Assembly: GCF_001746755.1 (NCBI RefSeq)
Contig: NZ_MCGG01000022.1
Span: 1 to 56,928 of the forward strand
Origin: Magnetovibrio blakemorei
GTDB lineage: Bacteria > Pseudomonadota > Alphaproteobacteria > Rhodospirillales > Magnetovibrionaceae
Direction of reading: 5' to 3'
DNA length: 56,928 nt
Below are positions 1 to 56,928 of the stretch, in pieces (position 1 is the stretch's first letter; each line of letters begins with the position of its first letter). A model generated the notes under the pieces. That model was not told the DNA's origin, made no database searches, and was given only the letters and a program-made list of their open reading frames with translations. The position numbers and the translations under genes were made by a program.

Positions 1-4
1 CAAA

Positions 5-790
5 TTACAGTCGCAAAATATGCAAACGAATTGCCTCAGCGACCGCTTGTGTGCGCGTGGTTGAAGCCAGCTTCGCCGTGGCGCGGGCGATGTGCTGGTC
101 TACGGCCTTGTCACTCATACCGAGTTTGTCGGCGATCTGCTTTGTTTTTAGGCCTTTTGCCGTCAGGCTCAGCGCCTGTTTTTCTTTCTCCGTCAACAAA
201 AGCGCATTTTTTGCTAAGGGGCGAGATTGTGTGACGGCGTGGAAAACCTGCGCAATCAACCGCAAATAGTCTCGTCGTTCGTCTAAAACGGCACTGAATT
301 CGTCATCGTCCATACGGGTGGACAGACCAAGCCCCCCCCAGTCATTGATATCCGGTCCAGCCCGCAAAGGGAAACTTATGCCATTTTTTATACCTGAACG
401 CTGGGCAAACTCATCAATGGCTTTTTGCTCCGGGGTTAAGTTTTCTCTTGTTTCCGGGGAAAAGAATATTTGATCCTCAGTCGAGGAGATGCAATGCAAT
501 GTGTCTATATCGTTTTGCGAACCGCCCAGCTTTTCGTATTCATCCTGCCATTCCTTCGAGTAGTTGGAGAAGTATGTGATTTCCAATTCCTCACTGTCGT
601 TGCGTCTCCTCCCGAACCCATACATGGCCCAGTCGAAGCCGTGACGGCCCACCTCCTCAAGCAGCGCCATCCAACAATCATCAATGCACGACTGTGCTTG
701 AAGGAGCTCAAAAAAGGCCGAGGCTTCCTGAAGAAGGTTGCTACCTTTTGTCGCATCTCCGCTAATTTTCTGTAAAATGCTGGTGTGCAC
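5..790 (-). CDS. LuxR-type transcriptional regulator with autoinducer-binding-like domain
   Basis: A 261-residue regulator. Residues about 20-175 resemble the autoinducer-binding domain of LuxR/TraR proteins (W and Y of EWQDEY, then a QNDIDTLHC segment, and NGISFPL before a GPDINDWGG stretch). Residues about 197-255 form the C-terminal LuxR helix-turn-helix (LLTEKEKQALSL, KTKQIADKLGMSDKAVDQH). The usual Asp-Pro pair of acyl-homoserine-lactone binders is Asp-Ile here, so the ligand may differ or be absent. No luxI synthase lies in the window, so it would be a LuxR solo. It is divergent from the MFS gene, 46 bp away, and is a paralogue of the regulator at 2075-2818. Function by homology; ligand and targets unknown. 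Confidence 0.85.
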   Translation of the reverse strand: MHTSILQKISGDATKGSNLLQEASAFFELLQAQSCIDDCWMALLEEVGRHGFDWAMYGFGRRRNDSEELEITYFSNYSKEWQDEYEKLGGSQNDIDTLHCISSTEDQIFFSPETRENLTPEQKAIDEFAQRSGIKNGISFPLRAGPDINDWGGLGLSTRMDDDEFSAVLDERRDYLRLIAQVFHAVTQSRPLAKNALLLTEKEKQALSLTAKGLKTKQIADKLGMSDKAVDQHIARATAKLASTTRTQAVAEAIRLHILRL

Positions 791-836
791 GCTATACTAT
801 GTCCTGCCATAATGTGAGCAAGCTGAGGGGGAATGC

Positions 837-2018
837 ATGAATAACCGAAATTTAGTGGGAATAACAGCCGCTTTTTCCCTCCTGTTCGTCTATGCCCAGA
901 CACTTCAGCAATATATTACAGTCGTGTTTGCTGGCCGTGGCGACGTGAACGACGGATATATTGGTTTAATTTTGATTTATGTTTTTTTCTTCTTAGGGAG
1001 TTTTGTTGCTCCGGTCATACTTATACGCATGGGTGCAAAACGAAGTTTCCTACTCATCATGCCACCCTATCTCTTGACCAGAATTTCCTTTATCTACGGG
1101 AACATTGCCTTATTTTTTACGGCGTGTGTTCTCTTAGGGTGCGCAGCCTCGTTGCTATGGAACGCTCATTTCGTATATATGGGACGCATCAGTGAGGAGC
1201 ACTTAAGAGGCAGAAATTCCGGATTTTTTTGGGGTATTTTTTCCGCAACAACGGGTATTGGCTTGGTCGCCTCAGGTCCGCTTCTCACGATTTTGCCGCA
1301 AAGCATTGTGTTCCTGATTTATCTGTTTGTCGGCGCACTGGCTTATGTTCCGTTTTGGAAACTTGACGGCAAGCGAGATAACACCCCGAACCGTGAAGGA
1401 TGGAAAAATCAACTTCCTATATTTAAAAGCCCCACAGCCATTCGGATGACGGGGTGCATATTTACGGCTTATCTGATTTATGGACTGGTTATCGCCTACG
1501 TTCCCCTTGAGATCGCCGAAATATCCGGAACACATATGGTCGGCATCCTTTCATCACCCTTCTTTGTCATCCCGGCCCTGACCTCTTTCTATTTTGGTAA
1601 AATGGCAGATCGGCTTGGTCGATTTCCGACGATGTCACTAGGGCTTGCCCTCTCCGTTATAGGATTGGGTATTCTCTATTATGCCCATAACACGTTTCTT
1701 CTTTTTTGCGGAATTGCTGTGTCTACTTTCGGTTTCTCGGCGCTTTACCCGATGACGACAATCTTACCTGCCGATATCACCCCAAAAGGAATGCTTGAAA
1801 GAATGAGCGGGACATTTAACGCCGTTGGCTCATTTGGAATTCTTTGCGGCATCATCATGCCCTTTCTTGTTTCCGGTAAAGCAGCCTATCTGGTCGGCCT
1901 GGGCATGACGTTGGCCATTGCAGCCCTAACCTTGTCTCTTGGAAGGGGGGGCTTGGATCACGTCTGCATCAAAATCAGCGACGAACTTGATAAGAGCCTT
2001 CAAGCGAACAGAGCGTAA
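837..2018 (+). CDS. MFS transporter, UNC93-like
   Basis: A 393-residue, strongly hydrophobic protein with about 12 predicted membrane segments, the usual size for a major facilitator. The first half carries an UNC93-like stretch (LLGCAASLLWNAHFVYMGRI, about residues 99-118), followed by a short charged loop (SEEHLRGRNSGFF). The start at 837 has a strong GAGGGGG Shine-Dalgarno sequence; an ATG four bases upstream is out of frame. It sits between two paralogous LuxR-type genes, both on the opposite strand: the left one is divergent and the right one convergent. This suggests its expression is controlled by one or both. The substrate cannot be told from sequence; export of a signal or a toxic metabolite is a guess. 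Confidence 0.8.
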   Translation: MNNRNLVGITAAFSLLFVYAQTLQQYITVVFAGRGDVNDGYIGLILIYVFFFLGSFVAPVILIRMGAKRSFLLIMPPYLLTRISFIYGNIALFFTACVLLGCAASLLWNAHFVYMGRISEEHLRGRNSGFFWGIFSATTGIGLVASGPLLTILPQSIVFLIYLFVGALAYVPFWKLDGKRDNTPNREGWKNQLPIFKSPTAIRMTGCIFTAYLIYGLVIAYVPLEIAEISGTHMVGILSSPFFVIPALTSFYFGKMADRLGRFPTMSLGLALSVIGLGILYYAHNTFLLFCGIAVSTFGFSALYPMTTILPADITPKGMLERMSGTFNAVGSFGILCGIIMPFLVSGKAAYLVGLGMTLAIAALTLSLGRGGLDHVCIKISDELDKSLQANRA

Positions 2019-2074
2019 AAATTGCAATTAATGACGATGCTTGCCAGGGGAGGCTATCCACGTTATCAGACGTT

Positions 2075-2818
2075 TCAAATTTTTAAGATATACAGCCGCA
2101 TACCCTCTGCAACGGCTTGCGTAAAAGTCGTGCACGACAATTTCACCTTTGTGCGCGCCATACGCTGTTCAACAGTTTTTCTATTGATCCCAAGCTTCTC
2201 AGCAATTTGTGGGGTTTTAAATCCGCATGCCGATAACGTCAAAACCTGCTTTTCTTTCTCCGTCAGCAAAGCAATATTTTTCGCCAAGGGACGACTTTGA
2301 ATAACGGCATGGAACACCTGAGCAATCAGACGAAGATAATCTCCACTTTCAGATAACAAACGGTCAAAGCCAGCATTGTCGAGATTTGATCCGTACCCCA
2401 CGCCACCCCAATCCTCAATATCTGGGCCACCACGCAAGGGAATCGTAATGCCGCTTGTTGCTCCATGACGTTGCGCCATCTTCTCCATCTCAAGCTGTTC
2501 GGGCGGAAGAAGGGCCAGGGCTTTTGGCTCATACCAGCGTAATTCTTCTGATGAATGTATGCAGTGCTGAACATTCACATCATTATCAGGTCCGCCCAGT
2601 CGATCATATACTTCCTGCCATTCCGGCGGATAACTGGAGAAGTAAATAAACTGGCTTTGTTCATGTTCACGTACCCGCAAAAAGCCATAAAGCACCCAAG
2701 GGATACCTAGGTTTTGTGCTTCCTTCAAAAACACATCCCAACACGCATTTACATCAGAAAGAGTCTGGAGATGTTCCAGAAATTTGGATGCTTTTTGGAG
2801 TTGGTGTTGCACGGTCAA
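2075..2818 (-). CDS. LuxR-type transcriptional regulator, paralogue of the gene at 5-790
   Basis: A 247-residue regulator with the same layout as the first gene in the window: an autoinducer-binding-like domain (about residues 15-165, with SSYPPEWQEVYDRLGG and SGITIPLRGGPDIEDWGG) and a C-terminal LuxR helix-turn-helix (LLTEKEKQVLTLSACG, TPQIAEKLGINRKTVEQR). The two proteins align along their whole length, and the DNA-binding helix differs at several exposed positions, so the operators may differ. The Asp-Pro signature of lactone binding is again missing (NDVNVQHC). It is convergent with the MFS transporter. The likely origin is local duplication. No synthase partner is seen. Confidence 0.85.
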   Translation of the reverse strand: MTVQHQLQKASKFLEHLQTLSDVNACWDVFLKEAQNLGIPWVLYGFLRVREHEQSQFIYFSSYPPEWQEVYDRLGGPDNDVNVQHCIHSSEELRWYEPKALALLPPEQLEMEKMAQRHGATSGITIPLRGGPDIEDWGGVGYGSNLDNAGFDRLLSESGDYLRLIAQVFHAVIQSRPLAKNIALLTEKEKQVLTLSACGFKTPQIAEKLGINRKTVEQRMARTKVKLSCTTFTQAVAEGMRLYILKI

Positions 2819-2909
2819 GTATCCACTATTAATTTATGGATAATCACATGATGGAAAAACCATTGCAACCAATAGATTATCTCATCATCGGCAAGCCCCT
2901 AATTCTCTA

Positions 2910-3125
2910 GACGTTGCCCGTAGCTTGATCCTTACCAGGTCTACGAAGAAGGTCAATGTTTCTTCGGTCAGGACCGCAGACGGCCTTTGCCGTTTTTACT
3001 GGTGCCAACCCATAGTCGACCTGCTTCGACGTTCAGGTCTCCTGCCGTCATGTGGGTGAGCTCCCCATAACGGTATCCGGTGAGGATTGCCCCCCACCAA
3101 GGTGGCAAATTCAGAGGAACAAGCC
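2910..3125 (-). pseudogene. Tyrosine recombinase (phage-type integrase) remnant
   Basis: On the minus strand the translation LPPWWGAILTGYRYGELTHM, followed by AGDLNVEAGRLWVGTSKNGK, matches the start of the catalytic domain of tyrosine integrases, where the Arg of the TGxRxGEL motif is catalytic. Just after GKGR the frame shifts, and AVLTEETLTFFVDLV continues the family pattern in another frame, then ends. Only about 70 codons of a normally 350-400 codon gene remain. No N-terminal core-binding region, no HxxR box and no catalytic Tyr were found. The remnant suggests an old integration event beside the LuxR/MFS block. Confidence 0.6.
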
Positions 3126-3336
3126 CTGGGTTAGCTCGCCACAGGGCGGGCTTTTTTGTTAGCGCGCAAAATTTTCGGTAAATCCAATCACAAGTGACTG
3201 CGAACATTATCAATCTTATTTTAGGCGCGATGATGCGCGAGCACAGCCTTATCTTGTTGAGCGCCATCTTCGCAGCCTTCAATATGATAAGGATATAACG
3301 TTGGCTGATGGCTTGATTGTATTGGAAGGTGAATTG

Positions 3337-3519
3337 ATGGCTGAACATTTGACGTGTCCTGAGTGCGGCCAAACGTTCACCTGTGACCCAGATGGCGATT
3401 GCTGGTGCAAATCCTATCCGGTCCTGAACATCCCCGAAGCGCTCAAAGGGGAACACTGTTTATGCCGTTGCGTGTTGGATAGATTGATCAAAAAGCAAGC
3501 GGGCAGGGCAAGCGCCTAG
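3337..3519 (+). CDS. Small cysteine-rich CWC-family protein
   Basis: A 60-residue protein rich in Cys (CPECGQTFTC, CWCKSYP, CLCRCVLDRLI). The spacing and the CWCKSYP motif match the small cysteine-rich CWC family of proteobacteria, thought to bind metal; the role is unknown. The ATG at 3337 is preferred because GGAAGGTGA lies a suitable distance upstream and the CPECG motif then falls near the N-terminus. An in-frame TTG at 3301 would add 12 residues. It lies between an integrase remnant and a thioesterase gene, with no obvious operon partner. Confidence 0.7.
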   Translation: MAEHLTCPECGQTFTCDPDGDCWCKSYPVLNIPEALKGEHCLCRCVLDRLIKKQAGRASA

Positions 3520-3557
3520 CGCTGTTCGTCTGTTCAATCAATTACTGCGCTATTGTC

Positions 3558-3588
3558 CACGCCCGCCGTTCACGCCCGCCGTTCACGC
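3558..3588. repeat. Short tandem repeat, 13-bp unit, 2.4 copies
   Basis: The unit CACGCCCGCCGTT occurs twice in a row (3558-3570 and 3571-3583) and is followed by CACGC. It abuts and slightly overlaps the stop codon of the thioesterase gene on the minus strand. Probably replication slippage; no function inferred. Confidence 0.7.
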
Positions 3589-4029
3589 AGGTCGGTCTGG
3601 CGGGATTGAGTAAGTGCCCGTTGCATGTGCGACCGGATCATGATCGCTTTCGGAAAAGATTGTCACCTCAAGCACGGCGAGACGCTTGCCGATCTTGATC
3701 GCACGTCCCTCGGCGATGAGGTCGTCGCGACCCGGTTTGCGCAGAAAGTTGATGTTGAAGTTTGTGGTCACCGCCAACGTGACATGACCGATTGCCGACA
3801 GCACCACCGCATACATAGTCGCATCCGCCAGCAACATCATGGTCGGCCCCGACACCGTGCCGCCCGGGCGCAAAAACGTCTCATCGAAAGGGATGCGGCA
3901 GACGGCCTCCCCCTCGCCCATCCGCTCGGCCACCAGTCCAACCTCATGCGCCCAGGGCAACTCAGTCTCAACAATCTGATTGAATGCGTTAACGCTCACA
4001 CGTGTCATATTGGCAACGCCTGTTTTCAT
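3583..4029 (-). CDS. PaaI-type hotdog-fold thioesterase
   Basis: A 148-residue protein of the PaaI/YigI-like hotdog thioesterase family, which hydrolyses acyl-CoA thioesters. Family signs are FLRPGGTVSGPTMMLLADAT (about residues 53-72, where an active-site acidic residue lies on the central helix) and the later strands VTTNFNINFLRKPG and EGRAIKIGKRLAVLEV. It is the usual length for the family. An alternative start eight codons in (4008) is possible; neither has a strong ribosome binding site. It points away from the CPBP protease start, 41 bp from that gene's stop. The substrate is unknown. Confidence 0.8.
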   Translation of the reverse strand: MKTGVANMTRVSVNAFNQIVETELPWAHEVGLVAERMGEGEAVCRIPFDETFLRPGGTVSGPTMMLLADATMYAVVLSAIGHVTLAVTTNFNINFLRKPGRDDLIAEGRAIKIGKRLAVLEVTIFSESDHDPVAHATGTYSIPPDRPA

Positions 4030-4069
4030 AAGGTTAAATCACTTTTGTCCAAGATCGTAAAACGAGAGG

Positions 4070-4696
4070 CTATTCAATCCATCCTGCGAACAAGATCAGG
4101 TCTATGAGGTAATGTGCCACAATGGGAGCCGCCAGTGTACCTGTGGCCCGATACAGCCCCATCAACAGCAGTCCTGCAAGGCCTGTGATCACGACCCCCG
4201 TTACGCCTTGAGGAACATGAATCAAGGCAAAGGCGAAGGTGGATAAAAGGTATTGGGCCGCCACACTGTTTGGGAAAGACCGGACAAACTGGTAACGAAA
4301 AACCAGCTCTTCGGACAACGCCACCAAGGCAAGCCCCACCGTCAAATCAAAATAGAAAAAGGAGTCTGATTCAAGATCTGAAAAGGACCAAACTTCACCA
4401 CCCAGGATTGGAATGACGAAGCCGAGTTGCTCATCGGCATAAAACAAGCCCAGCGCCAATACGACGGTCAATCCCGTTAAGACGGCCATTCGAGCGCTGA
4501 AAACAACGCGTCGAAACCGGAAACCGCCAAACACCACGACCATCCCGATGAGGACCACCCGCTCAGCATAATCGATGCCATATTGCATGAGGGTTGGCAG
4601 CAAGAATTTAAGCCAGCAGGCCACCATGAACAGCACGCAAACGGCCAAAAGCCCTGATGGCGTTAGGGTTGGTTGTCTGTCGTTCAGTGCGGTCAT
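4070..4696 (-). CDS. CPBP family intramembrane metalloprotease
   Basis: A 208-residue membrane protein with about six hydrophobic segments. It carries the CPBP (CAAX protease and bacteriocin-processing, Abi) motifs in order: EELVFRYQF (about residue 130, the Glu-Glu catalytic pair plus Arg), FALIHVPQG (about 158, metal-ligand His) and HYLIDLILF (about 195, second His). The family cleaves peptides within the membrane; substrates in bacteria are mostly unknown. It is divergent from the polyferredoxin gene over about 260 bp. It may form a short transcription unit with the thioesterase, which follows on the same strand 40 bp later. Confidence 0.8.
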   Translation of the reverse strand: MTALNDRQPTLTPSGLLAVCVLFMVACWLKFLLPTLMQYGIDYAERVVLIGMVVVFGGFRFRRVVFSARMAVLTGLTVVLALGLFYADEQLGFVIPILGGEVWSFSDLESDSFFYFDLTVGLALVALSEELVFRYQFVRSFPNSVAAQYLLSTFAFALIHVPQGVTGVVITGLAGLLLMGLYRATGTLAAPIVAHYLIDLILFAGWIE

Positions 4697-4955
4697 AGCA
4701 GGGATATTCTCTCATGAAATGAGTGGATTAAGCAATCAAACACAAAAAATGACCGGCGCATTTTTGGTCATAAATATGGTGTGCAAAATGACAAGGGTAT
4801 GCGGAAACATCATCATGCCGACTGAATAGTCCACGTTGATTGTTAATTATGTGCAAACACAAGAAAATTATTGTTGTTTGATACTGCTTTCGGAGAAAAC
4901 AGTGGTACAATTTGCCCAAGTTCAGCACCTGATGTAACGAAGCGAGCAGCACCCC

Positions 4956-7001
4956 ATGACGAAGACGCAGACCTTATTCTTGTGTACCTGTGACAACAGC
5001 CAGAAGATAGACGCGAAGGCCATTGGTAAGGCGCTTGATCTCGACACTTCGCCAAAAATTTACGAGCAGTTGTGCCGCTCGCAGATTGAAGCTCTGAACT
5101 CTACGGCGGCGGCAGGGCAACAAGCGACGATTTGCTGCACGCAAGAAATTCCGGTGCTATTGGAGGCCTGGGCCGAGGCCTCGGGTGACGACACCGCGCC
5201 TCATTTTGTCAACATCCGCGAGAATGCGGGATGGTCTGAAGACGGCCCAAAATCTTCGGCAAAAATGGCGGCCCTGATTGGTGAAGCACAAGTCAACGTT
5301 TCCGGATCAACCAACGTCACCCTGCATTCCGACGGCCGCACGCTGATCTTGGGCAACGACGACACCGCCATCGAGGCCGCCAAACGACTTGCGCAACATT
5401 TAGATGTGACCGTCTTGCTGACAAGGGCAGATGAGATCTTGCCCCCCGCCATCGGCAACGTGCCTGTGCTGTTGGGTAAAATCACGACGGCCTCAGGATA
5501 CCTTGGAAAGTTTGCCGTCAACGTTGACGGTCTGCGCACCCTTGACCCCAGTTCACGCGGCAGCGCCCAATTCGGGAGCGTGGCCAAAGGCCCCACATGC
5601 CTTGACGCGGATATCTTGATCGATCTCAGAGGCACGCCCGCGCTGTTCCCGGCACCCGAAAAACGCGATGGTTATTTATATGCCGAACCCGGCAACCCTG
5701 CAGCGGTCGAACGCGCCCTTTTCGACGCCCTTAATCTGCTCGGCGAATTTGAAAAACCGCACTATGTTCTACATACGGCCACTCAATGTGCCCATTCGCG
5801 CAATTCCATCGTCGCTTGCACACGATGCCTGGACGCCTGCCCCACATCGGCCATTCAGCCTGCGGGCGATCATGTCACCATTGATCCGTATATCTGCGCA
5901 GGTTGCGGTGAGTGCTCGGCTGTCTGCCCAACGGGGGCCAACAGTTATCAATATCCCTCGGTAAAAGGCGTCATGGCGCGTGCCCGTGCGCTGTTGAGCA
6001 CCTTCCAAAAAGGCGGCGGCAGCGCGCCAGTGCTGTTGATCACAAACCCCACCGACGGTGTCGAAACGATTGCCATGATGGCCCGCTATGGCCGGGGCCT
6101 CCCCGCCCGAGTGCTGCCCTTTACCCTGAACACCATCACCAGCGTGGGCCTGGATACTTTATTGAGCCTCATCGCTTATGGCGCTAGCCGCATTGTTTTG
6201 CTGGCCAACCCGGCCCAGGCCAGTGAGCTTTCCGTTCTGCATCAACAAATCGAATATGCAAACGCCATTTTGCACGCCTTGGGCTACGGCAAAGACCGCA
6301 TCACCGTCTTGGAAGAGGCCGATCCCAGCATGGTCGAAAACATCCTTTGGTCACTGCCCAAAGATCCGGCAACCCCTGCAAACTATTTCACCTGTGCTGG
6401 GGAAAAACGCGAAACCTTGTCCCAAGCGCTGATCCATCTCCATGCCGCTGCCCCCACGCCGCAAGACAGAGTTTCCCTGCCCGTCGGCGCGCCATTTGGC
6501 GAGGTCATCGTGGATGGTCACGCGTGCACCTTATGTTTGGCATGCACCAGCGCTTGCCCGACTGGTGCCTTGAAAAGCAACCCGGAGCGACCTGAATTGC
6601 GCTTTCGCGAAGCCGCTTGTGTTCAGTGCGGTCTGTGCCTGAAAACCTGTCCTGAAAAGGCGATCACGCTGAGCCCCAGCATCGACTTCACAGGCAAGGC
6701 CCGCAACCTCACCACACTCAAGTCGGAACAGCCCTTCGAATGCATCCGTTGCGGCAAACCCTTCGGCACCAAGGCCTCCATCGAGCGCATGGCCGAAAAA
6801 TTGAAAAACCATTCCATGTTTAGCGGCCCCGGGGGGATGGATCGTTTGCGCATGTGCGAAGACTGCCGCGTTTTCGCCATGGCCGATGCACGCCCCGATC
6901 CATTCACGTCGGGCACCCGCCCCATAACCCGCACCACCGATGACTACCTGCGCGAACGCGAAGCCGCCACGTCAAAAAACGATCCGGAAAAGCTCAATTG
7001 A
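4956..7001 (+). CDS. Polyferredoxin with four [4Fe-4S] motifs, HdrA/MvhD-like, linked to formate dehydrogenase
   Basis: A 681-residue cytoplasmic Fe-S protein. Two ferredoxin motifs lie mid-protein (CTRCLDACP, about residue 288; CAGCGECSAVCP, about 313) and two more later (CTLCLACTSACP, about 522; CVQCGLCLKTCP, about 554). A C-terminal CIRCGKPFG/CEDC pair could bind another metal. The stretch LILGNDDTAIEAAKRLAQHL (about 131-150) resembles a Rossmann nucleotide-binding start, but GxGxxG is degenerate. The region around 360-460 (GLDTLLSLIAYGASRIVLLA) resembles the MvhD/FlpD fold of heterodisulfide reductase partners without its cysteines. These last two readings are inference. It is convergent with mobB of the formate dehydrogenase cluster, and similar proteins are commonly annotated beside such clusters. 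A role in moving electrons between formate dehydrogenase and cytoplasmic acceptors is likely. Confidence 0.75.
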   Translation: MTKTQTLFLCTCDNSQKIDAKAIGKALDLDTSPKIYEQLCRSQIEALNSTAAAGQQATICCTQEIPVLLEAWAEASGDDTAPHFVNIRENAGWSEDGPKSSAKMAALIGEAQVNVSGSTNVTLHSDGRTLILGNDDTAIEAAKRLAQHLDVTVLLTRADEILPPAIGNVPVLLGKITTASGYLGKFAVNVDGLRTLDPSSRGSAQFGSVAKGPTCLDADILIDLRGTPALFPAPEKRDGYLYAEPGNPAAVERALFDALNLLGEFEKPHYVLHTATQCAHSRNSIVACTRCLDACPTSAIQPAGDHVTIDPYICAGCGECSAVCPTGANSYQYPSVKGVMARARALLSTFQKGGGSAPVLLITNPTDGVETIAMMARYGRGLPARVLPFTLNTITSVGLDTLLSLIAYGASRIVLLANPAQASELSVLHQQIEYANAILHALGYGKDRITVLEEADPSMVENILWSLPKDPATPANYFTCAGEKRETLSQALIHLHAAAPTPQDRVSLPVGAPFGEVIVDGHACTLCLACTSACPTGALKSNPERPELRFREAACVQCGLCLKTCPEKAITLSPSIDFTGKARNLTTLKSEQPFECIRCGKPFGTKASIERMAEKLKNHSMFSGPGGMDRLRMCEDCRVFAMADARPDPFTSGTRPITRTTDDYLREREAATSKNDPEKLN

Positions 7002-7024
7002 AAAATACAAAAAATGTGTGGCGC

Positions 7025-7561
7025 TTACTCGGCGGCTTCCACCCGTAAGGTGCCAACAGACGGAACGATCCCCGTAAAACGTATGATGAAGTCGGCAATT
7101 TGACCGACATCATTGAGATCCAACACGGGCACCTGCACGCCGTCAACAGTCTCATTGCTGGCCACGGCAACAATCGTATCGTCACAGATGGCAAGCATGT
7201 CTTCACCCGTCGAAGACGGACGGGTGACTTCCAACTTGGGATGACGGTTGCGTTTGAAGCCTTCGATCAACAGAAGATCCACAGGGGTCATCTGCTCAAT
7301 CAAGGACTCCATATCGGGTTCGGGTTCTTCGCGCAATTCATGGACCAGGGCCCAACGGCCACCTGATGCAATCAAAACTTCTTCCGCACCCGCTTGACGA
7401 TGGCGATAAGAGTCCTTGCCCGGCTTATCAATATCGAAGTTGTGGTGGGTGTGTTTCATGGTCGACACCCGAAAGCCACGGCTCTTGAGTTCCGGCAGCA
7501 ATTTAATCAGCAGCTCCGTTTTACCGCTGCCACTCCATCCAACAATACCGAAAATTTTCAT
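7025..7561 (-). CDS. mobB: Molybdopterin-guanine dinucleotide biosynthesis adaptor MobB (copy 1)
   Basis: About 178 residues. The P-loop GIVGWSGSGKTELLIKLL near the N-terminus, the MKHTHHNFDIDKPGKDSYRH segment and LLLIEGFKRN are the hallmarks of MobB, a GTP-binding protein that assists MobA in attaching GMP to molybdopterin. I chose the ATG at 7561 (MKIFGIVG), not the upstream in-frame start, because it puts the P-loop at the family position. It is the last gene of the formate dehydrogenase cluster, 30 bp after the HdrD-like gene, fitting cofactor supply to the molybdoenzyme. A close paralogue sits at 27482-28000. No mobA is in the window. Confidence 0.88.
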   Translation of the reverse strand: MKIFGIVGWSGSGKTELLIKLLPELKSRGFRVSTMKHTHHNFDIDKPGKDSYRHRQAGAEEVLIASGGRWALVHELREEPEPDMESLIEQMTPVDLLLIEGFKRNRHPKLEVTRPSSTGEDMLAICDDTIVAVASNETVDGVQVPVLDLNDVGQIADFIIRFTGIVPSVGTLRVEAAE

Positions 7562-7591
7562 TGCACGTCTGCCCCACATTCAAAAGAAAAT

Positions 7592-8845
7592 TTAGTCTTC
7601 TATGTATTCCGCCAACAGTTCGGTGATGCTCAAAACCGGCATCGTCATCTCATACGTATCGATGGCTTCTTCCATGACATTTCGGCAATTGCCACACGCC
7701 GTCACCATGGCGTCGGGCTTCACCTCATCCAATTGGCGTTTTTTACTGCCGAACGCGAGAAGGCGTAATTTTTCGGCATTCGAGTTTGAACTGACCCCAC
7801 CGCCGCCGCCACAGCAAATGTTGGCCTCTTTGTTGGGTGACATTTCAACAAAGTTGTCGGCAATTTGGCCCAAGATATTACGCGGCTCTTCGACAATCCC
7901 GCCCCGTCTCACGATCTGGCAGGGGTCATGAAAGGTCAAACGGCGGCTGTCTTTGCCCTTGGTGGGAATACGACCTTCAACACGCAACTGTTCCAACAGT
8001 TCCAAAATATGGATCACCTGGAATTTGTAGGAACGTCCCACAAGATTCGGTCCTTCCCAGTTCAAAGCGGAATAGGCGTGACCGCACTCTGGACTGACAA
8101 CGTACTTCACGCCCAACTCTTCGGCTGCCTCGACAACCCGTGACACCAACGTCTTGGCAACCGCTTTGTCACCCATTTGAATGCCAACGTTGGTGGCCTC
8201 GTAAGCTTTGGTGGACATGGTCCACGTGACACCCGCTTTTTTAAAGATCTTGGCCAAGGCCCCAATGACTTCATAGAAATTGAGGATTTCCATCGCCGAC
8301 AAAATAACCATGTAGTCGACGCCGGGTTTGTCCAACTCGATGGCAATACCGGTTTCTTCAGCCTGCTCTGCGACAATCTTGCGGAAAGTCTCGGGCTTGA
8401 TGCCCAAAGGACTACCCGTTTCCAGCGCACGTTCTGCGGCGCCCGTGAGGCCTTCAGGCACGACACCCGCAGCCACCATGCCTTCGCGGGTTTTGCGCAC
8501 CAAGCCGGCAATATCGATGCCCATCGGACACACAATGGTGCAGCGCCCACACAAGGTGCAGCTGTCATAGATCAGCTCCGACCACTCATCGAGATCGGTC
8601 TGCGTCAATTCCTTGGGCACCAAACCGACCAGCTTTTTCAGCCCGGCCAACGGGTCCTTGTGACGTTTGTAAACGCGACGCATCAAGTCCAGCTTGTAAA
8701 CCGGGGCAAACCGCACATCGCCGGTGTTTTCATAAAAATGACACGCTTCCGCACACTGCCCACAGTGCACACAGGCATCCAAATAGCTGGCGGCGGAAGC
8801 GTCAATGTTCGAGACCATAGTCTCGATGGCGGCTGATACGTTCAT
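7592..8845 (-). CDS. HdrD/DsrK-like (Fe-S)-binding protein
   Basis: A 417-residue cytoplasmic protein. The N-terminus has two [4Fe-4S] motifs (CVHCGQCAEACHF and CTLCGRCTIVCPMGIDI). The C-terminal half has two CCG-type cysteine domains (SPECGHAYSALNW, then CCGGGGGVSSNS followed by CGNCRN), as in HdrD, DsrK, GlpC and LldE, where they hold a special Fe-S cluster or a thiol/disulfide site. The start overlaps the stop of the NarI-like gene by 4 bp (ATGA), so the two are translationally coupled. This is the arrangement of DsrM/DsrK and HdrE/HdrD pairs, which link the quinone pool to cytoplasmic redox chemistry. The partner substrate is unknown; the link to formate dehydrogenase rests on operon position. 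Confidence 0.82.
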   Translation of the reverse strand: MNVSAAIETMVSNIDASAASYLDACVHCGQCAEACHFYENTGDVRFAPVYKLDLMRRVYKRHKDPLAGLKKLVGLVPKELTQTDLDEWSELIYDSCTLCGRCTIVCPMGIDIAGLVRKTREGMVAAGVVPEGLTGAAERALETGSPLGIKPETFRKIVAEQAEETGIAIELDKPGVDYMVILSAMEILNFYEVIGALAKIFKKAGVTWTMSTKAYEATNVGIQMGDKAVAKTLVSRVVEAAEELGVKYVVSPECGHAYSALNWEGPNLVGRSYKFQVIHILELLEQLRVEGRIPTKGKDSRRLTFHDPCQIVRRGGIVEEPRNILGQIADNFVEMSPNKEANICCGGGGGVSSNSNAEKLRLLAFGSKKRQLDEVKPDAMVTACGNCRNVMEEAIDTYEMTMPVLSITELLAEYIED

Positions 8846-9486
8846 GGCACGATTCCTCTGCGCCCAAAGAAGGCTCCGGTGTAGCCACGGCTAAACATGA
8901 ACGTGACCGCATGCATCAGACGGCTGAAGGGGAAATAGATCAGCCACATATCCACCAGCAACATATGCGTGGCCCTCAGTGCAACGACACTTTCTTGCAG
9001 CGCCATGCACCCCGACAGCATGACCAAAAAAGTCAGCCATGATCCAATGTGATCGTCCTTGTCAGAGATCTTAATCATCACAGGGTCCGAGATACGCCGC
9101 ACCCACAGCAAAATCAGCCCGGCAAAGGCAACCTGTGCGGCGACGACAAAGCCCCAATAAGGCATGGTTACCCACGGCAAAGCATAAATGTTGTTCTGCG
9201 CGAAGATCACATGGGGCGCACCGAACAACAGCACGAGGAACAAGCCGATGTGAAACATGTAGCCCGCCGTCAAATGATAGATCGTGCGGAAGGGGAAGCC
9301 CCCGTGAGGGACAAAGTGCAGGAACTGAGACCTCACCGCACCAGCCGTGGCAGATGCGCGCGGAATTGACAAATCGGCCTTGCGGCCCAGGCGCAATATG
9401 CCCACCACCTTCCACAACGCGCCGATCAAAAAAACGGCGGCGGCAACATACCAAAGCGGTCCCTCAACGAATTCCAGGAAACTCAC
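8842..9486 (-). CDS. NarI-like membrane cytochrome b (DsrM/HdrE-like)
   Basis: A 214-residue integral membrane protein with about five hydrophobic helices, in the nitrate reductase gamma (NarI-like) family. His residues in helix contexts (FLHFVPHGGFPF, IYHLTAGYMFHIGLFL, LRATHMLLVDMW, SRLMHAVTFMF) are candidate ligands for two b-type hemes. It is followed with a 4-bp overlap by the HdrD-like gene, making a two-gene module like DsrMK. Such subunits pass electrons between menaquinone or ubiquinone and the cytoplasmic Fe-S partner. It lies 46 bp after the formate dehydrogenase gamma gene, so the cluster encodes two different cytochromes b. Confidence 0.82.
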   Translation of the reverse strand: MSFLEFVEGPLWYVAAAVFLIGALWKVVGILRLGRKADLSIPRASATAGAVRSQFLHFVPHGGFPFRTIYHLTAGYMFHIGLFLVLLFGAPHVIFAQNNIYALPWVTMPYWGFVVAAQVAFAGLILLWVRRISDPVMIKISDKDDHIGSWLTFLVMLSGCMALQESVVALRATHMLLVDMWLIYFPFSRLMHAVTFMFSRGYTGAFFGRRGIVP

Positions 9487-9532
9487 GGCCTCATCTCCTT
9501 CATGTCAACGCTTGGCAATCGCAAAAGCCCCA

Positions 9533-10600
9533 TCATGTGGATGTCTCTTTTTTGGCCGCAAGAACGGCCTCGGATGCGCTCTTTACGGCGTGATTTTTCT
9601 TGATCTCTTCCTCGGCCCACCAACGGTGGTGTTCCAGGCCCCAGGTTTCATCGACATAGCCCAAGGTCATGCCGTCCACCGCACCCTCGACGCCCCACAC
9701 CCCAAGATAGATGTGACCCAACGACGCCGCGATCAAAACGATGGCGCAAATCGCATGAACGATGTGCGACAACTGCATGCCGCGCACGTCGTCCAAGACG
9801 GTGGGGAAAATCAAAAACACCCCGGACACTGCAATCGCCGTTCCGGCGAAAGCAATCAGCCAGTACCAGGATTTTTCACCCAGGTTGTACTTCCATGACG
9901 GCGGGTGGTTTTTTGAGAAAAAAGCCCCTTTGAACGCCCACGTGAAGTCGCCTTTTTGATAAAAGTTATCCTTGAAATACATGACCAGCATGATGGTCAT
10001 GGCAACGATGAAGATCGGTCCCAAAAGGTTGTGCGCCTGTAGCCCCGCATTGGCGATCGCACCCAAGGCATCCGCCCCCAGCACGGGTTTGAGCAAAAAG
10101 CGCCCAAACAAAATCACCAAACCCGTCAGCCCCAACAGAATAAACAAGCTGGCGACGAACCAGTGAACCCAGCGTTCGGCTTGAGAGAAGCGGGGGATAA
10201 CCCGTCCGGTGCGCTGTCCATGCATCTTGAACTTGCCATGCAAGAGGGCAAAGCCCAGGATGCCCACCAGCGAAATGCCAATCAACACACCGCCCCACAA
10301 CGGCAACGGTCCCATGCGCACCAAACGCCAGTCTTCGCCTGATCGATTGATCATGACAGCTGCCTTTTGATCGGGAATGCTGACCTTGCCGCGTTCTCCT
10401 TGAGAAATGGAGCGCCAGAAATCACTATCGCTGGTGGAGCCTTTGGTGTCGCCCGGAACGGAACCCGCTGCGGGGTCTTGGGTCTGAGCGAATGCCGGTG
10501 CATTTAGGGCGATGCCCGTCATCCCAAACCACACGCCCAGAACAATTACCCCGGCACATCCAAGCTTTTGAAGAAAACGTGTCAAACCACGTGATGTCAT
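9533..10600 (-). CDS. Formate dehydrogenase, cytochrome b556 (gamma) subunit
   Basis: About 355 residues. After a signal or anchor segment ending near APAFAQTQDP there is a periplasmic extension, then the four-helix cytochrome b core of the FdnI/FdoI family (from about GVLIGISLVGILGFAL to SLGHIYLGVWG). Conserved His residues suited to heme b ligation lie in FSQAERWVHWFVA, AHNLLGPIF and LSHIVHAIC. It anchors the alpha-beta dimer and reduces quinone. I prefer the ATG at 10600, preceded by GGGAAC, over an upstream TTG at 10621. It follows the beta subunit gene after about 95 bp in the same transcription direction. Confidence 0.9.
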   Translation of the reverse strand: MTSRGLTRFLQKLGCAGVIVLGVWFGMTGIALNAPAFAQTQDPAAGSVPGDTKGSTSDSDFWRSISQGERGKVSIPDQKAAVMINRSGEDWRLVRMGPLPLWGGVLIGISLVGILGFALLHGKFKMHGQRTGRVIPRFSQAERWVHWFVASLFILLGLTGLVILFGRFLLKPVLGADALGAIANAGLQAHNLLGPIFIVAMTIMLVMYFKDNFYQKGDFTWAFKGAFFSKNHPPSWKYNLGEKSWYWLIAFAGTAIAVSGVFLIFPTVLDDVRGMQLSHIVHAICAIVLIAASLGHIYLGVWGVEGAVDGMTLGYVDETWGLEHHRWWAEEEIKKNHAVKSASEAVLAAKKETST

Positions 10601-10695
10601 GGACAAAGTTCCCGTCTGCAAGTGTTCACTGCATTAGCCTTGAGCCGACAGGGATGCGCCCGCCCCCAAAGGGATACGGGCGCACGCCGTCAGAC

Positions 10696-11289
10696 CTATT
10701 CGCCCTTTTGCCCGTAGGCGGTGCCCCATCCCCAGGCGCCGCTGCCGAAACCGCGCGACACCACACGTTCACGATAGATGTCGGAAACCATGTTCCCGTC
10801 ACCTGCCAACAGAGCCTTGGTCGAACACATTTCCGCGCATAGCGGCAGCTTGCCTTCGGAAAGACGGTTGCCACCGTATTTCTGGAATTCTGCGGCCGAG
10901 CCATCGGCTTCCGGTCCACCGTTGCAGAAGGTGCATTTGTCCATCTTGCCGCGCGAACCGAATGCCCCGTCCTTGGGGAACTGCGGCGCACCGAACGGAC
11001 AAGCGAAGAAGCAATATCCGCAACCGATGCACAGGTCCTTGGAATGCAGCACAACACCGTCTTCGGTGGAATAGATGCAATCCACCGGACACACGGCCAT
11101 ACACGGCGCATCCGAACAATGCATACACGCCACGGACACAGATCGTTCCCCGGGCATGCCATCGTTGATGGTCACCACCCGGCGACGGTTCACACCCCAG
11201 GGGACTTCGTTCTCATTCTTACACGCTGTAACGCAAGCGTTGCATTCGATGCAGCGTTCAGAATCGAGAAGAAATTTCATGCGAGCCAT
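10696..11289 (-). CDS. Formate dehydrogenase iron-sulfur (beta) subunit
   Basis: A 197-residue ferredoxin-like subunit with four cysteine groups of the FdnH/FDH3-beta type: CIECNACVTACKNE, CMHCSDAPCMAVCP, CIGCGYCFFACPFGAP and CTFCNGG with a later LCAEMCSTKAL. Together they hold four [4Fe-4S] clusters carrying electrons from the alpha subunit to the cytochrome b. There is no signal peptide, so export would be by hitchhiking with the Tat-targeted alpha subunit. GGGAGGA lies just upstream of the ATG at 11289. It is 20 bp downstream of the alpha gene. It lacks the C-terminal membrane helix of E. coli FdnH, as usual for FDH3-type enzymes. Confidence 0.92.
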   Translation of the reverse strand: MARMKFLLDSERCIECNACVTACKNENEVPWGVNRRRVVTINDGMPGERSVSVACMHCSDAPCMAVCPVDCIYSTEDGVVLHSKDLCIGCGYCFFACPFGAPQFPKDGAFGSRGKMDKCTFCNGGPEADGSAAEFQKYGGNRLSEGKLPLCAEMCSTKALLAGDGNMVSDIYRERVVSRGFGSGAWGWGTAYGQKGE

Positions 11290-11308
11290 TTTTTATTCCT
11301 CCCTTTCT

Positions 11309-14176
11309 TTACGCGGCTTCGATGCGACAGAGCGTCGCTTTGGTTTCTTGCATCTGCGTGACTGAGTCATAGCCATAGGTTCCGCACATGTTGGACGCTT
11401 CACCCAACACAATCGGGTCTGCACCCGGTGGGTACTTATGTCGCAAATCTTGACCTTGCCACACACCACCAAAGTGGAACGGCATGAAGACAACACCGGC
11501 GGCAACGCGTTCGGTGACCATGGCTTTCACCAAGACCTTGCCGCCTTCGGGGCTGTAGAGCCACATCATGGCGCCATCGCGAATGCCGTGGTCGTTCGCA
11601 TCCTTGACGTTGACCTCGCAGAACATGTCTTGCTGCAATTCCGCCAGCCACTTGTTGGAACGGCTTTCGTCGCCGCCGCCTTCGTATTCCACCAAACGTC
11701 CGCTGGTGAGGATGGTCGGAAATTCTTTCGAGACATCCTTGGCTTGGATTGATTCATAAAGCGTCGGCACGCGCCAAGCTTTGGTGTCCTTGTAGGTCGG
11801 ATAATCAGCCACCAGGTCACGACGGGACGTGTACAAAGGTTCGCGATGGATCGGCACCGGATCGGGGAAGGTCCACACCACGGTGCGCGCCTTGGCATTT
11901 CCAAACGGGGCGCAGCCATGCTTGATGGCGACGCGCTGGATGCCGCCCGATAGGTCGGTCTTCCAGTTGGTCTTTTCACCCGCAACCTTGTCGATGGCGG
12001 CGCGTTCTTCCGCCGTCAGGTCCCCATCCCAGCCCAACTTGATGAGCATCGCCATGGAGAATTCAGGATAGCCGTCTTTAAGCTCGGAACCCTTTGAGTA
12101 CGAACCTTCGGCCAGCAGATTCTCACCTTCATGTTCAACGCCATAACGCGCGCGGAACGTCAAACCACCGTCTGCCACTGACATGGACTGGTCATACAAG
12201 ATGGGCGTGCCGGGATGTCCCATCTCCGCCGTCCCCCAACAAGGCCAGGGCAAGCCGTAATATTCGCCGTCGCAAGGTCCACCCTTGGCAAGCAATGTGG
12301 TCTTGTCGAAGGTGCGCTTGTATTTCTGCTGCCTTTTCATACGATCCGGTGATTGGCCCGTGTAGCCGATGGTCCACATGCCTTTGTTGTATTCTAAGGT
12401 GATGTCTTCGATCTGGGGCTCGGCGCCGTTGACCTTAATCTGCTTGAACATTTCATCCGCAAAACCGAGCTTCTTGGCGAACATGTACATGATTTCATGA
12501 TCGGGCTTCGATTCATAAAGCGGATCGACGATCTTTTCGCGCCATTGCAAGGAGCGATTGGATGCGGTCACCGAACCAGAGGTCTCAAACTGGGTACAGG
12601 CCGGCAACACATAAACGCCGTCAGTACGATCCGGAATGACCGCGGCGAACGTCGGCACCGGGTCGATGATGACCATGGTGTCGAGCTTTTCCATCGCTTT
12701 TTTCATTTCCGGCAAGCGGGTCTGCGAGTTCACCGCATGTCCCCAAAGCACCATGACGCGTAAGTTGTCCGGCTGGTCGATATTGGCCTTGTCTTCGAGC
12801 ACGCCATCGATCCAACGGCTGACGGGAATGCCTTTTGATTCCATCAGCTTTTTGTCTTTGAACCGACTGAGCAAATACTCATAATCGACGCCCCAAACAC
12901 GCGCCCAATGTTTCCACGATCCTTCCGCCAAGCCATAATAGCCCGGCAGTGAATCGGCCAACACGCACATATCGGTCGCCCCTTGGACATTGTCGTGACC
13001 GCGGAAAATATTGGTGCCGCCGCCGGCTTTGCCCATGTTGCCCAACGCCAACTGCAAGATGCAATAAGCACGCGTGTTGTTGTTGCCGTTATGATGCTGG
13101 GTCCCCCCCATGCACCACACCACGGTGCCGGGACGATTTTTCGCCAACAAGCGGGCGACGCGCTTCACTTGCTCGCCGGGTATACCGGTAACGCGTTCGG
13201 TTTCTTCGGGTGTCCACTTGGCGATTTCGGGACGCACCCGATCCAAACCCCAGACGCGCTGGCTGATGAATTCTTTATCTTCCCAACCGTTTTCAAAAAT
13301 GTGCCACAAGATGCCCCAGACCAGCGGCACATCCGTACCTGGACGCATTCTGACGAATTCGTCGGCGTGCGCTGCCGTGCGGGTGAAGCGCGGATCACAA
13401 ACGATTAAGGCCGCATTGTTTTGCTCTTTGGCCTTCAAGATATGCTGCATCGCCACCGGATGGGCTTCGGATGGGTTAGAGCCAATGAGGAAAATAGCCT
13501 TGGCGTTGTGCATATCGTTGAACGAGTTTGTCATCGCACCGTAGCCCCAGGTGTTTGCGACACCGGCGACGGTGGTGGAGTGACAAATACGTGCTTGATG
13601 GTCGCCGTTGTTGCTCCCCCAGAACGCATACATCTTGCGGAACAGATACGCTTGTTCGTTGGAGAATTTGGCGGAACCCAACCAGTAAACGGAATCTGGA
13701 CCGGACTGCTCGCGCACCTGCAACATCTTATCGCCGACTTCCTCAATGGCGGTTTCCCATGAAATGCGCTTCCACTTGCCACCTTCCAATTTCATCGGAT
13801 AGCGCAAGCGGCGTTCATTGTGTGCGTGTTCGCGTACCGATGCGCCCTTGGCACAGTGCGAACCGAGATTGAAGGGGCTGTCAAAGTCCGGTTCCTGGCC
13901 CGTCCAAATGCCATTTTTCACTTCTGCCTTAACGCTACAACCGACCGAACAGTGGGTGCAGACGGACGATTTTATTTCGGCCATCCCTGAGGGCTCCGCA
14001 GCCTGGGCTTTTTTAACCGCACCCAGCGGGAGCGATCCGGCCAGCGCGAGACTGCCCGCAGCAAGACCGGAATTCTTCAAAAACGCCCGGCGATCAACAG
14101 CTGTGCCCATGCTTCTGGACAAGGCCTGCTTCAGCCGTGGGGCTGCAGCGGAACGACTATTTTTCTTAATCAACAT
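11309..14176 (-). CDS. Formate dehydrogenase, molybdopterin catalytic (alpha) subunit, Tat-exported
   Basis: A 955-residue molybdopterin enzyme that oxidises formate to CO2, predicted periplasmic. The N-terminus has a twin-arginine signal (DRRAFLKNSG, with an unusually long lead of about 27 residues) and an Ala-rich cleavage region. CTHCSVGCSVKAEV with a later LGSHCAKG binds the proximal [4Fe-4S] cluster. The molybdenum ligand is Cys in QARICHSTTVAG (about residue 199), followed by the conserved His, so this is a Cys, not a selenocysteine, enzyme. The molybdopterin dinucleotide-binding domain is at the C-terminus (TSGRLVEYEGGG onward). A good GGGGAGA ribosome site precedes the ATG. It is flanked by a small Tat protein gene and the beta subunit gene. 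Confidence 0.93.
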   Translation of the reverse strand: MLIKKNSRSAAAPRLKQALSRSMGTAVDRRAFLKNSGLAAGSLALAGSLPLGAVKKAQAAEPSGMAEIKSSVCTHCSVGCSVKAEVKNGIWTGQEPDFDSPFNLGSHCAKGASVREHAHNERRLRYPMKLEGGKWKRISWETAIEEVGDKMLQVREQSGPDSVYWLGSAKFSNEQAYLFRKMYAFWGSNNGDHQARICHSTTVAGVANTWGYGAMTNSFNDMHNAKAIFLIGSNPSEAHPVAMQHILKAKEQNNAALIVCDPRFTRTAAHADEFVRMRPGTDVPLVWGILWHIFENGWEDKEFISQRVWGLDRVRPEIAKWTPEETERVTGIPGEQVKRVARLLAKNRPGTVVWCMGGTQHHNGNNNTRAYCILQLALGNMGKAGGGTNIFRGHDNVQGATDMCVLADSLPGYYGLAEGSWKHWARVWGVDYEYLLSRFKDKKLMESKGIPVSRWIDGVLEDKANIDQPDNLRVMVLWGHAVNSQTRLPEMKKAMEKLDTMVIIDPVPTFAAVIPDRTDGVYVLPACTQFETSGSVTASNRSLQWREKIVDPLYESKPDHEIMYMFAKKLGFADEMFKQIKVNGAEPQIEDITLEYNKGMWTIGYTGQSPDRMKRQQKYKRTFDKTTLLAKGGPCDGEYYGLPWPCWGTAEMGHPGTPILYDQSMSVADGGLTFRARYGVEHEGENLLAEGSYSKGSELKDGYPEFSMAMLIKLGWDGDLTAEERAAIDKVAGEKTNWKTDLSGGIQRVAIKHGCAPFGNAKARTVVWTFPDPVPIHREPLYTSRRDLVADYPTYKDTKAWRVPTLYESIQAKDVSKEFPTILTSGRLVEYEGGGDESRSNKWLAELQQDMFCEVNVKDANDHGIRDGAMMWLYSPEGGKVLVKAMVTERVAAGVVFMPFHFGGVWQGQDLRHKYPPGADPIVLGEASNMCGTYGYDSVTQMQETKATLCRIEAA

Positions 14177-14191
14177 GTCTGCATTCTCCCC

Positions 14192-14398
14192 TTAAAACTT
14201 GGCCGCTTCGTAATAGGCGTTAACGTGGTCTGTTTTTTGATATCCGGACTTCGATTCTTCAGCCGCGACCTCACCGGCCTCGGCTTCGCTTTCGGAAAGG
14301 ACACTCAGGGCCGTTGCAATACTGGCAACACCAGCGCCCTTCAAAAAACCACGCCGTGACTGAACGGCCTTTTTTTCGTCTTGCTCGATCATTGTCAT
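14192..14398 (-). CDS. Small Tat-signal protein of formate dehydrogenase clusters
   Basis: A 68-residue protein with a twin-arginine motif (SRRGFLKGAGVASIATAL) followed by an acidic tail that ends YQKTDHVNAYYEAAKF. It matches the pattern of the short formate dehydrogenase region TAT target family found just upstream of FDH3-type alpha genes. The cluster position is conserved but the function is not known; it may be an exported chaperone-like or assembly subunit. It lies 15 bp before the alpha gene, with GAAAGGAAC ahead of the start. Confidence 0.8.
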   Translation of the reverse strand: MTMIEQDEKKAVQSRRGFLKGAGVASIATALSVLSESEAEAGEVAAEESKSGYQKTDHVNAYYEAAKF

Positions 14399-14445
14399 GT
14401 TCCTTTCGAAATGGCTTCGATGCGCCCCTCACCGTTGCACCGCGT

Positions 14446-15051
14446 TTACGCGGCCAGCGTGAAAGCTTTGTTTTCAATCGCCATCAGCAGTTGGCCGATG
14501 GTTCCAACGGGGCGATAGAACACAGCGTTTTCGGCCCCTTCTAAATCTTCAAAAAAACGTACAGCCCAAGAACCAATGTGCTGGTCAAAAAAATCTTTTT
14601 GTCCGGCGACATCCATCGCTTGGCCATGCACATCCGTGATCAGGTCATGCATCGTGTTGAGCAAAAATGAGATATTGTCTTCGGGTTCACTGATTCCCTC
14701 GGCACGGGCAAGACCCAGACGGCTCAAATCTTCGCGCAGATTTGACAGCGGTTTGTCGTAAATGTAGCCGGTCAAATAAAAACTGGCGTAAGGGTGCAAC
14801 TCGCCCCCGGCACCATGGCCATAGAACAAGCGCGTGAATTCGTCTGTGATGTCATCCGGGGAGGTTTCTTGCGCCAAGCGCGAAAGTTCTGCTACAGCCT
14901 GACCAAAGGGCGTTTCATCGCCTTCCATCGCCTTAACCACATTCAACACTGTGGTATCGGGCGGAGATCTTAGAAGCACGGACAGCAGTCCATAAACCTG
15001 GGCCCGCATGAGGTCTTCTTCCATGATGTGAGGTAAACCTGACACACTCAT
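14446..15051 (-). CDS. TorD/DmsD-family molecular chaperone
   Basis: A 201-residue, mostly helical protein of the TorD/NarJ family (PF02613 type). These chaperones bind Tat signal peptides of molybdoenzymes and delay export until the cofactor is inserted. Seen in sequence: an N-terminal RAQVYGLLSVLLRSPPD, the central EFTRLFYGHGAGGELHPYAS, which is the family signature (Y/F-x-x-L-F xG..xxxPyeS), and a C-terminal LLMAIENKAF. It is the first gene after a 333-bp gap, so it may start the core formate dehydrogenase transcript. It is presumably specific for the alpha subunit three positions downstream. Confidence 0.85.
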   Translation of the reverse strand: MSVSGLPHIMEEDLMRAQVYGLLSVLLRSPPDTTVLNVVKAMEGDETPFGQAVAELSRLAQETSPDDITDEFTRLFYGHGAGGELHPYASFYLTGYIYDKPLSNLREDLSRLGLARAEGISEPEDNISFLLNTMHDLITDVHGQAMDVAGQKDFFDQHIGSWAVRFFEDLEGAENAVFYRPVGTIGQLLMAIENKAFTLAA

Positions 15052-15384
15052 ATTCTGCGAAGCTTTCTAAAAAAGAACCGTTAGCTCTCAGTCCTGTTTG
15101 CCCACTCGACGCGCACAACTGACGCCCAGGATGCACATCAACATCCCTGCCCGCTTTCCGACACTGCAGCAAAACAACTTCGATATAAAAATTCCAAGCT
15201 GCTAACCGACGGCATAACGACAAGGATCAATATCATTTGTATGTTAATTGTTGCGCCGCCCGTTTGCTTTTGTCAACGTCGTCAACGCCGTAGACTTAAC
15301 TGTCTAAGCGTTTGAAATAAAAAATTAATATTAGAAAAATAAGATGTGCGTTGATTTCCTTGGCCTCGCGCCCAGGCAGGCCAA
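15052..15384. promoter_or_regulatory. Intergenic region ahead of the TorD/fdh operon
   Basis: A 333-bp stretch with no convincing gene, upstream of the TorD-like gene on the minus strand. The part at 15272-15320 is AT-rich on one side. It holds a short direct repeat (GTCAACG twice, 15272-15289) and a small inverted repeat TAGAC-TTAACT-GTCTA (15291-15306), which are candidate operator elements. The promoter itself could not be assigned with confidence. Confidence 0.3.
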
Positions 15385-16029
15385 TTAGTCCGATTTTATA
15401 AATTCCACACTGTGGAAATCCTCATCCTCTGATTCACCTTCAGAAGAGGTGTTAAACGATGAGTTTTCACCATTTTTTGTCAATGTATCTTGTGACTCGT
15501 CTTGTGACGGAACCTCTGAACGTGCGCCATCGTCCGCGCCCCCTTCGCCGTCATTCTCGCCTGGAGCGTTAACGTCATCCGCTGCGTCTTTTGTCTCAAG
15601 GTCGTCCATCAGGTAGCCCTGACCTATGCGATAGGCTGTCTTCACCACCTCGGAGACCATGCCGATTTTTGAGTAGTCCTCATCGTAATCGTTGAGGCCA
15701 TCCAGGTTGGACAGGACGGGATCGGAACGCCACAGTTTGCGCAACGCCTGATTGGTCAAATCCTGAGGCACGTTCTTGCCCAAAAACCCGGTATAATCGG
15801 AATCTGCGTTTAAGGTTTCCACGTCGGGCAGGTCGGGCGGCGGCAAGTCCTGTGAGGGCGCGTCTTGTGAGGGGGCATCCAGCGATACAAGGTTGGGATC
15901 GTCCGCAGCGGGCAGGACCTCCCCGGCCACCGGCACAACAGCCCCGTCAGCTTCGACGCGATCGCGGGCTTTCAACTTCTGTGATGACCACCGCTGAAGA
16001 AAACTCCGATCGTCCAGCTTGTCCGTCAT
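15385..16029 (-). CDS. DUF3306 domain protein
   Basis: About 214 residues. The N-terminus MTDKLDDRSFLQRWSSQK and the central FLGKNVPQDLTNQALRKLWR plus SNLDGLNDYDEDYSK match DUF3306 proteins, which accompany formate dehydrogenase gene sets in many proteobacteria. The function is unknown. The C-terminal third is very acidic and low in complexity (Asp, Glu, Ser). I chose the ATG at 16029 because AGGGAG lies upstream and it starts 4 bp after the DUF3305 stop; the longer frame from 16134 would overlap that gene by 100 bp. Confidence 0.82.
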   Translation of the reverse strand: MTDKLDDRSFLQRWSSQKLKARDRVEADGAVVPVAGEVLPAADDPNLVSLDAPSQDAPSQDLPPPDLPDVETLNADSDYTGFLGKNVPQDLTNQALRKLWRSDPVLSNLDGLNDYDEDYSKIGMVSEVVKTAYRIGQGYLMDDLETKDAADDVNAPGENDGEGGADDGARSEVPSQDESQDTLTKNGENSSFNTSSEGESEDEDFHSVEFIKSD

Positions 16030-16033
16030 TCCC

Positions 16034-16567
16034 CTATCTCTCCCTCGTGCCGTGTTTGCGCCCCGTGGCGCTATCGTCTGCACGCTTTTGCTTGCGCTTT
16101 TTGAAGGGTTCATCAACGTGAAAGGTTTCGACATACGCCACAGCCCAAGCCATCAGCGGTAAGGGCGCAGGCACGCCATCCACAATCATTTCGCCGCTTT
16201 CCAAATAGCATTCGGCTTCATAGGGACTGAACGTGGCGAGAAACGGTACGACGTCGCCCTTATCGTCGTCGTTGCCCGGGCGCAGCACGATGTAGACGGC
16301 TGGATTTGGCTGGGACAAATTCATCTTGTAGTCTTCGGTTTCACGCTTAAACAGTTCAACCGTCAGGGGACCCGCGTAATAACGGCTCCACCCTTCGCCC
16401 TGCTCCAACACTTTCCAGGCATCGTCGTCGGGCGCTCCAACCATCACTTCGGTCGTCCGCCACGTCCCATCCGACCAAGGATTGGCACTTTCGCGCCGTT
16501 CGACCACGACGCCAATGCGCCATGTATGAGGCACGTTTGCAGCATCCGCCGTTTCCGTCATATCCAT
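16034..16567 (-). CDS. DUF3305 domain protein
   Basis: A 177-residue protein of the DUF3305 family (WRIGVVVERRESANPWSDGT near the N-terminus, SPYEAECYLESGEMIVDGVP later, and a basic C-terminal tail KKRKQKR). DUF3305 and DUF3306 genes occur as a pair next to formate dehydrogenase genes, probably acting in its maturation or assembly; this is inferred from neighbourhood only. It follows fdhD by 66 bp and precedes DUF3306 by 4 bp. No signal peptide or membrane segment is seen. Confidence 0.82.
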   Translation of the reverse strand: MDMTETADAANVPHTWRIGVVVERRESANPWSDGTWRTTEVMVGAPDDDAWKVLEQGEGWSRYYAGPLTVELFKRETEDYKMNLSQPNPAVYIVLRPGNDDDKGDVVPFLATFSPYEAECYLESGEMIVDGVPAPLPLMAWAVAYVETFHVDEPFKKRKQKRADDSATGRKHGTRER

Positions 16568-16633
16568 GTCCTCACCAGTCCAACACAGTCCACCACCGCC
16601 AACTCCATCGCGACAATAAGTCTATGCAAAACC

Positions 16634-17515
16634 TTAGTCGTCTTTTGTTTGCTTATGTCCAGCATCCGTTTTGCGCGGTGCATCGAACTTTATATGATCT
16701 TCCCCGGACAAGGCGACAAACCGTTCGCCACGGGCCCGACCGATCAAAATCACCCCGGCCTTGCGCGCCAATTCCACGCCCCAGGCGGTAAAGCCGGACC
16801 TCGACACCAATACGGGGATACCCATCTGCACCGTTTTGATCACCATTTCAGAGGTTAACCGTCCGGTGGTGTAGAAAATCTTGTCGCCGCCGGATATGCC
16901 TTCCATGAACATCCATCCGGCAATTTTATCAACCGCGTTATGCCGCCCGACATCTTCCATATAAACCAACGGCCGGTCTTGTTCGCACAACACACAGCCA
17001 TGTATCGCCCCCGCCTTGAGATACAAGCTCGGCGCCATATTGATGGCCTTAATGAGCGGATATAAGCGGCTGGTGCGGATTTCCACGTCTTGCGGCAGAT
17101 TGACCGTATCGAACGTCTCCATCACGTCACCAAAGACGGTGCCCTGAGCACAGCCCGATGTGAGGGTTTTCTTTTGCAGTTTGTCTTCAAAATTGGTGTC
17201 TTTGGCCGTGCGCACAACAATCGTATTGATGTCATCGTCATAATCTATGGCGGTGATTTCATCATCGTCGCGCAGCATATTTTGATTGCGCAGGTAACCC
17301 ACGGCCAAGTAGTCGGGGTAATCGCCGATGGTCATCATGGTGACAATTTCTCGGCTGTTCAAAAACAGTGTCAGCGGCCTTTCCACCGACACCGATGTCG
17401 TGACCTGATCACCGTTCTGATCGACCCCAATGACCTCAGCCGTGAGCCGTGGATCGTTCGGGTTCGGCCCAAGCAACAAACCTGAAGCTTCTTTCAATTT
17501 TTCCACATCGGCCAT
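16634..17515 (-). CDS. fdhD: Formate dehydrogenase accessory sulfurtransferase FdhD
   Basis: A 293-residue FdhD-family protein. FdhD moves sulfur from IscS to the molybdenum cofactor, which formate dehydrogenases need for activity. Seen: PLTLFLNSREIVTMMTIGDY, YLAVGYLRNQNML, VYMEDVGRHNAVDKIAGWMF (about 190-210) and FYTTGRLTSEMVIKTVQMGI, all family signatures. The loop that often reads CxxC has one Cys here (TSGCAQGTVFG), as in some relatives. It is the first gene of the minus-strand cluster and could serve both formate dehydrogenases in this window, since no fdhD lies near the fds genes. Confidence 0.9.
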   Translation of the reverse strand: MADVEKLKEASGLLLGPNPNDPRLTAEVIGVDQNGDQVTTSVSVERPLTLFLNSREIVTMMTIGDYPDYLAVGYLRNQNMLRDDDEITAIDYDDDINTIVVRTAKDTNFEDKLQKKTLTSGCAQGTVFGDVMETFDTVNLPQDVEIRTSRLYPLIKAINMAPSLYLKAGAIHGCVLCEQDRPLVYMEDVGRHNAVDKIAGWMFMEGISGGDKIFYTTGRLTSEMVIKTVQMGIPVLVSRSGFTAWGVELARKAGVILIGRARGERFVALSGEDHIKFDAPRKTDAGHKQTKDD

Positions 17516-17722
17516 GGTCGCTCATACCCCAAAATTCACCCACTCCACTCTCTTCACAAGATTGGGGACACACGGACGAATAGCAACAAATTTATATCTC
17601 CAGCTCATGCGGCGGCTAGGCCAAGTCCATTATCGCGCTTGTTATTTCACATGATCAATCCTAACTATAATTCGACTTGATGGTGGTTGTCTCTCAACAT
17701 GCCGATTATACAAGGGACCAAG

Positions 17723-18034
17723 ATGAACTCCGAGAACCCGGAAACACAGAGCGATTCAGTCGGCGTGCAGATTGCCAACCAGATCATCGACCTTGCCAAC
17801 ACACGCCTTGAAGCCGGTGACAGTGCAGAAGAAGTCGCCTCAGGATTGCGCCACGCGGCGGCAAATTTCTCGGCTTTTGCCTTTTTCCGTTCGGAAAAGC
17901 TCCCCAAAGACCCCAACGATACGGTGGATGCCTTTGTTTCGTTCTTTGAGCATTACCTGGGGATCCACAAGCCCAAGACAGCTCCGGGACATGGGTTGTC
18001 GCAACTGATCGAACAGGCAAAAAAGGAACTCTAA
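17723..18034 (+). CDS. Conserved-looking small protein of unknown function
   Basis: A 103-residue soluble protein, mostly helical by composition (VQIANQIIDLANTRLEAGDS, then RHAAANFSAFAFFRSEKLP). The pattern of a short helical domain that counts individuals of small bacterial DUFs resembles DUF3144, but I am not sure of the family. The start at 17723 follows CAAGGGA at good spacing; a longer frame from 17687 is less likely. It is divergent from fdhD, with about 200 bp between them, so co-regulation with formate dehydrogenase is possible but unproven. Confidence 0.55.
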   Translation: MNSENPETQSDSVGVQIANQIIDLANTRLEAGDSAEEVASGLRHAAANFSAFAFFRSEKLPKDPNDTVDAFVSFFEHYLGIHKPKTAPGHGLSQLIEQAKKEL

Positions 18035-18353
18035 ACGACGTTGTACGTCACCAATCCATAGCACCAAGATTTAGCAGCCCCCCAATTGCCGGGTTTAACA
18101 TGGTGACGTGGCTGAGGGTACGAGGCTGAAAAGTCGTCGTCAGTTCGGGCGTTTATTTTTAAATACGGAAGCACATCATGGGCTTAGATTCTAGAGTTTA
18201 TTATAGGTGCCTTGCAGATAATATCATACTATTATCAACTCTTCTGCGGCAACGTATTGCATGGGACGGGGGGCCTACCAACGCGTTGAATACAATGCTC
18301 TGTTTCGCTAAGGGCGAAGCACAGTTCAAGATGTTCATTTTGGAGCGTGTACT
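18035..18353. other. Intergenic region upstream of the chemoreceptor gene
   Basis: About 320 bp without a supportable gene. Its right half is AT-rich and should hold the promoter of the chemoreceptor gene. I saw no clear sigma-70 or sigma-28 promoter and no strong terminator. Confidence 0.3.
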
Positions 18354-20495
18354 ATGAATTTTAAAATTTCCATCAAACTGCCGATTGTGATTGTTAGTCT
18401 AGCCCTAATCGCCCTAGGCATTACCGCTTATTTTGCCGTGAACAGTGCGGAAAATGCGCTTGAGACCGCACAATCGAGTAAGTTGGAGGCGGTGCAAGAA
18501 TCGCGCATTTCCAATTTGAACAATTACCTGGGATCAATCCAAGAGGACGTTTTGCTCTTGGCGCAAAACCACACGGTTATTGACGCCATCAAGGACTTGG
18601 AAGATTCGTTTGCAGAATTCGGCCCGACCAAAATGCAAATTGCTCAGGGCTTGTATATTGAAAACAATGCCAACGCTGCGGGCGAAAAGCACAAATTAGA
18701 TTACGCCCCTGACGGCTCCACCTACAGCCAAATGCACAAAAAATACCATCCGTGGTTTCGTCAAGTTATGGAAACACGCGGGTATTATGACATCTTTTTG
18801 GTCAATGAAGACGGTGATGTGGTCTACAGCGTCTATAAAGAAGCCGACTATGCCACTAACCTGTTGACCGGTAAGTGGAAAGCTTCTGACCTAGCCAAAG
18901 TGTTCCGCATGGCGCGAGACAACCAGCGTAAGGACTATGTGGCATTCACCGACTTCGCACCTTATGCACCGTCGGCCGACGTTCCGGCCAGCTTCATCGG
19001 TGTGCCGGTGTTTGAATACGATGGCAAATTTCACGGTGCTTTGATCTATCAAATGCCCGTCGGGCGTATCAACAATATCATGCAGAACAAGGCAGGGCTT
19101 GGCAAAACGGGTGAATCTTTCCTGGTTGGTCAAGACAAACTGATGCGTTCTGAATCAACCTTTACCAAAACAGAAGACATCCTCAAGACCAAGGTCGACA
19201 GCGAAGCGGTTACCAAGTCCTTTGCTAATGAAGATGGCGCCATGGCCGCTCAGGATTATCGTGGCGTCGAAGTGTTGACGGCTTATGGTCCGTTAACGTT
19301 CAACGGCGTCACATGGGCTGTGATCGCCAAGATGGACATGGAAGAGGTGGACATTCCTGTCGTTGAAATGCGCAACGGCATTCTGATTGAAGCGGTGATT
19401 CTCGCTTTGATCATTACAGCTATCGGCGTGTTCTTTGCCCGTTCCATCACCAATCCGATCGCCAACATGACCGCCGTTATGGGCGTATTGGCCAATGGTG
19501 ATTTGACGGCGATTGTGCCGTCCACGGAACGCCATGATGAAATCGGCGAAATGGCGGCAGCAGTCGAAGTGTTTAAAGCCAATGGCATCCGCAATAAGGA
19601 AATGGAAGCCGAGGCCGAAGCACAAAAAATTCAAACCGAAAAGGAAAAACGTCAGGTCATGCTCAAGATGGCTGACGATTTTGAAGCTTCGGTTGGCGGC
19701 GTGGTCAACGCTGTGTCCAGTGCATCTACCGAAATGCAGTCCTCAGCACAGACTTTGTCTGCAACAGCGGAACAAACCAGCCGTCAATCAGCAGCGGTTG
19801 CTGCGGCTTCAGAAGAAGCCTCCACGAACGTACAGACTGTGGCATCAGCATCGGAAGAACTGTCCAGTTCGATCTCAGAAATCTCGCGTCAAGTGGCTCA
19901 ATCCACCCAGATCGCGAGTGCCGCAGTGGCCGAAGTTGAAGGGGCTAACGAAAAGGTCCAAGGCTTGGCAGAGGCTGCCAAGAAAATCGGCGAAGTGGTT
20001 GCTTTGATCACCGACATCGCCGATCAGACCAACCTGCTGGCCCTGAATGCCACCATCGAAGCGGCGCGCGCAGGTGAAGCCGGCAAAGGCTTCGCGGTTG
20101 TGGCATCGGAAGTTAAAAACCTGGCAAACGCCACGGCTAAGGCAACTGAGGAAATTTCGGCTCAGATCGGCGGCATCCAGGGTGCCACCCAAGACGCCGT
20201 GACAACGATTGGTTCCATCGGCGGTACCATTGCGAAGATGAATGAAATTGCTTCCGCCATCGCAGCAGCGGTCGAAGAACAGGGTGCAGCGACCCAGGAA
20301 ATCGCCCGCAATGTCGAACAGGCGGCGGCGGGCACCAATGAAGTGTCGACAAACATCGATGGCGTCAATCAAGCGGCTGCCGATACCGGCCATTCCGCAG
20401 GCGAACTGTTGACGGCTGCGACGGAACTCAGCCAGCAATCCGAAATGCTACGCGGTGAGGTCGACAAGTTCTTGGCTAATATCCGTAAAAACTAG
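18354..20495 (+). CDS. Methyl-accepting chemotaxis protein with dCache-type sensor
   Basis: A 713-residue transmembrane chemoreceptor. A first membrane helix (about residues 9-29) is followed by a large periplasmic sensor of about 310 residues (30-345) with the layout of a dCache domain (YDIFLVNEDGDVVYSVYKE, then ESFLVGQDKLMRS). The second helix (about 346-368) leads to a HAMP domain and a cytoplasmic signalling domain whose hairpin tip carries the family signature (DQTNLLALNATIEAARAGEA). No CheR-binding pentapeptide is at the C-terminus. GGAG lies upstream of the ATG. The ligand is unknown; position next to formate dehydrogenase genes makes a C1 or redox-related signal a speculative guess. 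Confidence 0.92.
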   Translation: MNFKISIKLPIVIVSLALIALGITAYFAVNSAENALETAQSSKLEAVQESRISNLNNYLGSIQEDVLLLAQNHTVIDAIKDLEDSFAEFGPTKMQIAQGLYIENNANAAGEKHKLDYAPDGSTYSQMHKKYHPWFRQVMETRGYYDIFLVNEDGDVVYSVYKEADYATNLLTGKWKASDLAKVFRMARDNQRKDYVAFTDFAPYAPSADVPASFIGVPVFEYDGKFHGALIYQMPVGRINNIMQNKAGLGKTGESFLVGQDKLMRSESTFTKTEDILKTKVDSEAVTKSFANEDGAMAAQDYRGVEVLTAYGPLTFNGVTWAVIAKMDMEEVDIPVVEMRNGILIEAVILALIITAIGVFFARSITNPIANMTAVMGVLANGDLTAIVPSTERHDEIGEMAAAVEVFKANGIRNKEMEAEAEAQKIQTEKEKRQVMLKMADDFEASVGGVVNAVSSASTEMQSSAQTLSATAEQTSRQSAAVAAASEEASTNVQTVASASEELSSSISEISRQVAQSTQIASAAVAEVEGANEKVQGLAEAAKKIGEVVALITDIADQTNLLALNATIEAARAGEAGKGFAVVASEVKNLANATAKATEEISAQIGGIQGATQDAVTTIGSIGGTIAKMNEIASAIAAAVEEQGAATQEIARNVEQAAAGTNEVSTNIDGVNQAAADTGHSAGELLTAATELSQQSEMLRGEVDKFLANIRKN

Positions 20496-20535
20496 TTTTA
20501 TGGCTGCTATCTAAGGTTTTCATGAATATCATAAC

Positions 20536-20571
20536 CCTCGTTTGTTGAGATCGTTTTCTCAGCAAGCGGGG
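20536..20571 (+). terminator. Hairpin after the chemoreceptor gene, terminator-like
   Basis: The arms 20536-20550 and 20557-20571 pair over 15 bp with a 6-nt loop (TCGTTT); three of the pairs are G-U in the plus-strand transcript. It starts 40 bp after the stop codon of the chemoreceptor gene. No strong T-run follows, so the case for an intrinsic terminator is moderate. Confidence 0.5.
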
Positions 20572-21033
20572 GAAACTGCTCACGATATTCAAGAATTTGA
20601 CAGAAGCTTGAAAATGCAAGCGCTGGGTCGGGAATCAAACGAATCAGCCGTAAGCTCAAAAATGGCCTGAGAAAACGCCTCCAGGGGATTTCGAGCCATC
20701 TACCACATACGGGGGGGCACCCCAGATAAGGGCCGTAACGACGCCCTTGGAGGCGGTTTCATACGCCCCGATATCAATCAAATTTTCATGCTCCCCAGAA
20801 GCAAGGCGTATGTAAACATGGTTTGTTTTCAATACCTTGTAACGCCGTGAGCGAACAAATTCAATCTTACCGCTTGCCGGTCATTTAAGTTTGCGGCCTA
20901 GACGGTTACATACATCCAGTCCTCACGTAATCGGTCTACATTAGCAAATCATTGCTTTTATCTATTTCAACAATGATTATTCAGGAACCATTCAGTTGCT
21001 TTAAGGTCATACTCAACGCTATCCACTTTCATA
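20572..21033. other. Gene-free stretch with an unassigned open frame
   Basis: About 460 bp between the chemoreceptor terminator hairpin and the RND adaptor gene. On the minus strand, 20656-20880 stays open for about 75 codons but has no ATG (one read segment is ENLIDIGAYETASKGVV). It could be a gene remnant; I do not recognise it. The rightmost 100 bp are AT-rich and probably hold the promoter of the efflux operon. Confidence 0.3.
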
Positions 21034-22128
21034 ATGGGGGCATCCGTGTCTTTTCGACGTCATACAGCAACTCTTATCGTTATGACGGCTCTTGTGGGGG
21101 CAGGGGGTTGGCTGTGGTCGAGTTATGGACCTAACGATACAGAAAGCGAGAGCACAAACGCAACAAAGACGAAGGCCGTGCCCGTCATCGTCGAAACCGT
21201 GAATCCCCTTCCGGCTTCGACCACAGTCGAGGCGATCGGTACCGGGTCGGCGCTGCGCTCCATTGACGTATTTTCAGCCGTCACAGGCCGGGTCACCGAA
21301 GTGGCTTTTGTCGCGGGGCAAATGGTTGCCCAGGACGATGTTTTGCTCCGCCTCGACAATCAGGCTGAGACTTTGGCCGTGCAACTGGCTGAGGTTGAGG
21401 TTCGGCGCGCCCGTCAACTCTTGGACAGATACAAAAAAGCCGCACCCACGGGCGGGATTCCCGCCAGTGAAGTGGACGCGGCGCGAACAGATCTTGATCG
21501 CGTACAGATCCAACTTGATCAGGCGCGTGTTGCCGCCGCTGATCGGGTGATCCGCGCACCCTTTCCCGGTACCGTTGGCATGCCTCTGGTTGATCCCGGT
21601 GACCGGGTTTCAAGTGCGACACTGATCACCACCCTAGACGACCGTTCGGAAATCCTGGTGAGCTTTAACGTACCGGAAATTCACGCGGGACGCATTGCCC
21701 CCAGCATGCCCATCACATTGACCGCTTGGAGTCTGCCCGGTCAAGACTTCACCGGTGCAATTGAATCCGCCGGTAGCCGTCTTGACCCAGAGAGCCGTAG
21801 CCTTGCCGTTCGGGCGCGAGTCCGTAATGACGATGATTTGCTGCGCCCTGGCATGTCGTTCGGCGTGCGCTTCAAGGTGCCGGGTCACCCCTATCCTGCC
21901 GTCAATGAAGTGGCGGTGATGTGGGGCAAGGGAGGCGCTTATGTTTGGCGCATCAACGCCGACAATACCGCTGAAAAAATTGACGTAACCATCATTCGCC
22001 GTGATGGCCCGCGGGTGTTGATTGATGGCCCCGTCGCCAAAGGCGATCGCATTGTGATCGAAGGGGTGCAGAGTCTGCGCCCTGGAGCACTTGTTAAAAT
22101 TGTCCCGTCAAAACGCGTGAGCGGTTAA
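21034..22128 (+). CDS. RND efflux periplasmic adaptor (membrane fusion protein)
   Basis: A 364-residue HlyD/AcrA-type adaptor. An N-terminal membrane anchor (TLIVMTALVGAGGWLW) is followed by the lipoyl-like half motif (GRVTEVAFVAGQMVAQDDVL), a helical hairpin (about 110-165), the second lipoyl half (VIRAPFPGTVGMPLVDPGD), then beta-barrel and membrane-proximal domains. It links the inner membrane pump to the outer membrane channel. A GTG at 21046, preceded by GGGGG, is a plausible alternative start. It is the first gene of a three-gene operon, 15 bp before the pump gene. Confidence 0.9.
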   Translation: MGASVSFRRHTATLIVMTALVGAGGWLWSSYGPNDTESESTNATKTKAVPVIVETVNPLPASTTVEAIGTGSALRSIDVFSAVTGRVTEVAFVAGQMVAQDDVLLRLDNQAETLAVQLAEVEVRRARQLLDRYKKAAPTGGIPASEVDAARTDLDRVQIQLDQARVAAADRVIRAPFPGTVGMPLVDPGDRVSSATLITTLDDRSEILVSFNVPEIHAGRIAPSMPITLTAWSLPGQDFTGAIESAGSRLDPESRSLAVRARVRNDDDLLRPGMSFGVRFKVPGHPYPAVNEVAVMWGKGGAYVWRINADNTAEKIDVTIIRRDGPRVLIDGPVAKGDRIVIEGVQSLRPGALVKIVPSKRVSG

Positions 22129-22143
22129 GGGGGGCGCTTTTTT

Positions 22144-25100
22144 ATGCCGCATTTATCGGACCTGCCGTCCTTATCGGTTCGCCGCCCCGTGCTTATCATT
22201 GTCATCAATTTGTTGATTTTGATTGCGGGGTTGGGGGCGTTGACCGGCATGGAAGTTCGCGAATTGCCCAACGTGGATAAACCGCTTGTGACCGTGCGGA
22301 TGAATTGGGACGGGGCGTCTCCGGAAACCATGGACGCCGAGGTTACCTCTGTCATCGAAGGGGCCGTCGCGCGTGTGGCCGGGGTGCAATCCATTGATAG
22401 TGCCAGCGAAGAAAACAATGCCCGCGTCCGCATCACCTTCTACCCCAATGTGAACCTGGAAACCGCCGCCAACGATATCCGTGAAGCGGTGGCCGCAGCT
22501 GAGCGCAATCTCCCCGACGGCGTTGATAACATCACCGTCATCAAGGCCGATGACAATGCCACGCCGATCATGCGCTTGGCGGCATACAGCGACACGCTTA
22601 ACCAAGAAAACCTGACCCGCCTGATCGAAGACGATATATCCAGCCGCATTGCCGCCGTGCCCGGCGTCGCAGCGGTGCAGCAATCCGGCAATCGCGCCCA
22701 GGTCATGCGGGTGATCGTTGACCCTTTGCGTCTGACCGCATACGGTCTCAGCATTGACGATTTGTCGACAACGCTGAAACGCGCCCGTCTTGACATTCCC
22801 GCAGGCAGTTTTAAATCCGCCGACCAGTTGCTGTTGGTCCGCGCCAATGCCTCCATCACCACGCCGGACGGTATCGAGGCTTTGGAAATCTCCGACAACA
22901 TTCGGGTCGGCGACGTGGCGACAGCCATTTATGGACCGCAAGCAGCTGAAACCTATACCCGGCTTGATGGTCGCTCCGTCGTCGGCATGGACATCTTGCG
23001 CCAAGCCAAATCCAACACCATCGCCATCGCCGATCGCGTTGATGCCTTGATCCAACGCATCAACGACACCCGCACCGACGTCCACATCGTCAAAACGTCC
23101 GACGACGCGTTGTTCATTCGCGGTGCGGTGCGCGAGGTGATCTATAGCCTTGGTTTGGCGATCGTGATCGTGATCGGCGTAATCTATGCCTTTATCGGTG
23201 GCTTGCGAGCAACCTTGATTCCGGCGGTGACGATTCCGGTGTCGCTGATTGGCACCTTGGTGGCCATCTGGATGTTGGGCTTTTCCATCAACATGTTGAC
23301 CTTGTTGGCCCTGGTTCTGGGCACCGGCATGATTGTCGATGATGCCATTGTGGTGCTGGAAAACATTCAACGGCTCCGCGCCCAAGGAATCAAGCCTTTG
23401 GCGGCCGCCGTGATGGGAACGCGTCAAGTGTACTTTGCGGTGCTTGCCAGCACCGCGACCTTGATTTCGGTCTTCCTGCCGATTGCGTTTTTACCCGGCA
23501 CCGCGGGTCGCCTGTTTACCGAATTTAGTTTTGTCCTCGCCATTGCCGTGTCGATTTCCTCGTTTGTGGCCCTCAGCCTCTGTTCCATGCTGTCCTCTCG
23601 TTTGCCCGCAGATGCCGGCCATAAGACCGGAGCATTACGCGAACCTTTGGCGGCATTTGGCGAACGCATGATCCAGGTTTATCGCAAATCCCTCGACATC
23701 GCGTTGGGGGCACGGTTCAAGGTTTTGCTCGGAGCCTTGCTGATTGCAGGCCTTGCGGGAGGACTTTATTTTGCCATTCAACAAGAATTGATCCCCGAGG
23801 AAGACCGCGGACTGTTGCTTACGCGCTTGCGCGGACCTGATGGCGTCGGCCCAGATTATATGGACCGCCAAGCCGCCCAAGCTGAAGAAATCATGAGACC
23901 GCTTCGCGAAGCCGGGGAAATCACAGCGATTTACAGCATGGTTGGCCGCTATGATCCAAACTTGGCGATTATCGTTGCCCCCTTGGCCCCGTGGTCCGAA
24001 CGGTCCCGCGGGCAAAGCGAAATCATAACTGAAATAAACAAAAAATTACGTGATATCCCCGGTGTCAGCACCCGCGTGTATTCTACCAACAGCCTTGGCA
24101 TTCGCGGCGGCGGTGAAGGTCTTTCATTCGCCGTAACGGGCACCAACTACGAAGCCATTGCGGCGGCAACCGACACCTTAATCAGCGCGATTGAACAAGA
24201 CATGCCCGGCCTGCGCGACCTGAACATGTCTTACAAACCGACCCAACCCCAGCTCTCAATCAGCATTGACCGCCGTCGTGCCGAAGATTTGGGGGCTCCG
24301 GTCGCCGGCATTACCGACACGCTGCGCGCCATGGTCAGTGGCTTTGAGGTTGCCCAACTCAACATCGATGACCGCCAAGTGCCGATCATTTTAGAATCAG
24401 CCACGGGTGCCATCAATGATCCGGGCGATCTCTATAACCTGTTCGTTTCGGCGGGGGATAACCGCCTCGTGCCGTTGGCATCCTTCATCACCATGGAAGA
24501 AAAAGGGATCGCCGCCCAACTTGACCGAACCGCACAAAAGCGTGCAATCACGATAAGTGCATCGCTTGAGCCCGGCTATACAATTGACCGCGCCATCACC
24601 GACCTAACCACCCTGGCGGCAAAAGTTTTGCCACCAGGCAATGAGATCGTGCTGCAAGGAGAAGCCGCAACCCTGACGGAAACAAGCCGAGAGGTCGCCC
24701 TGACATTCGTCATTGCGATTGTCGTGGTGTTGCTGGTTCTTGCCGCTCAATTTGAAAGTTTCATGAGTGCTGTGGTGGTGGTTTTGACCGTGCCCTTTGG
24801 CTTGGCCGCGGCTATTTTTGCACTGTCCGTTACGGGAACGTCGATCAACATTTACTCACAAATCGGCTTGGTAATGTTGGTAGGCCTGATGGCTAAAAAC
24901 GGCATCTTGGTGGTTGAGTTTGCTGATCAGTTGCGCGACCAAGGACATGATGTCCTTGAGGCCGTAAGAACGTCGGCCATGATTCGGTTGCGCCCGGTGA
25001 TGATGACCATGCTGTCCACCGTGATGGGCGGTTTGCCCTTGATTTTAGGGTCTGGCCCGGGGGCAGAAGCCCGCGCTGCGATCGGTTGGGTGATCTTCGG

Positions 25101-25266
25101 CGGCTTAGGCATTGCGACCGTCTTCACGTTGTTCTTGGTGCCCGTCATCTACAGCCTTTTGGCTCCTTATTCCAAACCCCGCGCCCAAACAGGTGATAAG
25201 CTGCGCAATGAATTGGACCATAGTCTTGGGCCAGACAAAGACATTGAAGAAGAGGCCTCCCGATGA
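22144..25266 (+). CDS. RND efflux pump, inner membrane permease (HAE1-like)
   Basis: A 1040-residue proton-driven efflux pump, the usual size for AcrB/MexB relatives. It has an N-terminal helix (RRPVLIIVINLLILIAGLGA), two large periplasmic loops and two groups of membrane helices. The central helix motif LALVLGTGMIVDDAIVVLEN (about 390-410) carries the Asp-Asp pair used in proton relay. VGLMAKNGILVVEFADQLRD in the second half is the matching family signature. The drug or metabolite is unknown. Its stop overlaps the start of the outer membrane factor gene by 4 bp (ATGA), so the genes are translationally coupled. Confidence 0.93.
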   Translation: MPHLSDLPSLSVRRPVLIIVINLLILIAGLGALTGMEVRELPNVDKPLVTVRMNWDGASPETMDAEVTSVIEGAVARVAGVQSIDSASEENNARVRITFYPNVNLETAANDIREAVAAAERNLPDGVDNITVIKADDNATPIMRLAAYSDTLNQENLTRLIEDDISSRIAAVPGVAAVQQSGNRAQVMRVIVDPLRLTAYGLSIDDLSTTLKRARLDIPAGSFKSADQLLLVRANASITTPDGIEALEISDNIRVGDVATAIYGPQAAETYTRLDGRSVVGMDILRQAKSNTIAIADRVDALIQRINDTRTDVHIVKTSDDALFIRGAVREVIYSLGLAIVIVIGVIYAFIGGLRATLIPAVTIPVSLIGTLVAIWMLGFSINMLTLLALVLGTGMIVDDAIVVLENIQRLRAQGIKPLAAAVMGTRQVYFAVLASTATLISVFLPIAFLPGTAGRLFTEFSFVLAIAVSISSFVALSLCSMLSSRLPADAGHKTGALREPLAAFGERMIQVYRKSLDIALGARFKVLLGALLIAGLAGGLYFAIQQELIPEEDRGLLLTRLRGPDGVGPDYMDRQAAQAEEIMRPLREAGEITAIYSMVGRYDPNLAIIVAPLAPWSERSRGQSEIITEINKKLRDIPGVSTRVYSTNSLGIRGGGEGLSFAVTGTNYEAIAAATDTLISAIEQDMPGLRDLNMSYKPTQPQLSISIDRRRAEDLGAPVAGITDTLRAMVSGFEVAQLNIDDRQVPIILESATGAINDPGDLYNLFVSAGDNRLVPLASFITMEEKGIAAQLDRTAQKRAITISASLEPGYTIDRAITDLTTLAAKVLPPGNEIVLQGEAATLTETSREVALTFVIAIVVVLLVLAAQFESFMSAVVVVLTVPFGLAAAIFALSVTGTSINIYSQIGLVMLVGLMAKNGILVVEFADQLRDQGHDVLEAVRTSAMIRLRPVMMTMLSTVMGGLPLILGSGPGAEARAAIGWVIFGGLGIATVFTLFLVPVIYSLLAPYSKPRAQTGDKLRNELDHSLGPDKDIEEEASR

Positions 25267-26699
25267 GGATCGTTGTGCCTCGCATCGTTCCCATGGCCGC
25301 CGTATTTCTGGTGTCGGGGTGCCTCACGACCGTTGGACCGGACTACACCCCGCCAAAAATGGATGCCGGGCAAGATTTTATCGCCCCTCAGCCGCTCGCC
25401 GACGCGACGCGGGCGCAAGACATCTGGTGGACAGCCTTTGAGGACCCGATCCTCGTCCGCCTGATCGAAACGGGGCTGACGAATAACTTAGATATTCAAC
25501 TGGCCGATAGCTTGGTTCGAGAATCTGAGGCCACGCTGGTGTCCACAGGTGCCGCGCGGAGCCCGACCCTTGATGGCTCAGCGACCACCACCACCACCAG
25601 CGACCGAAAACTCGGCGCTTCAGCATCAAATGCCGACAGAAACATGTCGCCCAACACCGATACGCTTGTCGGTGGCGTGTTTTCTTGGGCCGCAGATTTG
25701 TTCGGTGGCGCTAAGCGCGCTGAAGAGGCTGCGCGTGCCGATGCCGAGCGACAGGCCTGGTTGCGTCGTGATACCATGTTGGCCGTTGTCTCTGACATTG
25801 CCCGCACATATGTGGCTTTGCGCGGAGCTGAGCAGCGTTTGGTCTTAACCCAGGAATCTCTTGATCTGCAACGGCGCACGGTTGAGATCGTCACCAGCCG
25901 TGTCAATGCCGGTCTGGCCCCAGGTATGGATCTGTCCAGGGCCGAGGCTTCCGTACAAGCCTTGGAAGCTGACCTAAGCCCGATCGAGACCGAAATCCGC
26001 CAGGCCCGCGACACCCTATCGACATTGGTAGGACGCCGCCCAGGGGGTATTGATAATATTGCCCCCGTAGACGGACCATCCGCCGTTCCCACGATCTTTG
26101 CCACCCCCGTCTTGGGCCAACCGGCTGACATGTTGCGCAGACGTCCCGATCTGCGCGCCGCCGAACGCGACCTGCAAAGCGCCACGGCGGGTATCGGCGT
26201 TGCTGAATCCGCACTTTATCCCAGCCTGACAATTCCGGCCAAATTTCAGGTCACGATAAAGGGTTTTGGCACTTCAGAGATTGTCCGCACATTGCTTGCC
26301 AGTCTTGGCGCAACGCTCGATATTCCAATTTTTGATGGCGGTGCCGCTCGCGCCGATTTAACCATCGCCGAAGAACAAGCCCGCCAAGCGCTCATCACCT
26401 ACCGCTCGACCTTGCTCACGGCCCTGTCAGAAGTTGAATCTGCGCTCCATGCCCATGATGGTGCACAGCGGCGTCTAACAGCCCTGAACCGTGCCGTGGC
26501 TGCAGATGCCCGCGCTTACGAACAAGCCAGCACACTCTATGCACAAGGTTTGACGAGTTTTCTGAATATTCTCGATGCACAACGGACAATGACCACAACC
26601 CGCCTGCGCCAAGTCATCACACGTACCGATCTGGCGACCACGTCCATCGACCTGTTTCAGGCTGTAGGGTTTGCCCCAATGGACACTGTTGCCAAATAA
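25263..26699 (+). CDS. RND efflux outer membrane factor, NodT family lipoprotein
   Basis: A 478-residue TolC-like outer membrane channel. The N-terminus has a lipoprotein signal (AAVFLVSGCLTT, with the Cys that would be lipidated), followed by GPDYTPP, typical of the NodT family. The two repeated OEP domains run about residues 60-255 and 285-470, with long helices (AADLFGGAKRAEEAARADAE and LASLGATLDIPIFDGGAARA). It completes the tripartite pump with the two genes upstream. It is convergent with the bicupin gene, 37 bp apart. Confidence 0.9.
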   Translation: MRIVVPRIVPMAAVFLVSGCLTTVGPDYTPPKMDAGQDFIAPQPLADATRAQDIWWTAFEDPILVRLIETGLTNNLDIQLADSLVRESEATLVSTGAARSPTLDGSATTTTTSDRKLGASASNADRNMSPNTDTLVGGVFSWAADLFGGAKRAEEAARADAERQAWLRRDTMLAVVSDIARTYVALRGAEQRLVLTQESLDLQRRTVEIVTSRVNAGLAPGMDLSRAEASVQALEADLSPIETEIRQARDTLSTLVGRRPGGIDNIAPVDGPSAVPTIFATPVLGQPADMLRRRPDLRAAERDLQSATAGIGVAESALYPSLTIPAKFQVTIKGFGTSEIVRTLLASLGATLDIPIFDGGAARADLTIAEEQARQALITYRSTLLTALSEVESALHAHDGAQRRLTALNRAVAADARAYEQASTLYAQGLTSFLNILDAQRTMTTTRLRQVITRTDLATTSIDLFQAVGFAPMDTVAK

Positions 26700-26736
26700 G
26701 TCTGTCCTTAAAATTTGGAGCACACACACTGTCGGC

Positions 26737-27447
26737 TTATCCGATCGCTTTAGAGCTCAGGCCAGCGTAAGCACTGTCGTCACGTACTTCGACGTCTTCA
26801 AGATGCCCAACTTTCACGTAAATCAAACAACCTTGATCTGAAAACGGCGTATGTGGACTTGGCTCTGGGTTTCTTGACCATGTCCCGGCGGGATAGTCTC
26901 CAAATTCATCCTGAAACATGCCTTCAAGGACGTAAATTTCTTCCCCTCCAAGATGACCGTGGCGTTGAAACTTTGTGCCCGGTTGCCACCGGACCAGAGC
27001 CACGCTTTCTTGCTTATAGCGATGCAGCGGCAAGACGCTCAATCCCTCGACAAGACCGGGAGAGAACGGCGTATTCTGGGTGTCGATCCGCACCGTTGTG
27101 TTATCTCCCTTTTGAAACTGCCACAACTTGACCAAAATTAACGCGCCATCAGTGGTGAAAGGCGCATGGCTTGAGCCGACAGGATTTCGCACATACGTCC
27201 CCGGTCCAAAATCTCCGTCTTGATCTGAAAACGTTCCTTCCAAGACCAGAAACTCTTCTCCACCGTCGTGGGTGTGTTCGGGAAACGAAGCCCCCGGAGC
27301 AAATCTCACCAGCGACGTTGCCCGCGCGACTTCATCGCCAATACGATCCAACATCAAGCGGTCCACACCCAAAGTTGGAGATGCAATCCAATCTGCATCA
27401 CCGGGACGAACGACAACCCGCTTGGTGAAATCGGCATTGATCAACAT
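26737..27447 (-). CDS. Bicupin protein, ChrR-like cupin repeats
   Basis: About 236 residues with two successive cupin domains of the ChrR anti-sigma C-terminal type. First: FAPGASFPEHTHDGGEEFLV, about residues 53-72. Second: WQPGTKFQRHGHLGGEEIYV in the second half. Each has the His-x-His...Glu pattern that holds a metal ion. The N-terminal zinc-binding anti-sigma part of true ChrR is absent, so an enzymatic or sensing role is open. The start at 27447 lies 6 nt after AAGGAG; an ATG six bases earlier touches that site and is less likely. It ends 37 bp from the efflux operon and follows the second mobB on the same strand. Confidence 0.82.
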   Translation of the reverse strand: MLINADFTKRVVVRPGDADWIASPTLGVDRLMLDRIGDEVARATSLVRFAPGASFPEHTHDGGEEFLVLEGTFSDQDGDFGPGTYVRNPVGSSHAPFTTDGALILVKLWQFQKGDNTTVRIDTQNTPFSPGLVEGLSVLPLHRYKQESVALVRWQPGTKFQRHGHLGGEEIYVLEGMFQDEFGDYPAGTWSRNPEPSPHTPFSDQGCLIYVKVGHLEDVEVRDDSAYAGLSSKAIG

Positions 27448-27481
27448 GGTCATCTCCTTGCGGCAATATTTTCCGGGCATG

Positions 27482-28000
27482 TTATGCTGCAGTCTTCTTG
27501 GGTTTAGACAATCCCGTATGGTTTAAAATGAAATCTGCAATACCGGGAATGTCATTCAAGTCTAGGCTGGGGCGTGCACTGTCTGAGATGGCTTCATCAC
27601 TGGCCACGGCAACGATGGTGGAATTTCCGGGGGCGAGGAATGTCTTTCCATGACGGGGGCGATAGACTTCCAGTTTGTCATGCCCTTCCCGTTTAAAGCC
27701 CTCGACCAGGACCAAATCAACCGGCTTCATGTGTTCCAGCAATTCAGTCAAAGTTGGTTCCGGTTCGCCGCGCAATTCACGCACCAGCGCCCATCGTCCT
27801 GCAGACGACACCAGAACCTCATCTGCTCCGGCCTGACGGTGGCGATATGAATCCTTGCCCGGTTTATCAATGTCGAAATTGTGGTGGGTGTGCTTCATCG
27901 TCGAAATACGCAGGCCCCGCTGCTTCAATTCGGGAATCAGATGGATGAGCAATTCCGTCTTGCCGCTGCCGCTCATGCCGACGATACCAAACACGCGCAT
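27482..28000 (-). CDS. mobB: Molybdopterin-guanine dinucleotide biosynthesis adaptor MobB (copy 2)
   Basis: About 172 residues, closely similar to the product at 7025-7561 along the whole length. It has the P-loop GIVGMSGSGKTELLIHLIPE, the shared MKHTHHNFDIDKPGKDSYRH and LVLVEGFKREGH. The DNA is also clearly alike over the P-loop and HTHHNFD regions. The ATG at 28000, with GGGGAGGG upstream, is preferred over the in-frame start at 28060. It stands 35 bp after S-formylglutathione hydrolase in the same direction, so in the C1 island it may help supply molybdenum cofactor for the NAD-type formate dehydrogenase. Confidence 0.88.
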   Translation of the reverse strand: MRVFGIVGMSGSGKTELLIHLIPELKQRGLRISTMKHTHHNFDIDKPGKDSYRHRQAGADEVLVSSAGRWALVRELRGEPEPTLTELLEHMKPVDLVLVEGFKREGHDKLEVYRPRHGKTFLAPGNSTIVAVASDEAISDSARPSLDLNDIPGIADFILNHTGLSKPKKTAA

Positions 28001-28034
28001 TATCCCTCCCCTTGCATTCAAAAGGGTTGTTGGG

Positions 28035-28889
28035 TCATGAACAGCCCAGAGCCTCGGCATGATGGGCGATGTGATCTTCCATGAAGGTGTTCATGAAGTA
28101 GTAGCTGTGGTCATAGCCCTCCTGAAAACGCAGGGTCAGCGGGAAACCCGTTTCTGCGGCGACTTTTTCCAAAAGATGCGGCTTCAATTGCTCGTTCAAA
28201 AACTCATCAGCCAACCCTTGATCCACCAAAACCGGCTTATACTGGCTCTTGTCCATGGCGCGGATCAATTCCACGGCGTCGTGCTGTTTCCAGACGCTGT
28301 GATCGGAACCAATGTAACCGGAAAAGGCTTTTGCGCCCCAAGGACAAAAAGTCGGAGAACAGATCGGCGCGAAGGCCGAAATGCTTTTGTAGATTTCAGG
28401 ATACTTAAAGCCCAGCGTCAGGGCGCCATGCCCCCCCATGGAATGACCAAAAATGCCTTGGCGGTCCATGTCCGCATTCAAGCTGTCCTTGATGACGGCT
28501 TGCAGGTCTTGGGTGACGTAGGATTCCATACAGTAGTTTTTTGCCCACGCTCCGCGTGTGGCGTTGATGTAAAACCCTGCACCCGTGCCAAAATCCCAAT
28601 CGTCGTCTTCGCCCTCGATCCCTGCGCCTCGTGGGCTGGTGTCCGGGGCCACAAGAATAAGGCCGTGTTTTGCCGCATACTGTTGTGCGCCGCCTTTGAT
28701 CAAGAAGGTTTCCTCATTGCACGTCAACCCGGCCAAATAGGTCAACACGGGCAGCTTTTCGCCGCGATCGGCTTGCGGCGGAAAATACACGCCAAATTTC
28801 ATTTCACCGTTCACCGCATCCGACCCATGGCTGTAATAGGCCATTCGTCCACTATGGCAACGATGTTCCTTGATTAAGGTTATGCTCAT
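28035..28889 (-). CDS. fghA: S-formylglutathione hydrolase
   Basis: About 284 residues. It hydrolyses S-formylglutathione to formate and glutathione, the last step of glutathione-dependent formaldehyde oxidation. Alpha/beta hydrolase signs of the esterase D family: the nucleophile elbow GIFGHSMGGHGALTLGFKYP, LTYLAGLTCNEETFLIKGGA early in the protein, and the catalytic His in GYDHSYYFMNTFMEDHIAHH near the C-terminus. An ATG at 28889 and a GTG at 28901 are both possible starts; the ATG gives the normal family length. It lies just downstream of the dehydrogenase gene, across a long hairpin. Confidence 0.93.
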   Translation of the reverse strand: MSITLIKEHRCHSGRMAYYSHGSDAVNGEMKFGVYFPPQADRGEKLPVLTYLAGLTCNEETFLIKGGAQQYAAKHGLILVAPDTSPRGAGIEGEDDDWDFGTGAGFYINATRGAWAKNYCMESYVTQDLQAVIKDSLNADMDRQGIFGHSMGGHGALTLGFKYPEIYKSISAFAPICSPTFCPWGAKAFSGYIGSDHSVWKQHDAVELIRAMDKSQYKPVLVDQGLADEFLNEQLKPHLLEKVAAETGFPLTLRFQEGYDHSYYFMNTFMEDHIAHHAEALGCS

Positions 28890-28906
28890 TGAATCACTCA
28901 CTAATC

Positions 28907-28963
28907 ATCCCAAGAAAACGTCCAGAAGGTATATGGGGGTATAACCTTCCGGACGCTTGGGAT
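28907..28963 (-). promoter_or_regulatory. Long intercistronic hairpin between adhC and fghA
   Basis: Outer arms ATCCCAAG (28907-28914) and CTTGGGAT (28956-28963) enclose inner arms starting CGTCC (28919-28923) and ending GGACG (28951-28955), with further pairing (GAAGGTATA against TATAACCTTC) around a G-rich loop. The stem lies inside the short gap between the formaldehyde dehydrogenase and hydrolase genes. On the minus-strand transcript it ends right before the start region of fghA, so it may tune mRNA stability or translation. Confidence 0.65.
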
Positions 28964-29018
28964 AGAGGCCACCGGCCCCCTGGGAAAACCTGAAATTGAA
29001 AACCGAAAATTGAGAACC

Positions 29019-30233
<1,215 letters not shown>

Positions 30234-30382
30234 TCAACGGGACAACATTCTGCGGAACTCAGTTACCTATATCTATCCCGGCAATGAAAATGATTTGTTT
30301 TGATCCGTTGATAGTTTTTTTTAATGAATCAAAACATATGGAAAATAGTCTCAGATTTCAATCCCTTCAGGATCTATTCTGT

Positions 30383-31315
30383 CTACACGCGGGTACAGTC
30401 TTCAAAGAACATCGAATCAATATCGAGTTCTTCCGCGGCCTTGAAAAAGCTTTCCGTCACAACCGAGGGATGCTCGATTTCAGCCATCTGCAAACCGATC
30501 ACGTGAGAAATTTCCGGCTCTACAATTTTGATCATGCGGGTGCCGGGTGGCTCCGAGCAAAATGCGAAGCATTCCCTGGGCACGACTCCGGACCATCCGC
30601 CCGAACGGACGTGCGCGGCCAAGTTCATCAGCGAATTGGTCTCGATTTGCGGGCGCACTTCATGGCCCAATTCGCCATAAATTTTGTCGATGATGCGCCG
30701 ATTTTGCATGGTTTTGTTGAGCAGCACCAACGGCGTGTTTATGGTTTCCGTCCACGTCACGCTGTCGCGTCCGGTGAAGGGGCCGTGGATGGGGGTCAGC
30801 AGGGCCAGGTTTTCCGTATAGAGCGGCAGTTCCTTAATTTTGGCCATGCGCGTCTCGTCCAGATAGGAAATTCCCAAATCCAGAGCAAAGCTCTCCAGAT
30901 CACTCAAGATGCCCTGGGCACTTCGGCTTGTGACCTCAATGAACACACCGGGGTGGTTTTTGCCGAACCGCGACGTCACCCACGCCGCAATGGGCAAAAC
31001 CGAAGGCACCACACCGATGCGCAACGTGCCCGCCAGACCGTCGCGCATAAGGTTGAGCTCTTCTTTGAGTTTTTCGCTTTCGGACAAGACGCGATTGGCG
31101 TGTTCAAGCACCCGCAAGCCTTCTTGGGTAAACCCGGAAAAGCGATGCCCGCGGTGCACAATGGGGATGCCCAGCTCTTCTTCAAGCTGGCGAATGGCGC
31201 TGGACAGTGTTGGCTGTGAAACATTGCATTTCTGAGCAGCCCGGCCGAAATGCTTCTCTTCGGCCAGCGCCGAAAGGTATACCAAGCGTCGAACGATCAC
31301 TTTTTGTCCTCCCAC
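30383..31315 (-). CDS. LysR-type regulator, resembling regulators beside fds formate dehydrogenase operons
   Basis: A 310-residue LysR regulator. The N-terminal winged helix-turn-helix reads EKHFGRAAQKCNVSQPTLSS (about residues 20-39), followed by the linker helix and the effector-binding domain (LRIGVVPSVLPIAAWVTSRF). It lacks the two-cysteine switch at the OxyR position; a CFAFC pair occurs later, about residue 250, in a different context. The overall pattern (NKTMQNRRIIDKIY, ETNSLMNLAAHVRSGGWSGV) resembles the LysR proteins commonly found next to fds-type formate dehydrogenase genes. It is 12 bp after the MauG-like gene and so is probably the last gene of the mtoX operon. Likely targets are mtoX, fds or adhC; this is inference. 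Confidence 0.85.
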   Translation of the reverse strand: MGGQKVIVRRLVYLSALAEEKHFGRAAQKCNVSQPTLSSAIRQLEEELGIPIVHRGHRFSGFTQEGLRVLEHANRVLSESEKLKEELNLMRDGLAGTLRIGVVPSVLPIAAWVTSRFGKNHPGVFIEVTSRSAQGILSDLESFALDLGISYLDETRMAKIKELPLYTENLALLTPIHGPFTGRDSVTWTETINTPLVLLNKTMQNRRIIDKIYGELGHEVRPQIETNSLMNLAAHVRSGGWSGVVPRECFAFCSEPPGTRMIKIVEPEISHVIGLQMAEIEHPSVVTESFFKAAEELDIDSMFFEDCTRV

Positions 31316-31327
31316 CCTTGCGGATGA

Positions 31328-32548
31328 TCAGTGTGTTGGGTTGCCCACTTTTGTACTGCGTGCATCTGCGATCAAGGCTTCAATGTTATCCCCGGTCAAG
31401 CTTTCCAAGAAACGGACCAATGCACGTTGCTCTTGCGTCGTCATCCCCAGGGGTTTGAGCTTTTCATCCAGTCCTGGGTTCTTCAAGCCGCCCTGGTTGT
31501 AGAATTTGACCACGTCTTCAAGCGTTCGCAAAGAACCTTCGTGCATATAGGGCGCGGTTTTGGCAACGTTGCGCAGCATCGGCGTTTTGTATTTCCACCG
31601 ATCATGGGTATCCAAGGTCACTTCATAGCGCCCGATATCCTCCGGTTTTTCCTGCCCGACCGCATTGATCGCTGCCCGCGTCACGGTGCCGCTGACGCCC
31701 GGTGCGAGGTACACTTCGACGTCACCCTCCTGGGGGCCGAAGGTGTTGAAGTAACCGACCCCGGTGTTGTGAAAGGCGTTGTCGGTGAAGAGCGCATGAT
31801 CCCCGTCAATAGTATGACATGCCACACATCCGCCCTTGCTGACGAACAGATTGAAGCCGGCCTTGACCTCTTGCGACACGGCATCCTCTTCATTGCCGAA
31901 ATACCACCGGTCAAACGGTGAATTGGCGGACAGAACTGTGCGTTCATAAACCGCTATAGCGTCTCCCAGGACATCTAAACTTACCGGCGCGTTGTAGGCC
32001 TGTTCGAACAAGCCATCATAGTCTTTTGTATGACGGATGGTTTCAATCACGTAACCCAATGAGGGATTGCTCATTTCCACCCGTGACGTGAGTGGGCCGA
32101 ACACCTGATGTTCCAGATCGGGGTCTCGCCCATCATGAAACATGGTGGTGTAATAGGCCGCATTGAGTATTGTCGGCGCATTGCGGCGCACGGTGCGCCC
32201 CTCCATACCGACGGCTGTGGCGATTTCGTTGACCGTGAAGCCTTGTTCCGGCACGTGGCACATGGCGCACGAAATGGTGCCGTTGTGCGACAGGCGGCGA
32301 TCAAAAAACAGCTTGCGCCCCAACGATACCTTTTCAGGCGTGATCGCCGCCAGCACCGATTTAGGCAAGGACGGCAAACCCAAGGGTGGATTGTGCGCCC
32401 GTTGGACGGCATTTTGGTCGAACGACGTGATGGTCAATTCAGCACCATCAACAGTCCCAAGCGCAGACCCGCAGCCCACAATCGCCAACATCACGCATCC
32501 TGTACGAATTACAGCGTGAATTTTCTTATACCATTTGGCCCTCCTCAT
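31328..32548 (-). CDS. MauG/cytochrome c peroxidase family di-heme protein
   Basis: A 406-residue periplasmic protein with an N-terminal hydrophobic export segment (VIRTGCVMLAIVGCGSALG) and two CxxCH heme c sites (SCAMCHVPEQG, about residue 92; GCVACHTIDGDH, about 238). The sequence LGRKLFFDRRLSHNGTISCA is the classic start of the cytochrome c peroxidase/MauG fold. In the methanethiol oxidase gene sets known from Hyphomicrobium a mauG-type gene stands beside mtoX and SCO. It may modify a residue of MtoX or remove the H2O2 formed. Its start overlaps the SCO stop by 4 bp. Confidence 0.9.
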   Translation of the reverse strand: MRRAKWYKKIHAVIRTGCVMLAIVGCGSALGTVDGAELTITSFDQNAVQRAHNPPLGLPSLPKSVLAAITPEKVSLGRKLFFDRRLSHNGTISCAMCHVPEQGFTVNEIATAVGMEGRTVRRNAPTILNAAYYTTMFHDGRDPDLEHQVFGPLTSRVEMSNPSLGYVIETIRHTKDYDGLFEQAYNAPVSLDVLGDAIAVYERTVLSANSPFDRWYFGNEEDAVSQEVKAGFNLFVSKGGCVACHTIDGDHALFTDNAFHNTGVGYFNTFGPQEGDVEVYLAPGVSGTVTRAAINAVGQEKPEDIGRYEVTLDTHDRWKYKTPMLRNVAKTAPYMHEGSLRTLEDVVKFYNQGGLKNPGLDEKLKPLGMTTQEQRALVRFLESLTGDNIEALIADARSTKVGNPTH

Positions 32549-33528
32549 TTGGCCGCGCTCATGCGTTGTTCCAAAAGCAATGTCTTCAGATCGTTGACCA
32601 CCAGCTCCGGGTAAAGGAACGAGGTCGAATAGATGTTTCTGACCTTGTGGTTCCGGTCGACCAAATAGACCTTAAGCACGTGCGAAAATGAACCGATCTG
32701 ATGCCCTTCCTCGTCAATGTCTTTGACGATGTATTGACCGTAACCATCCAAGATCGGATTCAAGTCGGCTTCCGATGCTGTGGTTAAAAAAGTCCAGGTT
32801 TGATCCACCGTTCCTTTTTGCACAGACCAACTTCCATCGGTTTGTTTCGCGGCGCCTCTGCAAATGGACTCTGGCCCCAAAAGCGCAACCATCTGTGTGG
32901 CCTGCTCGGTTCCGAATTTTGCTTCCAAGGTGTGGAAGTGCAAACTGTGGTCGACGCTATCGTCAGCATGGACATTGGCAAAATCCGCCATCACGTCCGG
33001 GGTATCATTGATCGGATCGAAGCTCAAAGTCACCATTTTGATGCTGGATTTCAGCGATGGGTCCGCATTGATCAGGTCTTCAACCTCATAAAAGCTTGAA
33101 ATCGCCATGGGGCATCCGGTTTCATCACCGCATTGGGTATAGATGAAACTGATCAAACCGACCTTGTCGCCAAGGATATCGAACAGCTTTCGTTTTTGGC
33201 CCAATACATCCACGACATCGCCATCAACGCCGCGGCCAATTCTGGCCAATACATACGTTCCGGGTTCGGGCGGGGTAAACTGCACGCCGCCTGGGTTGAC
33301 GATGACCCGCGCCTGGGTCATGTCGACGGTGGAGCGCTTTGCTTGTGGCCTAGACTGAGTGGCCTTAAGTGGTTCGTTTTGGGTGTCATGCGCCGCAGCG
33401 CCATCCCTAAAGTCGCCCCAAGAAAAGAATGCGATGGCGGCACAGGCCGCCATCGCAAACGCGGTGAGGAAAGACGTCTTAGGGGTGACGAATGAGAAAT
33501 CGCCTTTACGGTTGGGATGATGTCTCAT
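32545..33528 (-). CDS. SCO1/SenC-family copper chaperone with an extended cysteine motif
   Basis: A 327-residue protein. An N-terminal membrane anchor (FLTAFAMAACAAIAFF) is followed by a thioredoxin-like SCO domain. SCO proteins hold copper with two Cys and a distal His. Here the cysteine motif is YTQCGDETGCPMA (about residues 130-142), a CX5C spacing where classical SCO has CX3C. A His in FSHVLKVYLVDRN (about residue 285) fits the distal ligand. It lies 32 bp after mtoX. The likely job is copper delivery to the copper-dependent methanethiol oxidase, in line with its place in known mtoX gene clusters. Confidence 0.88.
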   Translation of the reverse strand: MRHHPNRKGDFSFVTPKTSFLTAFAMAACAAIAFFSWGDFRDGAAAHDTQNEPLKATQSRPQAKRSTVDMTQARVIVNPGGVQFTPPEPGTYVLARIGRGVDGDVVDVLGQKRKLFDILGDKVGLISFIYTQCGDETGCPMAISSFYEVEDLINADPSLKSSIKMVTLSFDPINDTPDVMADFANVHADDSVDHSLHFHTLEAKFGTEQATQMVALLGPESICRGAAKQTDGSWSVQKGTVDQTWTFLTTASEADLNPILDGYGQYIVKDIDEEGHQIGSFSHVLKVYLVDRNHKVRNIYSTSFLYPELVVNDLKTLLLEQRMSAAK

Positions 33529-33560
33529 GTGTCTTTCCTTCCTATACGGGTCACTACGGA

Positions 33561-34970
33561 TCAGTTTTGCACTTTGGTCGATTGGACCAAAGACGCGGAC
33601 TGCTTAGCTTTGTCTTTCTCGATCATGGCCGCCGTTTTGCCGTACAAAGAGTATGCGCCGAACCGCATCTGGTGCGCACGGCCCAGCTTTTCCTTCAAGA
33701 AATCGATCGAAAACTGTTCCGTCATAGCCTTGCCGTCCCAGTTGTAAGCCTTGAAGAACTGCTCGCCGTCTTCACCCTTCTTATCCCAGTTCGCCAACAG
33801 CGAGGTGGTGTAGTACATGCGCTTGCCATCCCAAGACTGCGAAGCCATGTTCACCTGCTTGCCAACCGTATGTTCGTAGATCTGCTTGGGGTGGTGCGGA
33901 TCGGAAATGTCGAACAAACGGGATTTGGCGTCCATGAAGGTCTGCACCCACATGTAGTTATCGTCGGCGGAAATGGAGATGTCGACCGGCAGCGGAATCT
34001 TCGATGGATCACCAATGTCGGCCACCGCCTCAGCCTGCCATTCGCCCTTGTCATCTTCATAGATCAACCAGATCTTCGATGTCAGGGCCGTGGTGGTGAA
34101 GGCATAGTTGTGGGTCGGGCCCCAAGCAAAGCGCAATTCCAACGGCGCGCCCGGAACGTCGAGCACTTTGGTGGGCTTTCGCGAATGCAAATCCCAAACC
34201 GTTACCGTGTTGCCGAACCGTTTCATGGCTTCCGGATCTTGCAGCATTTTGCCGAAGTCCATCATGTAGTTGGACCAGCCGGTAAACGACGAGGTCAGCA
34301 TCACGTTACGGCGCGGCAACACGCGGACATCATAATTGTATCCGTCAGTCATCGAACTCAACTTGGCCCCGCCGCTGTCCTTTTTGGTCGGCACCCAGTG
34401 GGTGGAGATATATTCGCCCTCGTTGGTGTATTCCACCAACGCGGTTCGACCGCCATGGTCTTGGTCGTTGGAAAGACCCGTGATCATGATACGACCCGGT
34501 AGTGCATAGGTCGTGTGCGGGCCGACAACGCCGCCTGACTTTTCGACGAAGTCATTGATGACTTTGTAAACCGTCGGCTTGGCGGGGTCTGAATGGACAT
34601 CAAACAACCACAGCTTGGAGGTATCCAGGCCACCTGCCCACAGATACTGACGGTCATCCGTAAAGCCCGAATGGTGAGCTTCGTTGCGTCCGCCAACGGA
34701 CAGGGAGTTGACGACTTTGCCATAGCTCGGAGAATCCGGGCGGACATCGACGGTGACCAATTTATCGGAACCGTCTCCCAGACCCTCGATACCAAGCGTC
34801 CACACGTAAACAAAATCTTCCTGGCCGGTGATTTTCGCCATGTAAGGTGACTGGCACGTTTCATCGGCCAGAACTCCGCTGGGCGCTGACATGGTCGTGG
34901 CACCCAATAGCGCCGCAGCAGCAAATGCGTAACGGGCGCTTTTACTACGAACAATATTATAGATATTCAT
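33561..34970 (-). CDS. mtoX: Methanethiol oxidase, SBP56 (selenium-binding protein) family
   Basis: A 469-residue protein with a signal peptide (about 1-35, ending APSGVLA), so it is periplasmic, followed by the full SBP56 fold (CQSPYMAKITGQEDFVYVWT, VGGRNEAHHSGFTDDRQY, FTGWSNYMMDFGKML, PLPVDISISADDNYMWVQ). The Hyphomicrobium member of this family is a copper-dependent methanethiol oxidase that converts methanethiol to formaldehyde, H2S and H2O2. The gene is first of a minus-strand operon with SCO, MauG-like and LysR genes, matching the known arrangement. It is divergent from the NAD-type formate dehydrogenase operon, and downstream formaldehyde enzymes are nearby. The assignment is strong by family plus context; activity is not proven by sequence. 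Confidence 0.9.
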   Translation of the reverse strand: MNIYNIVRSKSARYAFAAAALLGATTMSAPSGVLADETCQSPYMAKITGQEDFVYVWTLGIEGLGDGSDKLVTVDVRPDSPSYGKVVNSLSVGGRNEAHHSGFTDDRQYLWAGGLDTSKLWLFDVHSDPAKPTVYKVINDFVEKSGGVVGPHTTYALPGRIMITGLSNDQDHGGRTALVEYTNEGEYISTHWVPTKKDSGGAKLSSMTDGYNYDVRVLPRRNVMLTSSFTGWSNYMMDFGKMLQDPEAMKRFGNTVTVWDLHSRKPTKVLDVPGAPLELRFAWGPTHNYAFTTTALTSKIWLIYEDDKGEWQAEAVADIGDPSKIPLPVDISISADDNYMWVQTFMDAKSRLFDISDPHHPKQIYEHTVGKQVNMASQSWDGKRMYYTTSLLANWDKKGEDGEQFFKAYNWDGKAMTEQFSIDFLKEKLGRAHQMRFGAYSLYGKTAAMIEKDKAKQSASLVQSTKVQN

Positions 34971-35238
34971 ACACTTTCCTCCCGGTTTGACTATAAGACT
35001 GACAAAATCCGACGATTATTATTGTTATTTATCAGATAATTGACAGTACAAATTACCTTTTCACTGTTGTGTTTACTTAGGACACGTGATAGAGCAATTG
35101 TCATTCATCTTGTAATTTTTATAATTATAAATGAAATTGTTTAATTCAATTGGTTGATAGCTTTTAACTATTAAGCTGAAATTGCTTTCCAAAATGAGGG
35201 ATTAGCGCTTCGCCGCATATAGCCGATGCAAAACAATC
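34971..35238. promoter_or_regulatory. Divergent AT-rich promoter region between mtoX and fdsGB
   Basis: A 268-bp, strongly AT-rich gap between two divergent operons. It holds a perfect 12-bp palindrome TTATAATTATAA (35119-35130), flanked by the inverted ATTCAT/ATGAAA-type words at 35103 and 35131. A LysR-type operator here would fit the regulator at 30383-31315, but LysR sites are degenerate and this is inference. Confidence 0.45.
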
Positions 35239-36939
35239 ATGAAAAATGGTCCAGAAATGACTGAGCAACCGCGCCGCAAAAACTCCTCCGCCTTCCCCAA
35301 GGGGCGCAGTTTGAACGAGCAGAGTGGGACGGATATTCTCGACCTTGTGGCCGATTCGGCCCTTGCTCACGCCAATTTTCCCCGCGATGAATTAATTGAA
35401 TACCTTCACCTCATCCAAGACCGCTATGGGCACATCTCGCCTGATCGGCTCGCCGCGCTGGCGCATGTGATGAAGCTGTCCCAGGCCGAGGTCTATGAGA
35501 CCGCAACATTTTATGCGCACTTTCAAGTCACGCGAGACGGTGATGTAGCACCGCCACCGCTCACCATTCGCGTGTGCAATGGTCCAAGCTGCAAGATGCA
35601 AGGTGCCGAGGCCTTAGTCCATGAGCTCGGCGACCTGCAAGGCGGCGCCCGCATTGAAGAGGTACCGTGCGTTGGGCGCTGCGATGGCGCTCCGGTCGCC
35701 GCCCTAGGCAAAAATATCATCCCCTCGGCCACCGCCCAAACGGTTGCTGCGGCGACAAGGTCCGGTGACAGCAAAGCCAAAATCGGGACCTATGAAAACT
35801 TGGATGGTTATTTGGCAGCAGAGGGTTACCAGGCATTCCACGCTCTGATGAGCGGCGTGCTCACCCGCAAAGATGTTTTTCGCGAACTTGAGGTGTCCGG
35901 CTTGCGTGGACTTGGTGGTGCGGGATTTCCGGTGGCGCAAAAATGGCGTTTCCTGGACGGTCAGACCAAACCGCGAGTGGTCGCTGTCAACGCCGATGAG
36001 GGCGAACCCGGCACTTTCAAAGATCGCCATCTTCTCGAAACGCAGCCTCACCGGGTGCTCGAAGGCGCGTTGATCGCCGCTTTCTCAATCGAAGCCGACG
36101 ACGTGTACATCTATCTGCGCGACGAGTACCCGCACATCCACACGATCTTAAGTACCGAGATCGAGCAGCTGATGCGCCGCGCACTCACCCACGGTATTCG
36201 CCTGCATCTGCGGCGCGGCGCCGGGGCCTATGTGTGCGGCGAAGAAAGCGCCATGCTGGAAAGCCTGGAAGGCAAACGCGGATTGCCGCGCAATCGCCCA
36301 CCGTTTCCGGCCCAAGCGGGCCTGTTCGGCCGTCCGACCTTGGTCAACAATGTCGAGACCCTGTATTGGGTGACCGATATCTTGAACACTGGGGGCGCAG
36401 ATTTTCTGGCGCGGGGACGTCGGCATTTTTATTCGGTGTCGGGGCGCGTTAAAACGCCGGGCGTCAAGCTGGCCCCGGCGGGGGTGACGGTCCGCCAGTT
36501 GATCGATGACTACGCCGGCGGCATGTCTGAAGGTCATGTGCTGAAAGGCTACCTGCCGGGTGGGGCTTCGGGTGGCCTGTTGCCCGCCAGCCTTGCCGAC
36601 GTGCCGCTCGATTTTGGCACTTTGGAACCGTACGGATGTTTCGTCGGCTCCAGCGCCGTTGTGGTGCTGTCCGATCACGACGATGTGCCGAACTTGGTCC
36701 GCGACCTGATGGACTTTCTCGCCCACGAAAGTTGCGGGCAATGCACGCCGTGCCGTTCCGGAATTCCAAAACTGCAAAGTTTTCTGGACGATCCCCATGC
36801 GCACCGGGACATCATCGAAGAGCTATCGCAGGTGATGCGGGACGGATCGATCTGTGGCCTGGGTCAGGCCGCCCCCAATCCGGTCATTAGTGCACTGCGT
36901 CACTTTAGCGATGACTTCAAGCCCAAGGACCGCGCATGA
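35239..36939 (+). CDS. NAD-type formate dehydrogenase, fused gamma-beta subunit (FdsG-FdsB)
   Basis: A 566-residue fusion. Residues about 30-185 are NuoE-like (FdsG), with a [2Fe-2S] site from RVCNGPSCKMQGA (about 112-117) and EVPCVGRCDGAP (about 144-148). Residues about 200-566 are NuoF-like (FdsB): the NADH/FMN region GLRGLGGAGFPVAQKW (about 228), CGEESAMLESLEGKRG (about 333), and a [4Fe-4S] site in ESCGQCTPCRSG (about 497) plus SICGLGQ near the end. The enzyme passes electrons from formate to NAD+. The two subunits are separate genes in many bacteria; the join here is clean. The stop overlaps the alpha gene start by 4 bp. Confidence 0.93.
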   Translation: MKNGPEMTEQPRRKNSSAFPKGRSLNEQSGTDILDLVADSALAHANFPRDELIEYLHLIQDRYGHISPDRLAALAHVMKLSQAEVYETATFYAHFQVTRDGDVAPPPLTIRVCNGPSCKMQGAEALVHELGDLQGGARIEEVPCVGRCDGAPVAALGKNIIPSATAQTVAAATRSGDSKAKIGTYENLDGYLAAEGYQAFHALMSGVLTRKDVFRELEVSGLRGLGGAGFPVAQKWRFLDGQTKPRVVAVNADEGEPGTFKDRHLLETQPHRVLEGALIAAFSIEADDVYIYLRDEYPHIHTILSTEIEQLMRRALTHGIRLHLRRGAGAYVCGEESAMLESLEGKRGLPRNRPPFPAQAGLFGRPTLVNNVETLYWVTDILNTGGADFLARGRRHFYSVSGRVKTPGVKLAPAGVTVRQLIDDYAGGMSEGHVLKGYLPGGASGGLLPASLADVPLDFGTLEPYGCFVGSSAVVVLSDHDDVPNLVRDLMDFLAHESCGQCTPCRSGIPKLQSFLDDPHAHRDIIEELSQVMRDGSICGLGQAAPNPVISALRHFSDDFKPKDRA

Positions 36940-39662
36940 CAAACCCCATCGCCTTCACCCTCAACGGTCAAGCCGTCACCGCTGAGTCCGGAGAAACCAT
37001 CTGGCAGGCCGCGAAGCGCCACGGCATCGATATTGAGCATCTCTGTTACAAACCCCGCCAAGGCTATCGCGCGGACGGCAACTGCCGGGCTTGCTTGGTT
37101 GAGGTCAAGGGCGAGCGAACCTTGGCCGCGTCGTGTCGCCGCCCTGTGCAGAGCGGCATGGACATTCGCACCGATACGCCGCGTGCCCAAACGGCCCGGC
37201 GCATGGTCGTGGAAATGCTGTTGGCGGACCATCCCGGCAACACGGACGCCACCATTTCCGATGTGCGTGCCTGGGCAGACCACATGGGCCTTGCGGAGAG
37301 CCGCTTTGCGTCGCCCACCCAAGCAGACGCAGACCAAAGTCATCCCGCCATTCACTTTAAACCGTCGGCATGCATCACCTGCGGGCTGTGCATTCGCGCT
37401 TGCCGGGACGTTCAATCCAACGATGTGATCGGTTTCTCAGGAAGGGGAGCGCACACCCGCATCGTTTTTGACCAAGGTGACGACCTGGGCAACAGCACCT
37501 GCGTGGCATGCGGCGAATGTGTCGAAGCCTGCCCCACGGGGGCGCTGCGCCCGGCCCATGAAGCCTTCGCCCCCCAGACAGGCGATCAAAAAATTGCCTC
37601 CACCTGTCCGTTTTGCGGTGTCGGCTGTCAAATCGAATACACCGAACGTAAAGGCAAAATCGTCCTTGCCGAAGGACTGGACGGTCCGTCTAATCACCAC
37701 CGCCTGTGCGTCAAGGGGCGCTTTGGGTTTAGCTACACCCACAATGTCGCACGCCTCACCAAACCTCTGATCCGCAAGGGCGGAGCGGCCAAGACCCCCG
37801 CAGATATTCCACCGCCCGACAAACGCTTAGACGCCTTTCGCGAAGCCACCTGGGATGAAGCCTTGGCACTGGCTGCAGACGGTTTTAAAACCATCCGGGC
37901 CCGCGATGGCGGCGCGGCGCTGTCGGGATTTGGGTCCGCCAAGGGCTCCAACGAAGAAGCCTATCTGTTTCAAAAGTTGATTCGCACTGCGTTTGGCTCC
38001 AACAATGTCGACCACTGCACCCGTTTGTGCCACGCCTCCTCAGTTGCGGCACTGCTGGAGGGCGTCGGGTCCGCCGCCGTAACAGCCCCATTCATGGCCG
38101 CCGAGGAGGCCGACGTGATCATCCTTATTGGATCACGCCCCGAATGGAATCACCCCGTCGCCGCCGCATGTTTCAAAACCGCCGCCAAACGCGGAGCGAA
38201 ACTGATCATCTTTGACCCACGCGGACAGGGATTGGCACGCTATGGTCAGCAACTGAACTTCAAATCCGGCACCGATGTGGCGCTGATCAACGCCCTGCTC
38301 CACACCATCATTTTTGAAGGACTGACCGACCAGAATTTCATCGCCAAGTTCGTTGACGGTTATGATGAACTGGTTAAGGCCGTAAAGGATTATACCCCGG
38401 AACGCATGGCGGACTTGACGGGCATTGACGCGTCCATTCTGCGCCAGGTGGCGCGCCAATATGCGACGGCCAAACGTTCCATCATCTTTTGGGGCATGGG
38501 CGTGTCGCAACATGTCCACGGCACCGACAATGCACGCGCCTTGATCGCCCTTGCGCTGATCACCGGACACATCGGTCGTCCCGGCACCGGACTTCATCCC
38601 CTGCGCGGCCAGAACAATGTTCAGGGCGCATCTGACGTCGGCTTGATTCCCATGTTCTTGCCCGATTATGCGTCCATTAAGGATGACGCCGTTCGCGCCC
38701 GGTTCGAGGCGGCATGGGGTACCAAACTGTCCCCAATTCCGGGTCTTACGGTGGTGGAAACCATGGACGCCGCCAACGCGGGCGTCATCAAGGGCATGTA
38801 TGTGATGGGGGAAAATCCGGCCATGTCTGACCCCGATGCCAACCATGCCCGCGCGGGTTTGGCCAAGCTGGAACACTTGGTGGTTCAAGATATATTTCTC
38901 ACCGAAACCGCATGGCTGGCAGACGTGATCCTGCCCGCTTCGACGTTTTACGAAAAAACCGGCACCTACACCAACACCAACCGTCAAGTGCAGATGGGCC
39001 GGAAAGTCGTTCACCCGCCTGGCGATGCACGTCAAGATTTTGATTTGATCTGCAATTTGGCCGAACGTCTGGGGTGCGCATGGAACTACGCGGGCCCTGA
39101 AGAGGTTTATGCGGAAATGCGCACCCTGATGCCCTCGATATCGGGTATATCGTGGGACCGTCTGCAACGCGACAACAGCGTCGTCTACCCCTGCACGGAC
39201 GAACACTTGCCCGGCCAAGACATCTTGTTCGGCGATGGCTTCCCCACGGCATCCGGGCGTGCGCGTTTGGTACCCGCCGACTTGACACCGCCCGATGAGA
39301 TGCCCGATGAGGCGTATCCCTTCCTGCTCACCACCGGACGTGTTCTGGAACACTGGCACACTGGCGCGATGACCCGCCCGGCGGATGTCTTAAACGCGAT
39401 TGAGCCACACCCCACCGTGTCGCTCCACCCCAAAGCCATCGGCAAGCTGGGCGTGAGCGCAGGGGCGCACGTCAAGGTCGAAAGCCGTCGCGGAGAAGTG
39501 GAACTGATGGTTAGGGCTGACCGCGACGTCCCGGAAGGTCTCGCCTTCATCCCGTTTTGTTTTCACGAGGCCGCCGCCAATCTTCTGACCAATCCAAAGC
39601 TGGATCCCTACGGCAAAATTCCGGAATTCAAAGTCTGCGCAGTCAAGGTCACCGCCCTTTGA
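36936..39662 (+). CDS. fdsA: NAD-type formate dehydrogenase, molybdopterin alpha subunit (FdsA)
   Basis: A 908-residue cytosolic subunit without an export signal. The N-terminus has a NuoG-like [2Fe-2S] domain (CYKPRQGYRADGNCRACLVE, about 37-56) and two ferredoxin motifs (CITCGLCIRAC, about 147; CVACGECVEACP, about 189). The molybdopterin part begins with CPFCGVGCQIEYTE (about 222). The molybdenum ligand is Cys in TRLCHASSVAAL (about 364), so not selenocysteine. It oxidises formate and passes electrons through its Fe-S chain to the FdsGB subunit. No fdsC or fdsD gene follows; fdhD at 16634 may supply the sulfurtransferase. Confidence 0.93.
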   Translation: MTNPIAFTLNGQAVTAESGETIWQAAKRHGIDIEHLCYKPRQGYRADGNCRACLVEVKGERTLAASCRRPVQSGMDIRTDTPRAQTARRMVVEMLLADHPGNTDATISDVRAWADHMGLAESRFASPTQADADQSHPAIHFKPSACITCGLCIRACRDVQSNDVIGFSGRGAHTRIVFDQGDDLGNSTCVACGECVEACPTGALRPAHEAFAPQTGDQKIASTCPFCGVGCQIEYTERKGKIVLAEGLDGPSNHHRLCVKGRFGFSYTHNVARLTKPLIRKGGAAKTPADIPPPDKRLDAFREATWDEALALAADGFKTIRARDGGAALSGFGSAKGSNEEAYLFQKLIRTAFGSNNVDHCTRLCHASSVAALLEGVGSAAVTAPFMAAEEADVIILIGSRPEWNHPVAAACFKTAAKRGAKLIIFDPRGQGLARYGQQLNFKSGTDVALINALLHTIIFEGLTDQNFIAKFVDGYDELVKAVKDYTPERMADLTGIDASILRQVARQYATAKRSIIFWGMGVSQHVHGTDNARALIALALITGHIGRPGTGLHPLRGQNNVQGASDVGLIPMFLPDYASIKDDAVRARFEAAWGTKLSPIPGLTVVETMDAANAGVIKGMYVMGENPAMSDPDANHARAGLAKLEHLVVQDIFLTETAWLADVILPASTFYEKTGTYTNTNRQVQMGRKVVHPPGDARQDFDLICNLAERLGCAWNYAGPEEVYAEMRTLMPSISGISWDRLQRDNSVVYPCTDEHLPGQDILFGDGFPTASGRARLVPADLTPPDEMPDEAYPFLLTTGRVLEHWHTGAMTRPADVLNAIEPHPTVSLHPKAIGKLGVSAGAHVKVESRRGEVELMVRADRDVPEGLAFIPFCFHEAAANLLTNPKLDPYGKIPEFKVCAVKVTAL

Positions 39663-39673
39663 GTGCACGCCTT

Positions 39674-39710
39674 AAAAAAACCGCCCGCCGTTTGGGATAA
39701 CGACGAGCGG
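39674..39710 (-). terminator. Intrinsic terminator downstream of gfa
   Basis: On the minus strand the arms at 39699-39710 and 39681-39692 pair over 12 bp (two G-U pairs), and the hairpin is followed by seven T residues (39680-39674). It lies 40 bp after the stop of gfa and on the same strand, and so ends that transcript. It is also just past the fdsA stop and may act weakly in the other direction. Confidence 0.75.
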
Positions 39711-39749
39711 CCAAGTCACCTCAACGAACGGACGAGGTTGGGGGATAAA

Positions 39750-40307
39750 TCATTTCGCCATATGGGCGGCGATGGCGTCCATCAACGGGGGAGACAGGCA
39801 GTCATAAGGCTCCAGGTTCAATTCCTTCAGCCGTGCGCGCACGCCTGACATGTCTTCTGGCTTGGTGCCCGATTCGATGATCGAAGAAACAAATGCGGCA
39901 AACTCGGCCCCAGACCAACCGTCACTGTCTGACAACTCGGTGTGGATGAAATCCAGGCCGTAGAATGGATGACCGGTATTTTCAATGCGTCCATACATGT
40001 GAGTACCACATTCCGTGCAAGCATGGCGTTGGATCGTGGCACTTTCATCAACGACCTTCAGCTTATGAGCGTTAGCCGTCACGGTCACTTTGTCACGTGG
40101 CACAACGGCCACTTGCGAGAACAACGCGCCTGCCGGTTTCCAACATTTTGTGCAGCCACAGACATGGTTATGGGCGCTTTGCGCCGCCACGCGGACAACG
40201 ACCTTGTCGGTAGCGCAGTTGCAACTCAATTCGCCGCCATTGAAACCATCAGCGCCAGCTTTGACGCCGCCGTCAACAGCCGGATGAATTTTCACAGAAT
40301 CACTCAT
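39750..40307 (-). CDS. gfa: S-(hydroxymethyl)glutathione synthase (glutathione-dependent formaldehyde-activating enzyme)
   Basis: A 185-residue Gfa-family protein that speeds the addition of glutathione to formaldehyde, giving the substrate of AdhC. Zinc-binding cysteine groups of the family are seen: ELSCNCA (about 27-33), [19 protein letters not shown] (about 48-66) and [16 protein letters not shown] (about 94-110). The C-terminal [10 protein letters not shown] is helical. It is convergent with fdsA and has its own terminator. Together with adhC and fghA it completes the glutathione-linked formaldehyde pathway in this window. Confidence 0.93.
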
Positions 40308-41076
40308 TTAAAACCTCCACGAATAGACACCTAGTACTTATACAATACTAGACATATTGTTATAAATTTATGATTTCAAAATAATTTAATCGTTTAATTC
40401 CGTAAATTGCATTTATATTTATGAATTGATAGAAATAGCCTATGACAACTTTCCATGAAGCAGCAGACTCATCTGCAAGATTTGCGATGATATACGGGTC
40501 ATTTTGTATACGCTTCAGATCTGACACGGTTGATGATATGTGCACCGAGGATCTGCTCACAATCCCAGGACAAATGCTGTCGTTCCGCGCCCTCTTTAGG
40601 AAGGTTTGTATATTTCGTGTAACTCAAATTTATAGGCGCCGTCCACATGGTCCGTCGTCGAGGAGATTGCATATCGGTCACGGGTTATTCCTGTTGGTAG
40701 CTGGAGGCAGCTACCGCCAGTTTCGACCTTTTGTTGAAGTCGTGAGAATTCACATAAAGAAATGAAATATTTCAACGAGTTGTCGATAAGTTATACAAAC
40801 CAACGCATTCAACAGAGGGCACGGCCTTACGACTACTGCCAGCCTGCAAGCGGCCATTCAGAAAGGTCAGGTCTGCTTTGGGGTGCTTAGCGGACGTTAT
40901 TTCAGGGATCATCTAATATTGGTTGCGATACGAAGGACATTTGGGAAATGTCGGTTTAGACTATTTTGTTTTGTATTAGTTTTATGCTAACCATGACAAT
41001 AACCACATATCAATTGTGTGTATAATAAGTCTAATGTGCTCGATGTTTTTTAACCATCTTCCATGAGGGCCTCATT
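40308..41076. other. Long gene-free stretch upstream of the giant adhesin
   Basis: About 770 bp with no gene I can support. The left 150 bp are AT-rich and should hold the gfa promoter. The right 120 bp are AT-rich too, with a TATAAT hexamer at 41021-41026 about 50 bp before the adhesin ATG; no good -35 lies at the right spacing. A frame at 40442-40765 is open for 107 codons, but its product looks random. Confidence 0.35.
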
Positions 41077-44000
41077 ATGGAAGGCTATATTTTTGATGAT
41101 CTGAGCACACAACATTCGGATCATGTTAAAGTATTGGAACCATCTAACACCCACGGCAATATTGAATTGCCATCCGGTGAAGATTTTGTGCGTGCCTATT
41201 TCAACCGTGCTGGCCCTGACCTTTTGATCCAAACAGCCAGCGGCAGCCAGTTTTTAGCCCCCGATTTTTTCATGACGGAAACACCACCCGCACTGATCAC
41301 GCCTGAGGGTGCCACTCTGTCCGCTCAGCACATTACGGCCCTGGCCGGACCAGTTGCCCCGGGCCAAGTGGCGCAGTTGGGCTTTGGTGCGCCTGCAACG
41401 CAACAAGACGCCGGCCTGGGCGTACCCATCGGCCAAGTCAATGAAGCTGAAGGTCAAGTCACCGTCACCCACCCCGACGGCACGCAAGGAACGTTGCTTA
41501 CCGGTGGTTCTGTGTTTCAAGGCGACGTTTTGCAAACCGCCAGCGGAGCCAGCGTCAGTGTTATTTTTGTCGATGACACGGTGTTTTCCCTGGCCGAAGA
41601 CGGCCGCATGGTCTTGGACGAAATGGTCTATGACGCCAGCGCGCAAACCGGGGTGTTCAAAGCCGAAGTGGTGCAAGGGGTGTTTTCGTTTGTCAGCGGC
41701 CAAGTGGCAAAGACCTCGCCCGATGGCATGGTCGTCAGCACCCCGACCACGACGATTGGTATTCGCGGCTCTACGGTGTTGGGTAACGCGGCGGCGGAGG
41801 GGGCGGAAAACAAAGTCACTCTGGTCCCCGACGTGGATGGTAAAGTAGGCGAAATCGTTATCAACACAGGTGGCGGCAGCATCGTATTGAACAGCGCCGG
41901 GGCGACGACCACCGTGACCAGCGCCAATGGCGCGCCGTCTAAAGTGGTGGTTTTGTCCCAAGCCGCCATCCAAAAAAGCTTTGGCGCGACGCTGACGAAA
42001 TTGGTCAAGGTGGTGGCGCAAAAAGCTGCCGCCGATGCCACGCGGGCTGAGGCCCAGGCCCAAGCCAAAGGTGCAGAATCCAAGCAGGCCGCCGCCGAGG
42101 CCAAGCAGGCGGGCGAAGCGGCGCAAAAAGCCGACGAAGCGGCGCAAAAGGCCGACGGTGAAGCCACTCAGGCTGAAGCCGATGCTGCTGCTGCCAAAGC
42201 CGAAGCCGCTGCCGCCCAAGCGGAAGCCGAAGCCTCGGGCGACCCGGAAGCCATTGCTAAGGCTGCTGCCGCCGAAGCCAAAGCCGCCGAGGCCACCGCC
42301 AAGGCCGAAGCCGCCAAAGCCCAGGCCGAAGCCCAAGCTGCAGAAGCCGCCCAAGCCAAAGCCGAAGCCCAAGCCAAAATAGCTGCCGCGGAAACAAAGG
42401 CCGCAGAGGCGCAAGTCGCCGTCGCTCAGGCACAACAAGCCCAACAATTCAACACTCTGGCAAAATCAGCTGAGGCGACCCAAACCAAGGCTTTTGAAAC
42501 CGCCCAAAAGGCCGAGGCTGACACGGCGGCGACCGCGCAAAAAGCCGACACGGCGGACACCGCGCAAAAGTCCAGCACCACCGACGGTCAAAACACCGAA
42601 GGAAACAATGGAAATGACGGCACGGGACAAACCGATGCTGCCGCCGCTGCCGCACAAGCCGATGCCCTAGCCGCCGCAGCCGCAGCCGTCGCCGAAGCCC
42701 TAGCCCAAGCTGAGGCCGCTGCTGCGGAAGCCGAAGCCCAAGCGGCGGCAGAAGCAGCGGCGACGGCCAAAGCGGAAGCGGCAGCTGCAGCCGAAGCCCA
42801 AGCGGCAGCAGATGCTCAAGCGGCTGCCGATGCCGCCGCGGCAAAAGCCGCAGAAGACAACACCCCCGCCGCAAACCAGGCCCCCACGGCCGCAGACACA
42901 AACGACACCACCACCGAAGACGATAGAACCCCCATTTCCGGAACCGTCTCCGCCACGGACCCCGAAGGTGGCGCGATCACCTACAGCCTTGGCACATTCA
43001 ACGCCGCACACGCAACCATCACCATGGACAGCGACGGCACCTATACGTACATCCCGGAAGCCAATTATTTTGGCACCGACACCTTCACCTATATCGCCAC
43101 CGATAATGGGGGACTGACGGCGACGGGGACCGTCACGGTCGAAGTGACGGGCGTCAACGATGACCCCACAGCCACCGATGAAACGCTGACGGGCGATGAA
43201 GACACCGTCATCACCGGAACGGTGAGTGCAAACGATGTTGATAATGATGCCTTGAGCTACACCGTGAGCTCAGCCGCTACGCACGGTACGGTGAACCTCG
43301 ACAGCTCAACAGGTGTCTATACCTACACCCCTGAGGCCAACTATTTTGGCACGGACACGGTCGTGTTTTCCGCCAGTGATGGTAACAATGGCATCGCGAC
43401 ATCAACGGTCACCTTTACGGTTGCCTCCGTCAATGATGCGCCGGTGATTTCCACCATTTCGGCTTTTGAACCCAGCGGGAGCTTGGCGGCGGTCAACCAA
43501 TATACGACGGGGTCGCAGGCCGATTCCAACGGCACCACAATGATTGATTCCGCCAAAATGACGAATGGCGACTATGTCGTGACATGGCTTGAAACCAACG
43601 GGCTGGACACCAGTTCCTATGGGATCGTCGCGCGGGTATTTGCGCCGGACGGCACGCCACGTGGGAACGAGTTTGTCGTCAACGATTACGTGACCAGTTA
43701 TCAAAGTGACCCCCATGTTGCGGCCTTAAGTGGCGGTGGTTTTGTTGTCACGTTTGATTCCTCAACCTACACAGGGGACGCGACACAAACCGTTGTTGCG
43801 CGTCTTTACGACAATACAGGAGCACACCAGGGGGATTCGTTTGTTGTCCACACAGGTGCGGATCTTAATCAACAGCAAAACGAAGTCACCGCCTTGAGTG
43901 ATGGTGGCTTTGTTGTGGGGTACTGGACGCAATCTACTTCCCTGGGGGCAAGCGGTTACGATGCGGCCTTTCAGCGCTTCGATGCATCAGGTACCAAGGT

Positions 44001-47000
44001 AGGGACCGAAACCCTTGCGACGTCAGCAGGAGGCGACCAAGGGCTTGCTGGCCTGTTGGGTTTGTCTGATGGAAAATTCGTTGCTGTTTTGGATAACTCC
44101 GGCGCCAAATGGCAGGTCTACAATGCTGACGGCACGACATATGGAAATCAGATCGCAGCCACTGTCCAACCTTTGGTGGCCACGACGGACGGCGGTTGGG
44201 TAGGCGTCACTAGAACAACAAGCGAAATTGTCGTCAAAGTTCTGAGTCAATCTGGCGCCCAAGTCGGTTCTGATATCATTGTCGGCACCTCCGGAGGGGC
44301 ATCCACAACGACCGGATTTGATATGACCAAAACATCCGACGGCGGATATTTGGTCACATGGTTCGATGCCAATACGACTGGTAACAATGTCGCGACCATT
44401 GAAGGGTGTTATCTCAATTCCGATTTCACATTGCCCGGCGGGCAGTTCACAATTCAAAGCCCCGCCGATGCGGCAGGCAATGGTGCGACAACCATCGTCG
44501 GTCTGGATAATGGCAACGTCGCCATCCATTGGGATTCCAATTCCGATGGCAGCGGTTCCGCTGCACACGGTGGAATTTTACAACCCGTACAGCCGTCCAC
44601 TACGGAAGACACCGTTTTCAACGGTCAAGTGAGCGCCACGGACGCTGATGGGGACACCCTGTCATACAGCGTCTCCACCCAGGCGACGAATGGCACCGTG
44701 TCAATCGACTCCAACACCGGCGCGTACACTTATACTCCGACAGCCAACTATAACGGCTCAGCTAGCTTTACCGTTCAGGTGAGCGATGGGAATGGCGGCA
44801 TCGCCACCCAAACCGTCAGCATCACTGTCGCCTCCGTCAACGACGCGCCACTGACGGGCGGCACCAACGGCGACACCTTGCTTGTGGGCGGCACCGTTAT
44901 TTTTCAAACCAGCCACCTCAACGCGACGGACGTAGACAACACGGATTCGGCCCTCATCTACACCCTCGTGTCCGTTCCGACGACGGGGTCCGTAGAGTTG
45001 AATAACGTGGCCTTGGTGGCAAACGGAACCTTCACCCAGGCCGATGTCGATGCGGGCAACGTCAAGTATGTGCAAAATGGATCACAGACCTCAACGGACA
45101 TGTTCGGCTACACCGTAACCGACGGAACCCTCACCACCGCAGAACAAACGTTTACGTTGGCCATCGTTGACGCCCTAACGATTACCGGAACGACCGGGAA
45201 CGATGTGCTTGTCGGTAACATCGGCAATGATTCCCTGTCCGGTGATTTGGGGTCAGACACACTTACTGGCGGAGCGGGTAACGATGCCATCAACGGCGGC
45301 ACCGGTGATATGGGCATTGACGTTGCGGTGTTCACAGGCAACTACACCGATTATACCGTCACCGACAATGGCAACAGCACCTATACGGTCGCCGCAACCG
45401 CAGCCGCAATTGCGTTGGGCAATACCGACGGCAGCGACATTTTATCAAACATCGAAATCATGCGCTTCGCCGACCAAGATGTGGATCTGCCCTATAACCT
45501 GGGCACCAACAGCTCAATCTGGGGGACAACTGCCGACACCGTCACGGGCGGCATTCTGGGCGACACCATGTATGGCGGTTGGGCCGCCGACATCTTAAGC
45601 GGTGGCGCAGGCAATGACACGATCGACGGTGGCATTGATGACGATATCATCAACGGCGATGCGGGCAACGATACGCTCCTCGGCAATACTGGCAACGACA
45701 TCATTAACGGCGGCTTAGGTAACGACAGCATCACTGGCGGTGATGGTATCGACCTCATCACTGGCGATGCCGGTGATGACGCCATCGATGGCGGCACGGA
45801 CATGAGCATCGACGTTGCGGTGTTCACAGGCAACTACGCCGACTACACCATCACCAATAATGGCAACAGCACCTATACGGTCGCCGCAACCGCAGCTGCA
45901 ATTGCGCTGGGCAATACCGACGGCAGCGACATTTTATCAAACATCGAAGTCATGCGCTTTGCCGACCAAGATGTGGATCTACCCTATCTCCTGGGCACCA
46001 ACAGCTCAATCTGGGGCACGACCGCCGACACCGTCACGGGCAGCAGTCTGGGCGACACCATGTATGGCGGTTGGGGAGCCGACAACTTGAGCGGCGGCGC
46101 GGGCGACGACTATATCGATGGTGGCTATCATGATGATATCATCAACGGCGATGCGGGCAACGATACGCTCAAGGGCAATGTCGGCAACGACACCATCAAC
46201 GGCGGCGCGGATACGGACACAGCGATATTTGCTGGCGCGATGGCAAATTACACCATGAGTTTTGCCGAGAACGGCACCTTGACCATGACCGACACGGTAA
46301 GCACTGACGGCACCGACACCCTCACCAGCATTGAAACCTTAAGCTTCTCAGATGGCGCCATCACCGTTGCCAACCTGTCGGGAGAACGCTTAATCAACAC
46401 GACGACGACGGGCAATCAAACGGTTTCAAGATCTACGGATTTGAACGATGGTGGTTCCATCGTTTCATGGTACGACGCCAACACGTCGCAAGTCTTTATG
46501 CAACGCTACGATGCCGCAGGGACTTCCGTCGGCGGGGAAACCCAGATCACCTCATCTGCGTTGGCCAACACCTGGTACGATATCGAAGCCTTTGACAACG
46601 GCGGCTATGGCGTGTCGTGGACAAACGGGGTGAACGTGTATGCCAACCTTTACGACGCAAACGATACGCAGGTTGGCACGACAATTACACTGAACACCGC
46701 AGACGCTGACCATGCCAGCATTGCACAAACCTACAACAGTGGCTTTCTTGCCACCTTTACGTCCATCGATGCGGACGGCACAGGTATCTATGGCCGGTTC
46801 TACGATTCCACTGGCACGGCATTGACCAACCCGTTTATGATCAACACCGTGACGACCGCCGATCAGACTTCCCCTCGCTCAACAACATTGAACAACGGCA
46901 ACGTTGTCGTCTCGTGGATATCGAGCCAAGTCAATGCCCCCGACACGGGCGTGTACGCGCGCATTGTGAAATTCGATGGCACGGCGGTTCAATATTTGTC

Positions 47001-48828
47001 GGGCGAACTGATGGTCGAAAACAATGGGGCCCTTGTGGAACTCGGCCATAGCTTGACCAGCTTGAACGATGGTGGCTTCGCCATCGCTTGGCTCAGCGGC
47101 ACCTCTTCAACCGCTTCGCCCACCACCACATTCAACATTTTTGTGCAACGCTATGACGAAACCGGTTCCGTTTTTGGCAGCAAAATCGCGGTCGGCAGCA
47201 TCGATGCGATCACAGCTTATACCGACACCGCAATTACCGCACTGGAAAATGGCGGTTTCGTAGTCACCTGGACCAACGAGACGACGCCCGGCGATTTCGA
47301 CATTATGGCTCAAATCTACGATGCAAGCGGCGTTGCCGTAGGCGGCAATATCACCGTCAACACCACGACCACGGGTATTCAAACCCAACCCAGCGTAGTG
47401 GCAACGCCCGATGACGGTTTTATCGTCACTTGGAATTCCACCGCCGCTGGAAATGACGACATTTACACGCAGCGTTTCGACGCGGTGGGCACCAAACTGG
47501 GCTACACCTCCCTGACCGGTGATGCGGGCTACAACACCTTCAACATCAACCCAGGTAATGCTCTGCTCGACATCAACGGGTTGGGCGGCACGGATGCGGT
47601 CATCTTTGGCGGCACGTCCGTAGACACGAACTTTGCCAAAATAAGCCAGGTTGAGACCGTCACCGGCGGTGCAGCCAGGGACATCGTGTTGATGGGCAAC
47701 ACCATCAACAACACCCTGACCGTCGATTTGGGTGCTGGACTTGATACGGTGAAGCTGGCCGATGGCGGCAACACCAACAGCTTTACCAATGTCGAAGACA
47801 TCATCGGCGGCAGCGGCAATGATATCATCACGCTGCTGACGACATTCACCCTGCCGGATAAGGCGTCGTTCAGTGGCGAACAGGGCGTTGATACGTTGAA
47901 CCTCGCCAACGGCGGCAATGTCATCACGGAGATCTATGGATTTGAAACCGTCAACGGCGGAACGGGTTCGGACGTTCTCTCCAGCAGCCAGAGTGTAGAA
48001 CTCAAAGGTGCCACGGTTTCCAGCATCGAAATCATCAATATCGACACCGACGACAATGGTCAGAACGGCCTGTATCTGGACAGCACGACGTCGTTCACCA
48101 CATCCACCACCGTCAACGGAAGCACCGCTGGAAACGATGTGATCGGGTCCGACGACGGCATGAACTTAACCAACCTCATCGTCGGGTCCGGCATCGCGGC
48201 TATCTCGCTCGACTGGGATGTGGACAATACAACGGTGTTAACCATCGATGCCAACACCTTGGCCACTGCCGGTTCCCTCTCCATCTTTGGTAATGGCGCA
48301 AACGATTCGATTGCACTGTCTGGTTCTGGCACCTTTGACTTTTCAACCAAGACCCTCTCCTTCATTTCGGCCATCAACGGTGACAACAGCGGGCAGGTCA
48401 TTGTCGGCAGCGCCGAAGCGAACAATATTATTCTTGGTAACGGCGACAACACCGTCACCGGCGCTGGCGGTCAGGACACATTAACGGGGGGGACTGGGAT
48501 AGATATTTTTAACTACACGGCCCCCACGGAGTCCGACATAAACACCGGCGACACCATCACCAATTTTGATGCAGGCACATCCTCAACAAGCGTTGACATC
48601 ATCAACCTGTTTGGCCTTCAAACCGGAACTTGGGGCGGCACGATTGGTGACTTTACGGGTTCTGCAGGGGCAACATTTTCTGCCACCGGCAATACGCAAA
48701 TCGCCTTCAACGATACGTCAAAATTATTGCAAGTCGATGCCAACGGCGACGGCACTGCAGACATGGACATCACCCTGACCAACGTCTCCATCACAAATTT
48801 GGACTCAACAGATTTCAGCTTCGTCTGA
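41077..48828 (+). CDS. Giant type I secreted adhesin: FecR-like domain, Ala-rich coiled coil, cadherin-like and RTX repeats
   Basis: A 2583-residue protein without an N-terminal signal peptide. In order: a short lead; a FecR-like domain (about 122-300, with GEIVINTGGGSIVLNSAGAT and TPTTTIGIRGSTVLG); an Ala/Glu/Lys-rich coiled coil (about 312-595); two cadherin/VCBS-like repeats (about 602-792); a series of beta repeats (about 792-1170); a further cadherin-like repeat (about 1172-1255); RTX nonapeptides GGAGNDTIDGG (about 1372-1715), including a 164-residue duplication; more beta repeats (about 1765-2142); and a C-terminal RTX/secretion part ending LDSTDFSFV, typical of type I export. Its likely role is surface attachment or biofilm. 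No type I secretion genes are nearby. GAGGG precedes the ATG. Confidence 0.9.
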   Translation: MEGYIFDDLSTQHSDHVKVLEPSNTHGNIELPSGEDFVRAYFNRAGPDLLIQTASGSQFLAPDFFMTETPPALITPEGATLSAQHITALAGPVAPGQVAQLGFGAPATQQDAGLGVPIGQVNEAEGQVTVTHPDGTQGTLLTGGSVFQGDVLQTASGASVSVIFVDDTVFSLAEDGRMVLDEMVYDASAQTGVFKAEVVQGVFSFVSGQVAKTSPDGMVVSTPTTTIGIRGSTVLGNAAAEGAENKVTLVPDVDGKVGEIVINTGGGSIVLNSAGATTTVTSANGAPSKVVVLSQAAIQKSFGATLTKLVKVVAQKAAADATRAEAQAQAKGAESKQAAAEAKQAGEAAQKADEAAQKADGEATQAEADAAAAKAEAAAAQAEAEASGDPEAIAKAAAAEAKAAEATAKAEAAKAQAEAQAAEAAQAKAEAQAKIAAAETKAAEAQVAVAQAQQAQQFNTLAKSAEATQTKAFETAQKAEADTAATAQKADTADTAQKSSTTDGQNTEGNNGNDGTGQTDAAAAAAQADALAAAAAAVAEALAQAEAAAAEAEAQAAAEAAATAKAEAAAAAEAQAAADAQAAADAAAAKAAEDNTPAANQAPTAADTNDTTTEDDRTPISGTVSATDPEGGAITYSLGTFNAAHATITMDSDGTYTYIPEANYFGTDTFTYIATDNGGLTATGTVTVEVTGVNDDPTATDETLTGDEDTVITGTVSANDVDNDALSYTVSSAATHGTVNLDSSTGVYTYTPEANYFGTDTVVFSASDGNNGIATSTVTFTVASVNDAPVISTISAFEPSGSLAAVNQYTTGSQADSNGTTMIDSAKMTNGDYVVTWLETNGLDTSSYGIVARVFAPDGTPRGNEFVVNDYVTSYQSDPHVAALSGGGFVVTFDSSTYTGDATQTVVARLYDNTGAHQGDSFVVHTGADLNQQQNEVTALSDGGFVVGYWTQSTSLGASGYDAAFQRFDASGTKVGTETLATSAGGDQGLAGLLGLSDGKFVAVLDNSGAKWQVYNADGTTYGNQIAATVQPLVATTDGGWVGVTRTTSEIVVKVLSQSGAQVGSDIIVGTSGGASTTTGFDMTKTSDGGYLVTWFDANTTGNNVATIEGCYLNSDFTLPGGQFTIQSPADAAGNGATTIVGLDNGNVAIHWDSNSDGSGSAAHGGILQPVQPSTTEDTVFNGQVSATDADGDTLSYSVSTQATNGTVSIDSNTGAYTYTPTANYNGSASFTVQVSDGNGGIATQTVSITVASVNDAPLTGGTNGDTLLVGGTVIFQTSHLNATDVDNTDSALIYTLVSVPTTGSVELNNVALVANGTFTQADVDAGNVKYVQNGSQTSTDMFGYTVTDGTLTTAEQTFTLAIVDALTITGTTGNDVLVGNIGNDSLSGDLGSDTLTGGAGNDAINGGTGDMGIDVAVFTGNYTDYTVTDNGNSTYTVAATAAAIALGNTDGSDILSNIEIMRFADQDVDLPYNLGTNSSIWGTTADTVTGGILGDTMYGGWAADILSGGAGNDTIDGGIDDDIINGDAGNDTLLGNTGNDIINGGLGNDSITGGDGIDLITGDAGDDAIDGGTDMSIDVAVFTGNYADYTITNNGNSTYTVAATAAAIALGNTDGSDILSNIEVMRFADQDVDLPYLLGTNSSIWGTTADTVTGSSLGDTMYGGWGADNLSGGAGDDYIDGGYHDDIINGDAGNDTLKGNVGNDTINGGADTDTAIFAGAMANYTMSFAENGTLTMTDTVSTDGTDTLTSIETLSFSDGAITVANLSGERLINTTTTGNQTVSRSTDLNDGGSIVSWYDANTSQVFMQRYDAAGTSVGGETQITSSALANTWYDIEAFDNGGYGVSWTNGVNVYANLYDANDTQVGTTITLNTADADHASIAQTYNSGFLATFTSIDADGTGIYGRFYDSTGTALTNPFMINTVTTADQTSPRSTTLNNGNVVVSWISSQVNAPDTGVYARIVKFDGTAVQYLSGELMVENNGALVELGHSLTSLNDGGFAIAWLSGTSSTASPTTTFNIFVQRYDETGSVFGSKIAVGSIDAITAYTDTAITALENGGFVVTWTNETTPGDFDIMAQIYDASGVAVGGNITVNTTTTGIQTQPSVVATPDDGFIVTWNSTAAGNDDIYTQRFDAVGTKLGYTSLTGDAGYNTFNINPGNALLDINGLGGTDAVIFGGTSVDTNFAKISQVETVTGGAARDIVLMGNTINNTLTVDLGAGLDTVKLADGGNTNSFTNVEDIIGGSGNDIITLLTTFTLPDKASFSGEQGVDTLNLANGGNVITEIYGFETVNGGTGSDVLSSSQSVELKGATVSSIEIINIDTDDNGQNGLYLDSTTSFTTSTTVNGSTAGNDVIGSDDGMNLTNLIVGSGIAAISLDWDVDNTTVLTIDANTLATAGSLSIFGNGANDSIALSGSGTFDFSTKTLSFISAINGDNSGQVIVGSAEANNIILGNGDNTVTGAGGQDTLTGGTGIDIFNYTAPTESDINTGDTITNFDAGTSSTSVDIINLFGLQTGTWGGTIGDFTGSAGATFSATGNTQIAFNDTSKLLQVDANGDGTADMDITLTNVSITNLDSTDFSFV
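45319..45680 (+). repeat. Internal long repeat of the adhesin gene, copy 1
   Basis: The segment from GACGTTGCGGTGTTCACAGG onward recurs with high identity 492 bp (164 codons) later. It encodes VFTGNYTDYTVTDNGNSTYT through the RTX stretch INGDAGNDTL. The near-identity at DNA level points to a recent duplication or gene conversion. Confidence 0.85.
45811..46172 (+). repeat. Internal long repeat of the adhesin gene, copy 2
   Basis: Second copy of the 492-bp-period repeat. It encodes VFTGNYADYTITNNGNSTYT and the following SSIWGTTADTVTG/RTX stretch. Differences from copy 1 are scattered and mostly synonymous or conservative. Confidence 0.85.
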
Positions 48829-48858
48829 TGCTTCCAGAGCTTCGCCTGATGCTTCCAG
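48817..48858 (+). repeat. 21-bp tandem duplication across the adhesin stop codon
   Basis: The unit AGCTTCGTCTGATGCTTCCAG (48817-48837, one base over a 20-base word) is repeated at 48838-48858 with a single T to C change. The adhesin stop TGA (48826-48828) lies in the first copy, and a second TGA falls at the same place in the second copy. Confidence 0.8.
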
Positions 48859-48919
48859 GTCCAGGCCTTAGAGACTGTCATTTTCGTCGGGGCGTTTGTA
48901 GAACGTGGTGCGTTTAGGG

Positions 48920-48987
48920 TGTCCGTCGTCAAAATCTTTGGGCCAATGGATCGTCTGATTTAACGGAGGATCTGGCTCACCTGGGTT
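48920..48987 (+). repeat. IS-end direct repeat, copy 1 (68 bp)
   Basis: These 68 bases, starting TGTCCGTCGTCAAAATCTTT, are identical to 50243-50310. At the second site they are the terminal segment just beyond an IS3-family transposase stop codon, so this copy is an IS end that has lost the rest of the element. At its right edge it runs straight into a truncated arsC. Confidence 0.9.
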
Positions 48988-49099
48988 CGGACCCGGCGCT
49001 ACGCACCCGCACGGCAGGGTCTAACAACTGACGGGCCAAACCCTCGGCTATCTGACTGCGAGCCGAATTGGCCACACACAGAAACAAGATGTCTTTCAT
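48977..49099 (-). pseudogene. arsC: Truncated arsenate reductase (low-molecular-weight phosphatase type)
   Basis: A 40-codon stub that overlaps the ACR3 stop by 4 bp (ATGA). It reads [20 protein letters not shown] and continues to [19 protein letters not shown] is the catalytic P-loop (CX5R) of LMW-phosphatase-type ArsC, and RVRSAGSEP is the next family motif. The homology stops at the junction with the 68-bp IS end at 48987, and the frame closes inside it. The normal protein has about 130-150 residues, so the buried cysteines and the rest of the fold are gone. Confidence 0.85.
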
Positions 49100-50169
49100 T
49101 TGCGGCCTCCCGAGCGCAATTGCGGCGCGGCGTACCAACCCCGCGTACTGTTGACGATTTTAACCACCGACAGCATGACCGGAACTTCCACCAGCACACC
49201 GACCACGGTGGCAAGCGCGGCACCGCTATCGAACCCAAACAGGCTGATGGCTGCCGCCACGGCAAGTTCAAAAAAGTTGCTGGCGCCGATCAAGGCCGAA
49301 GGTCCCGCGACGTTGTGGCTTTCCCCTACGGCACGGTTGAGCAGGTAGGCGAGGCCGGAGTTAAAATAAACCTGAAACAAGATTGGCACCACCAGGATGG
49401 CGATGATCAGGGGCTGGTTCAGAATTTGCCCCCCCTGAAATCCAAACAACAAAACCAACGTGACCAGCAACGCACTGATGGAGACCGGGTCTAAGGCGTG
49501 TAACACGCGCTCCAGACGTTTGGGGCTTCCGGAACTTAAGAGCCGCTTGCGGATGACCTGAGCGATCACGACAGGAACGACGATATAGATCAGCACGGAC
49601 AGAAATAAGGTGTCCCACGGCACGGTGATGGCCGAAAGCCCCAGAAGAAGGCCTACGATGGGCGCAAAGGCGAACACCATGATGACGTCGTTTAAAGCCA
49701 CTTGGCTGAGCGTGAAGTGGGGTTCTCCGTTGCACAAATGGCTCCAGACAAAAACCATCGCCGTGCAGGGCGCGGCCGCCAGAATGATCAGGCCCGCGAT
49801 GTAGGAATCGATCTGATCTGGGGGCAGATACGGTGCGAAGACATGGCGTAGGAACAGCCAACCAAGAAAAGCCATCGAAAAAGGCTTCACAGCCCAATTG
49901 ACGAATAACGTCACACCGATGCCCCGCCAATGTTCGCGCACGCGGTGCAATGCACCAAAATCGATCTTCAGCAGCATCGGCACGATCATCAGCCAGATGA
50001 GCATGGCCACAGGCAAGTTAACCTTGGCGATTTCGATTCCACCGATGGCCTGAAACGGTTCGGGAAAGAACGAGCCCAACGCAATCCCGATCACGACACA
50101 CAAGGCAACCCATAGGGTCAGGTAGCGACCGAACAGGCCCAGGGCTGCGGTGTTTTTCGAAGAAGACAT
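49096..50169 (-). CDS. acr3: ACR3-family arsenite efflux transporter
   Basis: A 357-residue membrane protein with about ten helices, the normal length for ACR3, a proton-coupled arsenite exporter. Signs: [19 protein letters not shown] at the first helix, [38 protein letters not shown], which holds the conserved Cys of the fourth helix, and a late [20 protein letters not shown]. It is intact although both neighbours in the same operon are cut: a truncated arsC follows and only the tail of another gene precedes. The set is enclosed by 68-bp IS-end repeats, so it was probably moved or trimmed by IS activity. Confidence 0.93.
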
Positions 50170-50190
50170 CTCTGGTTCCTTCCGCGTGAA

Positions 50191-50242
50191 TTAAGCCGAT
50201 TTGGTGCAACAGTTCGATTTAGGCTCGACAGTGCGGATGCAC
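50191..50242 (-). pseudogene. C-terminal tail of a lost upstream gene of the ars operon
   Basis: Just upstream of ACR3 on the minus strand, 16 codons read CIRTVEPKSNCCTKSA before a stop. The frame is cut by the IS end beginning at 50243. Cys-Cys pairs near the C-terminus occur in some arsenic-related proteins (for example certain ArsR regulators and ArsI lyases), so it may be the end of such a gene. The fragment is too short to decide. Confidence 0.4.
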
Positions 50243-50310
50243 TGTCCGTCGTCAAAATCTTTGGGCCAATGGATCGTCTGATTTAACGGAGGATCTGGCT
50301 CACCTGGGTT
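50243..50310 (+). repeat. IS-end direct repeat, copy 2 (68 bp)
   Basis: Identical to 48920-48987. It lies between the ars fragment and the stop codon of the IS3-family transposase remnant (stop at 50315-50317, minus strand), so it marks the terminal region of that element. The outer edge starts TGTCC. Confidence 0.9.
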
Positions 50311-50314
50311 GATG

Positions 50315-50668
50315 TTAAGCGGCTTGCCGCTGATGGTTCAAGCGGCGTTTCTGGATTGTCTGTTTTTTGATGCGTTTTCTCCTTTCCTTAATGGCGGTGT
50401 CGCGACCAAAGTAGACGTCGGTGGGCGTGACGTTGCCGAGGCTTTCGTGATAGCGCTGGTGATTGTAGTGTTTGACAAAGGCGTCAATCTGATTTTCCAG
50501 ATGCCCCGGCAGGTAATAGTTCTCCAGCAGGATGCGGTTCTTCAGGGTCTGGTGCCAACGCTCGATTTTGCCCTGGGTCTGAGGATGGTTGGGCGCTCCC
50601 CGCACATGGTCCATTTTTCGGTCTTCCAGCCACTCGGCCAGATCGCCGGAGATATACGACGGGCTCCT
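50315..50668 (-). mobile_element. IS3-family transposase, C-terminal fragment
   Basis: About 118 codons read SYISGDLAEWLEDRKMDHVR, then GAPNHPQTQGKIERWHQTLK and HYNHQRYHESLGNVTPTDVY. This is the end of the DDE integrase core of an IS3-type OrfB; the catalytic Glu lies in KIERWH. The N-terminal two thirds, including both catalytic Asp, are missing, and the sequence switches to an IS630-type fragment at about 50668. The element cannot move by itself. Confidence 0.85.
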
Positions 50669-50671
50669 GTA

Positions 50672-50865
50672 GATTTCAGGTCAATCAATCCATCAGGGCC
50701 TTTAGCATTGAAACGCAAAACCCAATCCCGAATGCTTTGAACATCAACATTCGCATGTCGAGCGGCATCAGAACGAGACGCCCCATCATAAATTAGAGAA
50801 AGGGCCAACAGACGACGGGCTTGCTTGCTGTTGGAAGATAACAAGAAAAAACCGGGGGCATCCAT
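50672..50865 (-). mobile_element. IS630-family transposase, N-terminal fragment
   Basis: About 65 codons encode NSKQARRLLALSLIYDGASR, then SDAARHANVDVQSIRDWVLR and FNAKGPDGLIDLKS. This is the helix-turn-helix part of IS630-type transposases. It ends where the IS3 fragment begins, on the same strand, and lacks the DDE domain. Two different IS remnants are therefore fused here, probably by deletion. Confidence 0.75.
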
Positions 50866-50887
50866 TTCTCTGGCCGAAGACAAAAAC

Positions 50888-51133
50888 ATGGCGCAAGCGG
50901 GACTCAATCATCCGACAAAATTCTTGTTGGGAAAACGAGCCATCGTTCCTGAGAAAAGTTCTTTTGTTCAGTCAAAACTAGGAACAATCCCAGAGCCTCA
51001 AAAGCTTTACCTCAAGGCACACCTCAATAACGAAATGGAACTGGACAGCATGTCTGCACGCCGGTTCGGACGAAAAAAACAAAAACCTTGGACACCTTCG
51101 TCCGAACACATAAAGGAATTCCAAAATGCGTAA
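50888..51133 (+). CDS. Hypothetical protein
   Basis: An 81-residue, basic, hydrophilic product (for example SARRFGRKKQKPWTP in the second half). I do not recognise it. It begins beside the IS630 fragment on the opposite strand, and its end overlaps the next gene by 8 bp, which mildly supports translation. The start is uncertain; the ATG at 51032 region inside the frame is another option. It may be a remnant. Confidence 0.35.
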   Translation: MAQAGLNHPTKFLLGKRAIVPEKSSFVQSKLGTIPEPQKLYLKAHLNNEMELDSMSARRFGRKKQKPWTPSSEHIKEFQNA

Positions 51134-51359
51134 TGAAATGAATGTCACTGACATTTTGCATGCTGTTACGGAGCTTGCCGTTGCAGATATCTCTAGGTCC
51201 GGAAGCCCGCAAATCAAGTGCAGTGTCATGGAAGCATGCGAAGCCTTGATTGATGCAGGGCTTATTCCGATAGAAGTTGGCCCAGACATCTGGCGATGTT
51301 GTGAAAACCACCAGCACAACTCAATCGCAGCGTTGCGATCATACATCGAAAACAAATGA
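51126..51359 (+). CDS. Hypothetical protein
   Basis: A 77-residue protein (MNVTDILHAVTELAVADISR early, then a Cys-containing IWRCCENHQHNSIAAL). No family recognised. It overlaps the preceding frame by 8 bp and is closed by a hairpin terminator directly after its stop, so it looks like a real transcription unit in the accessory region. No signal peptide or membrane segment. Confidence 0.5.
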   Translation: MRNEMNVTDILHAVTELAVADISRSGSPQIKCSVMEACEALIDAGLIPIEVGPDIWRCCENHQHNSIAALRSYIENK

Positions 51360-51360
51360 A

Positions 51361-51398
51361 TTTTTTAACAGCCCCAACAGAGCTATGCGGGGGCTGTT
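51361..51398 (+). terminator. Intrinsic terminator-like hairpin
   Basis: AACAGCCCC (51367-51375) pairs with GGGGGCTGTT (51389-51398) around a 12-13-nt loop. It comes directly after the stop at 51359. TTTTTT precedes the stem, so it reads best as a terminator for minus-strand transcription, with a weaker T-poor tail on the plus strand; it may act both ways. Confidence 0.65.
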
Positions 51399-51431
51399 CA
51401 TTTCAACATAAATATATACGGAGCATTATAA

Positions 51432-51863
51432 ATGATACTCAATGACTTAATAAAACTCACCCTTGAAACATTGATTTCTCAACACCGAGATCGCTTTGAT
51501 TTGAGCTATTCAAATGATAGGGATTTAGAGGGGTTACTATGCATAGGTTCCAGTCCTGCAGATGGGCGTATTGTTAAAAACATTCTTACGAACTGGGTGT
51601 TTATTACTTTTTCCGATAATCAGTTAGTGGAGAGAGAAGTCATTCTTACTGGTGCGGGTCAATCTGGACATTTTGCCACCAGTCCAGTCGTTCATTACAA
51701 TCGTGAACAGTCATGGGTCGTCACGCGGAATGGTTCTCTCTACTTGCTAAATGGACCTGTAGGCGAAATCCCTTTTGATACGTCAAGAGTCATGTTTGTT
51801 GCAGGACTCTTTAATTTCTGGGGAATTGGCCAGACTTTAGGCATGCCTCCTGTCTTCTTTTAA
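51432..51863 (+). CDS. Hypothetical protein
   Basis: A 143-residue protein of unknown family. It has a soluble N-terminal half (DLIKLTLETLISQHRDRFDL) and strand-rich middle (NWVFITFSDNQLVEREVILT) and ends with a mildly hydrophobic stretch (MFVAGLFNFWGIGQTLGMPP). CGGAGC is a good ribosome site before the ATG. It is monocistronic by spacing, between a terminator and a 465-bp empty stretch. The AT content is higher than in the metabolic genes to the left, suggesting acquired DNA. Confidence 0.6.
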   Translation: MILNDLIKLTLETLISQHRDRFDLSYSNDRDLEGLLCIGSSPADGRIVKNILTNWVFITFSDNQLVEREVILTGAGQSGHFATSPVVHYNREQSWVVTRNGSLYLLNGPVGEIPFDTSRVMFVAGLFNFWGIGQTLGMPPVFF

Positions 51864-52343
51864 CAGGATAGTTGATATCAATACAATTGCCCTTATGCAT
51901 GATTTGACATGATGGCCAAGCACTCCGCGTTGGTGCGTTTGCAACGTACCAATGCGGAAGGGCCCCAGGATTATTCGTGTTGAGCAGGTGAGGTGTTAAT
52001 ACAAATATTTACGGCGGTGTGTCATCACGCAAAGCAGTTTCATTTCTTTTTAAGGTCCGCATGCAAATCAGACTTACAGAAATTTAAGACTGATGCTGAT
52101 TACGAACGTCATTAATTCCAGGAACCTCGGCCACGTTCTTGGCATCTCCGCAATCATATTCAGACCTAGAGTTCCTTTCCATGGTTCTTTTGATTGACCA
52201 TTCAATATCGGTCCATATTTATAAAAATTGACTGTGGTACCCGCGGACTGATCCGTCACATGAATTTTTAGCTAAAGTGACGCTATGCCCCTTTTGATTT
52301 TCTAGCGTTGTCCTTAACTTGATAGAACGTGAATTCATTTGAA
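51864..52343. other. AT-rich accessory stretch with one hairpin
   Basis: About 480 bp without a supportable gene. The only structure seen is a hairpin at 51925-51957: 13-bp arms (CCGCGTTGGTGCG and CGTACCAATGCGG, two wobble pairs) around a 7-nt loop. It lies about 60 bp after the preceding gene and may end its transcript, but no T-run follows. Confidence 0.4.
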
Positions 52344-52586
52344 ATGGAAACGACAATGCAAAACAAGAATACAATTCCGCCAGTGCCAAAGTTTGCAACC
52401 GGGAAACTAGACCAATATAACATCTGGTTCACTTGTGACGCTTCACCAGCGTTCAAATACAAAACGGAACCTCATAGCCAAGTAGAGGCTGAATGGTTCT
52501 GGTGTAGCAGTGCTGTCGGATTTGCCCATTTCATCAACAGCCCTGATCAACCTGCCCCAACTTCAATTGCTGGTCAGTCAATTTGA
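52344..52586 (+). CDS. Hypothetical small protein
   Basis: An 80-residue product with a Pro- and Trp-containing sequence (KLDQYNIWFTCDASPAFKYK, then VEAEWFWCSSAVGFAHFINS). No family recognised. Starts are possible at 52329 (GTG), 52344 and 52356 (ATG, with GGAAA upstream). It stands alone, between long non-coding stretches, in an AT-rich accessory zone. Confidence 0.45.
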   Translation: METTMQNKNTIPPVPKFATGKLDQYNIWFTCDASPAFKYKTEPHSQVEAEWFWCSSAVGFAHFINSPDQPAPTSIAGQSI

Positions 52587-52910
52587 TCATCAGGGAGTTG
52601 GGTTAGGGGCTAATATTATGAGGCGTTCTTAGCAGCGGAGCAGCGGCCTATTTTTCTGGCTTCTTAGAAGAGCTGCTGTCCTGGGGTAGGGGTACGGGTT
52701 AAAAATTACCGCATGGTCAGCAAGCAAATAACTTCCGCTGTGCACCTGCATACCGGACATTTAATCGAGTGATTTTGAAAAGCTGAGATTCAATGCTTGC
52801 ACTTTCCCCAAAAGCGGCCATTTTTCTGGGCTTCTAAACACGGTGAAAAACATCCACTTACTGACATGAAGTAGCCCTCCAGAAGGTTTATTGAGGGCGC
52901 AATGCGTAGG
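52587..52910. other. Gene-free stretch with an imperfect 25-bp repeat
   Basis: About 320 bp. The words AGCGGCCTATTTTTCTGGCT (from 52642) and AGCGGCCATTTTTCTGGGCT (from 52813) are near copies, 171 bp apart. A shorter relative (AGCGGCCATTCAGAAAGG) occurs at about 40850. Together they look like a dispersed intergenic element of the genome. No gene or promoter was recognised. Confidence 0.4.
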
Positions 52911-53486
52911 CTAACTTTGGCACAGCAATATCCAAGTCATTAGGGCTAGGAACGTCTCCCTGGCGCTGGCGCTAGCCGATCTAACGCCAGCTTCAGTTTG
53001 AATCGAAAGCTCAATTCCTTTAGTGAATATTTTCCAATCCGAAGACAACGTTTCCGAGGGTGCCGCAAAATATGACATACAGTCATCCGGTATAGAACCC
53101 TTAGCTCTGAGCGCTTTATGTATGACCGCACCACCTAAGCGCGATCCGTTTAAGACGTACAACACCCCAAGCCCACCCTCAATGTCTACGGGTTGAGGAA
53201 TAAATGGGCACTCTGCAATGGTTTTGATTTCTTCAGGCGAGCATCCCAAAGCCTGCAAATCGTTGCGTAAGTTAGGAACGCGAGCCTTCCAATCTATGGG
53301 GAGAGACTGTTGAGCCAATCCATGTTCGACTGGCCCCCAAAAACCAATAAAAGCGCTCAATACTCTTTTGTAGCGCTGAGGCGTAATTTGACCACTTGCC
53401 AACTCTTGCAATATGGGCACGCTCTCAATCGCTTCATGGAGCTGTTTGGTGCCAGTTCGAAGGTCATGTAAAGCTGTAAAGTGCAT
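52911..53486 (-). CDS. bphO: Biliverdin-producing heme oxygenase (BphO type)
   Basis: A 191-residue heme oxygenase. It opens the heme ring to biliverdin, CO and iron. The N-terminal LHEAIESVPILQELASG gives the proximal His ligand (about residue 17), and GVLYVLNGSRLGGAVIHKAL (about 108-127) is the distal helix with the Gly-rich hinge. Biliverdin is the chromophore of the bacteriophytochrome encoded divergently, 76 bp away, and such pairs are common. The two starts face each other, so they may share control. Confidence 0.88.
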   Translation of the reverse strand: MHFTALHDLRTGTKQLHEAIESVPILQELASGQITPQRYKRVLSAFIGFWGPVEHGLAQQSLPIDWKARVPNLRNDLQALGCSPEEIKTIAECPFIPQPVDIEGGLGVLYVLNGSRLGGAVIHKALRAKGSIPDDCMSYFAAPSETLSSDWKIFTKGIELSIQTEAGVRSASASARETFLALMTWILLCQS

Positions 53487-53562
53487 AAAAAGAACTATTC
53501 ACATAGGGTTGCGATAACCATATAATATCAGCCAGAGGCTTTTTGTATCGAGTTTTTTACGC

Positions 53563-55869
53563 ATGGACACCCGCAGTCTTGAAGAAATACTATCTATGCC
53601 TCGTTCAACCTGCGAGGCAGAACCTATTCATAGAGCTCCTGGTGTTCACCCAAGTGGGGTCCTTGTCATTTTAGGTTTGTCTAATTTCGAGATCATCGCC
53701 TACAGCAAAAATGCCTCCACTCATTTTGATTTCAGTCCCAATCTTCTAGGCCAAAGCCTTCTAGAACTTCTCCCTGACCTCAAAAGCACCGTTGAAGCGG
53801 TTACAAATTCCCCCCGGTCGCCATTTTGCGCCACCAATTTGGTCTATAATGGACGCTCTTTTGGCACGGTTGTTCACAGGGATGAAAATAGGCTGTTGGT
53901 GGAGCTCTTTCCTCAAGAAGAGCCAACTATCGCAGGCATCCCTCTTAATGAAGTTTCAAGCGGAAGCAGTTTCTTTGGTATTGTTCGGCAGATCCGTGAG
54001 GCGAAGGATTTGCGAGAACTGGCCCAGGTCGCCGCTCAAGAAATTCGCAAAGCCACTCATTACGATCGCGTGTTGATATACCGTTTTGATAAAGACGGGC
54101 ATGGAGAAGTGATCGGGGAAGATATTTCGCCTGACTGGGATCAAAATTTTTTAGGATTCTTTTTTCCGGAATCCGATATTCCGGCACAAGCCCGAGCCCT
54201 CTATCGACGTAGCGTTCTCAGATATCTTCCGAGTGTAAACGCCGAACCTGTTCCTCTGGTTTCAGGGGGAGACCCAGCGGAAGCAGAACCTTTTGATATC
54301 GGTATCGCGTGGGGACGAAGTCAATCACCCATCCATCTGATGTACCAAAAGAATCTTGGTGTTGATGGGGCTATGTCTATTTCAATCATGCACGAAAATC
54401 ATCTCTGGGGTATGGTTGTGTGCCATCATCGCACACCTCACTATGTCTCTCTGCCATCCATGTTGCTTGCGGTCAATATTGCCGAAGCCTTCAGCATGCA
54501 TTTTGGAGATGTTGAACACATCGAAGAACATGTAGCACGCGAAAACCATGCAAAACTTCACGCGAAGCTGCTTGAGCAGATTGCTGGCTCTGACAGTGTG
54601 TTTGAAGCCATTTCATCTGGCCCCGTTACCCTGAAAGATTTGTTTTTTGCCAGCAGTAGTGCTGCCATTGTTTACCAAGACGAAACCAATCATGATCGTG
54701 TTTTAATCGTTGGAGAGTCTCCCCCAGATTCAGATATTATCCGCTATTCCGAATGGCTACGCGCTAACGTAATCACCCCACTGCAACCGATCTACACAAC
54801 TGAATGCATTTCGGCAGAATTTCAAGACTTCAAGCAACATGCAGAAATCGCCAGTGGTGCGTTGGTCTGTGCTGTTGGGGAAGACCATCAAAACTTATTG
54901 ATTTGGTTTCGTCCAGAAATCATCAAAACCATCCATTGGGGTGGCAACCCGTATGAAAAGATAAATAGTTCGGATAGCAAGATTGCATTGCCAAGACGGT
55001 CATTCGATCGCTGGACCGAGATAAAACGCAATCATTCGCGGCCTTGGCCCTCATGGAAATTGGTTATTGCAGAAAGCCTTCGCAACGCATTCAACGACTT
55101 GATTCTTCGCCAACTTAGGACCATGCGTCTGTTAAACAATGAACTCGCACGCAGCAATCGTGTGAAAACGGACTTTTTGGCAAACATGAGCCATGAACTA
55201 CGCACGCCACTAAATGCCATTATCGGCTTTTCAAGTTCCATTAGGTCAGAATTGTTTGGCGCACTTGGACACTTTAAATACGGAGAATATGCGAATGACA
55301 TTGAGGGGGCAGGGCAACACCTTCTGTCACTGATCAATGACATATTGGACATATCCGCGATTGAGGCTGAAAAGATCGAATTGTTTGAAGAGCCTTATAG
55401 TGTTCAAGATATTATCGACAACAGTTTGCTTCTTGTGCAAGGGCGTGCACACGACCAAGACATAAAACTTGTCTGCAGCATCAAAAACAGCCCCGTTATT
55501 ATCAAGATCGATGCACGCAGGATTAAACAGGTTCTTATCAACCTAATGAGTAATGCTATAAAATTTACGCCGAAAATGGGTGCTGTCACAATCTCCGACA
55601 AATGCACTGACGACGGTGGATATTGTTTTGTCATTTCAGACACGGGCATTGGGATGTCAGAGGATGAAATAGAGAGAGCTCTGCAGCCTTTTGGTCAGGT
55701 TCGAGATGGCATGGAGATTTCACACGAAGGAAGCGGTTTAGGGCTTCCTTTATCAAAGAGATTGGTTGAGCTTCAGGGTGGGGAGTTGATTATCAACAGC
55801 GAAAAAGGCAAGGGTACGACAATTAATGTATGCTTCCCTCCGGACAGGGTCGTTGCTGCTAGGCCGTAA
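53563..55869 (+). CDS. bphP: Bacteriophytochrome histidine kinase
   Basis: A 768-residue red/far-red light sensor. The biliverdin-attaching Cys is at residue 17 (RSTCEAEPIHRAPGVHPSGV). The PAS (about 20-120), GAF (about 140-310, with the PESDIP variant of the PASDIP motif and CHHRTPHYV) and PHY domains follow (PRRSFDRWTE tongue). The output is a HisKA/HATPase kinase: FLANMSHELRTPLNAIIGFS (about 540-560, phospho-His), NAIKFTP (N box), DTGIGMSEDEI and GSGLGLPLSKRLVE. No response regulator gene follows, as IS fragments begin 60 bp later. The heme oxygenase gene divergent to it supplies the chromophore. The output pathway is unknown. Confidence 0.95.
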   Translation: MDTRSLEEILSMPRSTCEAEPIHRAPGVHPSGVLVILGLSNFEIIAYSKNASTHFDFSPNLLGQSLLELLPDLKSTVEAVTNSPRSPFCATNLVYNGRSFGTVVHRDENRLLVELFPQEEPTIAGIPLNEVSSGSSFFGIVRQIREAKDLRELAQVAAQEIRKATHYDRVLIYRFDKDGHGEVIGEDISPDWDQNFLGFFFPESDIPAQARALYRRSVLRYLPSVNAEPVPLVSGGDPAEAEPFDIGIAWGRSQSPIHLMYQKNLGVDGAMSISIMHENHLWGMVVCHHRTPHYVSLPSMLLAVNIAEAFSMHFGDVEHIEEHVARENHAKLHAKLLEQIAGSDSVFEAISSGPVTLKDLFFASSSAAIVYQDETNHDRVLIVGESPPDSDIIRYSEWLRANVITPLQPIYTTECISAEFQDFKQHAEIASGALVCAVGEDHQNLLIWFRPEIIKTIHWGGNPYEKINSSDSKIALPRRSFDRWTEIKRNHSRPWPSWKLVIAESLRNAFNDLILRQLRTMRLLNNELARSNRVKTDFLANMSHELRTPLNAIIGFSSSIRSELFGALGHFKYGEYANDIEGAGQHLLSLINDILDISAIEAEKIELFEEPYSVQDIIDNSLLLVQGRAHDQDIKLVCSIKNSPVIIKIDARRIKQVLINLMSNAIKFTPKMGAVTISDKCTDDGGYCFVISDTGIGMSEDEIERALQPFGQVRDGMEISHEGSGLGLPLSKRLVELQGGELIINSEKGKGTTINVCFPPDRVVAARP

Positions 55870-55929
55870 ACTCATAAAATCTTAATGTGCGATGTGATTC
55901 AAGTGTTCCATTACAGCAGGAGGAACACC

Positions 55930-56073
55930 ATGAAACGCCGCTACGAACTGACCGATTTTGAATGGTCTATCATCGAACCGTTGTTACCGAATAAGTCTCG
56001 CGGTGTGCCGCGTGTTGACGACCGGAAGGTTTTAAACGGCATCCTTTGGCGGTTTCGCACAGGTGCCCGGTAA
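55930..56073 (+). mobile_element. IS5-family transposase, N-terminal fragment
   Basis: Forty-seven codons (MKRRYELTDFEWSIIEPLLP, then DRKVLNGILWRFRTGA) are the start of an IS5-type (IS427 group) transposase. CAGGAGGAAC is a ribosome site. The frame stops soon after RTGA, where the normal protein continues; other IS-derived sequence follows. Inactive remnant. Confidence 0.85.
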
Positions 56074-56107
56074 TACCCCCATTTTTAGGGGCGATGGATT
56101 CAATTGG

Positions 56108-56320
56108 TCACAGCAACACTGTGTCGAGTTTATGAGCTGGCGTTTCGAAGGCCAATGTTTTTCTTGGACGACTGTTGAGTTTTTCAGCAACTCTATTGAG
56201 GTCGCTCTGCGAATATCCTGACAAGCAACTTCCCTTGGGAAAATATTGCCGCAGCAATCCGTTCGTATTCTCATTTGTTCCTCGTTGCCAAGGACTGCTG
56301 GGGTCGCAAAAATATACGTC
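56108..56320 (-). mobile_element. IS30-family transposase, C-terminal fragment
   Basis: About 70 codons read VYFCDPSSPWQRGTNENTNG, then LLRQYFPKGSCLSGYSQSDL and RPRKTLAFETPAHKLDTVL. This is the end of IS30-type transposases; the catalytic Glu lies in GTNEN. The frame stops at 56108. It abuts another IS30 piece that points the other way (56324-56410), so the element was rearranged. Confidence 0.85.
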
Positions 56321-56323
56321 CAT

Positions 56324-56410
56324 AACTACATCGCGACGGTTGTTGAACGCCAATCGCGGTTTACAGTTTTGGTGAAAGTAGATGGAAAAGACACAGAGAC
56401 CGTTGTAGCG
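56324..56410 (+). mobile_element. IS30-family transposase, internal fragment in opposite orientation
   Basis: Twenty-nine codons read NYIATVVERQSRFTVLVKVD, then GKDTETVVA, a stretch that lies upstream of the DPSSPWQRG region in a normal IS30 transposase. Here it is on the plus strand and head to head with the C-terminal fragment. After VVA the homology is lost. Confidence 0.75.
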
Positions 56411-56498
56411 TGTCCGTCCGGTGACCCCGCCCTTTTTCTGATCTAAGGATTGCCCTTAGTATCCACTTATCGATGGTGGACACCAAGGGTATATCTCA

Positions 56499-56870
56499 AT
56501 GACAGTGAAGCGTCGGATTTGGTCGACTGAAGAGAAGCGTTCCATCTGTTTGCAGGCCTCAGCGCCGGGCGTTTCGGTGGCGCAGGTTGCACAGCGGTAT
56601 GCGATGAATGCGAACCTGATTTTCAAATGGCTGCGGGACGCACGGTTTGCTCCAGAGATGGGGGCGCATCGCGAGGCTGTCTTCCTGCCCGTGGAGGTCT
56701 CCCCGCATGTCTTGACCGATGAGCCCATGGCACCGGGCGCGGTTCCTCCGGCTGGTGGTCCAGTTGGCGGTCTGGTGCGCATCGAGTTGGCGGGCGGTCA
56801 CCGGATTATTGCCGAGGGTGAATTTGATCCGGATGCCCTGGGACGGTTGTTAAAGGGGTGGCTTTCATGA
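56499..56870 (+). CDS. tnpA: IS66-family accessory protein TnpA
   Basis: A 123-residue protein of IS66-type elements. The N-terminal helix-turn-helix reads RIWSTEEKRSICLQASAPGV and VSVAQVAQRYAMNANLIFKW, and the C-terminal part reads VRIELAGGHRIIAEGEFDPD before a short GRLLKGWLS. Full length for TnpA. The stop overlaps the start of tnpB by 4 bp (ATGA), as is usual in these elements. The sequence just upstream has a small inverted repeat TCCAC...GTGGA (56461-56481) of unknown meaning. Confidence 0.85.
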   Translation: MTVKRRIWSTEEKRSICLQASAPGVSVAQVAQRYAMNANLIFKWLRDARFAPEMGAHREAVFLPVEVSPHVLTDEPMAPGAVPPAGGPVGGLVRIELAGGHRIIAEGEFDPDALGRLLKGWLS

Positions 56871-56928
56871 TCCCGGTGCCGAGCAATACGCGGGTGTGGT
56901 TGGCGGCGGGTGTTGTCAACGGCGGAGT
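56867..56928 (+). CDS. tnpB: IS66-family TnpB, start only (window edge)
   Basis: The last 62 bases open a frame MIPVPSNTRVWLAAGVVNGG, matching the start of IS66 OrfB/TnpB up to about AAGV. After that the family usually has TDMRKGF, but here VNGG follows, so the gene may be diverged or interrupted. It runs out of the window. Confidence 0.65.
   Translation, partial: MIPVPSNTRVWLAAGVVNGG

Follow-up and report, generated by a model that had tools for sequence, protein, structure and literature searches.

A 56,928-nucleotide stretch of the Magnetovibrio blakemorei genome (contig NZ_MCGG01000022.1; hereafter the window) carries, between 26.7 and 40.4 kb, an intact gene for every step of a predicted route from methanethiol to CO2, together with a LysR-type dyad, a new element reported here, that lies upstream of adhC and again in the spacer from which mtoX and fdhB diverge. 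We consider it probable (roughly 0.7) that this block is a dedicated methanethiol dissimilation unit, in which an mtoX-sco-mauG front end has been added to a LysR-controlled formaldehyde-to-CO2 module.

A gene block from methanethiol to CO2

Open reading frame calls and profile searches place every gene named in an initial annotation of this DNA where that annotation had put it, intact. To its list we add a tandem ChrR-like cupin gene that it had missed, which starts 1 bp past mobB and belongs to the same run.

16634..17515, minus strand: fdhD, the sole FdhD-family gene found in the genome
26737..27480, minus strand: tandem ChrR-like cupin that closes the adhC run (PF12973, 212 bits)
27482..28060, minus strand: mobB, molybdopterin-guanine dinucleotide adaptor (TIGR00176, 162 bits; cut-off 76)
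28035..28901, minus strand: fghA, S-formylglutathione hydrolase (TIGR02821, 412 bits; cut-off 282)
29019..30173, minus strand: adhC/flhA, S-(hydroxymethyl)glutathione dehydrogenase (TIGR02818, 642 bits; cut-off 544)
30383..31315, minus strand: lysR, LysR-type protein that may regulate the block (PF00126/PF03466)
31328..32548, minus strand: mauG, MauG/MbnH-like di-heme enzyme (PF03150, 170 bits; cut-off 26)
32545..33528, minus strand: sco, SCO/SenC-like copper chaperone (Pfam PF02630, 40 bits; cut-off 23)
33561..34970, minus strand: mtoX, methanethiol oxidase precursor (NF052453, 764.3 bits; cut-off 650)
35239..36939, plus strand: fdhB, formate dehydrogenase NADH-binding subunit with FdsG- and FdsB-like parts fused (best PDB match 7e5z_B)
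36936..39662, plus strand: fdhA, formate dehydrogenase catalytic subunit, FDH1 type (TIGR01591, 706 bits; cut-off 666)
39750..40307, minus strand: gfa, S-(hydroxymethyl)glutathione synthase (TIGR02820, 327 bits; cut-off 235)

MtoX passes its equivalog cut-off and carries the residues named in published accounts of the enzyme—a reactive Cys, four His copper ligands and the two Trp of a proposed TTQ (PMC5739008, PMC10936201)—as Cys39 (in TCQSPYM), His99/100/152/433 and Trp232/395, all invariant against Ruegeria pomeroyi MtoX and relatives; methanethiol oxidase activity is a prediction from sequence, as is export, for which an N-terminal signal was judged by eye. The SCO/SenC-like protein has a CX5C motif in place of CX3C and returned no match in an NCBIfam profile search. 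Its MauG-like neighbour, with two CXXCH motifs, falls under the NCBIfam cut-offs for both MauG (TIGR03791, 218.6 against 443.85 bits) and the MbnH type (TIGR04039, 219.8 against 362.85), and is presumed to serve cofactor maturation. Gfa, AdhC and FghA each exceed their own equivalog cut-offs; the adhC start shared with relatives is probably 30125, and mobB and fghA overlap by 26 bp. The earlier observation that methanol dehydrogenase is missing extends to the whole genome for the PQQ type (TIGR03075 best match 48.5 bits; cut-off 480).

The formate dehydrogenase (FDH) had been named fdsGB-fdsA, a label that we replace: the beta component is a single fused 566-residue subunit closest to FDH1 structures rather than to Fds. 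FdhB aligns over residues 14-564 with the beta subunit of a tungsten FDH (7e5z_B) at 640 bits, against 312 for the next match and 250 (6tg9_B) and 252 (9wxb_C) for Fds-type structures, while FdhA, aligned over 4-906 of 908 residues with its N-terminal ferredoxin part included, scores 1211 bits with 7vw6_A/7e5z_A, 618 with 9wxb_B and 607 with 6tg9_A. We take 7e5z and 7vw6 to be the tungsten FDH1 of Methylorubrum extorquens and 6tg9 to be the R. capsulatus FDH; 9wxb appears to be an Fds-type structure. By sequence, then, the island enzyme is of FDH1 type, with a fused beta subunit and an alpha subunit; it shares the fused beta and the ferredoxin-type alpha N-terminus with the M. extorquens enzyme, whose structures score about twice as many bits as the next PDB matches, but is linked to mtoX, and its metal may be W or Mo. 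It is an extra copy; the genome has another of FDH1 type, to which it stands at 60%, and it stands at 78% to that of a congener, G001.

In the scheme that we propose, exported MtoX, its copper and cofactor matured by the sco and mauG products, would act beyond the cytoplasmic membrane and convert methanethiol to formaldehyde. Once in the cytoplasm, formaldehyde would be loaded onto glutathione by Gfa or spontaneously, AdhC and then FghA would carry the glutathione-bound form to formate, and the NAD-linked FDH would yield CO2 and NADH after maturation by MobB and by FdhD, for which one gene was detected in the genome and which is presumably needed for the island enzyme too. Formaldehyde is retained here from the products first assigned to MtoX; the H2S and H2O2 assigned with it are disputed, sulfane sulfur and water having been reported for Rhodobacteraceae MtoX enzymes (PMC10936201). 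SoxA, SoxB, SoxY, an FCSD-domain (FccB-like) protein and KatG are encoded in the genome outside the window; SoxABY and the FccB-like protein would handle the sulfur, and KatG would deal with any peroxide that forms.

Parts of this arrangement are known. In Hyphomicrobium sp. VS and relatives, mtoX, SCO1/senC and mauG form an operon (PMC5739008) in the same order as in the window, though published passages on it mention no formaldehyde or formate genes alongside. The predicted operon SPOA0268-0272 of R. pomeroyi DSS-3 (PMC5739008) reads IclR-mtoX-SCO-CCP-adhC and resembles the block in mtoX (68%), SCO (35%), the MauG-like gene (49%) and adhC (72%), but has IclR where the window has LysR; the 19-kb stretch around it held no match at E 1e-3 to fghA, gfa, FDH, mobB, lysR or the cupin, and its own annotated cupin is dissimilar. 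Given this published core and the R. pomeroyi row, the block counts as a more complete example of an established type. The mto-clusters of Methylophaga thiooxydans likewise pair mtoX with a SCO1/MauG maturation gene, but as described they link to the sulfur side (PDO, SQR, SulP) rather than to glutathione-formaldehyde genes and FDH (PMC6548844).

Operator-like dyads and the LysR regulator

A 46-bp block between lysR and adhC is strongly conserved in three genomes, and the LysR beside adhC is 84% (G001) and 74% (G021) identical to that of the window. Three sites were recorded:

30283..30328, minus strand: operator-like site 1, ahead of adhC, with its dyad at 30308-30328; G001 and G021 conserve the 46-bp block
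35129..35174, minus strand: operator-like site 2, mtoX/fdhB spacer (dyad 35154-35174); second in the window by all matrices tried
40426..40446, minus strand: weaker operator-like site 3, upstream of gfa; rank depends on the matrix

Site matrices were built from the G001 and G021 adhC promoters only and scanned over the whole 57-kb window; the 46-bp block itself was picked from an alignment that included the window. With the 46-bp matrix the adhC site scores 52.5, the mtoX/fdhB spacer 23.0 and the next match 13.7; with the 21-bp dyad matrix the values are 24.0, 14.7 and 12.4, and none of 1000 shuffles of the spacer reached the score of its site. Specificity was assessed over the window and 51 kb of the organism's other sequence. 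In G001 the 46-bp matrix ranks the fdhB promoter top of its contig (16.8; next separate match 13.7), a site first found with a matrix containing the window and later recovered by one without it. The gfa site lies near background, ranking third only when the dyad matrix includes the G001 fdhB site (14.0; next 13.4), fifth (tied) with the 46-bp matrix and outside the top eight with the adhC-only dyad matrix. Of the shared divergent promoter region first proposed for the block, the 268-bp mtoX/fdhB spacer is real; gfa forms a separate unit, convergent with fdhA.

LysR probably binds these dyads, which resemble TTGATAG-N7-CTATCAA, upstream of adhC and in the spacer between mtoX and fdhB, and perhaps upstream of gfa. 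Such binding would switch the parts together. An exact dyad pattern, written after the sites had been seen, is weaker evidence than the matrices. Because lysR-adhC-fghA stands without an intact mtoX in G001 and G021, lysR looks like the regulator of the formaldehyde module rather than one specific to methanethiol; we infer that the block is a LysR regulon, and its inducer is more likely to be a signal derived from formaldehyde than methanethiol itself.

The block in relatives and in distant mtoX loci

The initial annotation had made its proposal depend on conserved gene order in relatives, and among near ones this is not found: mtoX was found in none of the 17 other genomes of the genus and family, eight of them less than 90% complete. 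G001 (assembly 67% complete) keeps lysR-adhC-fghA beside a decayed mauG, a remnant indicating that the junction of mauG and the lysR module existed in a second species, and G021 has lysR-adhC-fghA with no mtoX match in its genome. As adhC was not found in the four congeners that are 95-100% complete, the formaldehyde module appears to be accessory, like mtoX. G041, of the same order, packs all of these functions into 12 kb but uses a different FDH class and a different regulator: fdhG-fdhB-fdhA diverges from mtoX-sco-mauG-gfa, followed by an opposed LysR gene, adhC and fghA. It and the window are the two of the order's seven mtoX carriers in which adhC is linked to mtoX; three of the remaining five lie less than 5 kb from a contig end on at least one side. 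G018 and G023 carry adhC on other contigs.

Farther afield, 11 of 80 named loci have both adhC and fghA within 10 kb on either side of mtoX, where about 0.3 would be expected, a figure that assumes one adhC per 4 Mb and a count that treats loci sharing ancestry as independent. No match to lysR, mobB or gfa appeared in these 80 loci at E 1e-10; at E 1e-8 there was one LysR match, at 22%, in L087. Less complete versions occur in Sedimenticola L012, with mtoX, sco/mauG, adhC, fghA and an FDH with one stop in its alpha frame, and in Thiodiazotropha L032/L038, with mtoX, sco/mauG, adhC, fghA and, where the stretch ends, the beginning of an FdhB/NuoF-like gene. The L012 stop is TAG and precedes the catalytic Cys, so it is not selenocysteine. 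In Sedimenticola L016/L042 a fused FDH1-like fdhBA diverges from mtoX with one or two small ORFs between them. Seven class-level stretches showed no adhC near mtoX, nor did four plasmid stretches from Skermanella and Microvirga.

Competing readings

The full predicted route, the linkage elsewhere and the shared dyad lend partial support to the original idea of a dedicated methylated-sulfur catabolic unit; the lack of conserved order nearby and the occurrence of lysR-adhC-fghA without intact mtoX count against it. The mtoX-sco-mauG cassette could have inserted by chance into a formaldehyde-detoxification regulon (lysR-adhC-fghA, gfa, fdhBA) and be merely its neighbour, with no functional coupling. 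Consistent with this, lysR-adhC-fghA occurs apart from an intact mtoX in two genomes; the dyad also lies ahead of fdhB in G001, where mtoX is not its neighbour, so that fdhB may be the only gene served by the spacer site; the MtoX of the window is not in the clade of the order's other carriers; and a Roseomonas marmotae plasmid has gfa (67%), adhC (77%) and the fused fdhB (55%) and fdhA (59%), with no match to fghA at the locus, in a setting unlike the window's, without MtoX and about 2.4 kb from a PQQ dehydrogenase of the methanol/ethanol family. We nevertheless think chance insertion unlikely, since the dyad sits in the spacer that drives mtoX, mtoX keeps company with adhC, fghA or FDH in other lineages, and the mauG remnant places the junction in a second species. 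It is also doubtful that the dyad belongs to another regulator or is an AT-rich promoter element: the spacers are AT-rich, and sigma-70 and terminator scans gave matches not above chance in the region, but the 46-bp block is conserved where the LysR is 74-84% identical and is unmatched in G041, where the LysR shows very little similarity (23% over 126 residues). LysR operators follow a T-N11-A rule, which the spacing of the dyad fits.

Harder to set aside, and only somewhat less likely than not to be right, is a role in detoxification, whereby methanethiol made by the cell (for example from methionine or DMSP) and its formaldehyde are disposed of with no growth benefit. The genome has no PQQ methanol dehydrogenase over cut-off, and an R. 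pomeroyi mtoX mutant is reported to grow like the wild type with 0.5 mM methanethiol (PMC5739008); against this, an NAD-linked FDH within the unit would conserve energy, the Sox and FccB-like genes could take electrons from sulfur, and both uses can coexist.

More speculatively, methanethiol-to-CO2 units may have been assembled repeatedly and independently from non-orthologous parts, differing in MtoX clade, FDH class and regulator type, and a single operator dyad may here have brought mtoX under a LysR regulon that senses formaldehyde, the front end decaying in a sister species while the regulon stayed. The cell would then sense a product, formaldehyde, before committing itself to oxidizing methanethiol. 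This gas is an important junction between DMSP, DMS and the inorganic part of the sulfur cycle. With the carbon side of its oxidation in a compact cluster that has a predicted operator, it becomes testable, through the regulon and through deletions, whether MtoX serves energy conservation or detoxification, and mtoX with linked FDH and adhC might mark complete methanethiol oxidation in metagenomes.

In GC and GC3 the genes of the block resemble their neighbours, so composition does not mark an island, and recent foreign origin was rejected on that measure. Relatives of the cupin lie near mtoX in three of the 80 named loci.

Gene content of the block and identity of its formate dehydrogenase

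Every gene of the tightly clustered methanethiol-to-CO2 island described in the initial annotation is present and intact in the window, between 26.7 and 40.4 kb, in the following layout:

Minus strand: mtoX, 32 bp, sco, 4-bp overlap, mauG, 12 bp, lysR
Minus strand, onward from lysR: 209-bp gap, adhC, 117 bp, fghA, 26-bp overlap, mobB, 1 bp, tandem cupin
Plus strand: fdhB and fdhA, overlapping by 4 bp, with 268 bp between fdhB and the divergent mtoX
Minus strand: gfa, solitary, convergent with fdhA

MtoX scores 764 bits in a profile search (cut-off 650) and retains the reactive cysteine, four histidines and two tryptophans named in PMC5739008 and PMC10936201. The MauG-like protein lies over the Pfam cut-off and under every NCBIfam cut-off; judged by eye, its N-terminus and those of MtoX and SCO look like export signals. 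Ordinary SCO proteins carry a CX3C motif; the window's SCO (32545-33528) carries CX5C (C-x-D-x-x-G-C-P), as do 85 of 89 mtoX-linked SCO rows (partly redundant), the other four having CX3C. A further 17 genes with CX3C each encode an additional SCO, roughly 3 kb downstream. The tandem ChrR-like cupin (26737-27480; top PDB match 3o14, 180 bits), a type also found near mtoX-adhC-fghA in Thiodiazotropha (stretches L020, L025 and L032), is a possible unrecognised accessory of methanethiol oxidation. Genes for an RND efflux pump and outer-membrane factor (22144-26699) adjoin the block, and a 2583-aa protein with cadherin-like and Ig-like repeats and RTX nonapeptides is encoded at 41077-48828.

The label fdsGB-fdsA, by contrast, does not hold for the formate dehydrogenase, whose beta subunit is a single 566-aa fusion and whose nearest structures are not of the Fds type. 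The top solved relative of FdhB is the tungsten enzyme's beta subunit 7e5z (640 bits, residues 14-564), which we take to be Methylorubrum extorquens FDH1, as against 250 and 252 bits for 6tg9 and 9wxb, both taken as Fds type; FdhA likewise scores 1211 bits to the FDH1-type structure versus 607 and 618. The genome also encodes another FDH1-type enzyme, on contig C26, which shares 60% identity with the island copy and 75% with its counterpart in congener G003. Between the island copy and one from congener G001, identity reaches 78%. A further formate dehydrogenase operon, of the membrane type (window 7025-17515) and about 10 kb from the island, encodes a 955-aa catalytic subunit, cytochrome b561, Fe-S proteins, DUF3306 and the sole FdhD detected in the genome.

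Distribution and assembly of the unit

Matches to mtoX occur in 8 of 150 relatives (own genome included), two of the eight being distant homologues at 25-34%, and a search of 317 genomes from the order with the threshold at E 1e-60 finds the gene in 7, again counting its own. None was found in five congeners or 12 other family members, 8 of these 17 genomes being less than 90% complete. Conservation of gene order in relatives, which the initial annotation had named as one test of its proposal, thus fails among close relatives, and to that extent the result counts against the island as first proposed. True adhC is present in one of the 17 (G001, 92%) and was found in none of the four congeners that are 95-100% complete. 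G001 carries lysR (84%), adhC (91-92%) and fghA (77%) in the window's order, their frames uninterrupted up to the contig edge, with fdhBA on a separate contig behind sensor-kinase genes. Directly upstream of its lysR (stretch L156, 948-1406; contig C234) lies a mauG remnant with several stops, whose alignment with the window MauG covers residues 254-406 of the latter, which suggests that the front end formerly stood at this junction in a second species and has since decayed (G001 is only 67% complete). The lysR-adhC-fghA set is also present in G021, a 99% complete genome of another family in which mtoX has no match.

Farther afield, we examined 80 named loci round the top-scoring of 357 confirmed MtoX matches, many of these loci being truncated by contig ends. 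There sco occurs in 65 and mauG in 61, adhC in 11 and fghA in those same 11, FdhA in three (L012, L016 and L042) and the cupin in three; gfa, mobB and lysR were found in none at E 1e-10. Chance would place 0.29 adhC in the 1.17 Mb of flank, at an assumed one per 4 Mb and uncorrected for kinship. Two Sedimenticola loci (L016, L042) carry a fused FDH1-like fdhBA (57%/51-52%) that is oriented divergently to mtoX and separated from it by one or two small ORFs; in a third, from a Sedimenticola MAG (L012), a formate dehydrogenase follows fghA, its alpha frame (10729-12303) broken by a single TAG at a position other than the catalytic residue and truncated by the stretch end. In Thiodiazotropha L032 and L038 an FdhB/NuoF-like gene, which may or may not belong to a formate dehydrogenase, begins downstream of fghA and is cut by the stretch end (in L032 its start scores 60 bits to nuoF_fam); gshA, for glutamate-cysteine ligase, likewise lies downstream of fghA, as scored in L032 (18653-20257; 478 bits, cut-off 393).

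The fullest parallel comes from the same order as the window, in G041, with the whole set within 12 kb: fdhG, fdhB and fdhA divergent from mtoX, sco, mauG and gfa, then an opposed LysR gene, adhC and fghA. Compared with the window proteins, G041's FdhA shows 38% identity and its LysR 23% over 126 residues; its FdsG is separate. In a quick, midpoint-rooted tree of 99 MtoX rows, the named ones chosen by likeness to the window MtoX, the order's other carriers group together in a single alphaproteobacterial clade with 16 rows (SH-aLRT 96). The window MtoX is placed outside that clade, next to 77 rows that are mostly gammaproteobacterial (84); three more alphaproteobacterial rows are outside the clade too. 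Together with G041's differing formate dehydrogenase and LysR, the tree suggests that the order's two full units were assembled separately. No adhC was found near mtoX in seven class-level stretches, in G026 or G574 of the same order, or in four plasmid stretches from Skermanella and Microvirga. At about 4 kb from its mtoX, G026 shows distant similarity to a molybdopterin oxidoreductase (28-34%), and G018 and G023 carry adhC on contigs other than mtoX's. In G176 (L125, 8960-11750) a tandem mtoX pair, 69% and 62% identical to the window's, precedes sco and mauG.

The mtoX-SCO-mauG core is already published, and R. pomeroyi mtoX transcription rises with methanethiol (both PMC5739008); R. pomeroyi has IclR-mtoX-SCO-CCP-adhC in a row. 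Methylophaga mtoX is linked to PDO and SQR (PMC6548844). Roseomonas marmotae likewise has the back end gfa, adhC and fdhBA, near a PQQ dehydrogenase. Searches of open PubMed Central text turned up no recognisable description of mtoX, fghA, gfa and a formate dehydrogenase in one cluster, or of a LysR operator for such a cluster.

A candidate LysR operator

A 46-bp block in the lysR/adhC spacer, conserved between the window and both G001 and G021, contains a dyad of the form TTGATAG-N7-CTATCAA. With a matrix from these three genomes, the mtoX/fdhB spacer ranks second in the whole window (22.8; next 16.2), a score reached by 0 of 1000 spacer shuffles (best 20.4). Matrices from G001 and G021 only give the same leading pair, at 46 bp (adhC 52.5, mtoX/fdhB 23.0, next 13.7; gfa fifth, 11.4) and for the 21-bp dyad (24.0, 14.7, next 12.4; gfa outside the first eight). 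When the G001 fdhB site is added to the dyad matrix, adhC scores 24.5, mtoX/fdhB 16.7 and gfa 14.0, the next being 13.4 in a coding region; the dyad-matrix maximum in 51 kb of other sequence from the same genome is 12.0. The G001 fdhB promoter, on a contig other than adhC's, tops that contig with the adhC-only 46-bp matrix (16.8; next separate 13.7), and with the 21-bp dyad matrix an overlapping register within this promoter comes first (12.4) and the dyad itself third (10.0). From the site end to the likely fdhB start is 70 bp in G001 and 64 bp in the window. A strict dyad pattern, written after the fact, occurs three times in the window (adhC, mtoX/fdhB, gfa) versus 0.03 in shuffles; promoter scans were uninformative.

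These sites point to one predicted LysR regulon, with adhC and fdhB/mtoX as likely members and gfa as a possible one. Because lysR-adhC-fghA is retained in genomes that have lost mtoX or in which it was not found, a formaldehyde-derived inducer seems likelier than methanethiol. The gene cluster is real and complete, and possibly co-regulated, and the core of the initial annotation's reading holds in part: a methanethiol-to-CO2 unit is upheld by gene content and backed by the predicted operators at adhC and mtoX/fdhB, and finds no backing in conservation among close relatives.

Sulfur and peroxide genes elsewhere in the genome

No PQQ methanol dehydrogenase exceeds the model cut-off anywhere in the genome. 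No SSU rRNA was found in it, although it is rated 99.99% complete. H2S and H2O2 as MtoX products are the older reading (PMC5739008); sulfane sulfur is reported for Rhodobacteraceae MtoX enzymes (PMC10936201). Outside the window the genome encodes SoxB (865 bits, cut-off 550), SoxA and SoxY, KatG (1229 bits, cut-off 770) and a protein with an FCSD_central domain (150 bits, cut-off 27) that is probably FccB-like.
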